In this document: in pieces, positions 1-64,000 of the stretch
How positions within the stretch are numbered: the first letter of the stretch is position 1
How the letters are laid out: every line of letters starts with the position of its first letter
Assembly (NCBI GenBank): GCA_027605045.1
Contig: JAQFWX010000014.1
Location: forward strand, 1,051,391-1,115,390
DNA: 64,000 nucleotides
Reading direction: 5' to 3'
Origin: Phallus indusiatus
Taxonomy: Eukaryota > Basidiomycota > Agaricomycetes > Phallales > Phallaceae
Translations under genes and position numbers: made by a program
Notes under the pieces: model-generated
Seen by the model: only the letters and a program-made list of their open reading frames with translations
What the model was told of the DNA's origin: nothing
The model's database searches: none

Positions 1-153
1 CGCAACGCGCGCGAGTAAAGAAGGTGAAATAGGGAAGGGAGAAATAAACGGAGAGTGGAAATAACACACGGGAAATATAAATTAAATAGAAACGAACGTG
101 TCCCGATGATAATAAATAAGGAAAATGAGAGACGGCGGTAGCGTACCCTGACA
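1..153 (-). repeat. LTR of element 1 family, partial at window edge
   Basis: On the plus strand this segment ends in CCCTGACA at 146-153 and matches the reverse complement of the start of the full LTR at 6252-6646 (TGTCAGGG start, poly-pyrimidine stretch, GCGCGCG block). The remaining ~240 bases lie left of the window. No polypurine tract precedes it in element orientation (the sequence at 154-165 is mixed), so it may be an independent LTR insertion in the pol gene rather than the original 3' LTR. Confidence 0.88.
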
Positions 154-3100
154 GAGTCGTCTCCGGAAGACACGACTGTCTAAGATCCGTTCCACGACAT
201 AGTGCTCACCATCGTCTCTGACCTCAGGAGGTGGTGGAGCCTTAACGCGACGACCCGGGATTGTATCTTCAACCTTGGGACGTAACTTCCCGACATGGAA
301 AACAGGATGGAGTCTTGACATCGACAGTGGTAAACGCAGCTTGTATGCGTGCGACCCGACCTTGCTGACTATCGGAAAAGGCCCCAAGTACCGATGCGAT
401 AACTTGGCGGAGGGCCTGGTGGTACGAATGTCGCTCGAATCGAGGTATACCTTGTCGCCAACCTTGTATTCAGGTGCCGGGATGTGTTTCCGATCGTAGT
501 ACTTGGCCATCTCGTCCTTCGACCTGGCTATGGCGGCCTTGGCTTCCTCTATCGTCGACTCCATACGCGTCTTGAACTCGTTGACAGATTCGATCTTCGA
601 GTCGGCAACCAGCGGTTCGAATCCCATACGAGGATGTCGTCCAGTGTCGAGCTCAAACGGTGTCGAACACGTAGCTGAGTGTACATGGTTGTTGTATGCA
701 AACTCAGCCAGGGGCAGCATCTGGTCCCAGTCGTCCTGCCGCTCTGAGGTGAAAAGTCGAAGGTACTGCTCAACTTCTGCGTTGACCCGCTCTGTCTGAC
801 CATCGGTTTGAGGATGATACGCCGTTGAGGGTGCAAGCCGTATGCCAAGGAGCCTAGAAAGCTCCTGTGTGAAGCGGGATGCGAACTGGGGACCTCTGTC
901 AGAGATCACCTTCATGGGGAGACCATGGAGCTTCCAGACGTGTTGGAGGTACAGTCGGGCTAGGCCTGTCGCGTCAAGTGTCGTAAATGTCGGCACGAAA
1001 TGAACCCGTTTGGTGAGAGAGTCGACGACAGAGAGGATCGCGTCGAAACCGTTAGATTCTGGCAGCTCCACGATGAAGTCGACCGAGATGTGTTCCCAGG
1101 GTCGACTTGGCACTTCTGTGGGTCGGAGAAGGCCATAGGGAGCATGACGAGACGGTTTCGTACGTAGACACATATCGCAGGCCTCTACGTAGCGTTGTAC
1201 ATACCTAGAGACACCTGGCCACCAAAAGGTGCGCGAAACGAGCTCGAGGGTCTTGAAATGACCCGGGTGGCCACCGAGTTTGGTGTCGTGATGTCTGGAA
1301 AGGATTTTCCGACGCAACTCGTCCACGTTTGGCACATAAACCTTGCCACGATAATAAAGGAGGTCCTGATCCTCGAACCATTCTGACGAGTGAGCTGAAC
1401 GACCACCTAGGGCACGGAGTGTTGCAACGGCTTTGGACACGCTATCCTCGACCTTGCCTTCTCGTTTGGCCTTGCGAATCTGGCGTAGAAGGTCCTCCTC
1501 CTCCCCCTTAAGACGGAATGTTTGCAGAGCATTGATTGCAAACATTTCGGGTCGGATTAGGGTGACGCCGCGATTGTCATCCTTTCCCGAGCCATGGTCT
1601 GGCCGACGGGACAGGCCATCAGGTTTGCCCATCGATTTACCCGGTATATGCTGCAGAGTAAAATCAAAGCGTGAGAGGTATACTGACCATCTGGCTTGAC
1701 GACGATTGAGGTTGCGCGCGGACATGAAGTATTCGAGATTCTTGTGATCAGTCCGTATGTCAATAGGATGAGACGCGCCTTCAAGAAAGTGTCGCCATTC
1801 TTCCAGGGATCGTATGATAGCCAACATCTCCTTGTCATGAATCTCGTAGTTGCGTTCGACAGGGCTAAGGGCCTTCGAGAAGAACGCAACTGGGTGCCAT
1901 TTACCATCCTCGTTCGACAACTGTGAAAGAACTGCGCCTGTTGCGAAGTTGGAACTGTCTGCTTCGACTCTGTAAGGGTTAGCGGGGTTGGGAATGAGGA
2001 GGATGGGAGCGGAGGTGATTGACGACTTCAGAGTATCGAAGGCATGCTGACAAGTGTCGGACCAGACGAAGGGAGTGTCCTTCTTGGTTAACCCGAACAT
2101 GGGATTGGCGATACGCGCGAAGTCCTTGATAAACCGATGATAGAAGTTGGCGAAACCTAAGAAGGACTGGACCTCGGTGACATTCTTCAGGACAGGCCAG
2201 TCTCTGACGCCTGAGACTTTCGCGGGATCCATCTCTACTGTGTTCTCAGAAATGACGACACCCAGGTATTCGATCCTAGTCCGGCAAAACTCGCACTTTT
2301 CTGCCTTGAGGTACAACTTGTGATCGCGGAGACGTTCGAGAACGCGTCGGGTGATCTGGTCGTGCTGTTCCCGACTCTGAGTGTAGATGAGAATGTCATC
2401 GATGTAGACGGCAACAACACCTTCAGAGATCATATCCTCGAAGATCTCGTTCATCATCGTCTGGAAGGTGGCAGGGCTGTTAGTGAGACCAAAGAACATC
2501 ACCAGGGGCTCGAAGAGGCCGCGATTGGTGCGGAAAGCAGCCTTCCACTCATCTCCTTCCTTTATCCGCACATTGTTGTAGCCCCAGCGCACGTCCAATT
2601 TGGTAAAGTACCGGGCACCCTGCAGCTTATTGATGAGCTCAGAGATCAGAGGTAGCGGGTAGCGATTCTTGATTGTCATGGCATTCAACACGCGATAGTC
2701 TTGAATAAGACGGAGAGAGCCATCTTTCTTCTTGATGAAGAATACTGGGGACGCCATGGGCGACTTCGAGGGTCGGATTCGTCCAGATGCAAGGTTTTCT
2801 TCCAGAAACGCATCTAACTCGGCCTGTTCGTTAGGTGACAACGGGTAGATCTTACAAGACTTAGGCTCAGAACCCGGCACAAGCTCTATCGGGTGGTCCC
2901 ACTTCTTTGACTGCGGCAACGAGTCGAACGACTCCTTCGAGAAAATGTCGGCAAAGTCGTGGAACATCTCTGGCATGATATCCCGAAAGCCTTTGGGTGC
3001 TGGTGCGTCTGCGTTGTTGGCGTGGGCCTGAGCCAGTCGCTGGGAGATGGTCTCGGTGGCATATATGCGGTGAGTGTCGGGCTCATCGGGTAGCATTGAT

Positions 3101-3711
3101 ATCGCGAACAGTCGATCACCTTCCTCGACCTCGGACTCGACGTCAACCAGGTCTGGTATGTCAGGATCATCGGCCTCGGTGTCGTCAAGCTCTGGTAGAG
3201 GTGCGCGCCGGATCTGTTGGAATGCACGCTTAGAGAGCTTACCCGCTGGCCAGCGTGGGGCACAAGACCGGCAACTGGGGCTGCAGCACATGAACTCTAC
3301 TTGACCAGTTGTGTAGTCTATGACAGGATTGTGGGCCTTGAACCATGGCAGTCCGAACAGGACGGGATACTTGAGGGAGGTAACGGCGAACAGGGTGCGT
3401 TCAGAATGATCCCGAAAGCGAACGACCAGGTCAACGACGTGGGTGATAGAGCCAGCATGATTGGGCATACCGTCGACATTAAACACGGGAATGGGTTTAG
3501 CAAGACGTACAGAGGGAAGTCGATGTTTCTCGACAAAGTCGCGATCGAGGAACATACCACTGGCCCCAGTGTCCAGCATGGCCTTGCTGTGCAGCAGGGC
3601 TCCAGTGTCAACACTCTGTAGCTCTACTGGAATCTCCAGCTTCTGCGTGCCGGCGGTAGCTGCGAGTCGGTATTCACTTGGCAACGCGCGACGTTGAGAA
3701 GGCGACAGCAT
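82..3711 (-). CDS. pol: Element 1 Pol polyprotein (protease, RT, RNase H, integrase, start of chromodomain)
   Basis: This 1209-residue frame contains, in order: an aspartic protease with MLDTGASG near residue 44; a reverse transcriptase with YIDD in VAVYIDDILIY; an RNase H (VEADSSNFATG onward, with DHKNLEYF); an integrase with an HHCC zinc knuckle (HHDTKLGGHPGH...CDMC) and a D,D,E core (SVDFIVELP, ISDRGPQF, QTERVNAEVEQ); a GPY/F module (RYLGPFPIV); and the first strand of a chromodomain (HYVVERILDSR). The frame then runs into the LTR at 153, so the last ~24 residues are LTR-encoded and the chromodomain is truncated. The true N-terminus continues through the MITE to about 4626: removing the MITE with one copy of its 8-bp duplication restores an uninterrupted frame. 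The chromodomain places it in the chromovirus branch. Confidence 0.95.
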   Translation of the reverse strand: MLSPSQRRALPSEYRLAATAGTQKLEIPVELQSVDTGALLHSKAMLDTGASGMFLDRDFVEKHRLPSVRLAKPIPVFNVDGMPNHAGSITHVVDLVVRFRDHSERTLFAVTSLKYPVLFGLPWFKAHNPVIDYTTGQVEFMCCSPSCRSCAPRWPAGKLSKRAFQQIRRAPLPELDDTEADDPDIPDLVDVESEVEEGDRLFAISMLPDEPDTHRIYATETISQRLAQAHANNADAPAPKGFRDIMPEMFHDFADIFSKESFDSLPQSKKWDHPIELVPGSEPKSCKIYPLSPNEQAELDAFLEENLASGRIRPSKSPMASPVFFIKKKDGSLRLIQDYRVLNAMTIKNRYPLPLISELINKLQGARYFTKLDVRWGYNNVRIKEGDEWKAAFRTNRGLFEPLVMFFGLTNSPATFQTMMNEIFEDMISEGVVAVYIDDILIYTQSREQHDQITRRVLERLRDHKLYLKAEKCEFCRTRIEYLGVVISENTVEMDPAKVSGVRDWPVLKNVTEVQSFLGFANFYHRFIKDFARIANPMFGLTKKDTPFVWSDTCQHAFDTLKSSITSAPILLIPNPANPYRVEADSSNFATGAVLSQLSNEDGKWHPVAFFSKALSPVERNYEIHDKEMLAIIRSLEEWRHFLEGASHPIDIRTDHKNLEYFMSARNLNRRQARWSVYLSRFDFTLQHIPGKSMGKPDGLSRRPDHGSGKDDNRGVTLIRPEMFAINALQTFRLKGEEEDLLRQIRKAKREGKVEDSVSKAVATLRALGGRSAHSSEWFEDQDLLYYRGKVYVPNVDELRRKILSRHHDTKLGGHPGHFKTLELVSRTFWWPGVSRYVQRYVEACDMCLRTKPSRHAPYGLLRPTEVPSRPWEHISVDFIVELPESNGFDAILSVVDSLTKRVHFVPTFTTLDATGLARLYLQHVWKLHGLPMKVISDRGPQFASRFTQELSRLLGIRLAPSTAYHPQTDGQTERVNAEVEQYLRLFTSERQDDWDQMLPLAEFAYNNHVHSATCSTPFELDTGRHPRMGFEPLVADSKIESVNEFKTRMESTIEEAKAAIARSKDEMAKYYDRKHIPAPEYKVGDKVYLDSSDIRTTRPSAKLSHRYLGPFPIVSKVGSHAYKLRLPLSMSRLHPVFHVGKLRPKVEDTIPGRRVKAPPPPEVRDDGEHYVVERILDSRVFRRRLCQGTLPPSLIFLIYYHRDTFVSI

Positions 3712-3757
3712 ACATGGAGTTGAAACAGAGCGTGTAGCAGGTGGAGGTGATTCCTTG

Positions 3758-4499
3758 TAGTGATGCCGAAGTTCGGTTCGGGAACCGTTTTGAACCCGAA
3801 CCGAACCCGAACCAACCCCCGGTTCGGCTTATGTAAGCCGAACCGAACCGAACCCGAACTAGTGGTTCAGGTTCGGGTTCGACCATGAGGAAATAAGGGT
3901 GAACCGGTTTGAACCGTGACGAACCGTCACATAATGTCACGTAGTGTCACAGGTGTCACCAGTCACCTAAGTGCTAACTCCATGTGAATTTTGTCGTGAT
4001 TTTTTTTTTATTTTGGCTCTGGAGAGCTCAAAAATTGCCCAAAATGGAAATAAAAAAATATGCCAAGAATATTTTTTGAATATCTACGAGATAAGTTGGG
4101 CGCTTAAATAAGCGCCCGTATTACAAATCATCTAAATCTTCGAAATTTCGAAAATTTAAACTGAACTGAACCAAACTGGACCTAGGCTACACTAAAATAG
4201 TTTATTTATAAGTCTAACACAGGGAATACATCTAAATTATAGGGATAATATTGAGTTTCACAGGTTTGGTTCAGGTTCTGGACCTGAACCGAACCCGAAC
4301 CAAATCTGAACCAAGGAAAATAACTTCAAATTTTCAGAATGGGAAAAATCAGGTTCTGAACCGGTTCGAACCCCGAACCGAACCCGAACCGGGGTTCAGC
4401 TTATGTAATCCGAACCGAACCGAACCGAACATTTGGTTCGGGTTCAGGTTCGCCAAAAAGGGGGGGTGAACCGAACCGAACCGAACTTCGGCATCACTA
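3758..4499. mobile_element. hAT-type MITE inserted in element 1 pol
   Basis: A 742-bp segment is bounded by terminal inverted repeats of about 24 bp starting TAGTGATGCCGAAGTTCGG and ending with its exact complement (…CATCACTA). It is flanked by a perfect 8-bp direct repeat ATTCCTTG at 3750-3757 and 4500-4507. An 8-bp duplication with this kind of TIR is typical of the hAT superfamily. The ends are filled with degenerate CCGAAC(C) repeats in both orientations; the AT-rich core carries a perfect 9-bp hairpin at 4098-4117. No transposase is encoded, so it is non-autonomous. It interrupts the pol frame precisely. Confidence 0.92.
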
Positions 4500-4507
4500 A
4501 TTCCTTG

Positions 4508-4626
4508 GGTTTATCGGGGGATGCAGCAGGGGTAGTTAGATTTGAATCAGAAGTGTCATTTTGTTCGCGATCTATGTACAAAACGTCGAATCTATTAGAT
4601 GTCGGCAACGAGGGTGCATCTATCAC
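4508..4626 (-). CDS. pol: Element 1 Pol, N-terminal piece upstream of the MITE
   Basis: About 40 codons in the same strand lie between the end of gag and the MITE, reading IDAPSLPTSNRFDVLY through DKPKE. The frame begins one base back from the gag stop codon region (gag stop at 4623-4625), so Pol is offset by -1 relative to gag. This could be a -1 frameshift or a reinitiation; I see no classical slippery heptamer in the right phase. With the MITE removed, this piece is contiguous in frame with the protease ORF. Confidence 0.75.
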
Positions 4627-5933
4627 TCGTCGCCGTTTTGAAAATCCTCTACCTCTGCTGCAGCTACAGTCTCACCCTGGGTCAGAGCAGAGTCGCCACG
4701 CGCCTGGGCTTCTAACGCGTCTTTCTGAGCCAACAGGTGCGCGATATTGTCGTCCAATTCATCGGGTTGAAGATACCGAATGTCGTATGCGCGAGGGCAT
4801 TCACGAGCCCAATGACCTGTTGCTCCACAGCGATGACACCTGGTCGATTCTGGGCCTACGCGTCGACGGGCAGCATCAACGTCCATCGGGTCATGTCTAA
4901 CCTGGGGTGCAGGAGCAGAAACCGCAGGTCTATGGGGCGGTGCAGGCATGACCTGGGGTATAGGCCTGGGAGGTGGGTAGGCAGGAGCCTGATAGGAAGG
5001 GGCAGGGGGCCTCCTCTGGATCTGAGGGATCTGGTACAACGGGAAAGGGGTGGGACGAGGTCGGTTAATGGGGACTGTCGCGGGATTTGTCTGAGTCGTT
5101 CCAGAGCCCACGAGTTGACGGCGAGCAGCGGTGAAGGCCTCGTTGGAACGTCTGTCCATGTCAAACATGCGTGCTTGCCTGATCCAGCCCTCATAGTCAT
5201 GAAGTGCGGGTCGGTCCTTCATCGTCGCTACCAGAGAGGCAATTGCCGGGTCCAAACCATTACGAAAGTATGTGTTAATGGCGAGCCCTTCCGTAAAGCC
5301 AGCATGCTCAATGAGCACACGGAAGGCGTCCACATACTCTTCTACAGTCCTGTTGCCTTGGATGTAGCGGTTGGAGTAGAGGGTGTTGATGGCGTCTTCT
5401 TGCTCGGATTGTGGAAAGAAATCCGCCTTGAACCGTTCCCGAAAGGCGTTCCAGTTGGCGAAAGGCTTCTCTCCTCTTTGATACCTTTTCAGCATAGATT
5501 CGCTGAAGGTAAGGGCGCGGCCTTCGTTCATGTACGACATCGCCCAGCCGATCTTGAGTTCATCAGTCTCGAAGTCGCGACTGCATATACTCATGTAAAA
5601 CTCGACGGTGTTCCAGAAGGCACGACCCTTGGAGCGATCTCCATCGAACGAAGGAGGTACAGCAGGTCGGGTGTTTCGGGAAGAGCGTGAACTGGCTTGA
5701 TGCTCAGGAGCCGGTGGTTGTCCAGACGAGGACGTGTCGCCCACAGGGGGGTTTTGGGTTGGAGCAGCTCTAGCCGCGTCTCGGATGCTCTGCAGCACCT
5801 CAATCATCTGTGAGGCCTGGGATTCCTGTCTTGCCATGCGGGCATCCATTTCTGCGAATTGCCGCATAATAATAGTCGCCACATCGTTGAGGGTGACGAG
5901 TGGGGGCGCAGAGGGTGGAGGAGAAGAGTCCAT
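4623..5933 (-). CDS. gag: Element 1 Gag with CCHC zinc knuckle
   Basis: The 436-residue protein starts MDSSPPPSAPP, has a predicted coiled/helical N-terminal part (IIMRQFAEMDARMARQESQ), a capsid region typical of Ty3 Gag (GDRSKGRAFWNTVEFYM, FRERFKADFFPQ, VEEYVDAFRVLIEHAGF, YFRNGLDPAIASLV), a proline-rich linker and one CCHC knuckle (CHRCGATGHWARECP) near residue 378. Gag forms the virus-like particle and binds element RNA. It is intact and ends directly before the Pol frame. The start is the first ATG downstream of the primer-binding region. Confidence 0.93.
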   Translation of the reverse strand: MDSSPPPSAPPLVTLNDVATIIMRQFAEMDARMARQESQASQMIEVLQSIRDAARAAPTQNPPVGDTSSSGQPPAPEHQASSRSSRNTRPAVPPSFDGDRSKGRAFWNTVEFYMSICSRDFETDELKIGWAMSYMNEGRALTFSESMLKRYQRGEKPFANWNAFRERFKADFFPQSEQEDAINTLYSNRYIQGNRTVEEYVDAFRVLIEHAGFTEGLAINTYFRNGLDPAIASLVATMKDRPALHDYEGWIRQARMFDMDRRSNEAFTAARRQLVGSGTTQTNPATVPINRPRPTPFPLYQIPQIQRRPPAPSYQAPAYPPPRPIPQVMPAPPHRPAVSAPAPQVRHDPMDVDAARRRVGPESTRCHRCGATGHWARECPRAYDIRYLQPDELDDNIAHLLAQKDALEAQARGDSALTQGETVAAAEVEDFQNGDE

Positions 5934-6083
5934 GAGAGAGAGAAAGGAAAATGGGGTTTTAAGATGGAGCAGAGGGGTCGGTTATAGACGGGACTCGAAG
6001 GAAAAATACGACACTGCGATAGTCGGTGTCGAGCGCGATTTTTCGATAATGAGTGTCGATAAAAACGGCCAGTCTGCGAGTAG

Positions 6084-6094
6084 AAGCTTGTTCT
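6084..6094 (-). promoter_or_regulatory. Element 1 putative self-priming primer-binding site
   Basis: The 11 bases AGAACAAGCTT on the minus strand lie 2 nt downstream of the LTR end (6097) and are exactly complementary to AAGCTTGTTCT inside the LTR (6540-6550 in the copy at 6252-6646). A TATATA box at 6507-6512 is 33 nt upstream of that LTR sequence, so it probably marks the 5' end of the RNA. The layout matches the Tf1/sushi group, in which the first 11 nt of the mRNA prime reverse transcription instead of a tRNA. No match to the usual initiator-tRNA primer site is visible. Confidence 0.65.
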
Positions 6095-6096
6095 AC

Positions 6097-6251
6097 TGTT
6101 AGGGCTACTCAGCTCAGACTAGAGGGAGGGGATCCTAAGAGATATATATTGGGAAAATACTAACTACTCACCTAGAGGGAGGGGATCCTAAGAGAACAAG
6201 CTTAGGGACCCTCACTCTAGGTACAGCTACTATATACATAAACGACGACGC
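6097..6251 (-). repeat. Truncated right LTR of element 1
   Basis: The segment starts TGTTAGGG and is the reverse complement of the last 155 bases of the LTR at 6252-6646 (bases 6492-6646), nearly identical. It breaks off upstream of the TATA box and is fused directly to the TGTCAGGG start of the next LTR, forming a head-to-head junction at 6251/6252. Confidence 0.9.
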
Positions 6252-6646
6252 TGTCAGGGTACGCTACCGCCGTCTCTCATTTTCTTATTTATTATCATCG
6301 GCATCGTTCCTTTTCTATTTTATTTATCATTTCCATATTTTACTTTCACTCTCCGTTTCCTTGTTCTGTCTCTATTTCACTTTCTCTACTCGCGCGCGTC
6401 GCGCGCTCGTACCCGGCGTGATGCCCGTGACATCACGTCGCTTAGGTTCGGTTTGGGCGCCTGGCACTTAGCTGTGTCAGGGCCGCACGCCGCGTTGTCG
6501 TTTATGTATATAGTAGCTGTACCTAGAGTGAGGGTCCCTAAGCTTGTTCTCTTAGGATCCCCTCCCTCTAGGTGAGTAGTTAGTATTTTCCCAATATATA
6601 TCTCTTAGGATCCCCTCCCTCTAGTCTGAGCTGAGTAGCCCTAACA
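6252..6646 (+). repeat. Full-length LTR of element 1 family, plus orientation
   Basis: A 395-bp TG..CA LTR (TGTCAGGG...CCCTAACA). It contains a TATATA box at 6507-6512, the AAGCTTGTTCT presumed transcript start at 6540, and two copies of a 21-bp direct repeat with core TTAGGATCCCCTCCC about 60 bp apart. The flanking pentamers (GACGC left, TGTAT right) differ, so it is not a simple solo-LTR insertion. The same LTR occurs as solo copies at 10951-11346 and 20210-20605. Confidence 0.92.
6507..6512 (+). promoter_or_regulatory. TATA box in element 1 LTR
   Basis: TATATA sits 33 nt upstream of the AAGCTTGTTCT motif (6540) that is complementary to the primer site. The spacing fits an RNA polymerase II start at the beginning of that motif. 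The same arrangement is present in the other LTR copies. Confidence 0.6.
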
Positions 6647-6844
6647 TGTATATTTGCAAGTGCAGGTAAGAAAGGCTGCCGGCGCCTTTACCGTTACGCG
6701 GTATTTACTGGTGTGACGGCGCCTATGTACATTACATAATACTAGGTACTTATGCAGGCGACGATCGTCTGCATACAATTGTATGTATATACGAATATGT
6801 ACTATGGTTAATAGTAGTCCGCTGCTCATAGCGGAACCGTTACA
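6647..6844 (-). repeat. Remnant LTR of an element 2 relative
   Basis: This stretch ends CCGTTACA on the plus strand, i.e. it starts TGTAACGG on the minus strand, the same terminus as the element 2 LTR. It does not otherwise align closely but shares the habit of being packed with short palindromes (a 14-nt perfect palindrome CATACAATTGTATG, GACGATCGTC, TCCGCT..AGCGGA, TACCG..CGGTA). Its other end is cut by the element 1 LTR at 6646. It supplies the stop codon of the neighbouring gene. Confidence 0.55.
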
Positions 6845-8038
6845 CCAAATGAGGTATAGAAGCTGGATTGGGTGTGGGAGCTGGATGAAGTGTGGATGTT
6901 GGCATGGATGCAGATGGAGCAGATGATCCTGTTTTGCCACGTGCAACTTCTCGAGCCTGTAATTGACCCAATTCCTTCGGAAGTTCATCAATATCTGCAT
7001 GTCCATTTTCCTGTTCAGATTCAGGTTAGATGGCAATTGACAAATAAAAGTGAACCTACAATAAGAATACCCCAGAGGCTAAGATTAGCCATTGTGATTT
7101 TCAGATGCACACCATTTGAAGACACATAGCACAAGTCTTTATTATGGGCTTCACACTCGTATTTTGCTTGGAGGTTTTTGACCCAGTTTGTTGTTCTGTC
7201 AGCTGCAAGATCTACTGTGGTTGCTTTGGTTGCTGGGACTTTGCTCACTTTTTTCTTTCCCTTCGAAACCGTGTCACTCGAATCAGTTGCTCCTTTCACA
7301 ATATCCGCACTCTGACCATCAAACAAGAAAACCTCAAAATGATCCTTCAAGGGCACTCTCCCTTTCACGAGACGTCTACGATCATCAAGCCTACGTAACT
7401 CCTGCTTAGCACGCTTCATCAAAGTAATCCAGTTCATCGTAGTGGAGAGGACACGTGGCAATGCATCTTTCGAATCTGACGATAGTTTGTATGTCAAATG
7501 TAACTGATCCCATGGTGTCTGCATCACTTTTGAAATCCGAACCATGAAGGATGCCATTCCAGAGTCTGTTGAGAAATATTCGATGTCGACAGCATCAGAT
7601 CGAATTGGAACCTGAAAGGGTACATCCCATACTTTGCTTGTCAGCCACAAAGAGTAACCAGAACTAGATGAATAACATACCTGGTTCCTCCACCGGGACC
7701 ACCGCCACCTCTTCCTCCTCCTCTTCCTCCTCCTCCTCCTCCTCTTCCTCCTCCTCCTCCTCCTCTTCCCTTTCCTCATCTTCTTCATCTTCTTCATCTG
7801 GTTCCCTCTCATCATCCAGCTCATTTTCCAAACTGCCATCCAAGTTGCCTCTTCCAGAATCTTGCAATGCATGTGCTATTCCTTGGGCATCCGATGATGC
7901 AGCCACCAAGGCTTGCTTCTGTGCTAATCTTGCTGAGCGAATTGGAGGTTGGGAAGCAGCTGCAGTAGATGATGTTGAGGATTCATGTGGTCTTTTTTTT
8001 CTTGGACGACCGGGAGGATTCCCTGTCGGTTTGGTCAT
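6840..8038 (-). CDS. Unknown protein with AT-hook-like motif and poly-Glu stretch, 3' truncated
   Basis: Hand-spliced model of three exons: about 7682-8038, 7060-7611 and 6840-7012. Exon 1 begins MTKPTGNPPGRPRKKRP, an AT-hook-like basic patch, and ends in a run of about 20 glutamates. Exon 2 holds a domain of about 180 residues with conserved-looking CEAHNKDLCY...LSLW. Exon 3 is Pro/Thr/Ser rich (HADIDELPKELGQLQAREVARGKTG). I believe related proteins recur in many Agaricomycete genomes and are longer at the C-terminus, but this is memory, not a search. Here the stop codon TAA is formed inside an LTR remnant, so the end is probably truncated. Function is unknown; a repeat-associated gene is possible. 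Confidence 0.55.
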
Positions 8039-8309
8039 GAGAAGAGTGAAGAAAACGTGTGGGCGGCAACACGAAAGGTGACTGCATGTCACACGAATCG
8101 CGTCCGCTGAAGGACCGAGTTAATTTTCAAACTTCGTATTTTTAATATTTTTAAGTTACTATAAAATAGATACATGAGATGAGAGTAAATTTTACTAAAT
8201 AAGTCCAAGTTTACAATCAGCCGTTGAGCTGAAAAAACCCGGTCTTTCGAACCCTATTTTTCAGCACGCGAACTCGCGACTCGTCGGAGTGCAAACGAGT
8301 CTGCAAACT

Positions 8310-8559
8310 GCTGTAACATCGTAGCATAAACGAAAAGTGCTGTGGCATCACTTTTGTAGTAAAATGTTCACCGGTTATTTAGATAGAATATAACTCACCA
8401 AAAGTGCTGACAGTACTAAGCGTGTAGACGTAACTAAGATCTCTCAAGGTCAAATAAGCATTGAGCGTCGAGAATAATAATAACTCACTTGAAATATACC
8501 TCTTGGATCAAAGCAGATATCTCACTGCTGGTAACATTGACTTTGGTGTTGTTGTTCAT
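8310..8559 (-). pseudogene. DUF6533-like gene D, 5' fragment
   Basis: The first coding exon (8559 to about 8490) reads MNNNTKVNVTSSEISALIQEVYF followed by a GTGAGT donor, matching exon 1 of genes B and C (MNNNSINATS...VLIQEVYL). A short second exon with the same GTGAGT donor follows near 8385-8425, and the beginning of exon 3 (SDATALFVYATM) near 8320-8360. After that similarity fades into unrelated sequence, so only the 5' end survives. This shows the membrane-protein family once extended to this side of element 2. Confidence 0.6.
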
Positions 8560-9185
8560 TTTCTGAAACAAGAAATATTACAAGGGGTGTAGATGTGTCA
8601 CCAAAGGACTGAAGGCAGAATGAACCAAGTATCTTGAACTGTGAGACAGATTGAGAGGGACTAGTATGTTAAAATAAATCAATCAAGGCCGAGTTTTCTG
8701 ATTGTATATTCCAAGTTTTTAAGTCTAGGCTTTGGGGTTGAGGGGACGTCTTTGTGGACCATCGCACTATTGTCAATAAAACATCACTGATCAGTGCTCA
8801 GTGACCATGATCATTGAAGGTGGAACACCAGGAACAGTAATTGAAATTCGACACTGATCTCTCAATTATATCAATATGAATATTCTGATCAGCTTCTCAA
8901 CTAGTACTGTGACAATAAGACTCCTCGCCAAAATTTCCCATAATACAAAATTAGAAGTTGGAGTCGACTAGGTAGGAAAATATTACTTTAGCTGAAAGCC
9001 CCAGCCGGCCCTTAGCTGACGCGACCCGGAGACGGCCCGTGGACAGAGTTTAGCATTTATTTATTGACAGTTGCTATCAATGAGTCACGTTTCTCAGAAC
9101 AAGGTTTACGTGAATATATATGTACATCTTCTTGATGAGAAACGGTTGATACCCTTCATGGTTCTTTTTGTCTTTGGATCTTTGG
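8560..9185. other. Non-coding stretch upstream of gene D
   Basis: No convincing coding sequence. It corresponds in position to the upstream flank of genes B and C and shares only short words with them. It contains a 12-nt palindrome CACTGATCAGTG near 8788. The last five bases, TTTGG, are the left target duplication of element 2. Confidence 0.4.
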
Positions 9186-9505
9186 TGTAACGTTTCGTTA
9201 CTTTTTATAGTGTACCGCGTACGGTACACAAATTTTATCACGCTGTAGTTTCACACCACGAATAACAGACCAAGGGTGCTGTATTTTTTATGGTGTAAAA
9301 CAAAATGCGCGTGCTGAATCAGCACGCGCGTAGCTACTACTAATGTATAGTTATTACATAATGGCTCGCCGCGTCACGGCGAGCCAGAGGCGCTAAGCGC
9401 CTCTATTATTAGAAGTACTAATAGTAATTACTGCAGAGGGCGAAGCCCTCTGCATATGCCCAAGTGGCATATACTCAATCCACCGCATACGGTGGATCCG
9501 TTACA
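9186..9505 (-). repeat. Element 2 3' LTR
   Basis: A 320-bp TG..CA LTR. Eight perfect hairpins follow each other: 9187-9201 (6-bp arms), 9210-9229 (8), 9307-9329 (10), 9363-9385 (9), 9386-9404 (8), 9433-9453 (9), 9454-9472 (7) and 9478-9497 (8). The matching LTR at 18459-18778 appears identical. A diverged solo copy lies at 44935-45255. Confidence 0.95.
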
Positions 9506-9515
9506 TCCTCCCCTT
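9506..9515 (-). promoter_or_regulatory. Element 2 polypurine tract
   Basis: On the minus strand AAGGGGAGGA lies immediately before the 3' LTR. This is the expected site and composition for the plus-strand DNA primer of an LTR retrotransposon, and confirms the minus-strand orientation. Confidence 0.8.
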
Positions 9516-9567
9516 GTGACTTGGACTCCAAGTCATGGGATCGCGAAGAGGAGGCGTCTGACTGTAA

Positions 9568-9846
9568 TCAGTCAGAGGGATTGCTGTAGTCAATCTCCAT
9601 GCTCTCCGAGGCACTCGGATGCGGCGCGTCAAGGTCCTCAGGGGGCCTTAACAATTCCTCGTCCGTCATCTGAATTGGGACGGACGGGGAGTAGACCTTG
9701 TTAGGCTGGCCTGCCACGATGCTGGCAGGTGAAGCCGACGCATGGACGGCGGGGGCGGACGACTGAGTCGTACGCGCCTTTTGTTGGACGATCCAGTCCA
9801 CGGCGCACGCGATAGTCATGCGCGATGCGATTGACATCTTCTCCAT
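9568..9846 (-). CDS. Element 2 ORF3, C-terminal part (frame-shifted)
   Basis: About 92 residues (MEKMSIASRMTIACAVDWIVQQ... to MEIDYSNPSD). It reads on from the ORF3 segment at 9854-10810 if one base is gained or lost near 9855-9862, where SNDTPMEKM continues directly after EVIAPL. It is therefore most likely the tail of ORF3 and not a separate gene. Acidic, Pro/Ser-rich end; no domain recognised. Confidence 0.6.
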   Translation of the reverse strand: MEKMSIASRMTIACAVDWIVQQKARTTQSSAPAVHASASPASIVAGQPNKVYSPSVPIQMTDEELLRPPEDLDAPHPSASESMEIDYSNPSD

Positions 9847-9853
9847 TGGCGTA

Positions 9854-10810
9854 TCATTGGAGAAGGGGCGCGATCACCTCGGTGACGCGTCTTGTCGTCG
9901 CTCCATTGGCATGCATGGAGCGAATCACCTCCTCTATGGTAATGGAGGAGGGGGATTTGCACTCGAAGGAACGAGTGTAGCCTTCCATAAGCGTGGAAGG
10001 CAGGTGGGTGGAGGAATTACCCTTACCACCGAGAACTTCTTCCCACACAGTAAGTGCGGGGTCGAGGAGGCACTCAGCCGCCTTCTCGAGGAACTTGGCA
10101 CGTACTTCACGAGTACGTGTGACTCGTTTGAGCCATGCGAACACCTCAACATCTTGAGGGTTTAATGATCCATCCGACATTAGTCGGATGTAAGGAGGGA
10201 CCTGGTTAGGGTCCGCATTCCAAGTATTGATTAAATACTTGATCTCGGGGTGTATGAGTTCTCCCGAGATAGACACCACCGATGGACGGGTGGCGGCAGC
10301 CTCCATAGCTTCAAGCTTGGCGGTCTTTCTCGCCAGGCGACGCTCCTTCATGGATCTGCGCCAGCGAGTCCATGCGTATGAAATACGCATGTGAACCCCT
10401 CTGTCGTCGGGGTACGTGAACACCGGGGGGTCAGTCCAAACCCGGGTTCCAATTTCGACGAACAATGGTTCGTCGAGGCTGCAGGTGTTATACCATGCAG
10501 TAGGATTGGGGGTGCCAGGCACCAGAGAATGATCCCCACTAACAGTGGGGTCGAAGCCCTTGACGAAGAAGGGCCATGGGTCTCTATTGGAGTCCCATCC
10601 TGGCTTGGTCCGTGGATACGGACCAGAGGGTTTCCTTGGTGAAACCGGGGCAACATCGCGAGAGCCCGATGCCTTGGTTGCATCAGCGTAGGTACGCTGA
10701 GGCTTGCGTTTGGTGGACGACGCGATGGAGGCGTCGTCATCATAGTCGTTATCATCGACTATGTCTTCCATGTCGTCGTCAGACGACATGTCGTTGAAGA
10801 TATCAGGCAA
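9854..10810 (-). CDS. Element 2 ORF3, central part: unrecognised accessory protein
   Basis: A 318-residue open frame downstream of integrase and chromodomain. It has an acidic start (SSDDDMEDIVDDNDYDDDAS), a basic serine-rich stretch, then a folded-looking region with many tryptophans (DPWPFFVKGFDP, PTAWYNTCSLDE, RVWTDPPVF, SYAWTRWRRSMKERR) and a second helical region (IKYLINTWNADPNQVPPYIRLM, VEVFAWLKRVTRTREVRAKFLEKAAECLLDPALTVWEEV). No transmembrane segment or signal peptide is visible, so it does not look like an envelope protein. Its frame opens upstream across the solo-LTR insertion to 11787. I do not recognise the family; function unknown. Confidence 0.75.
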   Translation of the reverse strand: MPDIFNDMSSDDDMEDIVDDNDYDDDASIASSTKRKPQRTYADATKASGSRDVAPVSPRKPSGPYPRTKPGWDSNRDPWPFFVKGFDPTVSGDHSLVPGTPNPTAWYNTCSLDEPLFVEIGTRVWTDPPVFTYPDDRGVHMRISYAWTRWRRSMKERRLARKTAKLEAMEAAATRPSVVSISGELIHPEIKYLINTWNADPNQVPPYIRLMSDGSLNPQDVEVFAWLKRVTRTREVRAKFLEKAAECLLDPALTVWEEVLGGKGNSSTHLPSTLMEGYTRSFECKSPSSITIEEVIRSMHANGATTRRVTEVIAPLLQ

Positions 10811-10950
10811 AGGGGTTGCCTGGGATGGTTCAGGCGCTTTATCGGCCTGGTCTCTCGACCGCTTTTTGGAGGTCGATGGGGTAGTCGACGGGCCTGCCGT
10901 CGACGCTGAACGTTCAAGTTCAGCAATGCGAGCTTTCAGTTCGCAGATAT

Positions 10951-11346
10951 TGTCAGGGTACGCTACCGCCGTCTCTCATTTTCTTATTTATTATCATCGG
11001 CATCGTCCCTTTTCTATTTTATTTATCATTTCCATATTTTACTTTCACCCTCCGTTTCCTTGTTCTGTCTCTATTCCACTTTCTCTACTCGCGCGCGTCG
11101 CGCGCTCGTACCCGGCGTGATGCCCGTGACATCACGTCGCTTAGGTTCGGCTTGGGCGCCTGGCACTTAGCTGTGTCAGGGCCGCACGCCGCGTCGTCGT
11201 TTTATGTATATAGTCGTTGTACCTAGAGTGAGGGTCCCTAAGCTTGTTCTCTTAGGATCCCCTCCCTCTAGGTGAGTAGTTAGTTTCCCTTCCAATATAT
11301 TGCCTTAGGATCCCCTCCCTCTAGTCTGAGCTGAGTAGCCCTAACA
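10951..11346 (+). repeat. Solo LTR of element 1 family inside element 2 ORF3
   Basis: A 396-bp TGTCAGGG...CCCTAACA LTR, plus orientation, flanked by a perfect 5-bp duplication GATAT (10946-10950 and 11347-11351). No internal retrotransposon sequence remains, so it arose by LTR-LTR recombination after insertion. It splits ORF3 in its coiled-coil region; excising it with one duplication copy reconnects the frame. Confidence 0.97.
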
Positions 11347-11351
11347 GATAT

Positions 11352-11787
11352 GACGATTCGCATCGTCAAGGTGGTCTGTCAAGGACTTGACGTCCTTTTC
11401 AGCTTCTTCTAGACGTTCGTCTAGATGGTAGTACTCCCTCTTTATGAAGGGAAAGGCCTTGTAAACGGCCTGCTTGACCATATCATGGTCAAGGATGATT
11501 GCCCCACTGCCAGCGGGGCCTGCCAGGTGACTGGCAAAGTCGTTGCACGCAGTGCAACTATCATTGTTATGATAGACGGATATACATCCGTCCATCGCGT
11601 CTAAGGTCCATTCGGACCTCTGCAGAGCCAATTGAGCTTCTGCTTTTTTGAACCTACTAACAGGTTGCGGCGTAGGCGACCGCGAGCGTGATCGTTCGCG
11701 TTGTTTTCCCTTGCTGTCAGGCATGGGGGGTGTGAGGGGGAAAAGACCGTGAACGGACTTTTGGGTTATATACTTGGGCGGCCTCAT
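11352..11787 (-). CDS. Element 2 ORF3, N-terminal part
   Basis: Starts MRPPKYITQKSVHGLFPLTPP about 70 bp after the end of the chromodomain ORF. It contains a basic Arg/Ser stretch (KGKQRERSRSRSPTPQP), a short region with two cysteines (NNDSCTACNDF) and a predicted coiled coil (YYHLDERLEEAEKDVKSLTDHLDDANRH) that continues beyond the solo LTR as ICELKARIAELERS. With the pieces at 9854-10950 and 9568-9846, ORF3 would be about 600 residues. The DNA here is tiled by hairpins (see findings). Confidence 0.75.
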
Positions 11788-11857
11788 GGAGCGCCCAAGT
11801 GAAAATTACCTCACCGCGTAGCAGTGAAGTGCCAGTGGATCCCTGTGGGTGGGATCT

Positions 11858-12319
11858 TCAAGCAGATCCCCGAGTGGGATCTAGGCGCTTGTTGCTGGTC
11901 CGCGACTCTCCGTGATTGGATAGTCGTGGCAGCTGTCGAGGCTCATTTACGCCTCGTAATTGCAAGTACTCGTCTAGAGCTTGCAAGTCCTTACAGTTAC
12001 TGTAAGGTTCCCAAGTGGTATCCCCAAGGGTCCACTGGACTAGGAACTCGAGATCTTTCTCGCGAGTTCCACTCCAGCGATGAGCTAGGAGTTCCTCGAC
12101 GTGCCATTCAGCATCGTCTGGCTGTCCAAAGTCATACGCCGTGAGTGTATCGCGGCGTGGAAATCTCTCATCGTCGTTGGCGATGTGAGGTTTAATCAAA
12201 TCCACGTGAAATACGGGATTTATGCGACGTTGCTTGAGCTCTTCAGAGAGCTCAAGTTTTACTGTGATATTGTCTTTAACGGACAATATTTTGTATGGTC
12301 CCACATAACGCGGGATCAA
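11858..12319 (-). CDS. pol: Element 2 integrase C-terminus with chromodomain
   Basis: About 150 residues beginning at RYVGPYKIL, the GPY/F module that follows the integrase core, then NPVFHVDLIKPH, and a chromodomain (WHVEELLAHRWSGTREKDLEFLVQWTLGDTTWEPYSNCKDLQALDEYL). Chromodomains direct chromovirus integration to particular chromatin. It is one base out of frame with the integrase ORF ending at 12316, near the GGGAGAG run at 12330-12345, so a single-base indel separates them. Confidence 0.88.
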   Translation of the reverse strand: MIPRYVGPYKILSVKDNITVKLELSEELKQRRINPVFHVDLIKPHIANDDERFPRRDTLTAYDFGQPDDAEWHVEELLAHRWSGTREKDLEFLVQWTLGDTTWEPYSNCKDLQALDEYLQLRGVNEPRQLPRLSNHGESRTSNKRLDPTRGSA

Positions 12320-13506
12320 CTTCTTAACTCTCCCTTGGGGAGGTTGAGATTCCTCGTCGACAGATAGACGAGGTCACCCTCTTTGTACTCCGGTGCATCG
12401 CGCCGTGAGTTGTTCGCGTAGTGAGCCTGTTTAACGCGATTGGCTATGATAGCGTCATGCGCTATCATGAGGTTCCACTTTGCCTGTTGAGCAAAGTGTT
12501 GAACACCTTTGAATTTGGTGTTCGTCTCAATTTTCCTTCCCAAACTGGGAAGGTAGCCGTAGTTGAGTTCAAACGGCGCGAAACCAGTGGTTTCGCTGGT
12601 GCTGCTATTAATAGCAAACTCCACCATTGGGATCCTTTCGACCCAATCTTTTTGATCGTTCTGTATGACGGAACGAAGTATTTGACCAATTGAGCGATTG
12701 GCTCGCTCGGTAGATCCATCCGTTTGCGGATGGAACGCCGTGGACATGAGCAATCGTGTCCCCATTAGGCGTTGCAGTTCCTGCCAAAACTTGGCAGTGA
12801 ATCGTGCATCCCTGTCACTCACGATTGAGTCAGGGACACCGTGGAGTCTTACGACTTCACTGAGGTATAACCAGGCTGTGCCCTTGGCGGTCAGCTTGGT
12901 GGTGGTTGGCATCAGACGAACCATAGAGGTCAGTCTGTCAATCACGACGAATAGGAAGTCGTGGCCGTTTGAAACGGGTAATGGACCGACGAAGTCCATT
13001 CCAATCGATTCCCAAGGTCTATTGGGAATTGGGAGTTGTTTTAACAGACCACTGGGGTGATTATTTTCCCCTTTATTGGTCTGGCACGTTCCGCAGGATC
13101 TGCAGAACGTATCGATGTCTTCAATCATCGATTTCCACCAGTACGCTTGTCTAACGTACTGAGACGTTTTGTAACGTCCAAAGTGCCCAACAATTTGGTG
13201 GGCCTCACTGATTATAATCTCAGTGATCCTCCTCCCCTTGTAAAATGCGTTATGGGGGACGCATAATACATCGCGGAGGAACTGATTCTTGGTAAAGATC
13301 AGTTGGTTTTTAATTCCAAACGCCTTGTGAGCGTTTGGGTTGGCAAGGACCAGCTTAAATACTGGGTCCTTGTGATAACCTTGCTGTATCAGCGAGGTAA
13401 ATTCAGCAAAGCCCTCAATTTTGGCTTTGAGAAGCTTGCTGTCTTGCTCTGCACTTAGGGCAAGTATGTCCTCATCGGATTGCGCTTCTGTAATATCAGA
13501 AGGCAT
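12316..13506 (-). CDS. pol: Element 2 integrase
   Basis: A 396-residue segment with the HHCC zinc-binding domain (EAHQIVGHFGRYK...CRSCGTC), then the catalytic core: GMDFVGPLPVSNGHDFLFVVID (first Asp), SIVSDRDARFTAKFW (second Asp) and HPQTDGSTERANRSI (Glu). It ends YLSTRNLNLPKG, at which point a frameshift leads into the GPY/F-chromodomain ORF. It is in the same frame as the upstream gag-pol ORF, separated only by one TGA codon at 13528-13530. Confidence 0.92.
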   Translation of the reverse strand: MPSDITEAQSDEDILALSAEQDSKLLKAKIEGFAEFTSLIQQGYHKDPVFKLVLANPNAHKAFGIKNQLIFTKNQFLRDVLCVPHNAFYKGRRITEIIISEAHQIVGHFGRYKTSQYVRQAYWWKSMIEDIDTFCRSCGTCQTNKGENNHPSGLLKQLPIPNRPWESIGMDFVGPLPVSNGHDFLFVVIDRLTSMVRLMPTTTKLTAKGTAWLYLSEVVRLHGVPDSIVSDRDARFTAKFWQELQRLMGTRLLMSTAFHPQTDGSTERANRSIGQILRSVIQNDQKDWVERIPMVEFAINSSTSETTGFAPFELNYGYLPSLGRKIETNTKFKGVQHFAQQAKWNLMIAHDAIIANRVKQAHYANNSRRDAPEYKEGDLVYLSTRNLNLPKGELRS

Positions 13507-13527
13507 AGTATTTGAGGGACCTTCTAC

Positions 13528-16503
13528 TCAAGGTTCCTCTCGTACTCGTGAACGTGTAATGACGTTCACTCTCACTTCATCCCTTCTTTCGATGGGAAGA
13601 TGATCCCCTTCGGGATCAAGTCTAACGTCAGCATTGACATATACCTCCGGAGGGTGAACCTCATCCGGAGTGTCCTCTTCGTAATAACGAGAGAGGCCAT
13701 CGGCGACATTGTTAGTGACGCCCTTGACATGAATCGTCTCGTAATCAAAACGAGACAGGTATTCATACCACCGTGCTTGGCGCGGTGACATGCGAGGCTG
13801 GGTCTTGAAGTGGACCATGGCCTCATTATCCGTTACTAGGGTGAATCTACGCCCTAGTAGTTTGTCTTCCCACTTAAGGAAGGCTTCAAGTACCGCGATG
13901 AGCTCATGCTCATGGGTGCGGTAGTTGTACTGAGCAGGGGTGAACTTCTTCGAGAGAAACCCTGCTGGCCTACATGTTTGCCATGTAGGCCCTTGCCCAT
14001 AATAGGCACCGACGCCACATTTAGAGCCGTCGGTTACGACCCAAATTGGATCTGGGTCGTCCACGTTAATAGGCTTCAAGATAGGAGCCTTTCGCGTGAG
14101 TGCTTTGATTGAATCAAAGCACTTGTTCAACAACGGCGTCCATACGAACGGTCTGTTGTTGTACGTACACCCTGATAGTGGTGTAGTGTATGCGGCTACC
14201 CCTGGTAGGTATGCCGCAACGTATTGTACGAGGCCCAGAAATTTCTGGACATCGTTGTACGTGCGTGGAGTTCTCCACTCACGTATTTTATCCATCTTCT
14301 CGTGATCGGGATGGATGCCATCATCGTCGATGATGTGGCCTAAGCACTCCAGTCGCTTAGAGTACAAATCAACTTTACGACTACTTAGGTAAAGTTGTGC
14401 TTCTCGCAGACGCGAGAAGGCATTCTCTAGATGCTGCTGATGCAGATCTATTGTGTTTGAATAGACGAACACGTCATCTATGTATGCATCCGTCGAACGA
14501 CCGATGCAGTCCCTAAAGATGTGGGTCATCAGACGTTGAAACGTCGATGGGGCATTGCAGTCTCCTTGCTGCATGACATGGCTCTTGAAAGTGCCATAGA
14601 TGGTGGCAAAGGTTGTCTTGTGGACGTCCTCTGGGACTATGCGTACTTGCTCGTACGCCTCAGTCAGATCAATCTTTGATCTGTATTTGTGCCTCGCCAC
14701 GTTCTGGCGGATGGTTTCCTGGTCAGGGAAGGGCGTTACGTCCTTCTCTGTGTTTTCGTTCTGCAGACGCAGATCGAACACGGTCCGTAGTGCTAAGACT
14801 ACGGCTCGTTTCTGCAGGCAAAGCATGGGGATTGCCTGTGTAGCTACAGTTGGTTCCCACCAACCTGCAGCTACGTATCGCTGAATCTTTTCAGCGAGTA
14901 GCGCTTTGAGCGCATCCGGGCACCTGGGAAGGTGGTACCGGATCTTCTTATTGGGTTCAATAAGAGGAATCTGGTGATTCACTTCCCGAAATGGGGGAAG
15001 TCGGGAAGGGACAGGACCGAACAGGTCACTGTACTTGTTCTTCCAGTACTCGATGAGTGCTGGGATATTCTCTTCCGTCATCGCAGGGACGGAGGAGCTG
15101 GGATGTTGGGTGCTGGCTAGCACCATCGCTCCTGTTTCAGGAGCGTGTCCAATCACATGGTGATTGGTGTCAATCACCTCGCCGTCGCGGGTGATTGTAC
15201 CTCTACTGAAGTCCAGGCAGATGTTATAGCGTCTCAGGAATGGGACGCCAATGATCACATCATAGTGATCGATGTTGACGATGTCGAAGTACTCTTGGAC
15301 ATCGATGCCTCCGAATTGGATGCGGGTGTACGTTCCATACTGGATGGAAGACTTGCTGCCCTTAACGGCCAGCTGTAGCACGACAGGTTTGTCGAGCTTG
15401 AAGGTTCTTGCCCCGGTGGCAAGGGAGAAATGAGGGGACATGATCATCCCCTGGCATCCACTGTCGACTAGGCAGTGGGCCAATTGGCCATTGACTGGCC
15501 AGAAACCCTCAATGGGTTTCGATGCGTTTCTGTCTCGTGTCGGGGCACGAGAGCTCACTCTAGCCGTATGGTCATAGAGTGGTTCCTTGCTCGTAGCGAG
15601 CGAGGACTCGTTGTCATCCAATAGCGATGACTTGTGGACTGCGAAATGCAGTCTACGCTCCTCATACTCGTCACCACTGGTGAGGAGCATGTACACACTG
15701 GGACCATTGTCATCATCGTCCCATTGGTATTGAATACCCTCGTCGTCCTCGACGGGGTCGTTGGTGGGCTCGTCTTGGGCCACCTCTTCCTCCACAGCTT
15801 GTTCAGCTGTGGGGCTTTCCACGTTCTCCTGCGGGGCATCGTTCGATGTCTCGCCAGAGGTCTCTTCAACCTCTTCGATACGACCCACATTGGCTCGTAC
15901 CTGTCTCAGTCTGGGGCACGCATTTCTGTAGTGTCCCACCTGCCCACAGTTGAAACACGTGGGAGGAGTAGTGCTAGTACGATTGTTCGTACTAGTTGGG
16001 GCAGTCCTAGCGGGCTGCGAGTGATGATTTCTCGAGCTTGATGAGCTCGAGGGGCGATTCCCCAATGGGGAATTGCCATTAGTTCGCGTCTCATGAGGAC
16101 GCGCAGAGGGACCGTGGTTCCTCTGGTTCAAGCGCATATTGTTTGAATGCGCTTGTCTGGCCAAGTTGGTGTGGCTGCTGCTGCTGCCACTACCACTACT
16201 GCCACTACTACCCGTTGGACGGGTAGTGCTTCCTTGGGAGGCCGTTATCGACCTCCGCTTCTTGAACGCCTCCTCTACTTGGATGGCGAGTGCAAGAAGT
16301 TCCTTAGCAGACATCTGCTCAGGACTACCGCCTCTGAATGCTACTTCAGCGGCGAGGCTGTGGTTCAGCCCATCAAGGAACCTCCTCCTGAATGTATAAT
16401 CATCAGGAGGGTGCGCTAGTCTGTTGGCTAGCGTGAGTAACGCACTCATGTATTCGTGTACAGAGTGCGATCCTTGCCGTTCGCGTTCGAACTGGATCGC
16501 CAC
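13528..16503 (-). CDS. gag-pol: Element 2 Gag C-terminus, protease, reverse transcriptase, RNase H
   Basis: A 991-residue intact frame. It opens with the second half of capsid (QFERERQGSHSVHEYMSALLTLANRL, RRFLDGLNHSLAAEV), a Ser/Thr-rich linker, one CCHC knuckle (CFNCGQVGHYRNACP), an acidic linker, an aspartic protease with DSG instead of DTG (HCLVDSGCQGMIM), reverse transcriptase with YIDD (DAYIDDVFVYSN), and RNase H (VVTDGSKCGVGAYYG, HEHELIAVLEAF, LVTDNEAMVHF). Gag and protease-RT are thus fused in one frame. A TGA codon stops it just before integrase; this may be a mutation or a readthrough site. Confidence 0.94.
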   Translation of the reverse strand: MAIQFERERQGSHSVHEYMSALLTLANRLAHPPDDYTFRRRFLDGLNHSLAAEVAFRGGSPEQMSAKELLALAIQVEEAFKKRRSITASQGSTTRPTGSSGSSGSGSSSSHTNLARQAHSNNMRLNQRNHGPSARPHETRTNGNSPLGNRPSSSSSSRNHHSQPARTAPTSTNNRTSTTPPTCFNCGQVGHYRNACPRLRQVRANVGRIEEVEETSGETSNDAPQENVESPTAEQAVEEEVAQDEPTNDPVEDDEGIQYQWDDDDNGPSVYMLLTSGDEYEERRLHFAVHKSSLLDDNESSLATSKEPLYDHTARVSSRAPTRDRNASKPIEGFWPVNGQLAHCLVDSGCQGMIMSPHFSLATGARTFKLDKPVVLQLAVKGSKSSIQYGTYTRIQFGGIDVQEYFDIVNIDHYDVIIGVPFLRRYNICLDFSRGTITRDGEVIDTNHHVIGHAPETGAMVLASTQHPSSSVPAMTEENIPALIEYWKNKYSDLFGPVPSRLPPFREVNHQIPLIEPNKKIRYHLPRCPDALKALLAEKIQRYVAAGWWEPTVATQAIPMLCLQKRAVVLALRTVFDLRLQNENTEKDVTPFPDQETIRQNVARHKYRSKIDLTEAYEQVRIVPEDVHKTTFATIYGTFKSHVMQQGDCNAPSTFQRLMTHIFRDCIGRSTDAYIDDVFVYSNTIDLHQQHLENAFSRLREAQLYLSSRKVDLYSKRLECLGHIIDDDGIHPDHEKMDKIREWRTPRTYNDVQKFLGLVQYVAAYLPGVAAYTTPLSGCTYNNRPFVWTPLLNKCFDSIKALTRKAPILKPINVDDPDPIWVVTDGSKCGVGAYYGQGPTWQTCRPAGFLSKKFTPAQYNYRTHEHELIAVLEAFLKWEDKLLGRRFTLVTDNEAMVHFKTQPRMSPRQARWYEYLSRFDYETIHVKGVTNNVADGLSRYYEEDTPDEVHPPEVYVNADVRLDPEGDHLPIERRDEVRVNVITRSRVREEP

Positions 16504-16504
16504 C

Positions 16505-16852
16505 TCACTTCTCGAGTGGGGTGGGAGGAATCGTTCGTGTAGTCTCCGTAGCGGGGACTAGGGTCCACTCATGCATGGGACGAGTACCTCGTTCCACGTT
16601 CTGGGTGAACCACTCTTGTGCCAACCCTTCTAGGCGCATGCCTAGAAAGGAGAGTTGCTCTGCTTGACTGACTTCTCCAAGCAGGTGGTTTACGCGTAGC
16701 CAGCGTAACAGACCCGACACAAAGTTGTCGAAGTCCTCGGCTCTGGACGAGCCGCTATATGTGGGCGGGAGCCCTATCTTCGCTCCTGCTTTCGCTAGGG
16801 GCGAGTTGCCTGGCATCATATCCCTGTTTGCAATCAGGGCTTCTTGAACCAT
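16505..16852 (-). CDS. gag: Element 2 Gag capsid, first half
   Basis: About 115 residues with the retrotransposon gag pattern (IGLPPTYSGSSRAEDFDNFVSGLLRWLRVNHLLG...LSFLGMRLEGLAQEWFTQNV). It continues naturally into the 16503 frame, which supplies the rest of the capsid, but is one base out of frame at 16503-16510 (GAGAAGTGAGG). Either a mutation or recoding within capsid; the former seems likelier since gag normally is not shifted here. Confidence 0.8.
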   Translation of the reverse strand: MVQEALIANRDMMPGNSPLAKAGAKIGLPPTYSGSSRAEDFDNFVSGLLRWLRVNHLLGEVSQAEQLSFLGMRLEGLAQEWFTQNVERGTRPMHEWTLVPATETTRTIPPTPLEK

Positions 16853-16854
16853 GG

Positions 16855-17387
16855 CTATGACGCCCTCAAGTACTGGGGCGTCGTCGTTGAAAGGGTCAAA
16901 CCTTTCAACACGTTCCTCATCGAACGGTGTGGCGCGGAGATCCTCGCCATACTGTGGTCGACGAGCGTATCCATCATATGGATCGATACGTGGTGCTTCT
17001 GCTGGGTTAGCAGATGCTTGCCTCTGCCCATTGGGCTCGGCACTTTGCCTTGGCAGTTGTCTGCCAGGGGTGATGCTCTGTCGTCTGGACGACTTGAGCT
17101 TGTGGCTGGGTCTGGCGATGGGATCCTATCGCCAGTGATGGCATTATAGCCACCTTCAAGCACACGAGCATGGCGGACCGCGTTCATACGCGCGTCCTCG
17201 CGATGCGGATCCTATCTTGGATGATCCGCATTTGCTGCTCGTTGGGAGTGTCAGTCTCGAGAGAGCCTGCTACAGCTTCCTCGAGCGCGTTAGTGGCCGT
17301 CTCCACAGCCCGTGCATGCGTACGGATTGCTCTGTCGGAGAGTAGCCTTGCTATCCTCTGGTATTCGAGGGCAGCTTGGGCGACCAC
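16855..17387 (-). pseudogene. gag: Element 2 Gag N-terminal linker, frame-shifted pieces
   Basis: Two overlapping frames (17184-17387, ALEYQRIARLLSDRAIRTHARAVETATNALEEAV; and 16855-17187) lie between the N-terminal Gag ORF and the capsid ORF on the same strand. They probably belong to one protein broken by two single-base shifts. The first piece is strongly helical. Confidence 0.5.
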
Positions 17388-18373
17388 TTCAGCATCCTCT
17401 CGTGGGGTGCTCCATTTCGCGACTGGTTCACCAGTCGCGTGGCTATCTCGGTATCGATATAGTCACCAACCGCGTCAGACTCGTGAGGCGGTTGTCTTGT
17501 GAAACGGTGCATTCGTCTCACTGTTTCTCTGCCAGCCTCTATTTCGGGGCCGGGGTTTCTAGGAGCTGTATATGCCGTAGCTCCTTGAGTAGGAGGTCTA
17601 TCAGGACGCGTACTCGGTCCTGGGGTAACGTTCTGAGAACGTTGTCTGGTGCCTGTTGGTGCAGGCTCAGGGGATTGGGAATTACCAGCTGTCGCTGGTG
17701 ACGGACTGGCATATGTCGGTCCCGTCGGTGTAACAAACCTAGCTTGTGGGGCTGGGTTTGTGAATTGATATGCAAGGCGACTCGTCGGCCCTGCTGGTCT
17801 AGGACGAGTAGATCCAGTACCTGATGCAGGCGGATCTACCGCTCTGCTTTTTCCTTTGTCAGAGCGTGCTCGTGCAGGCTCTGCTTCAGGAGACAAGTCT
17901 GTTGTCCTGACTTGGTCCCTATCAGTGCCCGTGGTAACAGGCTCTGGCTCGGGGTTTTCAACTCCTGCGTTGACGTTTTCGATTAATCGAGCTAGTCTCT
18001 GCAGTTCTGACGGGGACATATTCCCGTTCCTCACGCCATCGAGCAACGATGCGTGAACAGCGTTCATGGCCTCATCCCTTCGGATGGACCTGTCGCTCCT
18101 AACGCTAAGTCTGGAGCGACCAGATGCTATGGACTTTACGTCCTCATCTTCTTCATCAGCAAGTTGGGGCTGATGGTCCATCGTCTGCGACGCAGGACGA
18201 GTGGGATTTTGGGTAGGTGCATCCACTCTCTCCCATGTGGATGACTCTCCTTCGAGGGTTCCTTCCCTAGACGGGTCGGGATTTTCGGTTTGCACTGGCC
18301 CGGGTGGGTCAGGCTGATTGGAATCAGGTGTACCACGATCTGGTGCACTCTGACTCCTGGTAGTAGGAGCCAT
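17351..18373 (-). CDS. gag: Element 2 Gag N-terminal region
   Basis: A 340-residue open frame whose ATG lies 86 bp inside the 5' LTR. The sequence is low-complexity, rich in Pro, Thr, Ser and Glu (APTTRSQSAPDRGTPDSNQ), with one helical stretch (RDEAMNAVHASLLDGVRNGNMSPSELQRLARLIENVNA). Long disordered N-terminal Gag extensions are common in fungal Ty3/Gypsy elements. It runs out of frame at about 17360. Confidence 0.8.
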   Translation of the reverse strand: MAPTTRSQSAPDRGTPDSNQPDPPGPVQTENPDPSREGTLEGESSTWERVDAPTQNPTRPASQTMDHQPQLADEEDEDVKSIASGRSRLSVRSDRSIRRDEAMNAVHASLLDGVRNGNMSPSELQRLARLIENVNAGVENPEPEPVTTGTDRDQVRTTDLSPEAEPARARSDKGKSRAVDPPASGTGSTRPRPAGPTSRLAYQFTNPAPQARFVTPTGPTYASPSPATAGNSQSPEPAPTGTRQRSQNVTPGPSTRPDRPPTQGATAYTAPRNPGPEIEAGRETVRRMHRFTRQPPHESDAVGDYIDTEIATRLVNQSRNGAPHERMLKWSPKLPSNTRG

Positions 18374-18458
18374 TGAATCCTCCTGTAATAGGAAGGGTTA
18401 ATTTCGCTTGCTTAATACAGCGGCGGGTTGTTTTTAACGCCTTTGGTGTTAAAAAAGA

Positions 18459-18778
18459 TGTAACGTTTCGTTACTTTTTATAGTGTACCGCGTACGGTAC
18501 ACAAATTTTATCACGCTGTAGTTTCACACCACGAATAACAGACCAAGGGTGCTGTATTTTTTATGGTGTAAAACAAAATGCGCGTGCTGAATCAGCACGC
18601 GCGTAGCTACTACTAATGTATAGTTATTACATAATGGCTCGCCGCGTCACGGCGAGCCAGAGGCGCTAAGCGCCTCTATTATTAGAAGTACTAATAGTAA
18701 TTACTGCAGAGGGCGAAGCCCTCTGCATATGCCCAAGTGGCATATACTCAATCCACCGCATACGGTGGATCCGTTACA
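18459..18778 (-). repeat. Element 2 5' LTR
   Basis: Identical by eye to the LTR at 9186-9505 over 320 bp and followed by the right target duplication TTTGG (18779-18783). The primer-binding site should adjoin 18458 on the minus strand, where the sequence is TCTTTTTTAACACCAAAGGC; I could not match it to a tRNA end or to the LTR itself. Confidence 0.95.
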
Positions 18779-18783
18779 TTTGG

Positions 18784-20097
18784 TCCTAAGCGACTGTTGT
18801 TGATACCATGCCGGGATCTTAATCGTTCCGTATCTTGATTGACTGCCTCAGGGTTCTTTCCTACTCTCGCGGGTGCAAGTATTGAGCTAATTCCAGACTC
18901 GGACCGTTCATCAGATTTCCAGCCGTTATGAGGAACTCAACGACGGATAGCGACAAACATGCCAAGTCTGAGGGACGTAGGATCGCCCTCCGTTTATAAA
19001 CTGGAGCAGCAATCTGATATTGGAGAACCACCACTATTGCTTGTTGATGGCAGCCTAGAACAACGGTCGGGCGCCCAATCACTGTGCATGCGCACTGCAC
19101 GCGTTACGTTCGTGCGATGTTCTGAGAAGGTGCCATCTTGTGCAAGAATCTGGAAAATAAGCGAGATAAGGTGACCATCATATCATTTGAGGGCTGCATC
19201 ATTGTATGATCGTGTAATTGTATTTTTGTATAACTGACTAGTAGACTCGGAGCACAATGCGTCCCAAGTTAGAAAGAATACACGCCTTCAAATGTACATT
19301 GTCATTAATTCCGATGTCTTATCAGGGGTCGTATCTCGGTGGGTAAAATGGCCGAAAGACTTTGGACGTTACACGATTCGGGTCGTCGCATGAGCTTCTG
19401 TACCGACTTAGTTCAGCCAAAGGAAAAATCCTTAACTGATTATAATTCCATATTTTGCACAGGATTAAACCAAATTTGAGACACTAAGTGGTTTGGGGTA
19501 TAGCCATACACATATCATATTCTGCAGCATGGACAATACCACAGTATAAAGGAGCGCTAGGATATTAGATTCTACTATTGAACCGTGAGTTAGATATCGG
19601 TCGAGGATGACGCACCAAACATACTCATAGAAACAAGCGACACTACGTGGCTAACATCCTACGATCAACTACAATTCAAACTGGACACCAGGGATGAGAA
19701 CCTACTCTAGATACGCTTCTTTTGAATCAAATCTGGAGTAACCGTCGCAGTACCAGTAAGGGTGGCATTGAAGTTATTATTGGTCATGATGAAAAAGAGG
19801 CCAATAGGCAAGAGTGCAAAGCAGTGTTAGTAACCCAATCAATAACCTTTTGCGCTCAGCTGAATTGGAGTTGCTAGTGTCTGAATCCTATTTGGAAAGG
19901 TGGCTTTCGTGTCACGGCCCCTCAGAAGATCCGGATGATGCGTTGAATAAGTGTTTGTTAGATGTTTTGATATCCGATTGGCTAGCAGTTTATAACGTGT
20001 ATCACTGAGTCGCATGATCTCCTACACCACAGGTGGCGTTGTATGTGAAAAACTATGGGAATCCTTCAATTCAAGTCGGTTTAGTACAGCACCTGAC
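18784..20097. other. Intergenic sequence between element 2 and LINE 1
   Basis: No ORF here looks coding. Short words resemble the flank of gene C (for example CTCAACGACGGA and AGAATACAC near 18930 and 19278), so it may be a strongly diverged third copy of the gene B/C upstream flank that element 2 split from gene D. Confidence 0.35.
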
Positions 20098-20109
20098 GTA
20101 TATATTCGT

Positions 20110-20172
20110 GTGTGTGTGTGTGTGTGTTAATCTGTGAGTCCCTGAGGGCGTTGCCCTATGTATTGGGACTTT
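20110..20172 (-). repeat. LINE 1 3' terminus: nested stem-loop plus (CA)n tail
   Basis: On the minus strand a nested inverted repeat (AGTCCC...GGGACT outside, AGGGC...GCCCT inside, about 20138-20172) is followed by a (CA)9 run that abuts the target duplication. LINE 2 ends with the same stem and a (CA)n run (46690-46737). The tail is a dinucleotide repeat, not poly(A). Confidence 0.8.
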
Positions 20173-20209
20173 GACTTGCGGAGATGGCCGGATCTCGTCA
20201 TTTCGTGTA

Positions 20210-20605
20210 TGTTAGGGCTACTCAGCTCACACTAGAGGGAGGGGATCCTAAGATAATATATTGGAAGGGAAACTAACTACTCACCTAGAGGGAGGGGATC
20301 CTAAGAGAACAAGCTTAGGGACCCTCACTCTAGGTACAGCTACTATATACATAAAACGACGACGCGGCGTGTGGCCCTGACACAGCTAAGTGCCAGGCGC
20401 CCAAACCGAACCTAAGCGACGTGATGTCACGGGCATCACGCCGGGTACGAGCGCGCAACGCGCGCGAGTAGAGAAGGTGAAATAGAGACAGAACAAGGAA
20501 ACGGAGAGTGAAAGTAAAATATGGAAATGATAAATAAAATAGAAAGGAAGTGATGCCGATGATAATAAATAAGAAAATGAGAGACGGCGGTAGCGTACCC
20601 TGACA
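20210..20605 (-). repeat. Solo LTR of element 1 family in LINE 1 3' UTR
   Basis: A 396-bp TGTTAGGG...CCCTGACA LTR in minus orientation with a perfect 5-bp duplication GTGTA (20205-20209 and 20606-20610). It lies downstream of the ORF2 stop (20666), in the LINE 3' UTR. Confidence 0.97.
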
Positions 20606-20665
20606 GTGTACGCGCTCGCTCTTCTTCGTGTAGTGTGGTGTCGTGGGGACCTGTGTTCCCACCGT

Positions 20666-21022
20666 TCATCTTCTCTTCCCTCCTCCTCTTCCTCTTTGCC
20701 TGGCTCGAGGTATGTCCAAATTTCCGTGTGTGGCTTTAAATCGTCCGGTGTTGTTGATGTACTCGAATAGGACTTTTACTGCCCTCCGGTCACTGAGGAG
20801 TCGGCTCTTCGTGATTGTGTGCTGTCTGAAGTACCGTTGTACTTTCTCCCGGTGTTTGTCGTATCTTGGGCATCTGCACAGGAAGTGCGCGATCGTTTCC
20901 GTCTCCATCTCGCAGGCCGGGCATGCAGGTGTGTCCGATTTCCCAATCTTGTGTAAGTGTCCATTTAACTGTGCGTGCCCTGTGCGTAGCTGCATCAGTA
21001 CTGAAGTGTTTTTCTCGGCCAC
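20666..21022 (-). CDS. LINE 1 ORF2, C-terminal Cys/His domain (frame-shifted)
   Basis: 118 residues, out of frame by one base with the main ORF2. Contains SVLMQLRTGHAQLNGHLHKIGKSDTPACPACEMETETIAHFLCRCPRY, the C-x2-C-x(n)-H-x4-C motif found after RNase H in these LINEs. LINE 2 has the same sequence continuous with RNase H, showing that a single-base loss in the A run near 21010-21016 caused the shift. Confidence 0.9.
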   Translation of the reverse strand: MAEKNTSVLMQLRTGHAQLNGHLHKIGKSDTPACPACEMETETIAHFLCRCPRYDKHREKVQRYFRQHTITKSRLLSDRRAVKVLFEYINNTGRFKATHGNLDIPRARQRGRGGGKRR

Positions 21023-24000
21023 TTAGCGGTCATTCTTAGAAACGCTGGTCCAGGCAGCGTCTCGTCTATTTCTTTCATTTTTGGGTATCGAGGTGAGCTT
21101 TGCCATTTCTCCGCTGCTTGTTTTTTCAATGTTGCATCCATTGCCTGCCGCGCTGCTGATCTGCTGATCGGCATATCGTGCAGGTGCTTCAGGTGTTTGC
21201 ATTTCCAATCACCTTCCGTTATTGCTTTTGCAGCCTCTTTGTCCGCTTCTTCATTGCCTATTATTTCTTCGTGCCCCGGTACCCACACTATGCTGACTCT
21301 TTTCCCCTGTTTTTTGTTAAGGTCGTCTATTTCGGCTTGGATGCGCTGCACCAGGTGTTGCCCCGGGCATGCCCTCTGCTTTTCTGTCGCCCTTATCGCT
21401 GCTTGGTTATCCAGCATGATGTAGACCTGGTTAGTCCACTTTATTGTTCGCGCTATATCCATTGCCAGCAGTATCCCGGTTAATTCTGCTTCGTAGACAG
21501 TGTGCTTCGTACCTGGCCCCAGGTGCTTCCTTCTGACCTGCCTCCGCCCATTCGCTGTAGTATAGACTGCAGCTGCCCCTATTCTGCCATCGCGTCCAGA
21601 CCCGTCAGAGTATATTATGTGGTAGCCCCTGTAAGTGTCCATTAGCTGTTTGGCTGTACCTCTGTCTGGTGCGATCTCTAGCTTATGTCTTTTTTCCCAT
21701 TTTGGTCCCCAGGTATATGGTTTTATGCGCTCATATTTCCCTGTGTCTGCCCCTGTCACGCGCATTACTTCGTGTAGGGAGCTCCTGTGCCTGGCGACAT
21801 ATCTTTTAGCTGCGCTGTTTACCTGTTTGTGCAAGATATGCGTCTTTGGTAGGGTGGCCAGTCTTGTTCCCGCATTTCGCACGAGTTTTTCTACTGTCAG
21901 GGTAAAAGGTAAGATGTTTGCGTGCGCATCTAAGACATCCGTTGCCGTGGATCTCATCCCCCCTGTTATTAGAATGGCTGCCTCTCTTTGTACCTTTGCC
22001 AATTTTCTTATCATCCCCTTTGCCCCTTTCGACCCCGCTATCCCGTTTGCTAAAAATATGTCCGCAGCGTACAACATTTTTGGGAGTGCGACTGTGAGAT
22101 AGTATCGCCTCATGTATCTTAGTGCGACACCCTTTGTTGGTTTAGCCAGGCGTTTGTACTGGCTCAGCCAGGTCACTCCTTTTTTAAGGGCGTAGTCTGC
22201 GTGCACCTTGAACCTGAGCTCTTCATCCAGCATTATACCTAAAAACTTGTGGTGAGCTGTTGGCTTTATTTCTACTCCATTAATGCTGATTGCTGGACGC
22301 TTTTTAAGGACTGTCTTTTTTGGGTCGTTCGGGTCTCTTTCTCGTTTGCGTGTGAAGCCCACAAGTGCAAACTTTTCCGTCGCGAACACACAGTTGTGTG
22401 TGGTAGCCCAATTGTTGGCCCCGGTAGGTTTGTTCATCATCCCCTCCAGCCTTTCCTTCGCCTCATCTAATGTTTTCCCCCTTGCTAGCAGTGTTGTATC
22501 GTCTGCGAAAATTACCACTTCCTCCTTTTTCTTGTCTCCCACTATGTCTGCCAGTGCCGCATTGTAAAAAGCGAATATTGGTCCAGATTCTGGGCGTCCT
22601 TGGTCCAGTCCTATTTTCAGCTCTTTTGGGTCAGACTTGTAGTTGTCAAAGGTGAGGGTGGTTCTCCTCTCGCGCAGTACTTCTCTGAACCAATCTGTGT
22701 ATTGCTTAGGTACTCCTCTTTTCCGCATGCTGTGGGTTAGCCATTCTGGGAGTACGCTAGGGAAGGCTGCTTTTATGTCAAGGAATAGAGCTGCTACTTC
22801 GTCTCCTGCTCGCCAGGCATTTTTTATAAATGCCACTGTATGATGGATTGCGTCTGTTGTGGTCCTCCCTGGCCTACAGCCGAATTGAGTGTGTGGTAAC
22901 AGTGAGTGCTTATCAGCGTAGTACAATAAATCTTCTGACGCGCATGATGATAGCACTTTACCAATAGTGTCTAAGAGTGCTATTGGCCGATATGCACTGG
23001 GGTTTGTGTAGTCTGCTTTTCCTGGCTTCCGGAGTACCACAATGGTCGAATCTTTCCATTCTTGGGGGAAGTACTTTAGGCTGAAGGTGGCTCGAAAAAG
23101 GGGGCCGAGAATGGGGATGATCATATCTGCCGTCTTCATCAGTACAACGTTAGGTATGCCACTCTCACCTGGTGCTTTGTAGGGTCTCAGTCGCTCTATA
23201 GCTCTTTGTATCTGCTCATTGGTTATCGGTTTAAATTCAAATGCAGGTGGTGGGTACTTGTATTTCTTTGGGGGCTTGGGGTAATCTCCTAGGTCCGGGA
23301 AAAAAGTTCTGAGGAAAAGGTCAGCTTTTTCATTATCCCTCTCTACCTGGGCATGCTCGCCATTCTGGTTGATGGTTTTCAGTGACGCGATTTTGGAGTT
23401 GGCACCATCGGTGGGTCCTCCTGTCACATATTTATGTGCTACCCATACTGTTTTTTCATCCATCTCTTTTAGGAAGTTTTCCCAGTGAGACTGCTTTGCG
23501 CTGTTTATTGCCTGCGCATAGTGGTTTTGCTCTTTTCGGAGCCAATCATGGACTGGGTCTTCTGCATCATGCCGTCTTTTCCGACTTCTATTTCTTAGCG
23601 AGCGCATGCGTTTGCTCATCGCCGTTAGCTCTTTGGTCCACCAGCGTTTGGAGAAGACTGTGATTGTTGCTTTTGGTACCACTTCTTTTACTGTGTCACC
23701 TAATGCATTCATTAGTGCTGTTAAGTGTATGGTAAATGCTTCCTTGTTTTCCACATGCTCCGTCTTTTCTACCTCTTCTAATTTTGGTTTCAGTTTTTCC
23801 CTAAAATTTTCCCAGTCGGTTTTCTTGAAGTTAAGAATTTCCCGATCCTGCATTTTATCTAAGCTGACTGTTAGTCTGGTTATTACAGGAAAGTGATCTG
23901 TTTGTGGGGGTGTCTCATCCTCAAATGCTTTGCATGATACCAGGTTCCTCACTATGCCCCCTGATGCGAATACATTATCTGGTCTCGTCCGGTTACCTGT

Positions 24001-24636
24001 AGTCCAGGATTTTAGGGTGGGTATGTCGCGTGGTAATAGCATCTGTAGGTCTAACTCATCAGTAGTATTTATCAGGAGCTGAGCTTTCTCGAGGTTATCT
24101 TTCGTGAACAGGTGTGTGTTCCTCAATTCGTCCCACATCGGGTGATGCCGGTTGAAGTCCCCTACCCATAGCGTGTGCAAGTTCTTACCATGTTTTTGTG
24201 ACTCCCGTTTACTTGTTTCCTTCGCCTTTTCTATTGCCATGGAGTTCTCTATGTCACTATATATGTTGATGATCAGTATTTCTCCCATATCGGTCCTTAC
24301 CTTTACTGCTACAATGTCTGGTGAGTCGACTTGTATTTGTTGCCATGTTCTTATCTTAGAGTTCACCAGGAGAATAGCTCTAGATCTCTCTTCTCCATCT
24401 CTGTTGTGGTTTGTCGGATATACCGTGACCCACGCTCGTGTCGCCCTGGTTCTTTTTAGGTAGTCCAGGTATGGTTCTTGAATTGCTATTATGTCAGTGG
24501 CCTTTGGACTTACCGTGTTTATCATACTTTGGGTCGCCGTCGTTGACTTGTTTAGGTTTTGCTGTCTGATCGTGAGTACTTTCTGTTTTTCTACATTACC
24601 TTTCTCTTTATTCATTAACCTCTTCCTCTTCTTCAC
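20995..24636 (-). CDS. LINE 1 ORF2: endonuclease, reverse transcriptase, RNase H
   Basis: 1213 residues. The N-terminal APE-type endonuclease shows LTIRQQNLNKS, IIAIQEPYL, WVGDFNRHHPMWDE and a terminal TDHFPV motif. The reverse transcriptase has the FADDTTLLA active site, preceded by PSAYRPIALLDTIGKVL and the QFGCRPGRTTTDAI block. RNase H shows YSDGSGRDGRIGAAAVY, YEAELTGILLA, MLDNQAAIRA and VWVPGHEEIIGNEEADKEA. The likely start is the ATG at 24617-24619, which overlaps the ORF1 stop as ATGAATAA, suggesting coupled translation. Lost 3' frame continues at 21022. Confidence 0.95.
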   Translation of the reverse strand: MKKRKRLMNKEKGNVEKQKVLTIRQQNLNKSTTATQSMINTVSPKATDIIAIQEPYLDYLKRTRATRAWVTVYPTNHNRDGEERSRAILLVNSKIRTWQQIQVDSPDIVAVKVRTDMGEILIINIYSDIENSMAIEKAKETSKRESQKHGKNLHTLWVGDFNRHHPMWDELRNTHLFTKDNLEKAQLLINTTDELDLQMLLPRDIPTLKSWTTGNRTRPDNVFASGGIVRNLVSCKAFEDETPPQTDHFPVITRLTVSLDKMQDREILNFKKTDWENFREKLKPKLEEVEKTEHVENKEAFTIHLTALMNALGDTVKEVVPKATITVFSKRWWTKELTAMSKRMRSLRNRSRKRRHDAEDPVHDWLRKEQNHYAQAINSAKQSHWENFLKEMDEKTVWVAHKYVTGGPTDGANSKIASLKTINQNGEHAQVERDNEKADLFLRTFFPDLGDYPKPPKKYKYPPPAFEFKPITNEQIQRAIERLRPYKAPGESGIPNVVLMKTADMIIPILGPLFRATFSLKYFPQEWKDSTIVVLRKPGKADYTNPSAYRPIALLDTIGKVLSSCASEDLLYYADKHSLLPHTQFGCRPGRTTTDAIHHTVAFIKNAWRAGDEVAALFLDIKAAFPSVLPEWLTHSMRKRGVPKQYTDWFREVLRERRTTLTFDNYKSDPKELKIGLDQGRPESGPIFAFYNAALADIVGDKKKEEVVIFADDTTLLARGKTLDEAKERLEGMMNKPTGANNWATTHNCVFATEKFALVGFTRKRERDPNDPKKTVLKKRPAISINGVEIKPTAHHKFLGIMLDEELRFKVHADYALKKGVTWLSQYKRLAKPTKGVALRYMRRYYLTVALPKMLYAADIFLANGIAGSKGAKGMIRKLAKVQREAAILITGGMRSTATDVLDAHANILPFTLTVEKLVRNAGTRLATLPKTHILHKQVNSAAKRYVARHRSSLHEVMRVTGADTGKYERIKPYTWGPKWEKRHKLEIAPDRGTAKQLMDTYRGYHIIYSDGSGRDGRIGAAAVYTTANGRRQVRRKHLGPGTKHTVYEAELTGILLAMDIARTIKWTNQVYIMLDNQAAIRATEKQRACPGQHLVQRIQAEIDDLNKKQGKRVSIVWVPGHEEIIGNEEADKEAAKAITEGDWKCKHLKHLHDMPISRSAARQAMDATLKKQAAEKWQSSPRYPKMKEIDETLPGPAFLRMTAKWPRKTLQY

Positions 24637-26239
24637 TTATGTTGTCTGTGCTGTCTGCCCACCTCTTGCGTGTGAAGTCTTTCAGGGTTGTCTGGGTCAG
24701 GTTCGTTTTCGCCCAATGTTTTCCCTTTTTGGGCTGGACTTCTTTCCATTCTCCTTCCTCTTCTTCGCTCTCATTTTCCACTTCCTCACCTGCAAATTCT
24801 ATTTGAGTCTCATTTCTTTCTTCTGTGCTTACCTCGTATACAGGATCTTTTTCCCATGTCCATTCTTCGTCTGTTGGGTAATACCGGTACTGCATCTCCT
24901 TGTTTACCTTGATCAGACGCTCTAGCTGCTCTTTATGGTGTTCGCATTCTGGGTCCCATGCTGCGTGTCCTTTTTTCTTACAATTTGGGCATTTGAAGTC
25001 TTGTCTTCTCGTCTCTTCGCATTCTTCTCTTCTGTGTGGCCCGGTGCATGTTGGACACTTCATGGGATCCATTTTCTGTGGGCAGTTAGCTGCAAAATGA
25101 CCGTACCTTTGGCAATGGAAGCAGCGTATGGGGCCATTAGTCATCTTATTCCCTTTCACTCTTTTTCCTTGAATTACTATTCCATCTCTTATTACCTTGT
25201 TCGCTGCTTCCGGGGTTTTAAAGCGTGCAATCAGTACTGCAACTTCTTGGTTCTCCCTTCGTTGGTTCACTGGCTTAATCCACGCGGTCGAGGTCAGCTG
25301 GTCTCGTTGTAGGTGTGATATTTCCTCGATTTGTCGTCTTTCCCATTCGCTTCTGACATCATGTGTGACTGGTACGAAGTTAAGCCTTACTGTATGATTC
25401 CTCTCTCGCATTTGTGCCATTGGACTGAAGGATTTGCAGAAATCTGTCTTCCTGTGTCGTATGATGTCGGCTGCTTCGGTTGTGTTGAGTTCCAGTACTG
25501 CTCCTCCTCGTTGTAACTTTTTTGCGCTAATAATTCTACACTCTGCTGTTCCTCTTATTTTAGCAATGCTCACTGCCTCATTTGCTTTTGCTACTATCTG
25601 TTCCTCGGTCAGTTTCAGCAGTGTATTTGGGTACTCACCTTCTCCTTCTTGTTCTATTAGAATTTGTCTCCTTTTTATGTCCACTGGTGATCCTCTTACC
25701 CCTGGCATTCTCCTAGTTGCTGCTGTGTATGTTGTCTCCTGTTTTTGTGTTAGACTGGTTGTTTTGAGTTGACTCACCGCTGTTTCTAGCTCTTCTTTTA
25801 TATCTGCCAATTGGTTCACTGTTGGAGTTAGTCTCGCATCTAGGACATCACCTATTATTTCACTCCTAGTAAGGTTGCTTGACTCTTTAAGTAGTATTGC
25901 GACTGCTCTTGCCCCTTCTTGCAGGGCTCTAAGACTTGTTGCGGCTGAAAAGAGCATTAGTATATAACTTAGGTGGTCTAGGTTGATATACATTGTATCC
26001 TCAATATATTCTGACTCAATTAGATACTTAATTGCTGAATCTTTGTCAGTTATGTTTTGTTTTGCTTCGAGCAGAGTTTCCCATTTTGGTTTGACGAACT
26101 TGTCAACCTGTGTCACTATTCTTGCCGAGCGTCTACCGGGGCTGTCGTCATCACCTGTTGAGAGTACTGCTGTCTTTCCTCGTTTCCCCACAATTGTGGG
26201 GTCCTGTTTGGTTTTTTGTGTCGGTTTTTGGGCCGACAT
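24608..26239 (-). CDS. LINE 1 ORF1: Gag-like RNA-binding protein
   Basis: 543 residues, MSAQKPTQKTKQDPTIVG onward. It has a helical N-terminal half, then a central domain (VAKANEAVSIAKIRGTAECRIISAKKLQRGGAVLELNT) and three CCHC-type knuckles (CFHCQRYGHFAANC, CPTCTGPHRREEC, CPNCKKKGHAAWDPEC), ending in an acidic tail. Such proteins bind LINE RNA. It is homologous along its length to the LINE 2 ORF1 at 40627. Confidence 0.93.
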   Translation of the reverse strand: MSAQKPTQKTKQDPTIVGKRGKTAVLSTGDDDSPGRRSARIVTQVDKFVKPKWETLLEAKQNITDKDSAIKYLIESEYIEDTMYINLDHLSYILMLFSAATSLRALQEGARAVAILLKESSNLTRSEIIGDVLDARLTPTVNQLADIKEELETAVSQLKTTSLTQKQETTYTAATRRMPGVRGSPVDIKRRQILIEQEGEGEYPNTLLKLTEEQIVAKANEAVSIAKIRGTAECRIISAKKLQRGGAVLELNTTEAADIIRHRKTDFCKSFSPMAQMRERNHTVRLNFVPVTHDVRSEWERRQIEEISHLQRDQLTSTAWIKPVNQRRENQEVAVLIARFKTPEAANKVIRDGIVIQGKRVKGNKMTNGPIRCFHCQRYGHFAANCPQKMDPMKCPTCTGPHRREECEETRRQDFKCPNCKKKGHAAWDPECEHHKEQLERLIKVNKEMQYRYYPTDEEWTWEKDPVYEVSTEERNETQIEFAGEEVENESEEEEGEWKEVQPKKGKHWAKTNLTQTTLKDFTRKRWADSTDNISEEEEEVNE

Positions 26240-26355
26240 GCGGATGAATCCAGTAACTAAGTGAACTAGATTGTTTTGGTTAGGAGGGGAAGAAGAAATG
26301 TGAAGTAGAGATTTTGGTGGTGGTGGTAAGAGCGTGAGAAGTTGTATATATTCGT

Positions 26356-29300
26356 AGCTGAGTTTACGACACTATAATTATGGCACTGCTGTAACTCACT
26401 AGTAATAACTTAAATTTAAACCACCTAACAGCTTTTCGTGCTTGGATAGAGTCAGATGATAGGACGCGACCACTAATTTCTCCAATGAACTGCCGTTCGA
26501 AGATGTCAGAGATCATCACAGCCTTGTACTTTCATCAGAGCACCAAATGTATGGAAAGGCACGGGTATTGAAATATTGGAATAGGTAGTGGACTCTAAAG
26601 GGAAACGAATGGGAAACGTCATCTTTTTCAATTCATGACTAATCGTAGTTAGTAGGCGTTAGCGCCCACCGAATTGGGTAGCAGTCCATCGGACATCTCT
26701 TCATCGTCCGCAACGGCGTTGACAAGCTGTTGTTCAGAATTTAGCAGCGATAACAGAACGTCGTCTTATCATATCCAACGCAATATATGTATCATCAACT
26801 GGAATCACAACCAACCCAAGTTGAATTAATGCGACTACAAATTCGGACGGTTTTCCGGCAGCACTTCCTGCGCCCTTTTTGCACCGGCCGGTGCAGCCTT
26901 GGGTCTTCCTGGCCATGTGGATCCAATTAATTGATTCAAGTCGTCATAACTGAGAACATCCTCGCAACTATGGTCCGAACAACTTTCCATGTGTCAAGCG
27001 CGACAGTTCCCCGTGCTCGGCCCCTCCCGGTGATATGTGTCGTCTTCAGTTCTGTCAGCCTTACATGGTAGTATATCCCAAATTATGGCCATGCTGATTT
27101 AAGCTCATGCGCGTTTGTGATCCTGAGCTGAGTGACGTCTACAGTCTGTTGCCTTCACCCCAAGTCAACGACGACAACGGTTCAGTGGCGGAATCAAACC
27201 AATCCAGTCGGATTTTCGTTATGCTCGTATCAGAAATAAAATAGAATGGACTCGGTTCAGCCGATGATTCTGGATCTGGGACGTTCTTCAGTCGCGCGGT
27301 CTGACCAAGCCCCTCAAGTACTTTTTCCTCTCCGTCGTCGAGCTTTTTATTACAACTCATCCTGTCCACATCACTAATGGTTGGTTCTTTTCGGACAGTT
27401 TTGAACTGGTTGAAGGATGGGCTGACGGCAGTGCTCTTGACGTAAATACGCATCATTTTTTTGGTATCATTGAGATCATTATCACTAACTCTTTTAAATA
27501 GTATTAGATGATCTCAGAATGTAAAATCCCAGGCTACAGCGTTGGCTCATTTGTGTCACACCAAGGCGAAAACCGAAAACGGAATGTGTTATCTTCATTC
27601 AGATATTCGCCAGCGCCGGAGGGTCGTGCAACCAATAGTTTTCAGGTGTCAGTACCATTCCTTATTCATAAAACAGACGGAATAAAGACCTCAGAGATCT
27701 CGATTAGACCTACTCTATCTTTCATTTCCACGCCATGAGCTATATAAGTATTATGACGAAATGCAACATTGGCATCTGCACACTGCAAGAAAGAAAAGAA
27801 CGCGATCGTGGTACACCACTGAATGAGAATAAGGTATGTTTGAGATCCTGTACTCAGAACAGACAAGATCATAATACGAAAACAATGGGATCACAAAGCG
27901 TATTAGCCGTCCTCATCTACAGCGAACTTCATCACAAGTCAGCGGAAACGGTTGTCGGCGGCGGATTTTAAGAATCCACATATGTCACTTGCACACTTAT
28001 ATCATGATCAAAAAAGGATTGATTCAGCCGAAATTACACACCTGGGATGTTCAAGTCAAAACGACTCTGTCCGCCGATTTAGGCTGTCCATCTCGCAAGT
28101 CCATCATCAAGCTTCTCGATGATAGCTCATCCTCAGAGGTGAGAGATATCATCTCGAAAGTTGGGACAATCAGCGTGACCGGACGCACGGGCAGGGTGTT
28201 ATCATCAAAACTTTGGCACAGGTTATGGAATGAATCGATCATGTTGTATCTATAGGGGACAGTTGGGAGTCTTTTTTGGAGCAACGTCCATTTGAATCAC
28301 GATAGATGTCAAAGCTCCCCATCCAGATGTCACTCGGCGCAGGGATTACTTATTGAATGTTTCTCGAATGCTTCCATTATTACAGCGAATCCATTCAACC
28401 GCATCCTTGAACTCAAAAGGTGTTTGTCGAAACGTAACGACGACGTTTGTCAGCCAGCACCAAGAACAGAATCCGATCTCGGAACGCTACTTAGTGATCA
28501 AGGTGAGACGGGAAATTAGTCTTACGCGGACCTTATTTATTTTGTATAGACTGTCCCATTCACGCAGTGGCGCAATCCTGACTGATGAATGAACGTTAAT
28601 GAACCTTCAATGCTAAAAACGGCCGCGGTGCGCAGTAGCTTCTCAGTTCCATCAATTTTCAGTCATCTCCTGAGAATCAATCCAGAAACCATCGGAAAAG
28701 CGCCCATCGGCTTCCAAAAAGTTTAGCCAACTGACCGGCAAACAGTAAAAAAAAACAAAGGAAATGCATAGCTTCTAGGGCTGCGCGCAAAGATACGAAA
28801 TAAATGGAAATAGTAATCAAAGTAAATACAACCCTGCCTCTAGCGAGGCGTGCGTAACAGCATTTTTCCCCCTGAAGAGCAACAACGGTCCACAAACTAT
28901 CAGGTTCTACGTAAATTTATCTCCAGGTCACCACGAATGATTCCCCCAGCTGTCCATAAATGCTAGACTAGGTCTATATACTTTATTGACAATAACTCCA
29001 TAAAAAATAATAAAAAAAAGTAAATACATCATATCACTTCTCCTGGATCCCACATACTCATGCAAAACATAACTCAGATTAGCTGATATCGTTTTCTGGT
29101 CCAAAAGGAAGATGAATTCATATTTCACAAGACACGAACCAACAACTGTTAGCGACCGTAAATGGCTAGACTTTGAAGCTGTCTGAAAGTCCCATCAATT
29201 TTACAGCCAATATAGAAAAACGCTTTCACAACTATCCGACTCGTCATGTACACCTTCGTGTATCGCACAAAAACTCATAGCCCAAAAGCAAGATTATAAC

Positions 29301-29965
29301 AGTTATAATGATTCGCGAAGGCAATTAAGGGCTTTGTTCGGCTATAGGGACTTTCAGAAGGCTTCTAAGATGGCCACTGAGGCCACTAAGTTATATATCC
29401 CACCATTGCTATAGTTTCATATGATGATAAGATTTCCCCGCTTATAGGATTAATTGGAAGGGAATGCTGATGAATCGTCTGGGTCAGGCATTGCATTTTA
29501 CTATAACTACCGTGATCATCTATCGTGAAGACCACAGTATACTTCGAAGTGGAGTCTTTCAACCAACCGTGGGCAGAACATTAAATCAAACCTATAGCTC
29601 AATTATTATGCAGCCTCTGAAACTTATCAATGGCCTGGGCTTCGACTCTGAAGCACACCCCCCATCTTGAAACTTTCAGAGCACCCCGGAAATTTCAAGA
29701 TGGGGGGATGTGCTTCAGAGCCGAAAACCAGATCACTGATTGAGTCATTACAAGAGTTACAAAGGCTAAACCGAGATAAGTTCAATCAAAGGAGAAAGTC
29801 TTTCACAGCCTGAGTCATGCGATCAATGAAAATGATTAGCGGCTTTCAAGGCTTACTCCAATTACTATTTAACGCATCATCCTTCCTGTTTGCCTCTCAA
29901 TTTTTTGGATCCATTTTACCGTTTCATTCATAATTGTGTTCGCACTCCGAGCCATCATTCTGAAA
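26356..29965. other. Long intergenic stretch without a convincing gene
   Basis: Only short frames are present. The least unlikely are a 60-residue minus-strand frame at 26734-26916 with a basic start (MARKTQGCTGRCKKG) and a 105-residue minus-strand frame at 27139-27456 (MMRIYVKSTAVSPSFNQ), neither recognised. A 26-27 bp near-perfect inverted repeat lies at 29647-29719. Confidence 0.4.
29647..29719. repeat. Near-perfect 26-bp inverted repeat (hairpin)
   Basis: Arms 29647-29672 and 29693-29719 are complementary except for one extra base, enclosing a loop of about 20 bases. The arms contain a run of six C (or G). It lies 250 bp upstream of gene A in otherwise unstructured DNA. Confidence 0.75.
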
Positions 29966-31719
29966 ATGCATAACAACAGTGTTATCAATGCCACCTCCAC
30001 TACTGCCAGTGGTAGTGCGGTCCCTTCACAACTAATCCAAGAGCTGTATTTAGGGTGGGTTATTATCTCGAATATCAGGTGTTTATCTGATAATCATATA
30101 CTAGTTACGTTCTCAGTCTCGTCTGTGCCAGTAGCTTCAGTGCGTTATTTTATACTGTCTAATACGCCAGTTCAATGATAAAAGTAATGTCTCAGCACTT
30201 GCTCTCTATACTATGGTGCTGGATATGTCACGAGAAGCAACATATATGTGGCTATCGTCCAAACCCTTCAGCATTCTAACTATCTTTTACGCTTTTACGA
30301 GATATGGAATATTAATCAGCCAAGGAATTGCCTTTTGGGTGTTTTTTTTGCCAGTAAGTCGAACAATTTTGAGTCGTTTTCAGATAGTTTACACACAAGT
30401 GCTCCTTTATGCAGGCGAGGTAAGACATCGTCATTACAAAAAATGGGAAACTCAAAAGGAGGAAAAGCTTTTGTAATCTCCTGAATATCCTAGAAAGTGC
30501 TGCATCATCTGCGACGATTATTGGCGCCGGATGTGAGTGTAACATGTTTTATGCAATTTATGAATGAATTTTAAGTGCATGCATTATTATTAGGTATATT
30601 GATCATTCGAGTGTACGCATTATCTGGGAAGAACAAAGTCATATTTGGAACCTTAACCTTCTTCCTCATGGGAGGGCTTATTACCAGCCTTTATGGTAAA
30701 AATCAGTACTACCAATGGGAAAACGTAGCATATTTGACCTTTGTTATAGGCATGGTAGGGACTAATGTCTGCGTCAACCGTCAAAGCGGGTTTGTGATAA
30801 GTCTCAGGCTATGTCAAATTATGATTTGGTTTTAAAATGATTCTATAGCCTTTCACGTAGGTTTAAAAGTGTACCTCTGAATCATAGTGATAATTCTAGG
30901 GATCGTGATATAATTCAGCCATTACTCTCCTGACAGGCACAATCGCAAATATTCTCTATCTTTCAATAGACATAGTTGTCTTTTTTGTTAGTGTATGGAA
31001 GGTTTGGGGCACATGGAAGTCGAAGGGTGAAAGTGGAATCAGAAACCATAATGACATTGTTTCAGTATTACTCAAACAAAGTAAGCTTTGATCATGTCCT
31101 TAACAAAACTGTTTCTGATAGGAAATTACAGCTGTATCACGATTTGGGTAGGTTCAAACAAGGTTTAATTCTTCTGCCAATCTCTGATATTATAGAAAGC
31201 GCTATTATTATTTTGGACAGTACCGTGCTAATACTTGACCTGGTGAGATCTAAGAAAATTCTTCTGATCATGTTTTTTGGAGTTTGATTATATTTTTGGT
31301 AGACCAAGTTTAATATCGTAAATGCGCCGCTCTGTTTAGAATGAAACATATACGGATGCAGTTTCTCATTTAAATTCACATATAGGTTGTAGTCGCTATT
31401 TTAGGCAGTTTAGAGACTAGGTGTGGTTTGCCTTTACTGTTCCGAGGTCATTACGCTCACTGTCTGATCAAGTTTATCCGCCATTCTAATTTCCGGTTTC
31501 ACTTTGGAACTTCGCTAGCGGAATATGGCAGTAATTCAAGCTTCAAATATAACATTACCGACCATTTCATTTGAGGGCATGGCGGATTATATCCATCAAT
31601 CCATTATGGTGGAAATGAGCGATTATGAAAACGTCGATGTGATGGTCCTCGAAGGAGGTGATAACGATCTTCCCGAGGTCGAAGCTGAATTTTCGGAAAC
31701 TGGGTCGATCTTAGTATAG
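29966..31719 (+). pseudogene. DUF6533-like membrane protein gene A
   Basis: Spliced gene related to genes B and C. Exon 1 reads MHNNSVINATSTTASG...LIQELYL; exon 3 has LDMSREATYMWLSSKPFSILTIFYAFTRYGILI (30213 on); a later exon has ILIIRVYALSGKNKVIFGTLTFFLMGGLI (30590 on), the Arg-x-Tyr-Ala-Leu signature after a membrane helix; then ANILYLSIDIVVFFVSVWKVW (30945 on). The last exon ends VIQASNITLPTISFEGMADYIHQSIMVEMSDYEN. Several transmembrane segments are predicted. A TAG occurs in the last exon at about 31518 where genes B and C have Gln, so it may be a pseudogene. The family is known only as multi-pass membrane proteins of unknown function. Confidence 0.6.
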
Positions 31720-32068
31720 TAATTGCGCTTACCTTTGGCATGCTGGAAAGCCAACATTTGTCATTCTGTCAACAAACTTCGAGCAAATAAACTCTTTTAG
31801 CCTATGTGCGTGGCTGTCACTCCCAAGTTGTCAGCGCTTTTTGATAACAACGAGGTATTGTAGCACTTTAGACACGGAAATAAAGTTTTCTATTCTCCTC
31901 TCGACTACGACTTGGACTCGCTAAGGTATAAAGGATACTGCGCATTTCCGGCCCTTTCATGTCGGTGTAGTGATATATGCATGAATCAAATACGCTATAA
32001 GCAAAGAGCTCTGAATTTGATGCAAGTTGTTAAAATTCAGTGGGTTCTGTGCCAGCGTGTACCTCATC
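31720..32068. other. Short intergenic space between convergent gene A and RPC9
   Basis: No coding sequence seen. The 3' ends of gene A (plus) and the RPC9 homologue (minus) face each other here. Confidence 0.4.
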
Positions 32069-33151
32069 CTAGTCGACTTCATCCCCAACTTCTAAATCGC
32101 CCTCGAATCTGCCTCCATCATCCACAAACCCATCGTCGTCATAATCCCACGCCATCTGTTCCTCTTCCTCCTCCTCCAAATCTTGTTCAGGCTCTGCTTC
32201 AATGCGGGGTATATGTCCTTGCTCGGGATATTCAACACCGGGTAAATTTTCTTCAGTCCCATCTTTAGGAACGACACGTGTCAGAGAGAAAGAGAATATT
32301 ATTTAAATGTGTAAGACATACTCTGGCCCCCGAGCGTCTCTGTCAAAGAGTTTCCGACCAGATCTAATATTTCGTCCATCGTGTTACTTAGTCGATCTTC
32401 GAGTTCTTCTACTATCTATTAAGGGAGCAAGTCAAAACGAAAAAACGTAATTGCACACACTACCTATCTAGGTGTGTGTAAATGCATTTCTCCTCCTCAC
32501 CAGGTGTGTTCTATGTGCTGGACCAGGTCCAAACACCATAGTCACGAATACCTCCATAAAAAAAAAAAAAAACGTAATTGCAATGAATGGGGAAGATATC
32601 ACACACAACATACAGTTTCACTGCCTGAGTAGGAGCAAGATTTACAATCTGAAGTTTTTCAGCTTTGGTGAGGTCGTATTTTCGTAAGCTTCTGGTGAGC
32701 GTGGTGATGCCACTCGCACTTTGGCGTGGGGTGGGCTGGAAAGGAGCCGTAAGATGTGCAATCGCCTGGCGACATAGCCAAGAAAACAAAAAATGAATAC
32801 ACCCTTGTTCAAATAGTATTCAAATGTAATAACATACCTCAAATTCCACAGTTCGCAAGTTTTCACAAACTTCGGGTATGGGAGGTTGATGAGACACAAA
32901 TGTGCTGAATTCCGAGTCATCATTTTTGTTATTGCTATTGCCATTTTGTTGTTGAAGCGCTGTTTCCTTTTATTTTTGAAAGGCAAGAGCTGCTCGGGTT
33001 TCCGCTAACTGTTCTTGCTCAAGTTCACGAAGTAAGGCCAGAACTTCAAAGTTTGAAAGCAGATGCGCACGGGGATTTACGACCTGGTTTAAGAAATTTT
33101 GTCCCTTATGAAACAGAAGATCAAGTTTACAAACAAAATGCTGACCTCCAT
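32069..33151 (-). pseudogene. RPC9: RNA polymerase III subunit RPC9 (Rpc17/CGRP-RCP) homologue with in-frame stop
   Basis: Hand-spliced exons: ATG at 33149-33151 with a two-codon first exon; then NPRAHLLSNFEVLALLRELEQEQLAETRAAL; after a stop, ALQQQNGNSNNKNDDSEF...VCENLRTVEFE; then AIAHLTAPFQ...LRKYDLTKAEKLQIVNLAPTQAVKLYV; then IVEELEDRLSNTMDEILDLVG (about 32320-32420); and an acidic C-terminal tail ending EGDLEVGDEVD. The motif LTKAEKLQIVNLAPT and the following IVEELEDR are diagnostic of RPC9, which pairs with RPC8 in the Pol III stalk. A TAA at 32970-32972 lies in frame in the middle (FQK stop KET), with no intron able to remove it. RPC9 is essential in yeast, so another allele or a sequence error is possible. 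Confidence 0.7.
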
Positions 33152-33537
33152 TGAAATCAATTACATACGGCACTTTGCAAAGTCCCGGCTTCACGCAGGT
33201 GGCACGCGTGGAAACTTTCAAACAGGACTGAAGCCTGGCGCCCTGGTGTGACAATTTTGAGTCACATCCCAGGCGTTCAGCTCGTTCTTGTGGAAGGCGA
33301 CTGGGACTGCACCGAAAGAAACACCCCATTATAGTTCTTCAGAACAATCTCCAGTTCTGTTAGAGATTAGAAGTAAATACCGATAAGGAGTTATTCAACT
33401 CATCATTCGTTGCGTAAACCACCACCACCATACTCTTTCCTTCTGATCTTTCTCTTCCATCCCCAAAGCTCATTATCTTCCTCTGGGTTCTCCTCTTCTA
33501 TATATCAACGGAGACTTCTGAAACTCAATAATCAGCC

Positions 33538-34480
33538 ATGTCTCGAGATTTCGATAATCAGTCCAACGTGTCCTCATACTTCAATCCCCGGCCCCACAAC
33601 AGCAACAACGCCCAGAATTCCATGGCAATATCTATGGAAGCTAATGATTTCATTACGGGAGGAGCGGGTGAAAACGGATTAATCGTACCTGGACGAGGTA
33701 AACGCACGTACTCGCTTTCAGCAATGTCACCCACCTCTCGCTGAAGAATCCATACGTAAACCGACGAGGAGCCGATTCGACTACGAGCTCAGCTTATTAC
33801 AACAACTCTCACGCTCCTCGTTTCTCGCGAAGCAGCGTTGAACTGCCAACAAGAGATATGGAAGCGAACAATCTGGACTATCAACAGCGACAGCGACAGC
33901 AGCAAAGAGTGATGACCTGGTTCGGTAGACGCGGGATATGACCGGTGCAAAATCAAGAAAACGTCAAGTAAAGCGCGAAGAGTGGGCTTCTCGTTGGTGT
34001 TTCCTCCGCCGTGAAGAACAGTTTCTTAGGCGCAGGTTCCTCGCGGGAGCAAATTCGTCTTTATTCTTTTCGGGGATATGCGGTGCTATTGGTATTACTC
34101 TTGCGTTTACTATCCCGCGTGTTCCCTGGTATTTTGATTATTGCGGGTACACCGCTCAGTGAGGGGGAAGAACATCGAGGCTCCCTACCAACTCACCTTC
34201 GTCGTTAATCTGAATCTTCAAATCGACGCGCACACACAGCACTTGATTCCGATTGGATTCAGCTCTTTTGATACTACTCTCTTCGGCTTGAAGGGTTGAT
34301 ATTGGAACGGGTCATGTTTCAGACTTTCCTGCTCAACAAGTTCGTGAACTATTTACAGCTTCCTATCGATTTCAACTATACGGCTGTCAATCAATCCGAT
34401 GTCACCCGTTCGTGCTCATATCCTTTACATGACGCACACGCTTTTGGTAGGGTATGGCATCTACAACGCGTGTCGTGATA
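33538..34480 (+). pseudogene. Broken single-pass membrane protein gene
   Basis: Pieces in different plus frames line up as one protein. The N-terminal part is MSRDFDNQSNVSSYFNPRP, then a Ser/Arg-rich cytosolic stretch (PYVNRRGADSTTSSAYYNN...LPTRDMEANNLDYQQRQRQQQ), a basic patch with one membrane helix (FFSGICGAIGITLAFTIPRVPWYF, 34060-34145), and a region ending NLNLQIDAHTQHLIPIGFSSFDTTLFGLK (34190-34290). The order cytosolic tail, single helix, then a beta-rich extracytosolic domain with such NLNL motifs is seen in a group of fungal proteins of unknown role. Multiple frameshifts or introns separate the parts; I could not make a clean gene model. Confidence 0.45.
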
Positions 34481-34938
34481 CACTATCCGTCGACAGCGTT
34501 TAGGTTTTTATAACCTTTTCCGGTATCGAAAAATGTTCATTGGTATAGAACCGATGACTAGTATGAAGTGACTACAGCTTTTTCAGATTAATATTTCGTT
34601 CCACGCCTTCTTCCCCCTATCCTCTAATCTTAATCTAACACCGTCTTCCTCGTATACTGTTTTTCTACTCATCGGACATATTTCGGATGGTCAAATAATC
34701 TTTCTCTATTAATTAGTGCAATACTTATTGCCTTACAATACATGTTACCATGCTTTCAACCGGAACCACTCTGGCGCACCCCACATATTACATCCATGTA
34801 AACATTCAAAGCATTTGCATCTCATATGAACATGACTTAAAAAGAGCTCCATTCGTCATGATGCCTTAACCCACAGACTGTGACACTCTCATTGGCTGTT
34901 CGGTTTTCCTACCGAAGTGCACTTAAGGAGTCAACCAA
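34481..34938. other. Intergenic, nothing recognised
   Basis: AT-rich sequence between a plus-strand gene remnant and the minus-strand gene at 34939. No ORF or repeat stands out. Confidence 0.4.
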
Positions 34939-35639
34939 TCAATCTGAAAAACATACTTTCGCAAATTGACGCATGGTGTGTCGTAGTCTCTTGTCCAGCA
35001 GTGCCATCTCTGCTTCCAGTTCCTTCACCTTTGTTTCAATCCCGTCCAGCTTCTGCATCAAAGAAGTAGATACTGTGTGTAATGCTACTTCAAGTGCAAG
35101 AAACCATATAGGAGCCCTTACATAGCCCTTACATAGAAAATCAGCCTCATGAACTTGAAGAAATTCATAAAGAAATGAAGGTTGTACATATATTGATACA
35201 GAGACCTACACATGGACTGGGGGTCTTAAATTCGATCGGGTACTTTGGACGTTTGCGACATGAGCTTGTATCTCAGCTCCATCTCTTCTTCTCCCGTGGC
35301 TACTGTGACTGGAATGTGCGTTCCCGGCGGCAGCACTGATCTGAAATGCTGCAAACGATGCTCGTCCAGCGTGATCCATCGGGATAATTGTTGATGGCTC
35401 TTCCCTACACCCGATCCTCCAGCAATAGCAGTATCGAAATTGACGACACGAATGGGGGGAAGCATATCGGCGTTCGTGATAGGCAAAAGACGAGAGGCGA
35501 GGGGCATTTCTCGTAAACGGAGGTGCATCTTTCTGAGCGATTCGAGCCTCGAATTTCGATATGTTGAGGCGATAGAATCTTGTAACCAGAAGATCTCATC
35601 GATTGCTAGTTGTACGATAGAGTCTTCGCTGGGATCCAT
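34939..35639 (-). CDS. Unknown protein with C-terminal coiled coil
   Basis: Two-exon model. Exon 1 (about 35249-35639) reads MDPSEDSIVQLAIDEIFWLQDSIASTYRNSRLESLRKMHLRLREMPLASRLLPI...GEEEMELRYKLMSQTSK with a GTACCC donor; exon 2 (34939 to about 35055) reads KLDGIETKVKELEAEMALLDKRLRHTMRQFAKV, a heptad-repeat coiled coil, and stops at 34939-34941. The total is about 170 residues. An upstream in-frame extension to 35864 exists, but the ATG at 35637-35639 has a better context and the extension looks like intron or UTR. I do not recognise the family; helical N- and C-termini suggest a subunit of a complex. Confidence 0.55.
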
Positions 35640-36699
35640 CCTACTACTGCTAACATAGGAGGATTTCGGATCGTCACGCCATTTGAAAATAAATTGAGAG
35701 ACATTTACCTTGAAAATGTTGTATGTTTGACAAACACCGAGGGTTTTTAATGACCACTTGAGGAACCCTGGCGAGGCTGACCTTCGCATTACTTGTCTAT
35801 TATAGCATGGGAGCTTCAAGTTTAGAAGACCTCTGTCGATGCTCTCCGAAATTTTAACATGCACGTTCTCATTACTCCGTGCAGCATTACTCGCAGCTTT
35901 ATCGGAGAAAAGTATTGAGAGGGTTCAAAAGGGTGCGATGGACGCAAGATGGAGTCTGATGGACGTGACAGTGACTTCTGGAGGCCGTGCCGTGCCGGAC
36001 TCGGACCGTATTTACTTCAAACTCAATTTCCCTTCCTTTCCGCTTTTTCATTTCTTCAACATCTTTATAAAATTTGGATGCATTTTCATCATTCTGTTTT
36101 TATAAAATCATTGTCACTCGATGGCATTGACTCGGAGGATTCAATCTGTGTACTCTCTCTCGGATCTCTGTCAGAAATCGGGAGCGGATTCCTGAGTATG
36201 TTGTATACCCCATTCAAACGCTTGATTATTTAGCGCCTAATTACATAATATGTATATACTGTAAATTAGATTCCGCGACTCATATTACTATTTCTGTCAC
36301 TCTTTCTGATTCGCGAAGTCTTTCCTTTCGTGGGATAAACGTATTGCTACTCAGAGAGATTGGTAAATATTATACTTAACCTTGAGTTCGAAATGATTAC
36401 CTTTGTTTTTCCTGATACCCGAAAAATATTTCTCTTCCAGACCCTAGCCCAAGCTCAAGCCAACTGCCAGCCAGACTCCGGTATTGGCACACTGGCAGCT
36501 AAAAGCTGAAAACTGAGTAGGGACAGCGATTGTAGGAATTTGATCGGCCGAAGGGTAAATGTTTTAGTAGTTTCTCAGGCTTATTACATTTTCAGTACCA
36601 TGTCGCAGGCAACAATAATGTTAATTCGGTTAACGATACAGAAAAGAAGGAATATTCTAGTTTTATATCAAGTCCAACATGCAAGAAATGATTATTATC
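35640..36699. other. Intergenic, divergent of gene B end
   Basis: Contains the presumed promoter and 5' UTR of the gene at 34939-35639 and no convincing coding sequence. AT-rich after 36000. Confidence 0.35.
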
Positions 36700-38456
36700 T
36701 TAAGCCGACTCTTCGCATCCAGCTTCGACATTTAGCGATCCTACTGGTAGGGGTTCGATATCGTCACCAGCACCTTCCATGACCACAGCGTTTTCGTGAT
36801 CGCTCATTTCCACCATAATAGACTGGTGCATATAACCAATCACACTTTGAAATTGAAAGCTCGATAACGTTATATTCGTGGCTTGAATTACTGATGAATT
36901 TTGTTGACGAAGATCCAAAGTGAAGCCCGTGAGTAGGATAGCCGATATACTAGTAGTTTATAGATGAATAAGGTGAACCTTGAAATAAGAAGGTAGGTCA
37001 CACCTTCTTCCGAAGCCGTTCAGGATAAATGTCACCCCCTGATGTGGTAGTATAAATCTGGACTTGAGACTGCACTACTGATGCAATATTTTGACAATAA
37101 AGTGTACTCACAGTCTTCAGTCCGATCTATGGATCAAAATCAAATCTTAATAAAAAAATCAGAATTAGCATCGATTTACTAGGTTAACGACTGCAAGAGT
37201 GCCACTGAAACAAACTACAAAGCTATTTCAAAGAGGCGACATCAGACTTTGACAAAAGAATATCAACTTGAGTATTGTTCAAACCTACCAGAACCGTGAT
37301 ATAACTGCAATCCTCATTATTCCATTATTTAACAACTTTCAAAGTATAATTGGAACTTACTCTGTCTACGGAATACAGAAACAAGGTCGTTGTTTTTTCG
37401 AATGCCAGCTTCACCCTTCAGCTTCCAAGGAGCCCAAGTATTCCATAAACAAATACCAAAGATAGCTAATTCCAATAGAATGACTGAGATGTTCCACAAA
37501 ACGTACAACAGGTTAAGTCCGGCTAGATCATATCATAGTTAAAGCACCATAAGGTGAGTACGCTTTCATCAAGACTTTACCAACAAAACTGGAAAAGAGT
37601 CAAGGTTCACATTTTCAATAAGGTAATTTGAAATAACAGACGTTGTCGGAAGACATCTACCAAATATTACAGAGGCTAAACGAGGGAAAAAATGAAGTGA
37701 GCCAATAGTATTGTACTAGGAATAGAATCCTCACTATAAATGTTTACAATGAAACCTCCCACTGAAGGGAAGATCAAGGTTCCAAGTATGGCCTTATTCC
37801 CTTGGCACAGGGCATATGCTCGAATAATAGATATGCCTGATCCATAAATGTAAAACCATTTTCTCATTTATGTCATATTGGACTAACCATGGATACCAAC
37901 ATCTGCTATCAAAACCATAACATCACCTATGTTAGCCAGGTCGTTGCAAAAGCTTTTACTTCTTTGAGATAGATTGATTTTTTGGAAATAATGATGTCTT
38001 GTTACCTTGAGGCATCCTACAGTGAAGGAATGTTCAGCGTTGTTTGGACAATAAAGTAAACTGATTTGGCTTATCACCAAGAAACTCAACCAAACACTGA
38101 TTGCTTGGGTGATTAACATTGCATATCTCGCCATCGCGTAAAGTAAAGTCGGAATAGTGAATGGTTTGGGCGATTTCCACATATACCTCGCTTCTCGTGG
38201 TATGTTCAACACCGTATCGTAAAATATAAGCACTGGCGTATCACTTTTAACAATTAACTGTGCATTTGCAGTTTTTCAGATATGGGATAACTCACCAAGA
38301 GCGCTCAAATTGCAAAGTTCAGCGACATAACTAATAAGTTCATTCATTGGTCAAAGAGTAAACACTCAATCTCCATGATATAACTCACTCCAAATATACT
38401 TCTTGAATTAAAACATCGATGTTGCCACTAGTAGCATTAATGCTATTGTTGTTCAT
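36700..38456 (-). CDS. DUF6533-like multi-pass membrane protein, gene B
   Basis: About eight short introns. Exon 1 (from 38456) MNNNSINATSGNIDVLIQEVYLE; exon 2 YVAELCNLSAL; exon 3 (about 37995-38250) DTPVLIFYDTVLNIPREARYMWKSPKPFTIPTLLYAMARYAMLITQAISVWLSFLVISQI; then GISIIRAYALCQGNKAILGTLIFPSVGGFIVNI (37740-37850), further helices, and a last exon (36700-36890) with NSSVIQATNITLSSFQFQSVIGYMHQSIMVEMSDHENAVVMEGAGDD. The YDxxLxxxREVxxxW pattern followed by RxYAL matches DUF6533 proteins of Agaricomycetes; role unknown, probably plasma membrane. Closely similar to gene C at 47291, its tandem duplicate. Confidence 0.65.
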
Positions 38457-40443
38457 TTTCAGAAATGAGGGATGAAGCTACAGATGTACCAAATGACTGA
38501 GGTGGTGAGAGGAATGTAATATTTTGTCTTTTCAAGTTTAACAGACTGCTTCGTTAAATATTAGCAATTTTGATCATTGGTCTGGGCCTCATCTTCAGAG
38601 TACCTTCCACGGTATGGTCTTTAGAGTACTACTCTCAGGCTGTCGCCTTTCATACCGCAAGATGACATGCTCCGAAGATAAAACCCAGATCAATAACAGA
38701 TCAACAATCAACGACGACCCCGGCTTCTGATTTCGTGCTTTTACATAGATTAGCTATTTCACCGAATTATAGCTGACAGTGTGTACTTGAAGCCCACCAC
38801 TAGTCGTAATGCCCTAGGCGACTTCGATATAGTCAACATGCTAGTTGATTTTCCTTCCAATTATCATCATTACCTCTGGTCTAAGAGTAAGGCTAAAGAA
38901 ACCACCGCAATCTTGCACCAGTTAATTATGGATTTATTCATATTGTCAGGGGAAAACGTGGTGCATATTCCTATATCCGGTGACGGATCAGATATTAACT
39001 GTGAAAGATGTTTCTTTAAGAAGCAATAGATTGATATGAGACGGGGGCAAAGCTCAGGTGACTTCGAAGTAACTATTAGAACCCGAACGCCCCATGTCAA
39101 AAAGAATACACACCTTCCTCGAATGAGGCGCCGCGTTATCTCAACGACGAGAAAAACCAAAAAAAGGACTCAAAACCGACTTACCATTTTACGACTCATT
39201 GTATTATGAAATGATGTTGAGACAACTATATAAGTCACGGAAACCGTCAAGTTTTGAAGTAAAAAGATTGATTCTGTCAGTAAATCTTCCATGTATTGAA
39301 ACCTAATTAATCTAACAGATGATGTTGTTCCGTTCGGAATTGGAGTTCCCAGAGAGTCTCGTTGATGAAGGCCTAGAATAAATTGGTGGGTGAGTAAAAT
39401 GGCTGAAAAGCTTGCCATCGGAAATGAAAAAAAATGTGCGCTTCAAGTTGTTGGTTCGAGTTACGCCACAGAATCTATTAACACTGGCATACCTAGCCTC
39501 CACAAAAAAAAAGAATGTGCACTTGAATGAGTACCTATGTTAGAGGATCTCTCTAAGACCAGTGATGGAAAAATAATCTCAAAAGGTTTCCAGAGGCTAA
39601 AATGAGACCGGCCGATAAAAAGACTTTGCGATTTTCAAGCCCATTATAACTCGTAATACACTTACAATCCCTTTAAGTGTCTAAAATAAACCCTCTTGTA
39701 AAGAATATGTACCTGAAAGATCTAGTGAGTATATTTGAATGATCAGCAAGCCTAACAAAATCCGTGTAAAAGCATGCACACATCGCGCACTCAACCACGT
39801 TGACCTTGAACACCAGTTTACTCGCGATTACTAGACGTCGCACAATTCAACCCGTCGCGTGAACTTCTGCATGTTACAGTGAGGATCTCTCGATATCCCA
39901 TACCTGCATATCTGCAGGGAAAGAAAAATTAAAGTTATTCACATATTTGTTTGAGAAAACGAGTCAGCTTACTTTACATCGAGTGCATAAAATGAGCCAG
40001 TACATATGAGAGGCTCGGCGACAGACAGCGGAAAGGACAAAAAGGGGTTACGAATGTTGGTCCATAATTGGTTGAAACGATCCCAAAGTATATGGAAAAT
40101 GCGATTGAATAGGTCTGACTCAACCACTCATCCGTTATTGCAGCTGAACTGCAAAGCGTGAAAAGACTGTGCTGTCTCCAACCTATTAGAAAGTGAGCAA
40201 ATAGGTCTAAAACCAATCAAATTCCAGTTGAACATTTGATAGAATAAACAAGCTTACAGAACCTCTAACATTGTGCTGGCAACGCTGTAGGCAATGACGC
40301 TACGAGAGATTGAAGTCCCCGGGAGAAAACTGCTCTAGTGGAGCACGGGATCTCAAAAGACTGTCTTGAACAAAAATCAAAAAAAAAACAATCAACCGCC
40401 AAACGGCCGCATGAAAGGCGTAAAATTATAGTCAAATCGGTAT
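38457..40443. other. Upstream flank of gene B, part of the tandem duplication
   Basis: No convincing coding sequence. It aligns with 49038-50880: shared stretches include the block with CCGCGTTATCTCAACGAC (39131 and about 50255), TGTTGTTCCGTT (39324 and 50443) and the AGGTGCACCTC site (40445 and 50884). The part before LINE 2 also carries a degenerate bidirectional promoter-like AT-rich area. Confidence 0.55.
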
Positions 40444-40626
40444 AAGGTGCACCTCGGAGCTTCTTGCTTACTAACCACCACCACCCATACTCTTCGCGCA
40501 CTTCTCTCACACTAAACACCCCTCTTCCTTTCCATATATCCATCCAAAATTCCACCTAAATCCCCTCCGTCAGGCCCAGCTGGGGCAGCGACAGCACCAA
40601 AAAAGCGTAAAGAGACGTCTGGAGCG

Positions 40627-42234
40627 ATGAGCATGACACCATCACAGACTGAAAAAGCTGACGCGTCCACGATAGCTAAGCGAACACGTGGGCAAACGCC
40701 GAAAGGAATTGACCTCTTCGCGACTCATGAATGGGACACCCTTAAGCAAATGCAAGAGAACATGAAAGATGCTAGCGACGCACTGGAATACCTGAAACAA
40801 CAATTGTACATTGAAGGTACAATGGAGGTAAATTTAGAAAACTTGAGCCACGCGCTGATGCTCTTCTCCGCAACATCGTCCCTAAGACTAGTGCAAGAGG
40901 GTGCGAGAGCAATAGCGCTGCTGATGAGAGAAATAAAAAAGGAGGAGCAGAATGAGCAAATAAAGGAGGCAATAAAAACAGCACTAACCCCTGTAGCAGC
41001 AGACGTAAAAGAAGTAAAGCAGCATCTCGAGACGCTCAAAGAGAAAGCAGAAAAGGCAGACCAACAAGAAGATCAGCATACCTACGCAAGTGTAACAAGA
41101 AAGAGCAGAGATGAAAAGCAAACGTCGAACATGGATATAAAAAACAGGCAAATACTCATAGATCTAGAACAAGGTACGTCAGTCAACACTTTCACCGCAC
41201 TGACAGAGACCCAGTTAGTCGCCAAAGCCAATGAAGCCCTAGAGATAGCAAAACTCAACCAAGATGGTGAAGTCAAGATACTCAGCGCACGAAAATTACG
41301 AAACGGAGGGCTACTGCTGGAAACCAGTACAGCAAAAGCGGCAACGGAAATCAAAAGAAGAAAAGGAGATTTTTGTGAAGCCTTTGGACCAGCAACAAAG
41401 ATAAAGGAAAGAGCATACACAGTGAGAATCCCTTTTGTATCCGTAACACATGACACCAGCAGTGAATGGGAACAACGGAGAATCGAGGAAATATCAAAAT
41501 TGGAGAGGGGACACCTGACAAACACAACGTGGATAAAGCCGATGCAAAACCGAAGAGACAACCAACAAGTTGCAACACTCATAGCAAGATTCTCGTCACC
41601 GCAGGCAGCAAACAAGGTAATACAAGAAGGAATCATCGTGCAGGGAAGAAGGCTGTGGGGATATAAGACAATCAACGGTCCAATGAGATGCTTCCATTGC
41701 CAAAGGTATGGCCATCAAGCAGCTAACTGCCCAGACAAAGACAAACAAGCAAAATGTTCGTCATGCGCAAAAACACATGAAAAAGATCAATGCGAAGCAA
41801 ACGAAAGAAGCAGCTTCAAATGCGCAAACTGCAACACAAGGGGTCATGCAGCGTGGGACCTAGACTGCCCAGTGTACCACCGGGAACTGGAGAAGACAAT
41901 TCAAAACAACAAGGAGAACCAGCTCAAGTATTACCCGACGAACGAAGAATGGACATGGGAGAAAGACCCGGTGTATGCGGTAAGAGCCAAAGCCCCAAAC
42001 ACTAACAACCGACAGGGGCCAGCAAATGAAGACAACAGGGGGGAGCAAAAAGAAGACCAAGAAGAAGAAGAGGAGGAGGAGGAGGAAGAAGAAGAGGGAG
42101 AGATAGAAGAGGAAGAAAGTTGGAACACGGTAACAAGAGGAAAAAAGACGAAGCCGGCTCAGCAGGCCACCCTGGAAAAATATGGGTATGCTAGACGATG
42201 CGGAGACGGCCAACACGAGGAAAGGGACCTATGA
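40627..42234 (+). CDS. LINE 2 ORF1: Gag-like RNA-binding protein
   Basis: 535 residues beginning MSMTPSQTEKADASTI. Organisation as in LINE 1: helical N-terminus, central domain (VAKANEALEIAKLNQDGEVKILSARKLRNGGLLLETSTA), three CCHC knuckles (CFHCQRYGHQAANC, CSSCAKTHEKDQC, CANCNTRGHAAWDLDC) and a poly-Glu acidic tail. The frame is open upstream of the ATG to 40516 and encodes PKKRK just before it (40597-40611), without an upstream ATG. The stop codon overlaps the ORF2 start as ATGA (42231-42234). Confidence 0.93.
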   Translation: MSMTPSQTEKADASTIAKRTRGQTPKGIDLFATHEWDTLKQMQENMKDASDALEYLKQQLYIEGTMEVNLENLSHALMLFSATSSLRLVQEGARAIALLMREIKKEEQNEQIKEAIKTALTPVAADVKEVKQHLETLKEKAEKADQQEDQHTYASVTRKSRDEKQTSNMDIKNRQILIDLEQGTSVNTFTALTETQLVAKANEALEIAKLNQDGEVKILSARKLRNGGLLLETSTAKAATEIKRRKGDFCEAFGPATKIKERAYTVRIPFVSVTHDTSSEWEQRRIEEISKLERGHLTNTTWIKPMQNRRDNQQVATLIARFSSPQAANKVIQEGIIVQGRRLWGYKTINGPMRCFHCQRYGHQAANCPDKDKQAKCSSCAKTHEKDQCEANERSSFKCANCNTRGHAAWDLDCPVYHRELEKTIQNNKENQLKYYPTNEEWTWEKDPVYAVRAKAPNTNNRQGPANEDNRGEQKEDQEEEEEEEEEEEEGEIEEEESWNTVTRGKKTKPAQQATLEKYGYARRCGDGQHEERDL

Positions 42235-44934
42235 ATGAGATGAGCACAACTAATCACATAGGACAGACACTAACCATTCGCCAACAGAACTTAAACAAGT
42301 CAGCAGATGCGACCCTAAGCATGATCAACACAGTAAGTCCAAACAACACTGACATCATAGCAATACAGGAGCCATACCTAGACCAATTCAACAATACTAG
42401 AGCGACAAGATCATGGACCACTGTGGTACCAAGCGGGCACCGAAGAGACGGAGAAGACAGAACACGAGCCCTATTCTTAGTAAGCACACAGCTAAAGGAA
42501 TGGGATCAAGTGGAAGTCAACTCACCGGATGCGGTGGGAATAAAAGTGGTAACAGATATGGGCACAATACTGATTATCAACATATATAATGACGGCACAC
42601 ATTCAGAGACCCTACAAAAAGCAATGGCGGCAACCATAAGGGAAACCGCAAAAATACGAAGAGATAAAGTGCAAGTTCTGTGGACAGGAGACTTCAACAG
42701 ACATCACCCGAGATGGGATGAGATGAGAAATGCACACCTTTTCACGCGGGAAAATCTTGATAAAGCGCAAATACTGATTGATTGCATAGATGAATTAGGC
42801 CTGCAAATGATCCTACCACGAAATGTCCCAACCCTAAGGGCAATGAACACAGGGAATTACACAAGGCCCGACAATGTTTTTGCAACCCAGGGAATTGCAG
42901 ATGCGCTAGAGACATGCACCACAGTTGAAGATGAAACCCCGCCGCGAACGGACCATTTCCCCATAGTCACGTGCTTTTCGACACACACCCAAAAAATGCC
43001 GAGCAGAGAATTTCCCAACTTCAAAGGCACAGATTGGAAAGAATTCTTAAGCACATTACAACCAAGAATCGAGCACATACCAACTGATGAAGTTCCGACA
43101 AGAGAGGATTTCGATCGGCGCTTAGAGCAATTAACATCTGCATTAAAAGTGACAATCAGAGAAGTAGTTCCATACTCAAAAATAACTAGCTTCACAAAGA
43201 GGTGGTGGACGAAAGAACTGACAAGCCTATATAGAGAATTAAAAAAGATGAAAAACAGAAGCAAAAAGCGAAGACACGACCCTCAAGACCCAATACATGA
43301 AGCAACACGAGAATTACAGAACAGATACGTGCAAAAGATAAGAGACATGAAAACTGACCATTGGGATAAATTTTTAGCAGAAGTGGACGAACATACCATG
43401 TGGAAAGCACACAAGTATGTAACAGGCGACCCAAGTGATGGAGCAGCAAGCAAAACTCTGGCGCTAAAGAAACAGAACAGCGAAGGGGGGATCAGTTACA
43501 CTGAAAGTGATGAAGAGAAAGCAAACCTACTCTTCAAGACATTTTTCCCAGACATAGGAAACTATGAAAAGCCGAGAGGCAACCATAAGTACCCTAAGGA
43601 AAAATTTCAGTTCAAAGATATAACTGATGACCAAGTGCATAGGGCAATTGACCGACTGAAACCTTATAAGGCTCCAGGAAACAACGGAATCCCCAACATA
43701 GTTCTGAAGAAAGCAGCACCAATGATAGTCCCAATAGTCGCACCACTCTTCAGAGTGACCTTTCGGCTGCAATATTTCCCGCAAGAGTGGAAAGATTCGA
43801 AAATCATAGTGATCCGAAAGCCAGGCAAAAAAGACTACACAGAGCCGAATGCGTATAGACCAATCGCACTATTGGACACAATCGGTAAAGTCTTATCCTC
43901 ATGTGTCTCAGAAGATTTGTTAGTTTTCGCGGACAAGTATGAACTACTCCCACATACACAATTTGGATGCCGCCCAGGGAGAACCACAACCGATGTACTA
44001 CAGCACACCATCAACTTCATTAAAAATGCATGGCGGGGTGGCGATGAAGTAGCAGCACTGTTTCTGGACATTAAAGCGGCTTTTCCTAGCGTCCTGCCAG
44101 AGTGGCTAGCACACGACATGAAAAAACGAGGGGTACCTAAACAGTACACAGACTGGTTACTGGCGGTAATGTCAGGAAGAAGAACGGAACTGACTTTTGA
44201 CAATTACAGATCAGACCCACTACAAATGAAAATAGGTCTGGATCAAGGTAGACCCGAATCAGGACCATGTTTTGCGTTTTACAACGCGGCTCTAGCAGAC
44301 CTCGCTAAACACAAAAAGGACGTGGAAGTGGTGATTTTTGCCGATGACACTACACTGCTAGCGAGGGCAAAGACGATGGAAGAGGCGGCAGAGACTCTTC
44401 AGCAGCTGATGACAGGAGTGCACGGTGCGAACCAATGGGCAGAGACACACAACTGCAACTTTGCAACCGAGAAGTTCGCTTTTATGGGTTTCTCAAAGAG
44501 AAAGGAAGCAGACGCAAGCAAAGGGGGGAAGTTGGTACCTCGGAAGAGGCCAAGCATAGAAATAAACGGGATTACAATCCAGCCATCGCAACACCACAAG
44601 TTCCTGGGAATGCTGATTGATGAGGAATTACGGTTCAAGGAGCATGGTAACTATGCACTTCAAAAAGGCACTAAGTGGGTAAGCCAATTCCGAAGGCTAG
44701 CAAAACTTACGAAGGGCAAATCCTTGAGGCACATGAGGCGATTCTACCTAGCAGTAGCAGTGCCCAAAATGCTGTATGGAGCGGAAGTGTTCCTACCAAC
44801 AGCGCTAAGCAAAGCAAAAGGTGCGAAAAGCACCATCGGAAAGCTAGCACGGGTACAAAGACAAGCTGCAATAGCAGCAACAGGGGCAATGAAGACCACA
44901 GCCACAGACGTCCTAGACGCACATGCAAATCTGA
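42231..44934 (+). CDS. LINE 2 ORF2, N-terminal part (endonuclease and reverse transcriptase)
   Basis: From the ATGA-overlapping start (MNEMSTTNHIGQ), the endonuclease has LTIRQQNLNKSAD, IIAIQEPYLDQF, WTGDFNRHHPRWDE and RTDHFPIV; the reverse transcriptase has YRPIALLDTIGKVL, QFGCRPGRTTTDVL, FLDIKAAFPSVL and FADDTTLLA. The open frame also extends 33 bases upstream to 42198. It is interrupted after DVLDAHANL by the solo LTR and continues at 45261. Uninterrupted otherwise, so the element was probably active before the LTR arrived. Confidence 0.94.
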
Positions 44935-45255
44935 TGTAACGTTTCGTTACTTTTTATAGTGTACCGCTTGCGGTACACAGTTTATATCACGCTGTAGTTT
45001 CACGCCACAAGTAACAGACCAAAGTGCTGTATTTTCTTTGTGGAGTAAAACAAGTTGCGCGTGCTGAATCAGCACGCGCGTAGCTACTACTAATGTATAG
45101 TTATTACATAATGGCTCGCCGCGCCGCGGCGAGCCAGAGGCGTTAAGCGCCTCTGTTATTAGAGTAAGTAATAGTAACTACTGCAGAGGGCGAAGCCCTC
45201 TGCATATGCCTAAGTGGCATATACTCAATCCACCGCATGTGGTGGATCCGTTACA
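44935..45255 (+). repeat. Solo LTR of element 2 family inside LINE 2 ORF2
   Basis: A 321-bp TGTAACG...CCGTTACA LTR flanked by a perfect 5-bp duplication TCTGA (44930-44934 and 45256-45260). Listed as plus by sequence direction, the same as the plus-strand text of the LTRs of element 2. It differs from those at roughly 25 positions, but those changes spare the arms of the large hairpins. Confidence 0.96.
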
Positions 45256-45260
45256 TCTGA

Positions 45261-46552
45261 TGCCGTTTCAGCTGCTAGTAGAAAAAACAATATTCAGGGC
45301 AGGATCAAGGTTGGCGACAATCCCAGACTCACATGTCATGCACAAACAGGTGAAAAAGGCGGCGAAAAGGTACGTCAAACGCCACCGCAGCCCATTGCAC
45401 GAGATACTCCATGGAGGAGGAATAGAGCCAGAAACCTATGAAAAGATCGAGCCAAATATATGGGGACCAAAATGGACTAGCACGCACCAGATAGAAATAG
45501 AGCATAGCCGAAGGGAAGCAGTGCAACAAATAGATAAATACCTCGGATGCCCGACCGTCTATTCTGATGGATCATGTAGGAACGGAAAAGTTGGAGCGGC
45601 AGCAGTGTATGAAGATGAAAGGGGACGGAAACACACCCGTCGCATAAAGCTGGGGCTGGCGGAGAAGCACACGGTGTATGAAGCGGAACTAGTGGGGATA
45701 ATTTTAGCTTTGGACATAGCTAAGAGAATCAGAACCGCAGATCACATACTAATCATGTTAGACAACCAGGCAGCCATACGGGCAACGCAGAGGCAAAGAG
45801 CGACTCCGGGACAGCACCTGGTGAAGAAGATCCAGGTACAAATCAAAGATATGTGGAAGAAGCAGCGGAAAAAAGTGACCCTAGTGTGGACACCAGGACA
45901 CGAAGGTATAGAGGGAAACGAGGAAGCAGACAAGGAAGCAGCAAAAGCGATAAGTGAAGGAAGCATAAATAGCGAACATATTACTCACGCGCAAAACCTC
46001 CCAGCAAGCAGATCAGCGGCCAGACAGGCACACTGTACAGAGCTGAAGAGAAGGGAGAAAGAGATATGGAAGGATTCACCAAGATTCGAGCGCATGAAGG
46101 AGATCGATGAAAGGCTACCGGGAGCAAGCTTCCTAAAGCTGACAGCTAAGTTCCCACGTCGAAACACCTCTATTCTGATGCAATTACGGACAGGACACGC
46201 ACCTCTGAATAACTTCCTGCACAGAATAGGGAAAGCGGAATCCCCAATGTGCCCAGCGTGCGAAATGGAAAGAGAAGACGTGCCACACTATCTCATGAGA
46301 TGCCCGAGATATGACCAGCACAGGCTCAAGATCCAAATGCACTACCGGCGTCACACTGTCCCCAAAAAGACTATGCTGACATCTCCTGACGCAATGAAGC
46401 TTCTGTTCGAATACATAAACAAAACCAAGAGATTCGAAAAACCCTACGGAGCCTTCGAGGAGCCAAAAAGGTGCATGAGAAGACGACGGAGACGAAGAAC
46501 AGAAGCAGAAGGAGATGAGGCGGAAATGGGACAAGACGACAACCCAACTTAA
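45261..46552 (+). CDS. LINE 2 ORF2, C-terminal part (thumb, RNase H, Cys/His domain)
   Basis: Continues in frame after removal of the solo LTR (MPFQLLVEKTIFRAGSRLATIPDSHVMHKQVKKAAKRYVKRH, aligning with LINE 1 LPFTLTVEKLVRNAGTRLA). RNase H motifs are YSDGSCRNGKVGAAAVY, YEAELVGIILALD, MLDNQAAIRA and VWTPGHEGIEGNEEADKEA. The C-terminal Cys/His motif is CPACEMEREDVPHYLMRCPRY, followed by a basic tail. Stop at 46550-46552. Confidence 0.94.
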
Positions 46553-46689
46553 ACCAAGAGACGTGAACAACTAGAGAAGGAAACTACGCAAAGACGAACA
46601 GGTGGCGAAAGACAACAACTAAGAAGAAGGAAGACTCGTAACAGAAAACGCGAACAGACGAGCGATAAAAGAAAAAGTCCCAACACATA

Positions 46690-46737
46690 GGGCCTGGCCC
46701 TCAGGGACTAACTCGATCCACACACACACACACACAC
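46690..46737 (+). repeat. LINE 2 3' stem-loop and (CA)n tail
   Basis: A GTCCC...GGGAC stem with inner GGGCC..GGCCC (46677-46708) and a (CA)n run of about 10 units immediately before the target duplication. It is the same arrangement as in LINE 1. Confidence 0.8.
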
Positions 46738-46749
46738 AAGGTGCACCTC

Positions 46750-47290
46750 TGTGCGCATATGCCCGTGAATTTATGACCAAGTCAAATGCAATACCAGATA
46801 GATTCACAGTGACTGGCTCTACAGCGCATGAGAGTGCACGTGGTTATATGTGTCCACGTCGCACGATTGCCAGCGGTCCTTCGCACGACGGGGCAGTCCT
46901 TCAAATCGATCTCGCCACGCATTCTTGGTATCTGTATTGTTCACGTCGGCTCCAGGAGTTGTACATGTCAATCACGTCAATTATGACAACTTGAACGCAC
47001 GGGTTTTAGGCGAACGTCTGAGGATGTCGCCTGATGCGATATCGCTGGAGGTCGCCAACTGCAGATTCAAACTCAAAGTAGGGACAGAGATTTTAGCTAC
47101 CCGCAATTATGTAATGTCAAAAATAAATGGCATTAGAACTTTGATAAATAAACTATTGCACATCGACAAGTTATTTTCTTTGGTGCTAGCGTGTCGCTAG
47201 GTAACAATAATATTACTTCGATCAAAAATACAGAAAAGAAGGATTATTTTAGGTTATATTGAATCCAGCATGCAGGAAGGGTCAACTATT
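46750..47290. other. Remainder of duplication unit 1 between LINE 2 and gene C
   Basis: Similar to 50895-51330 (for instance the GGCAGTCCTTCAAATCGATC word at about 46894 and 50969). Neither copy has an open frame that looks coding over its whole length. Confidence 0.5.
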
Positions 47291-49037
47291 TTAAGCCAAC
47301 TCTTCGCGTTTAGCTTCGACATCCGTAGATTCCACTGGTAGGAGCTCGCTATCGTCACCACCTCCTTCCATGACCACAGCGTTTTCGTGATCGCTCATTT
47401 CCACCATGATAGATTGGTGCATATAATCTACAAAAACGTGAAATTGAAAGCTCGATAATGTTACATTTGCGGATTGGATCGCTGTTGAATTCTGTTGACG
47501 AAGATCCAAAGTAAAGTCCGTGAGTAGGATAGCCGATAAACTAGTATAATTTAGAGATGAATATGATGAACCTTGAGATAAGAAGGTAAATCAAACCTTT
47601 GTTCGAAATTGCTCAAGATAAATAGTACCCCCTGATGTGGAATAATTCTGGTTTGAGACAGCACTACTGGAGCCGTATTTTGAAAATAGAGTGTACTCAC
47701 ACTCCCCAGTCCGGTCTATCGAATAAAATCAAATCTTATAAAAAAAACCAACAAAAAACATCGATTTACTAGATTCAGGATTGCAAGAGTGCTACTTAAA
47801 AAAACCGCAAAACTTTTTCGAGGAGACGACATCAGACTTTGATCAAAAGACATCAATCAAAGTGTTGTCCAAACCTACCAGAACCGTGATATAACTGCAA
47901 TCCCCATCATAAAACAACTTTTTCAACAGTATGGTTCGAAACTTACTCTGTCTAAGTATTATAGAAACAAGGTCGTTGCTGTTTCGAATGCCAACATCGT
48001 CCTTCAGCTTCCACGTAGCCCAAACCTTCCATAAACAAACACCAATGACACCTAATTCCAATAGGATGGTTGAGGCGTCCCACAAAAATATTTCCAGACG
48101 GACATCTAGATCATATAATAGTGAGAGTATCACACGGTGAGCATGCTTTCGTCGAGGATTTACCATAGTTAAAACTGGAAAAGAGTCAATATTCAAATTT
48201 TTAGTAGTGTAACTTGAAAATAACAAACGTTGTCGAAACACATCCACTGATTATTACAGAGGCTAAACAAGAGTAAGAATAAATCGAACCAATAGTCTCG
48301 TAGCAGAAACACAATTCTCACAATAAATGCTTACAATGGAACCCCCCACTAAAAGGAAGATCAAGGTTCCAACTACGACTTTATTCCCTTCGCACAAGGC
48401 ATATGCTCGAATAATAGATATACCTGATTCATAAATGTCAAACAGGTTTTCAGTTCAAATGTCATATTGCACTAACCATGGATACCAATACTCGTTACTA
48501 AAGCCATAGCATTACCTATGTTAGCCAGGTCGTCACAATAGCTTTTGTTTCTTTGAGATTCCTTTTCGCAAATAATGATGATGTCTTGTTACCTTGAGGC
48601 ATCGGGCTGCAGGAAAGGAATGTTCATTGTCGTTCGGACAATTAGGCAAACTGATTTGGCTTATTACCAATAAAGTCAACCAAAATTGAATTGCTCGGTA
48701 GATTAACATTCCATATCTCGCCATCACATAAAGTAAAGTCGGAATAGTGAACGGTTTGGGTGATTTCCACAGATACCTCACTTCTCGTGGTATATTCAAC
48801 ATCATATTATAAAAAACAAGCACTGGGGTATCAATTTTATCAATTATCTGTTTATTGACAGTTTTTCAGACATGAAATAACTCACCAAGAGCGCTCAAAA
48901 AGCAAAGTTCGGCGGCATAACTAATATTTATTCATTGGTCAAAGATTGACACTGAATCTCCCCATGATGACTCACTTCAAATATGCGTCCTGGACTAAAA
49001 CGTCGATGTCACTAGCATTGATGCTATTGTTGTTCAT
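47291..49037 (-). CDS. DUF6533-like multi-pass membrane protein, gene C
   Basis: Tandem duplicate of gene B with the same exon order. Exon 1 begins MNNNSINASDIDVLVQDAYLK (from 49037); exon 3 contains MLVFYNMMLNIPREVRYLWKSPKPFTIPTLLYVMARYGMLIYRAIQFWLTLLVI (48600-48823); a later exon has SGISIIRAYALCEGNKVVVGTLIFLLVG (48330-48430); and the last exon has NSTAIQSANVTLSSFQFHVFVDYMHQSIMVEMSDHENAVVMEGGGDD and ends AKREELA. Probably five or more membrane helices. Function unknown. The amino acid exchanges relative to gene B are spread through the protein while the C-terminal HQSIMVEMSDHENAVVMEG motif is constant. Confidence 0.62.
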
Positions 49038-51436
49038 TTTCGAGAATGAGGGATGAAACTACAGATGTACTAAATAATTGGGGGAGCGAGATGAATGGGA
49101 GATCTTGTACTTTCACGTTTGACAGACTGCTGATTCTTTAAATATTAGCAATTTTGATAATTTATTTGGGCCTCATCTTCAGAATATGTATATCCCACGG
49201 TATGGTCTCTGGAGTACTCTGTCGCCTTTCATACCACAATATGACATGTTGGCATCAGTGATCTGGGTTTGGAACTTCGGCAATCTTGGATGACTTGGCG
49301 CGAGCTGAGATTTCCAGGCCGCACGTGCTCTGGAGCTAAAACTCAGATCAATAATCAATATTAATCAATGACGGCTTGAAGCTTGTGATTTCGTCGCGGT
49401 GTCAGAAATATTTTTTTATAATAGGAGATTTTAGCGAGAAGTCTGATTGGCACAGTACTAGCTGGAGAAGTTGATAAGAGTATCCATAAAAAAAGCCTTT
49501 TATTTAGATCAGTTATTTGACTGAATTATAGCTGATCATGATAGAGTGTAACCAGTGCCAGATTGACAACATGCAACTTCAATATAGTCGGTAGCATGTC
49601 CGGCGAATTTCCTTGCAATTGTTATGAGAATAGAGAAAAAGAAATTACCTTAATCTTTTACCAGCTGACTATGGATTGATTCATATGGAAAACGTGGAGC
49701 ACATATCCGGTGACCGGTCTTTCCTTAAGGAGCAGTAAATTGATGCGAGATTCAGACAAAGCTTTGTTTACTGATTGGTAAGTCTCGTATTTTGGAACGA
49801 GTACATCATACAGATATTAATGAAAAGCTCAACGACGGACAGCAAGTAGGGGCGTACGGAGTGCCACCGATCAATGGCGAGCGTCTCACTAATAATCAGA
49901 GCACAGATCTGACCGAGTTGGTTCTAAGACGCAGGCAAAGCGTCGTTGCTGAGTGCAGCCTATAACAACGAGAGTCAAGTCAATTATTGGATCGTGGGCG
50001 TACTATACGTACCCCACTGTATCACACGCGTCATTCCGAGAGGTTGCCCCTATAGGCTAGACAAGGTATGGCTGACTTTCGCAGAATTTGTCAGCCCAAA
50101 AATCCACCAGAAAAGACAAGGAAAATCCGGATGCCATGTATCAAATGTGCAGATGGTATTGTGTACATTTGACTCCGAAGTAATAATTACTAGAACCCGA
50201 TTCGTCAAAAAGAATACATACCTTAAGTATAATAAGTTTTGGCGTCGGATGAGCCGCCGCGTTATCTCAACAACGTGCGAACTTATAAAAAATTGACTAG
50301 AATTGTACTTACCACTTTACGACCCATTGTGCTATGACAGATTTTGATGTCACTAATCGGGTCAAGTCTTGGAGTAACAGTATTGATTCTGTCACCAAAT
50401 TTTCCCATGTATTGAAATCAAATAAATATAATAGCTAATGTTGTTCCGTTTCAAGTGGAATTCTCAGAATGGTTCGCTGATGAGGATCTGAAGTGAATTA
50501 GTCGGTGAGTAAATGGCTGAACAGCTTGCGATCGGAAATGAATCGAAAGCACACCTGAATGAATACCGGTATTCGAAGACATCTCTAAGAGCAGTGATGG
50601 AGAAAATGACCACAAGACTCTATAGCCGACCAGAAGACTTGGCAGTGATGTTCAAGCTCACTATACTATCGTGATACACTTACAATCCCTTATTGAAAAG
50701 ACTTTGATAAGGATGCACGGTGCGTATACTTGAATGATCAACAAGCTAAAAAAGAGCATGCACAGATCGCGCACTAAAGCACGCTGTTCTTGAACACAAG
50801 TTTACCCCACGATGAATGCAGTAGACGTTGTAAGATTCAATCCATCATATGAAATTCTGCATTTGTTGAGGGTCTTTGGTATTAGGTGCACCTCTACGCA
50901 CACTCGCATGGCTCTACAGCGCAAATGTCCATGGTTGCCCACGCCAGCAGTTCTTTGCGCGACGCGGCAGTCCTTCAAATCGATCTCGCCACGCATTCCT
51001 GGTGTGTTGTTCACGTCGGCCTAGTCGAATGTCTGCTCATCCTGCAAGCTCTCTCTCATCCATTCTGATCTCTGGCCTTGCTCAATAGCTTTCTACCAGG
51101 TGCTAGACAGACCGCGGAACGCGCACTGCAGAATGAACGATCAACATGAACAATGAATGGTATAGAGACAGAGAATAGACGGATTCACTTTTTGTGGAGA
51201 ATATGATGGCGGAAATCCAGGAAATTGTACATATCAATCATGTCAATTATGACAATGCGCGGGTTTCAGGCGGACGTCTGAGGATGTCGCCTGATGTGAT
51301 GTCGCTTGAGGTCGCCAACTGCAGATTCAAACTCAGATGGTCCGAATGTTCTCCCGTAAACACCTTGTCGATGTCGATGATTCCTCTCAGTCTGCATCGA
51401 TTCTGACTTAAATAGACGTACAGGTATATCTGGAAT
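49038..51436. other. Upstream flank of gene C (duplication unit 2)
   Basis: No coding sequence I can support. It holds the empty counterpart of the LINE 2 target site (AGGTGCACCTC at 50884). About 0.7 kb at 49240-50190 has no counterpart in unit 1, so it was inserted here or lost there. Confidence 0.45.
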
Positions 51437-51654
51437 TTGAAAATCTTCTTACTCTTCTTCCTTGACTACCTCACTTCAATCCGGAAGAATGTCACAGTTC
51501 TATCGACTTTGCCGCCCCGGAGTCCGCCATTGTCGCTGCCCACGAGAAGACCAACGGACACCTTCGTGACTACGGCTGTTCATTTCCGTTGGATTTGGGA
51601 ACGCCTCATTTTTCCCTTAGAAAAGAGACACAGTCTACAGAAACATGTAGCTCA

Positions 51655-52151
51655 GCTTGCCTGCGCTCGACGACGCACAAGCACACCACATTGCCAAAGT
51701 CTATCGCGTCTTTGTCTGCGAGAAGAAGCTGATGGCGTACGCCATCATGGAGTATATCACGCTGGTTCCCACTTGGCCCGACAATCTCTCCATCAAGGTT
51801 GCCGAAGCGGTTCCCTAGATGCAACGACGTGTCCCGGGCTCCCGAGGGCCTCAAATTCGGGCCCCTGGGATCAAAGCTCCTGCTTGCCAGACTCCCGACG
51901 GCGTTGCCTCTCGTTGCATCAAAACTCGCACAGCTCTTGAGCGATGCTTCAACGCGGTTCATCCTTTTTCTCGTCGCCTCGTACCTAACCGTTCGGCGCT
52001 AACCTTTTCCTCTACACTTTATCGACACCGTCTCCCCATGTGCTTTTCTAGGCAGACGCGATATACGCCAAGAGACATCAGCTTCGCCAATGAGCTCCTG
52101 GTGCTTACCCAGTCTGACATGTACCCAAGCAACTTTGGTGATATAGTTTGA
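51655..52151 (+). pseudogene. Fragment of an unknown fungal protein
   Basis: One frame (51655-51817) reads ALDDAQAHHIAKVYRVFVCEKKLMAYAIMEYITLVPTWPDNLSIKVAEAV before a stop, and the following frame (51819-52151) is open and Arg/Thr rich. The first piece looks like a real helical domain from a short hypothetical protein, now broken. I cannot name it. Confidence 0.3.
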
Positions 52152-53000
52152 CTGCCAGAAGTCCTTCGGCCTTTAAGCTTTACGCCCTGTTCCCATCCAC
52201 AGCTTTCGTACAACAAGTCGCGGCACAAATGTACGACTCTCAGACGTACCGCGATTTGATCGCGTTGTTCAATCTAGTTTCAATGAGCACAGTTGGACAC
52301 ACTACAGAACGCCGGCGTCTCCGAACAACCTGGTACGTGGATGTTAGGGGTTGGTTACTGGTTGTTGTGCTAATAATAGGATTTACATAAGCCTGGACGA
52401 CTTGGCACTACGCAGCAAATTCTTAGTTTGAGAGCTATTAGTTGAGCGCCCTCGCAGCGCGTTAAATGAATCGCCGCCTGGTACTACTTAAGGGATCATG
52501 CGAGGGTCCTACTGCTATTCTTCACAGCCTTAGCATTGCAGAGCTACCATGGAACGAACGCATTGAACGGTGTACATACCTTCGAATGTTTTTAACGAGG
52601 GTTATTCAGCTTCTTAACCACTTGGGTACATGAGTTCAAAACTCTTCAAAAAAAATTTCGACAGGCTCGAACGTATTTTCTCCGGTGCATTTAATATATA
52701 AGTCGTACAGCCAGTAATTCTATCCAATGCGTATTTATTGTCATGGTTAGATAAAATTGCATCAATTTCAAATAAAGGAAATGAAGGAAACAAATAATAT
52801 TGGGTATCAAAATTATAGTATACGAAGTTTCAAGTGACTTGAATTTTGAATTTCGAAAGAATGAATGTTCTCGGCTTGGACAGGATGATCGAATCCACTA
52901 TCAGGCATTCAGGTGTCGACTTCATTTTTGTTCTTCCCAGTTCAAGGCAGCATTCATCTAATACAACGAAGTTAGTTAGAGTACAATGGAACGAACTTAC
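52152..53000. other. Intergenic, nothing recognised
   Basis: AT-rich with many stops in all frames. No repeat or gene stands out. Confidence 0.4.
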
Positions 53001-53059
53001 CGCGCTATCTTATTTTTTCTTCGAGGGCATTTGCCGACGGAGTCTCAATATTCAAATAT

Positions 53060-53482
53060 TCATCTATAAAGCCTTCGGTTTCTTTGCAGTTCACCATCAG
53101 GTGGAGAAGGCAGAGATCCTCCACTTCCACTTCGATAAATGGTCGTATTTTGTTCAGATCTTCTCCTTCTCCTCCTCCTCTCCCGATCTCTCCTCCTTCT
53201 CGAGCTTGGGCCTGAGCTCTGGGGTTCGAAAGGTGGAGGGATGTTTTCTTTGTTCTCCTCTGAAAGATTTGAAGGAAGGAAAACTATTCGTGGAGGTTGA
53301 GAAGGCGGAAAAACCCACAAAAAAGACATGAGAAATCTAATTTGATGATAAAAAAAAGGACTCAAAGGTTGCGCTGTTGTTGAGCAGGAGGAATGAGGTG
53401 AAGGGAAGGATAGAAGATTGGAGGTCTTATATATCTTTGCCGAGCTGACTGCCAGGTCGTCCAACCGCTTCGTCATGGTCAC
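53060..53482 (-). CDS. Small basic hypothetical protein
   Basis: An open frame of up to 140 residues. The part from an internal Met at about 53329 (MSFLWVFPPSQPPRIVFL) through ENKENIPPPFEPQSSGPSSRRRRDRERRRRRRRSEQ is strongly basic and disordered. It ends shortly after, or splices near 53100 into a frame with GFIDEYLNIETPSANALEEKIR. No family recognised; may be a short regulatory or nuclear protein, or not a gene. Confidence 0.3.
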   Translation of the reverse strand: MTMTKRLDDLAVSSAKIYKTSNLLSFPSPHSSCSTTAQPLSPFFYHQIRFLMSFLWVFPPSQPPRIVFLPSNLSEENKENIPPPFEPQSSGPSSRRRRDRERRRRRRRSEQNTTIYRSGSGGSLPSPPDGELQRNRRLYR

Positions 53483-54174
53483 CTAGTGTTCATGGACTCT
53501 AGCAAGGACAACGTTTTACCTCGGACATAATATAACGATTCTCAGTCCAAACAACAACAGACCTCGTAACTCTTTCCTTTGAAACCGAAATTCTTTGTCC
53601 ATTACGGGGCACGATGGCGGAAGTTGACATGGACAACCTCCGAATTCGAATCTGGATCTCTTGCAACAGTGCTCGCTAGCAAAGCAATTATCTGACCCAA
53701 CACGAAAATCTTTCTGGAAAAGCTGAAGATATGTATTTGGGTTACTAGCACTACCTACTTTCCATAAACTTATTACATTCTTATCTCTATCTACACCAGT
53801 ATCACCAGTATATTCGTGCAATAATATTGGTTTATTTATTTAAAATGTGACAAACAACATACAAGCTTATACTAGGCGATCCCGTTCATCTCCATCGATT
53901 TTGAAAGTGAAACTGGTTGGTGGTCTACAGCAAACACTTTTGCGTAGAATTTTTTTGTTGCCCGAAAACCATCCGTCTAGGCAGAGTCATGAAAATTGCT
54001 GCCTCAGATGTCTTCAAACCGGTACCGGATTCGCAGATCGTTCTTCAAACGTTCACAGCGGTCCGACGCGTACGTGTAATGTTAGCCTTCCCACCGGGAT
54101 TTTTGATTTTGTTTCTTCAAATCAACTTTTGCTTCTCATACTATTAAATAGGAGACAATCCAACCGTTCAACGT

Positions 54175-55129
54175 TCAACGTCCGTCCGCTTGTTCTTGAC
54201 GAAGCACTGCAGGTCCGAGATAATCTTCCACCCGCTTTTTGAGATGTTTTTTGAAAAACTCAGAGAACGTCTCCTGAGTTTCTTTTCCTTCTCCTTTATT
54301 TGTGGAATCACCAAATGGTTGTTCTTTCGTTCTTTCGGACTTTCTTTCCGGGTCGACGTTATCATTCCGGATATCGACGGATGCACCCGCACCGAAATAG
54401 TCCTCCATCCGTTTCTTAACATGCTTTTTGAAAAACTCAGAGAACGATTCCTGGTCATTTTCTTCTTCGATATCACTTGTTTTTCGCTTTTGCTTATTAT
54501 TATTCGAGTCCCGTGGTTTTTGCTCGAGGTTATCATTTTGGTTATCGTCAATATCACGACTCTGAGTTGACTCCGGAACGTCCTTATCACGAGCCGGTGT
54601 AACCTCTCCCGTAATATCATCGTTATCGTTCACAGGTATAAATGGATTATCCCCAAAGAAGTTATTCAGGGTCAATTGTATATGATTCCGCAAGAATGTC
54701 GAGAACGATACATCTTGTTCTGGTAGTTGAGTTAGAGTCCGATCGTTGATCCGCTCCTCCTCATCTTTGCGCGTCCTTTCGTCGGCATCGCGATTATTGG
54801 ATAAAGACGCGTCTGTGGGTAGTCTATACAATAATCTCAGGATCAGCGTCTCTCAGGATTCATGATTCAGAACGAAGACCGAAAGAGTCGAGACTGAGAT
54901 CGGGAGCATGAATCAAGTTCAAAAATGTAATAGAAGTACTTGGTATATTATAGGAATTAGCCTTCCCAATAAGTAGTAAACCAGATTCGCATAATCCAAG
55001 TAGGTATAATCTTTGTTCATATGATAAAACATCCATCCGATCACGACAACTCTCAACATCGACTTCAAAGGAAGCAAAAGAGAGAAAGAGAGAAAGGAAA
55101 AAGAAACAATCTCGAGAGGAAAGAACCAA
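54175..55129 (-). CDS. Small protein with three FSxFxxxH repeats
   Basis: The 3' exon (54175-54831) is a 218-residue frame with three copies of a motif: VSFSTFLRNHIQLTLNNFFG, ESFSEFFKKHVKKRMEDYFG and ETFSEFFKKHLKKRVEDYLG, spaced by about 70 and 60 residues of acidic, Asn/Asp-rich linker. A 5' exon may lie in 54860-55129, where MVLSSRDCFFFLSLFLSFASFEVDVESCR looks like a signal peptide or membrane anchor, but the splice is uncertain. The repeats look like short amphipathic helices. I do not recognise the family. Confidence 0.5.
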
Positions 55130-55135
55130 ATCAAC

Positions 55136-57664
55136 CTACAAATCACATGCATGAGGTCTGAGCGCACACCACTCAGGTTGCAAATTAATAGCATTAACAC
55201 CCCGCTGAACGAGTCTGTACCGGAAATTGTGAAGACGAGGAAGAGCAGAGCTGACGTTGAGGTTGTCGCCCGTCCAGAATACTTCGGCTGAAGCAGCAGC
55301 ACGAGGCCAGACTATAGATTGATAGTTTTGCGGACCGCTTTGTTCCGTCCAGAGAAGTTGTTCGCCTGGTGATAACAAATCAGTTTTCTATCACATGTAC
55401 GGACAATGGGATTGTTTGTAGGCTTACCACCGAGAACGAGATGTTGTTGACTTTCGGTTAGGTTTGCAAGTGGGTCGAAAGAATACGCCTTTGTCACGAA
55501 AACGTATTAGCCGAAGACAGAGAAGAAGATCAAGTTGCTTAATATAACCTACCTTTTGCCATGTCTTGAAAGGATCGCACCAGCTATTCCTGTAACAAAC
55601 AGTTTCAGATACAATCCATGCGATGCACCAAATTGAGCAAATACCCCTCGACGTTGTTGCCAACCCATCCACCCGCACCACAGTCCTGTGACATGCAATC
55701 AGTCAAACAACCTTGAAGACTGGTAGAACAATGATCACTTACCAGATAGAAGTAGTCACTAGCAGCGTGAATGATCCTGTAGCCCTTGGCGGCAACACTA
55801 ATAGTAGAACAATGAGAAGGTTATGCACTACTCTAAGGGTTGTATACATACGCAGAGGCGTCTTCGGAAGAGATCCAGACTCTGATGATCAAATCAGTAT
55901 CGACAAGTAGTAGTATAATCACAAAGATACGCACAACGCAATGGTCTTGTTCGAGAGCGTAACATTATGGGCGAGCACCATCTCTGCAAGAAGAATAGAT
56001 CAAGCACTGCACGCTTATCAAACGAACATGATAACTTTGAAGCTTTACCTTCCCAAACCACAGGCGTCTTTCCCATTCCCTCCAAAACACTATGAGTTTG
56101 CTGCGTAAAAGAACTCAATGCCTCTTCGAACGTCTGTTTGTTCGCTTGCAACTCCTGCTGTGTCTGATTATCTTGATCATAACAAGGCATGTTGATCTCA
56201 TCACCGCCTGTCGAAAACAACGTCGACGGCAAAAGCTGAGCGGTCGATTTGAAAAGGGATTGAACGAATTGGATCACAGTTTTATCCGTGAAACGTAGTT
56301 GTCCTGCGGGAGGTTCTAAAGGAGTGGGAAGTCAGCCGGTTATACTATGTCACCACGAAAGAGGCGCTGTGTCTTTACCATTTGCAAATGTAGCCCAGGG
56401 TTGGAGATTGTTGCATGCGACAAAAGAAGGATGTGAAACAGAGATAGCTGCTGTATGTCCGGGTGTATCTATTTCCTATATCCCCGAAGATGCATTAGAT
56501 CATAGCGTGCGTCGATGAGAAGTGGCATATCCGTACCAGCATGACATCAATACCGCGCTTGAGGAAATGTCAGTAACTTGGACCCTCATGTTATGCAGCT
56601 TGCACAGTACTTACAGCGGCAGCATAAGAAACAACGTTTTGTACATCGGATTCCGTGTAAATGGATGAAGAATCATAAGCAGCTTCTGCCAGTTCTGGGC
56701 TAAATGAACGCACACGTTTGCATTTCATTTTTGACAAACATTAATGAAAAACTTTTAGATTAACTCACAAATTGTTCAGTTTAAGAGGGAAGCTCTGGCT
56801 GTCCACAATGTGCCAATGGAATGTGTTAATCTACGGTCATTATTTTTTTAACTTCATGCAAGGACATGACAAGGCGGTGCGGTTAATTACCTTCGTCGCA
56901 CTAAGCGAGTCTAACGTCGTTAGAATATCGGAAACTGGGAAGCTATCATTGCCAGTTCAGCTCCAATTTGGAAGAAAGATGAAAATAATGTGTAATCCTC
57001 ACTAATTGCGCGCCGTGTCAAGCATGAACCCTCGGTATGGATAGCGGGGAGAGTCGCTGATACTGATAGGGGCTTCTGTGGTATACGTTTCACCGTTGAG
57101 GTAATACCAAAGCTGGCTGAAAGTTGTCAATCCACGCAAAAGGCCCAATGTCCTATTTAACAATGAAGAACGCCCGCTGTTTCAGAAACTTGTTTTTTGG
57201 AGGCAATGAAAAGGTTCTACTTACGAGTTAGCAGTCAACTGAGCACTCGAACCGTCATTCGGAACATGCAAGGTATACGACTCGTCTCGTTGAGTCAGAT
57301 CAGCGACAGCTTCTTCAGAAATGCTCTTCACGGGTAGTTTCCCCGTTAACGACAAAGTGAGCGTTTTCAGCTGCTTAGCTGTCTTAAGAGACCCCGCAAG
57401 ACTTGCTCCTCGATCTGGAACGAGCAACTGGAGTTTATCGTTGGAAATGAAGCCTTTTGTACGTGTCACTGCATCTTTCAGATCTTGCGGCGCATTGTGT
57501 ACGGCGACGTTGATTGAGAACTGAGAAGAAAGACGTAGATTAGTCGACCCCGTGCTGAGCGTCCTTGGCCTGGGCCATAGTGCTGCAGCATTTCCGGACA
57601 GAGCTATGAGAAGCCCTACAACTATCAGTGCTTGATGCATGACGCGGAGGCCCGATACAGCCAT
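55136..57664 (-). CDS. Secreted beta-N-acetylhexosaminidase, GH20
   Basis: About 11 exons, hand-spliced; exon 1 is 57226-57664 and exon 2 57003-57152. It begins with a signal peptide (HQALIVVGLLIALSGNAAA), then the N-terminal domain (LWPRPRTLSTGSTNLRLSS). The (beta/alpha)8 domain shows [66 protein letters not shown], the catalytic FSTGGDEIN (Asp-Glu pair, about 56205), TPVVWEG, DCGAGGWVGNN and a C-terminal LGGEQLLWTEQSGPQNYQSIVWPRAAASAEVFW. It hydrolyses terminal N-acetylglucosamine from chito-oligosaccharides, in fungal cell-wall turnover or chitin use. All key motifs are intact. The start could be either ATG at 57664 or 57640. Confidence 0.93.
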
Positions 57665-58337
57665 TAAGCCAAAAGAACTGCAAAAGGCGAGGCTAAACGT
57701 TCACCATTTATATAGCGGTTGTGGAAGGAATTGAATTGACCCGGAGGTAAAGGCTCAGCAGAAAACTGCAGTTTGTTCACGTGACCTTGAGGTGCCACAT
57801 GGAATTTGACCATTCCACGAGGAGCATTTTCATGCGTTATTTCAAAATGGTCTTTTTTACTTGGCCTGGTGTTCCGTAAGTTATGATTATAGCAGGCAGA
57901 ACTTTTTACGGTTTTCAGCGATAAGTAGGTCTTATTGGCTCCAACGAATCTCATATATTGCCCACATGCTACACAGTGCTACTCATGGCAACTTGAAGCC
58001 CGATCAGGGTTAAGTATCAAGCTGATCTTCTGTTCTTTTTTCCTTATATATATATTTCTATTGCTTCAGAGGCCTTGAACGTATCACCCTTTCCCACAGA
58101 TCTATACGCTCTTTCAAAGCCGAGATGTTATCTTCGCCATGTGTGTCATCGTATTTGCAACCCAGTCTGCTCCTTCTCCACACCAGCTCATCAATATATG
58201 ACACAAATTCGACCGACCTGCGGACGTCATTCAAAGTCAGCTTCGATTGCGAGCCAGATTTAACCGGCGCGGTACTGAGGTCGTCAGCATATTGGGCAGC
58301 TTCGCTTTGAACATCGGCGACGGATAAAGAAAGTGCT

Positions 58338-59352
58338 TTAACGAGAAACTAAAGCGCCGTAATCACCGAGCTGTAAACGATAAATGACCACATGACCAGA
58401 TACGTATGGGCTCACTTTTAGCAGCAAACGAGCTCGTGGAGGCGAGATAGTATCCATATCTAAGGTAGTTTCGTGTTGTTGCTGTCGATCGCCAGGGTCA
58501 GCTTCACGATGGTCATTCTCCGGAACATCATCGGTAAACGGTGCTTGATCTCGAATCTTATCTCCTTCACGGTGCAGATCAATTCCCAGTTTGTTAGACC
58601 GTGATTTAAGAAGTGCCTCGAGGTTACGACAACGTTCTTTTAATTCCTCTGTCTCTTTATGTGCTAAATCCAATGCTGCTTTGATTGACGCCAAGTCCGG
58701 ACTTCTCTGTGAAAACACAAAAGTGGGTCACGATGGACAAATTACAATTTTGAGTCTTCTCTGTATATGTATAGCACCCGGAGAATAAAACGGGCTTACC
58801 TTATCCTTCAGCGGAGTTTTCATATGCTTCTTCAGTGGTGTCGATTCCTGCAAAGGTTCCTGAATCGACACATGGTTCCATAGAGGTGAATTGTTCGCCA
58901 GATCAATGAGGTCTGCACAAGGGAAAAACCATTAATGAGAAATCATGACGAAGATACGGTTTCCCAAAGAAAATGACACGCGTACCTGCTTCAGCATGAT
59001 TAAATGCCGCGTCTACACGAGGTGTACTTTAGAATGAGATAACGTCGACTGCGGTTTCTCCATGAATAGTAAAGGCCACACACGCGTTATTGAATAGATC
59101 GTCGCGGTCCTGGTTCCTTCATATATGTACATGTATTCTCAGCTGATTTGAAATCGAATTCGAAGCTGAGACAGACCTGCTAGGATTCCCCGCGAAATCA
59201 AATGGATTTGTAACTGTGTTGAGCTGCTGCTGTTGCTTCTTCTCCAAGTCATCTTCAGAATCGCTGTCAATCCCAAGAAGGTCCACCAACGCGTCGAATT
59301 GAGTGTCAGATATGAATTTTGGAGAGGAATCCTGCGATTTTGAAGATGACAT
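58338..59352 (-). CDS. Unknown coiled-coil protein
   Basis: Four or five exons: 59352 to about 59175 (MSSSKSQDSSPKFISDTQFDALVDLLGIDSDSEDDLEKKQQQ...NPFDFAGNPS), a short exon STPRVDAAFNHAEA (58985-59030), DLIDLANNSPLWNHVSIQEPLQESTPLKKHMKTPLKDK (58800-58915), and RSPDLASIKAALDLAHKETEELKERCRNLEALLKSRSNKLG onward (58435-58710), which is a coiled coil. The TPLKKHMKTPLKDK run contains two TP sites typical of proline-directed kinase targets. Ends at 58338. No family recognised; a cell-cycle or cytoskeletal adaptor is one possibility, as inference only. Confidence 0.6.
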
Positions 59353-59892
59353 GGCTAATAAGCGAGCTTGTAGCTACAACTTGAACGAACAGCGATGAAC
59401 GCGAACTTCAACTTGGCGCTAGTTACGTAACATAGCTGAGTCACCTCTAAGGGAAGGCTAATTTTCCATGTAGATTTCTTGATTTTTCTCTTCTTCAATG
59501 TCGGCTCTTTCGGATCCTCAAGCACGCTACAATCTTATGACTCGATTAGACGAAGTTCTTGGCAAGGATATAATGTTGTCGACACTGGCCGAAGGAAGAT
59601 CACCTAAATGCTACTGGGGTAGTATGGGCGACATACCTAAGTTGCCACGCGTCAAATCCTAAAATACACTTGAAGCACTTCATCTGGTGAATAGTCAACA
59701 TGTTTCTATTCATATATCCTCTAACACACGAAATCGCTGGTATTCAATTAAATAAGTATAGGAAGGCAGATGGAATATATATATCCAGAGGCAAACAAGC
59801 GCGTGATCGTGATACATCCATCATACACACACACACACATATACACACTGTACTCCCGCAATTTCCGTGTTTTCTTTTTCTTCCTCTTCCAT

Positions 59893-62041
59893 CTACAACA
59901 ATAAATCATCTCCACCCGAAAATCCACTTGTGTTCCCTCCAGAACTAGGAGCAGCAGCGGCAGCAAAAGATCCGAATCCACTTCCCGTAGAAGCTTGATT
60001 GCCAGCCGTATTAGAGCTAGACAACGTAGCAGCACCCCAAATACCAGCTTGAGATTTTTCCCGTTCGAGGTCTTTTATCGATTTTCCTCCACCGGCGGTT
60101 GTGGTTGACGCCGCTGTTGTCGTACTTTTTCCGGAAGCATTAAGACCCAAAGACCATAGATCATCAAAATTGGAGTTCGACTTGGTAGGAGCGTGTCCTG
60201 GACGGTTCGCACTTCCTCCTCCTCCTCCAATTGTAGCAGCAGCAGAACCGAACGTTGAACGAGCGTTCGGAGACATAGGGGTAGACGAGGCGGTTGGAAT
60301 AGTCGAAGTGGAAGAAGACATTCCCATTCCGAAATAGTTGGGACGTGCAGCTTGAGCCTGCATGGGCGGAGGAGATTGCTGTTGTTGCCATGCCGGAGGA
60401 GATTGAGAAATGCCATGACCGGACATCATCATTGAAGGAGAAGCAGCAGCAGCAGGTTTAGATTGATTCAAAAGATCGAACAAGTTGGGTTTTCCAGATT
60501 GAGTTTGAGATGAGACTGGTGCGGTCGGTGAAGCGAGCGATTGGACGGTAGGTACAATTGGAGCCGAAGAGAATGCGGTTGTAGATGTTGGTGGCGGGGA
60601 CACTGGAGCTGTCTGGAAATCGTCAAAATCGTCACCTATACAAAACATAAGTTCATCGGATGCACAACTGATATCAAAAAGAGACTCTGCACTAACCGTC
60701 TATGACATTCGCAAGACCTGTCGATTTGGGTGCAGCAGCACTAGTTTCACCCCAATCACCTAACAAATCATCAACAGCAACAACTTTCTCCTTCTCCTTG
60801 GCTTTTGATTCCGGAGCCACTACTGAAGACACCCGTGGCGAATTCGGCTGAGCGGGAGTAACTGGGCTTGCAACGGCAGACCGTCGTGGTGAACGACTAT
60901 CTTCAAAATCTCCAGCATCATACTCTTCATATCCTTTACGTCCATTATCATCGCGGAAACCGGATGACGAGCTACCGCCATATCCACCTAATACAGGAAG
61001 TCCCATTGGAAACCAAAACTTTAACGGGAGAAAATAGGGTATTTACCACTGCTGCCACCACCACTACTATATCGACTTGTGTCATAAAAACTATCCCCAC
61101 CAAACCCGCCAAACCTACTTCCACCCGAAAACTCGCTACCAATACCGGTGTACTTAGTCTTATTCGTCTTAGCTTTACGGCGCTCCGCTCGAATCTTATC
61201 AAGGTCAACAAGAAGATTGGCAATTTCATTTGCACGATTTCGAACTGGTAAAGAAACAACGTTGCTTTAGCAACGCCACACATGTGATAAGATCGAAGAG
61301 ACTGACCGTTCAGGCCTTGGTCTTTGCCCTTTTCATCTATGTAGTGAAAGCTCCGGAGCATTTTGATTGTTGAAAGATGTGATCGGGCATCATCGACTAC
61401 TCTTTCACTACCGTGTTTAATGATATACTCTAAGAGCTGCAAAGCCTGAAGAGACAGGTCAGAAAGCGCCAGTAACTGAAGTACAGAGGGGCGAAGATAG
61501 AGGATACATTACCTTGTAGATTTCTCGCCATTGGCGGGCTTCCTTTTCCATGAATCTGGAGTAAATACACGGCATTATTTCATTGAATTGTTGGCTATTG
61601 TTGATGTCATAAGCCAAAGCTGTATCATGTACGATAATGAAAGATGACGAACAAGTTGAACGTTCTAAAAAGGAAGTGACATTAGCACTCGGAACTCAAC
61701 AGCGGTGTTATCTGAAACGCACCCCTGAGCAATTTCTTGCATCAACGTTGAGCTAGCACCCCTACATCCGTCGTGTTCAGCATTTGTCCAAAGCGGAACC
61801 CACCAGAAAAGCAAGTACTTGCACTCACCATGGATCTTCGTTTGTGGCTTCTTTTACTTTCGCTTCCATCTCACTAACATTCAGCACCATATTCTTAGCC
61901 TAAAAAAATCATACATCAATCAACAAATTTATTCTGAGAATGAACAGCCTTTTTCCAGCACTTTACCTGATTGTAATATGATTTGATATCGTACACTGTC
62001 AGCTGTGAGAGCTGATTACCAAGTTCACTTAGACGATCCAT
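59893..62041 (-). CDS. ENTH-domain protein, Ent3/epsinR-like clathrin adaptor
   Basis: About eight exons. The ENTH domain spans roughly the first 165 residues: MDRLSELGNQLSQLTVYDIKSYYNQ, AKNMVLNVSEMEAKVKEATNEDPWG, ASSTLMQEIAQG, a 12-nt microexon (61653-61664), FNEIMPCIYSRFMEKEARQWREIYK, LQLLEYIIKHGSERVVDDARSHLSTIKMLRSFHYIDEKGKDQGLN, then KIRAERRKAKTNKTKYTG. The C-terminal half is disordered with a clathrin-box-like DLLGDWG, FDDF/DDFQ acidic Phe motifs, NPF-less Ser/Ala/Gln-rich linkers and a DDLWSLGL segment, ending GGDDLLL. It binds phosphoinositides and recruits clathrin/AP-1 or GGA at trans-Golgi and endosomes. DPWGASST and the short N-terminal helix favour the Ent3/epsinR branch over endocytic Ent1/2. 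Confidence 0.92.
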
Positions 62042-62408
62042 TTTGAGGTGAAGTGTTTTTGTTTTTGGAAAAAGGGAGAAGAGGAAGGGAAAAATGGGAA
62101 GACCAGACTTTGAGCTGGGGAGACAAGCGAAGGTGAATCTAGAGACGGAACGTTATGAGCGGTCTGTCACTCGATGAGCTTTCGGAGTTCAACCGGCTTC
62201 GGCCGGGGGTTGCCAGACTTGCATAGAACAGAACAGAATTCAAGCATATTTTATTTTTTTATAAGAAATTACCAAAAGGGTATACAGTTACTCGTACGCA
62301 TAGTTATATAAAGAGGGTATCAAAAGAATCATGAACACAATATCACGAACGATGAGCAGTAGATGCTGGCTGAAACTTGCTTTGTGCAGCGTTGCGCTTC
62401 ATTTGGGT
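62042..62408. other. 5' flank of the ENTH gene
   Basis: Promoter and 5' UTR region of the minus-strand ENTH gene; an A/T-rich block at 62240-62290. No ORF seen. Confidence 0.4.
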
Positions 62409-62690
62409 TTAAAATGTCGAGGCGTGTATGAGCGGAGGGTATTTCGGTAATTGTCGACCGCTCTGCACTTGGTTTGTGTTTAGAGCATCAAGTTGAATCT
62501 GAGCAGAGGGTTGCTCAGAAATTGTTGACTCGGCACGTCCAGGTGAAGCTTCCACGTCCACCGGTTTGATACTAGTAGGTTTGAAAAAATCAGCAGTAGG
62601 ACAGCGACGACCCCCAAACCCCTTAAACAACCACGTTAGTAGTACGCAAACTGCGGCAACTAGACGTGCAAAAGATCCATGAGAACCCAT
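62409..62690 (-). CDS. Possible small single-pass membrane protein
   Basis: About 93 residues from an ATG at 62690 (MGSHGSFARLVAAVCVLLTWLFKGFGGRRCPTADFF), with one predicted membrane helix near the N-terminus and a polar tail ending LIHASTF. A longer start at 62720 is possible. No family recognised; a real gene is plausible but unproven. Confidence 0.35.
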   Translation of the reverse strand: MGSHGSFARLVAAVCVLLTWLFKGFGGRRCPTADFFKPTSIKPVDVEASPGRAESTISEQPSAQIQLDALNTNQVQSGRQLPKYPPLIHASTF

Positions 62691-62720
62691 GTCAAAAGAA
62701 AAAGAAAAAGAAATTGTCAC

Positions 62721-64000
62721 TCACCACATCCAAAAAGGATGGAGTATCTAGCTATGAGCCCCATTCTAGGTCTCTCAGGTAGGAGAGTCAAATAAAGATA
62801 TTAAACTATATGTTAAGAGGCTTCAGATTAAGATAGGATTAGTCTGAAGTGTTTTTGTCAGCACCCAGCACCCAGCAGATGAGGCAAGGGTCCGTAAACG
62901 TTAGCAGCTCGTGCTTTATAGATGGTAGAACGAATGCGATGTCGATGCCAACACAAACCTAAGCGAATTTGGGTTGTATCAAAAGCCAGGATAAACGCAT
63001 GACAGGCTTTCGATTCAAATACCAATGGCTGAAATTTCCTGTGTAAGATGAGTGCCAGGTTCCCAAAGTAGAAACGTGAAACAGTATCATCATAGCGACA
63101 ACTCTGCTTCATTTGCTGCATGTGCGGCGCCGTCGCGACTGGCGGTGCAAGAAGACCTGGGTGCAATGAATCGGAAATCATGGGCCTCAGGACTCCTGCA
63201 GCGTATGCCCGAACGCGGTTAAATTATAAAAAATTGGCGGTTGGCACCTGTCGGGGTGTCGCTGTGCTTTGTTGTTTTCGAATGAATAAAGTTAGTATGC
63301 GAATGGCGACCAGCTATGCATTACTTCAGCTTCCAGGCCCTTGCAGTCAACGCAAGTCCGAACAAAGCTCTGTTCGATAAATGAGGCCTTCTCCAGGATG
63401 ATGATACAGAATTCTGTTATACTCGAGCCAAAGAGAAACTGAAAGTACGAAAAACTCAGTGAAATCTACTCTTGGATCAAATAAAACCTTATGAAATGGA
63501 TGTGTCATTAGATTTTCTAAAAAGAAGCTGACGATAATTTGGGATTAACAACACATATGCCAATCATTGTGAGAGGAGCTTGAAGAAGATAGCCTGAAAG
63601 AAGCCGAGACGTCAACTTCAAGCGTTACGGTCACGACTCGCCCTCAGGCTCTTAGCCTCTTACCTGACTCTCTTCCTAATGTTCACGATGATTGTTTATC
63701 CTTACACGGTTTCAAGTGAGAATTCACTTCATTTCTGTTTTTAAGTTGCAGAGATTTCAAAAATTCAGACAACAAGGGTGACTTGTTCAAACTGAATGTA
63801 ATGGAGTAACTGGTGGAACATGTTCTTGTCAAGTACGAGCATAATTCTGCACGTAGACACTGGTGTATTCATATCCAACGACACACCTCGCACCCAGTGC
63901 TATGATGTTTCGTGATCGAACCTACGCGAATAGACGTTCTCAGAAAAGTGGATATTATGCTCAAGTTATTAATATATACGTCTGGAAAACTTTTCTCAAA
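62721..64000. other. Right-end stretch without a supported gene
   Basis: Contains short frames only (for example 62858-63181 minus, 107 residues, unrecognised). No transposon termini or repeats seen. Confidence 0.35.

What the first reader, a model, noticed from the sequence alone, without database searches (positions are those of the whole stretch)
9186..18778. A retrotransposon whose whole length, coding regions included, is tiled with short perfect hairpins
Reading element 2 end to end, perfect inverted repeats with 6-11 bp arms and short loops recur every few tens of bases. Examples outside the LTRs: 9899-9922 (8-bp arms), 11408-11425 (8), 11473-11493 (9), 11542-11558 (7), 11558-11575 (7), 11575-11592 (7; the last three are tiled end to end), 12233-12256 (9), 12446-12468 (9), 12535-12553 (7), 13834-13859 (8), 13967-13991 (10), 14100-14122 (11) and 18092-18120 (8). 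In random sequence, a perfect 7-bp stem with a loop of 3-10 is expected about once per 2 kb; five stems of 7 bp or more lie within 200 bases at 11400-11600. The hairpins lie in gag, pol and ORF3 without destroying protein motifs, so they are fitted to synonymous or tolerant codons. Elements 1 and the LINEs do not show this. Possible causes: repeated reverse-transcriptase template switching that perfects imperfect palindromes over many cycles; selection for ordered RNA structure in packaging or translation; or evasion or use of RNA silencing. I know of no described element with this property.
Basis: partly seen in the sequence, partly recalled or inferred. Interest (0 to 1): 0.92.

Follow-up and report, generated by a model that had tools for sequence, protein, structure and literature searches.

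The report
Retrotransposon armoured with tiled hairpins
A jumping gene in a fungus (probably a relative of stinkhorn mushrooms) carries short perfect hairpins along its whole length, genes included, and their stems vary less between copies than the rest of it; they likely make its RNA fold up on itself, which would help it escape the host's RNA silencing.

Summary
All 13 listed hairpins exist. The element has 111 perfect inverted repeats (arm >=7, loop 3-12) against 5.0 in dinucleotide shuffles; codon-preserving shuffles of one copy's ORF1 and ORF3 give 54 vs 4.6 and 29 vs 2.2. Element 1's ORFs, both LINE RT ORFs and most flanks show no excess. Among 13 copies, stem sites vary less than rotated controls (82 vs 118), also at third codon positions and in the LTR. 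A sister family has the property more weakly, mostly with different hairpins: folding is kept while individual stems turn over. [quoted passage not shown] Signs of template-switch origin were sought and not found. Best reading: selection for self-folding, likely shielding from antisense pairing and RNA silencing; the function is untested and packaging is the main rival.

The parts
9186..18778 (-). whole hairpin-tiled Ty3/gypsy element (family A copy), sense on the minus strand
18459..18778 (-). 5' LTR (320 bp), seven perfect hairpins with arm >=7 (loop 1-12)
9186..9505 (-). 3' LTR, identical to the 5' LTR
9181..9185 (.). target site duplication TTTGG (other copy 18779-18783)
17354..18397 (-). 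N-terminal extension of the gag-pol ORF (348-aa open piece), no Pfam family; lowest hairpin density
13531..16557 (-). zinc knuckle, aspartyl protease, reverse transcriptase and RNase H piece (1009 aa); 33 hairpins vs 2.1 in codon-preserving shuffles
12319..13527 (-). integrase piece (H2C2 and rve); 16 hairpins vs 1.2
11861..12373 (-). open piece at the place where copy L011's ORF2 carries SH3_Tf2-1 and Chromo domains (assigned by position, not scanned with Pfam itself)
9857..10975 (-). ORF3 piece (373 aa); in L011 ORF3 is 599 aa with weak coiled-coil matches only; 17 hairpins vs 1.6 in the part beyond the nested LTR
14099..14123 (.). example hairpin, 12-bp arms, loop 1
13967..13991 (.). example hairpin, 10-bp arms, loop 5
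11542..11592 (.). three 7-bp hairpins set end to end
10951..11346 (.). nested 396-bp LTR-like insert (TG..CA, GATAT duplication), not hairpin-tiled (1 repeat with arm >=7)
44935..45255 (-). solo LTR of the same family (91% identical to the element's LTR), TCTGA duplication; stems conserved

Best explanation
This Ty3/gypsy retrotransposon family carries perfect short hairpins through its LTRs and genes whose stems vary less between copies than the rest, likely because selection keeps its RNA folded on itself, which is predicted to shield it from antisense pairing and RNA silencing. Shown: the excess over codon- and dinucleotide-preserving nulls, its restriction to the element, its presence in all eight near-full-length copies examined and, more weakly, in a sister family, the lower variability of stems, and the turnover of individual hairpins between families. 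Inferred: that the lower variability is purifying selection; that what counts is the total amount of local self-pairing and not particular hairpins. Untested and inferred: that the gain comes from keeping sense and antisense RNAs from annealing and from hiding target sites from small RNAs, with arms (at most 12 bp here) too short for Dicer. The absence of G-U enrichment would fit a need for both strands to fold.
For: Excess hairpins. Copies: 105-114 repeats with arm >=7 in each of 7 further near-full-length loci. Constraint: 82 variable stem sites vs rotated-mask mean 118.3, 0 of 1257 rotations as low; third codon positions 33/299 in stems vs 301/1650 elsewhere, p=0.002; LTR differences 2/124 in stems, 6/23 in loops, 18/173 elsewhere. 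Both-sided Watson-Crick changes at 4 of 766 pairs; element to L011: 4 compensated, 0 uncompensated double changes, background 69 to 46. Sister family B: arm >=6 70 vs 12.9 in codon shuffles, mostly at other places (6 of 41 A hairpins kept). Folding excess (MFED) 40-42% sense, 33% antisense; B 15/12%; LINEs -1 to -2%; MS2 27.5, Qbeta 31.1. No G-U enrichment over A-C in near-perfect stems. Host has Piwi-domain matches at 8 places and RdRP matches at 10. GORS is described as spread over the genome, indifferent to which bases pair, poorly conserved in position, and making sequences inaccessible to probe hybridization (passages).
Against: Element 1 (at least 38 matches, 97-100% identical) and the LINEs live in the same silencing-competent host without hairpins, so shielding is not needed for success; the property follows the element's lineage, which suits packaging or another element-specific cause as well. 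Hairpins are not evenly spaced (gaps up to 568 nt), so they are no complete shield. Codon positions 1 and 2 show no stem constraint (12/283 vs 81/1666; 16/294 vs 60/1655). A's hairpin pairs are kept in B hardly above background (0.668 vs 0.649, same-residue codons). Near-perfect stems show A-C mismatches more than G-U (35:9 in A, 11:4 in B), which strict both-strand symmetry does not predict, though A-rich unpaired positions may explain part of it. Copies are related, so counts are not independent. Dicer was not searched for; no RNA, small-RNA or probing data exist here.
Confidence: 0.42

Rival explanations
1. Selection for a compact, hairpin-rich genomic RNA that Gag packages or that survives in the particle, as dispersed stem-loops do in MS2-like phages. 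The benefit lies in particle assembly, not in hiding from silencing.
For: The property follows the A/B lineage, whose members share a long N-terminal extension and ORF3, and not the host; the hairpins cover LTR and genes, i.e. the whole genomic RNA; MS2 and Qbeta have the nearest folding excess.
Against: No shared loop motif among the loops listed. Selection on the sense RNA alone would tolerate G-U pairs, yet G-U is not enriched over A-C; MS2 and Qbeta also show about equal G-U and A-C, so this point is weak.
Confidence: 0.27
2. Template switching during reverse transcription or DNA replication makes and mends palindromes; hairpins are a mutational by-product with no function. Described for RNA genes in PMC8794818 (abstract and start of the introduction seen).
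For: Stems are perfectly Watson-Crick; the property is lineage-specific and could follow from one reverse transcriptase; hairpins turn over between families.
Against: No arm-replacement signature: 0 of 41 hairpins with one arm >=60% and the other <=15% diverged (control mean 1.3), mean arm difference 0.208 vs 0.192. No excess at codon positions 1 and 2 in stems (0.344/0.228 vs 0.333/0.279). 61 of 66 hairpins polymorphic among copies differ by a single arm substitution, and 12 of 13 clusters are not neighbour copies. Stem mending should leave about as many compensated pairs as reversions; 0 compensated pairs are seen in LTR stems that differ at 2/124 sites. Density is lowest in the fast-evolving N-terminal region.
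Confidence: 0.13
3. The folding strand that matters is the minus-strand cDNA or an antisense RNA; hairpins act during reverse transcription, where G-T wobble on the minus strand appears as A-C on the sense strand.
For: Mismatches in near-perfect stems: A-C 17 vs G-U 3 (strict), 35 vs 9 in A and 11 vs 4 in B, while polymorphisms among copies are even (36 vs 31).
Against: Folding energies do not favour the antisense strand (MFED 33% vs 40%; z -3.48 vs -3.67); A-A mismatches are raised too, so A-rich unpaired positions explain part of the asymmetry.
Confidence: 0.1
4. Chance or base composition.
For: None; element 1's single block (3771-4290) shows that local palindromic blocks do occur here.
Against: 111 vs 5.0; 54 vs 4.57, highest of 100 shuffles 10; sharp edges.
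Confidence: 0.01

Closest known systems
[quoted passage not shown] PMC7642675: passages)
   Same: Folding excess over order-shuffled controls through the whole coding genome; indifferent to which bases pair; stems poorly conserved in position between relatives.
   Different: Host is an LTR retrotransposon with a DNA stage; folding excess 40% here, against published values of 7-17% for many structured viruses and 23.4% as the highest recorded in vertebrate RNA viruses there (other shuffler, so only roughly comparable); built of perfect 7-12-bp Watson-Crick stems.
Single-stranded RNA phages (MS2, Qbeta; fetched as yardstick)
   Same: Dense local hairpins through coding sequence; G-U and A-C about equal in near-perfect stems.
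   Different: Lower MFED (27.5, 31.1%) and far fewer perfect stems: arm >=7 7 in 3.6 kb and 15 in 4.2 kb vs 104 in 9.2 kb.
Yeast Ty1/Ty3 genomic RNA structures (PMC11381356: abstract, outline, passages)
   Same: LTR retrotransposon RNA with structured regions spread over the genome.
   Different: The passages I saw describe no end-to-end tiling with short perfect hairpins; not compared on sequence here.
Template-switch hairpins (PMC8794818: abstract and start of the introduction)
   Same: Perfect Watson-Crick stems.
   Different: Its expected one-arm, multi-base footprint was not found.

Membership tests
GORS | MFED above 3% over the genome | tested here: met
   A 40-42%, lowest window 21%; B mean 15.4% with windows down to -2.0%; threshold from PMC3950689 passages
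GORS | structure spread through coding regions, not only termini | tested here: met
GORS | pairings not conserved between relatives while overall folding is | tested here: met
   6 of 41 hairpins kept; pairs kept 0.668 vs 0.649; B's own excess is much weaker than A's
GORS | positive-strand RNA virus genome | tested here: not met
   LTR retrotransposon with RT and integrase; so 'works like', not filed as a member
GORS | compact RNA inaccessible to probes, weaker innate recognition | not testable with these tools
   needs RNA
Ty3/gypsy LTR retrotransposon with chromodomain | gag-PR-RT-RH-INT order | tested here: met
   copy L011; window pieces
Ty3/gypsy LTR retrotransposon with chromodomain | TG..CA LTRs with 5-bp target duplication | tested here: met
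Ty3/gypsy LTR retrotransposon with chromodomain | chromodomain | tested here: met
   L011 ORF2, Chromo 25.4 bits against a cut-off of 25.1 (barely); B 17.1 bits, below it
Template-switch hairpins | one arm replaced at a stroke | tested here: not met
Dispersed packaging signals | recurring loop motif bound by the capsid protein | tested here: inconclusive
   no recurring short loop sequence (simple tally only); binding not testable

The most novel reading that the evidence does not exclude
An LTR retrotransposon lineage has recoded its entire genome, LTRs and all genes, into tiled short Watson-Crick hairpins as structural armour of both RNA strands against RNA silencing: genome-wide ordered RNA structure in a retroelement, and denser than in the RNA phages measured.
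Probability: 0.35. Interest if true: 0.92.

Novelty: new variant of a known kind. Interest (0 to 1): 0.8.

Why it matters
If right, wholesale RNA folding is not confined to RNA viruses but is a strategy open to genome-resident elements, imposed on coding sequence through codon choice. It offers a natural experiment: in one fungal genome a hairpin-rich family (A), a weaker sister (B) and hairpin-free neighbours (element 1, LINEs) face the same silencing machinery, so small-RNA sequencing could ask directly whether self-folding protects an element. It also gives a clean case for how stems arise and turn over inside protein-coding sequence.

Tried and rejected
Template switching: rejected as the main cause. 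Chance and codon bias: rejected. Specific conserved hairpins across families: rejected for most, since A's pairs are kept in B hardly above background, although a few conserved-protein hairpins do covary (e.g. TAGGTC/GACCTA against CAGATC/GATCTG). A hard cap on arm length: first seen in B, then put aside, because chance extension of 6-bp stems gives few 8-bp ones and one 9-bp stem lies just upstream of B's gag-pol ORF. Strand of action from G-U vs A-C: inconclusive. Codon-register bias of stems: none clear. Regular spacing: none. Relatives elsewhere: none in IMG/VR; pol gave 7 protein hits, the best 29% identical (only 7983 best candidates scored); ORF3 none. Structure of the ORF3 piece: uninformative (mean pLDDT 40.4; single sequence). 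Other gypsy families of the genome: 3 groups in 30 loci, one representative each shuffled: arm >=7 3 vs 1.2, 5 vs 1.2, 5 vs 2.4; arm >=6 6 vs 6.4, 7 vs 6.6, 17 vs 7.9, so the third may have a slight excess. Naming the host: RdRP hits (7 proteins; best Clathrus columnatus 59%, then Hysterangium and Sphaerobolus) point to stinkhorn relatives (that these are stinkhorns or their kin is recalled); the species was not pinned.
Full report
WHAT IS THERE. The element runs from 9186 to 18778 on the minus strand, with identical 320-bp LTRs and a TTTGG target duplication, so this copy is young. Pfam finds zinc knuckle, aspartyl protease, reverse transcriptase, RNase H and integrase in its open pieces; the window copy is broken into several frames and carries a nested 396-bp LTR-like insert. 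In another copy (L011) the order is ORF1 gag-pol 1981 aa, ORF2 318 aa with Tf2-1-type SH3 and a borderline chromodomain, ORF3 599 aa with weak coiled-coil matches only: a Ty3/gypsy element with a long N-terminal extension and a third ORF.

HOW FAR ABOVE CHANCE. Perfect inverted repeats with loop 3-12: arm >=7 111 vs 5.0, arm >=8 68 vs 1.0 in dinucleotide shuffles. Codon-preserving shuffles, which keep protein and codon usage, remove the signal: window pieces 5 vs 0.4, 33 vs 2.1, 16 vs 1.2, 17 vs 1.6; L011 ORF1 54 vs 4.57 (highest of 100 shuffles 10) and ORF3 29 vs 2.21 (highest 7). The excess lies at loops 3-15 and is weak or gone beyond 16-30. Element 1's ORFs and the LINE RT ORFs show none. 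RNA folding z-scores in 120-nt windows: A -3.67 sense, -3.48 antisense; B -1.33 and -1.28; element 1 -0.11; LINE 0.03; a host stretch 0.13. The edges are sharp. Density rises along the element, from 4.3 per kb in the N-terminal extension to 16.1 in ORF3 and 15.6 in the LTR (L011).

COPIES. The genome (67.2 Mb, 206 contigs) holds many copies: two LTR searches each scored 40 of 157 candidates. Seven further near-full-length loci have 105-114 repeats with arm >=7. With the 12 other copies that were mapped (7 near-full-length, 5 partial), stem sites vary less: 82/1532, against 57/610 in loops and 545/6732 elsewhere; rotating the stem mask gave a mean of 118.3 and in 0 of 1257 positions a value as low. 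At third codon positions it is 33/299 vs 301/1650 (p=0.002); at positions 1 and 2 there is no significant difference. With stems defined in one copy and differences counted between two others the deficit remains in 5 of 5 comparisons (p 0.026 to 5.5e-5; they share copies and are not independent). In the LTR, which is non-coding, the element's LTR and the 91% identical solo LTR at 44935-45255 differ at 2/124 stem sites, 6/23 loop sites and 18/173 other sites. Of 127 hairpin centres, those with enough coverage split into 61 present in all covering copies and 66 polymorphic, of which 61 differ by a single arm substitution. Both-sided Watson-Crick changes occur at 4 of 766 pairs. These are the signs of purifying selection on stems, read with the caution that the copies are related.

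SISTER FAMILY. A pol search finds a family 65-66% identical over nearly the whole query (ORF1 as a whole 1032 identical of 2287 aligned columns). Three loci fetched from it are one family, about 98% identical. It too is enriched: arm >=6 70 vs 12.9 in codon-preserving shuffles, but arm >=8 not (0 vs 0.9). Its hairpins are mostly elsewhere: of 41 mappable A hairpins 6 are kept, and A's stem pairs are kept in B at 0.668 against 0.649 for non-stem pairs in same-residue codons; the reverse, B's stems in A, is 0.763 vs 0.646. So the property is shared while most hairpins are new in A.

HOW DO THE STEMS ARISE? Template switching would replace one arm at a stroke. The arms of A's 41 mappable hairpins are no more lopsided in divergence from B than local controls (0.208 vs 0.192), none shows one new and one old arm, codon positions 1 and 2 are not more diverged in stems (0.344/0.228 vs 0.333/0.279), and 12 of 13 clustered differences among copies are not neighbour copies. 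Point substitution with selection fits better.

WHICH STRAND? Selection on sense RNA alone should tolerate G-U pairs. In near-perfect stems G-U is not enriched over A-C: 3 vs 17 in a strict count, 15 of the 17 A-C pairs being fixed in the covering copies, one polymorphic and one lying in the nested insert; 9 vs 35 in A and 4 vs 11 in B. Polymorphisms are even (31 vs 36). MS2 and Qbeta give 7 vs 5 and 7 vs 7. This argues against a constraint on sense RNA alone, but does not settle whether both strands or mainly the minus strand matter: A-A mismatches are raised as well, and energies do not favour the antisense strand.

YARDSTICK. With one method (350-nt windows, 8 dinucleotide shuffles each) the mean folding excess is 40.0 and 41.9% in two A copies (lowest window 21-23%), 15.4% in B, 6.1% in element 1, -2.1 and -1.4% in the LINEs, 27.5% in MS2 and 31.1% in Qbeta. 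Element 1's mean includes one window of 40.4%; I take this to be the palindromic block at 3771-4290. Published GORS values, with another shuffler, are 7.5-10.7% for HCV, about 15% for SARS-CoV-2 and 23.4% for the highest vertebrate virus on record there (passages). The same paper describes GORS as indifferent to which bases pair and poorly conserved in position, and says that structured genomes are inaccessible to probe hybridization.

MECHANISM. I commit to selection for overall self-folding of the element's RNA, with shielding from antisense pairing and small-RNA silencing as the likeliest benefit. For it: the host has Piwi-domain matches at 8 places and RdRP matches at 10 (six-frame matches split by introns, several with stops inside, some perhaps duplicate contigs); the arms stay short; the stems are Watson-Crick and fold on both strands; particular hairpins do not matter. 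Against it: hairpin-free elements thrive in the same genome, and gaps of up to 568 nt remain. Packaging is the main rival; nothing done here separates the two cleanly.

NOVELTY. Five searches of the held library listed no paper on a retrotransposon tiled with hairpins or described as GORS; most subscription papers are not in that library. I rate it a new variant of a known kind: GORS-like behaviour in an LTR retrotransposon, with denser perfect stems than the RNA phages measured.

Noticed in passing
window 10951-11346: Nested 396-bp LTR-like insert (TGTCAGGG..CCCTAACA, GATAT duplication), related to repeats at 6.1-6.6 and 20.2-20.6 kb; not found inside the seven other near-full-length copies compared.
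   Followed up: partly
window 44935-45255: Solo LTR of the hairpin family (second LTR subfamily, 91%) inserted between the RT and RNase H parts of a LINE ORF, with a TCTGA duplication.
   Followed up: yes
window 3771-4290: Palindromic block rich in GGTTCGG/CCGAACC-type hairpins (arms 9-12) between element 1's ORFs; hairpins resembling two of its members (GGGCGCTTAAAT.., AAAAAATATG..) lie in sister-family locus L024 (about 1434-1503, element orientation).
   Followed up: partly
L024, about 1170-1743 (element orientation): Hairpin-rich stretch (arms up to 13) upstream of the gag-pol ORF, missing at the same place in L025, so probably a separate insertion; left out of the family B counts except for the folding list.
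   Followed up: partly
window 6097-6646: Inverted repeat with 155-nt arms, 99% complementary, 240 nt apart.
   Followed up: no
window 36663-38550 and 47254-49131: Direct repeats about 10.59 kb apart, 80-84% identical in five to six blocks.
   Followed up: no
window 12319-16557: The window copy's pol is open in two pieces split by one stop codon, while many other copies read through this part as longer frames; the window copy is thus probably not autonomous.
   Followed up: partly
L033, L034: Another gypsy family of this genome with a slight hairpin excess (arm >=6 17 vs 7.9 in 3.2 kb); may be a weak third case.
   Followed up: no
genome G000: Many RdRP and Piwi-domain places; some pairs look nearly identical (C111/C79, C6/C140), perhaps duplicate contigs of one locus.
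   Followed up: no
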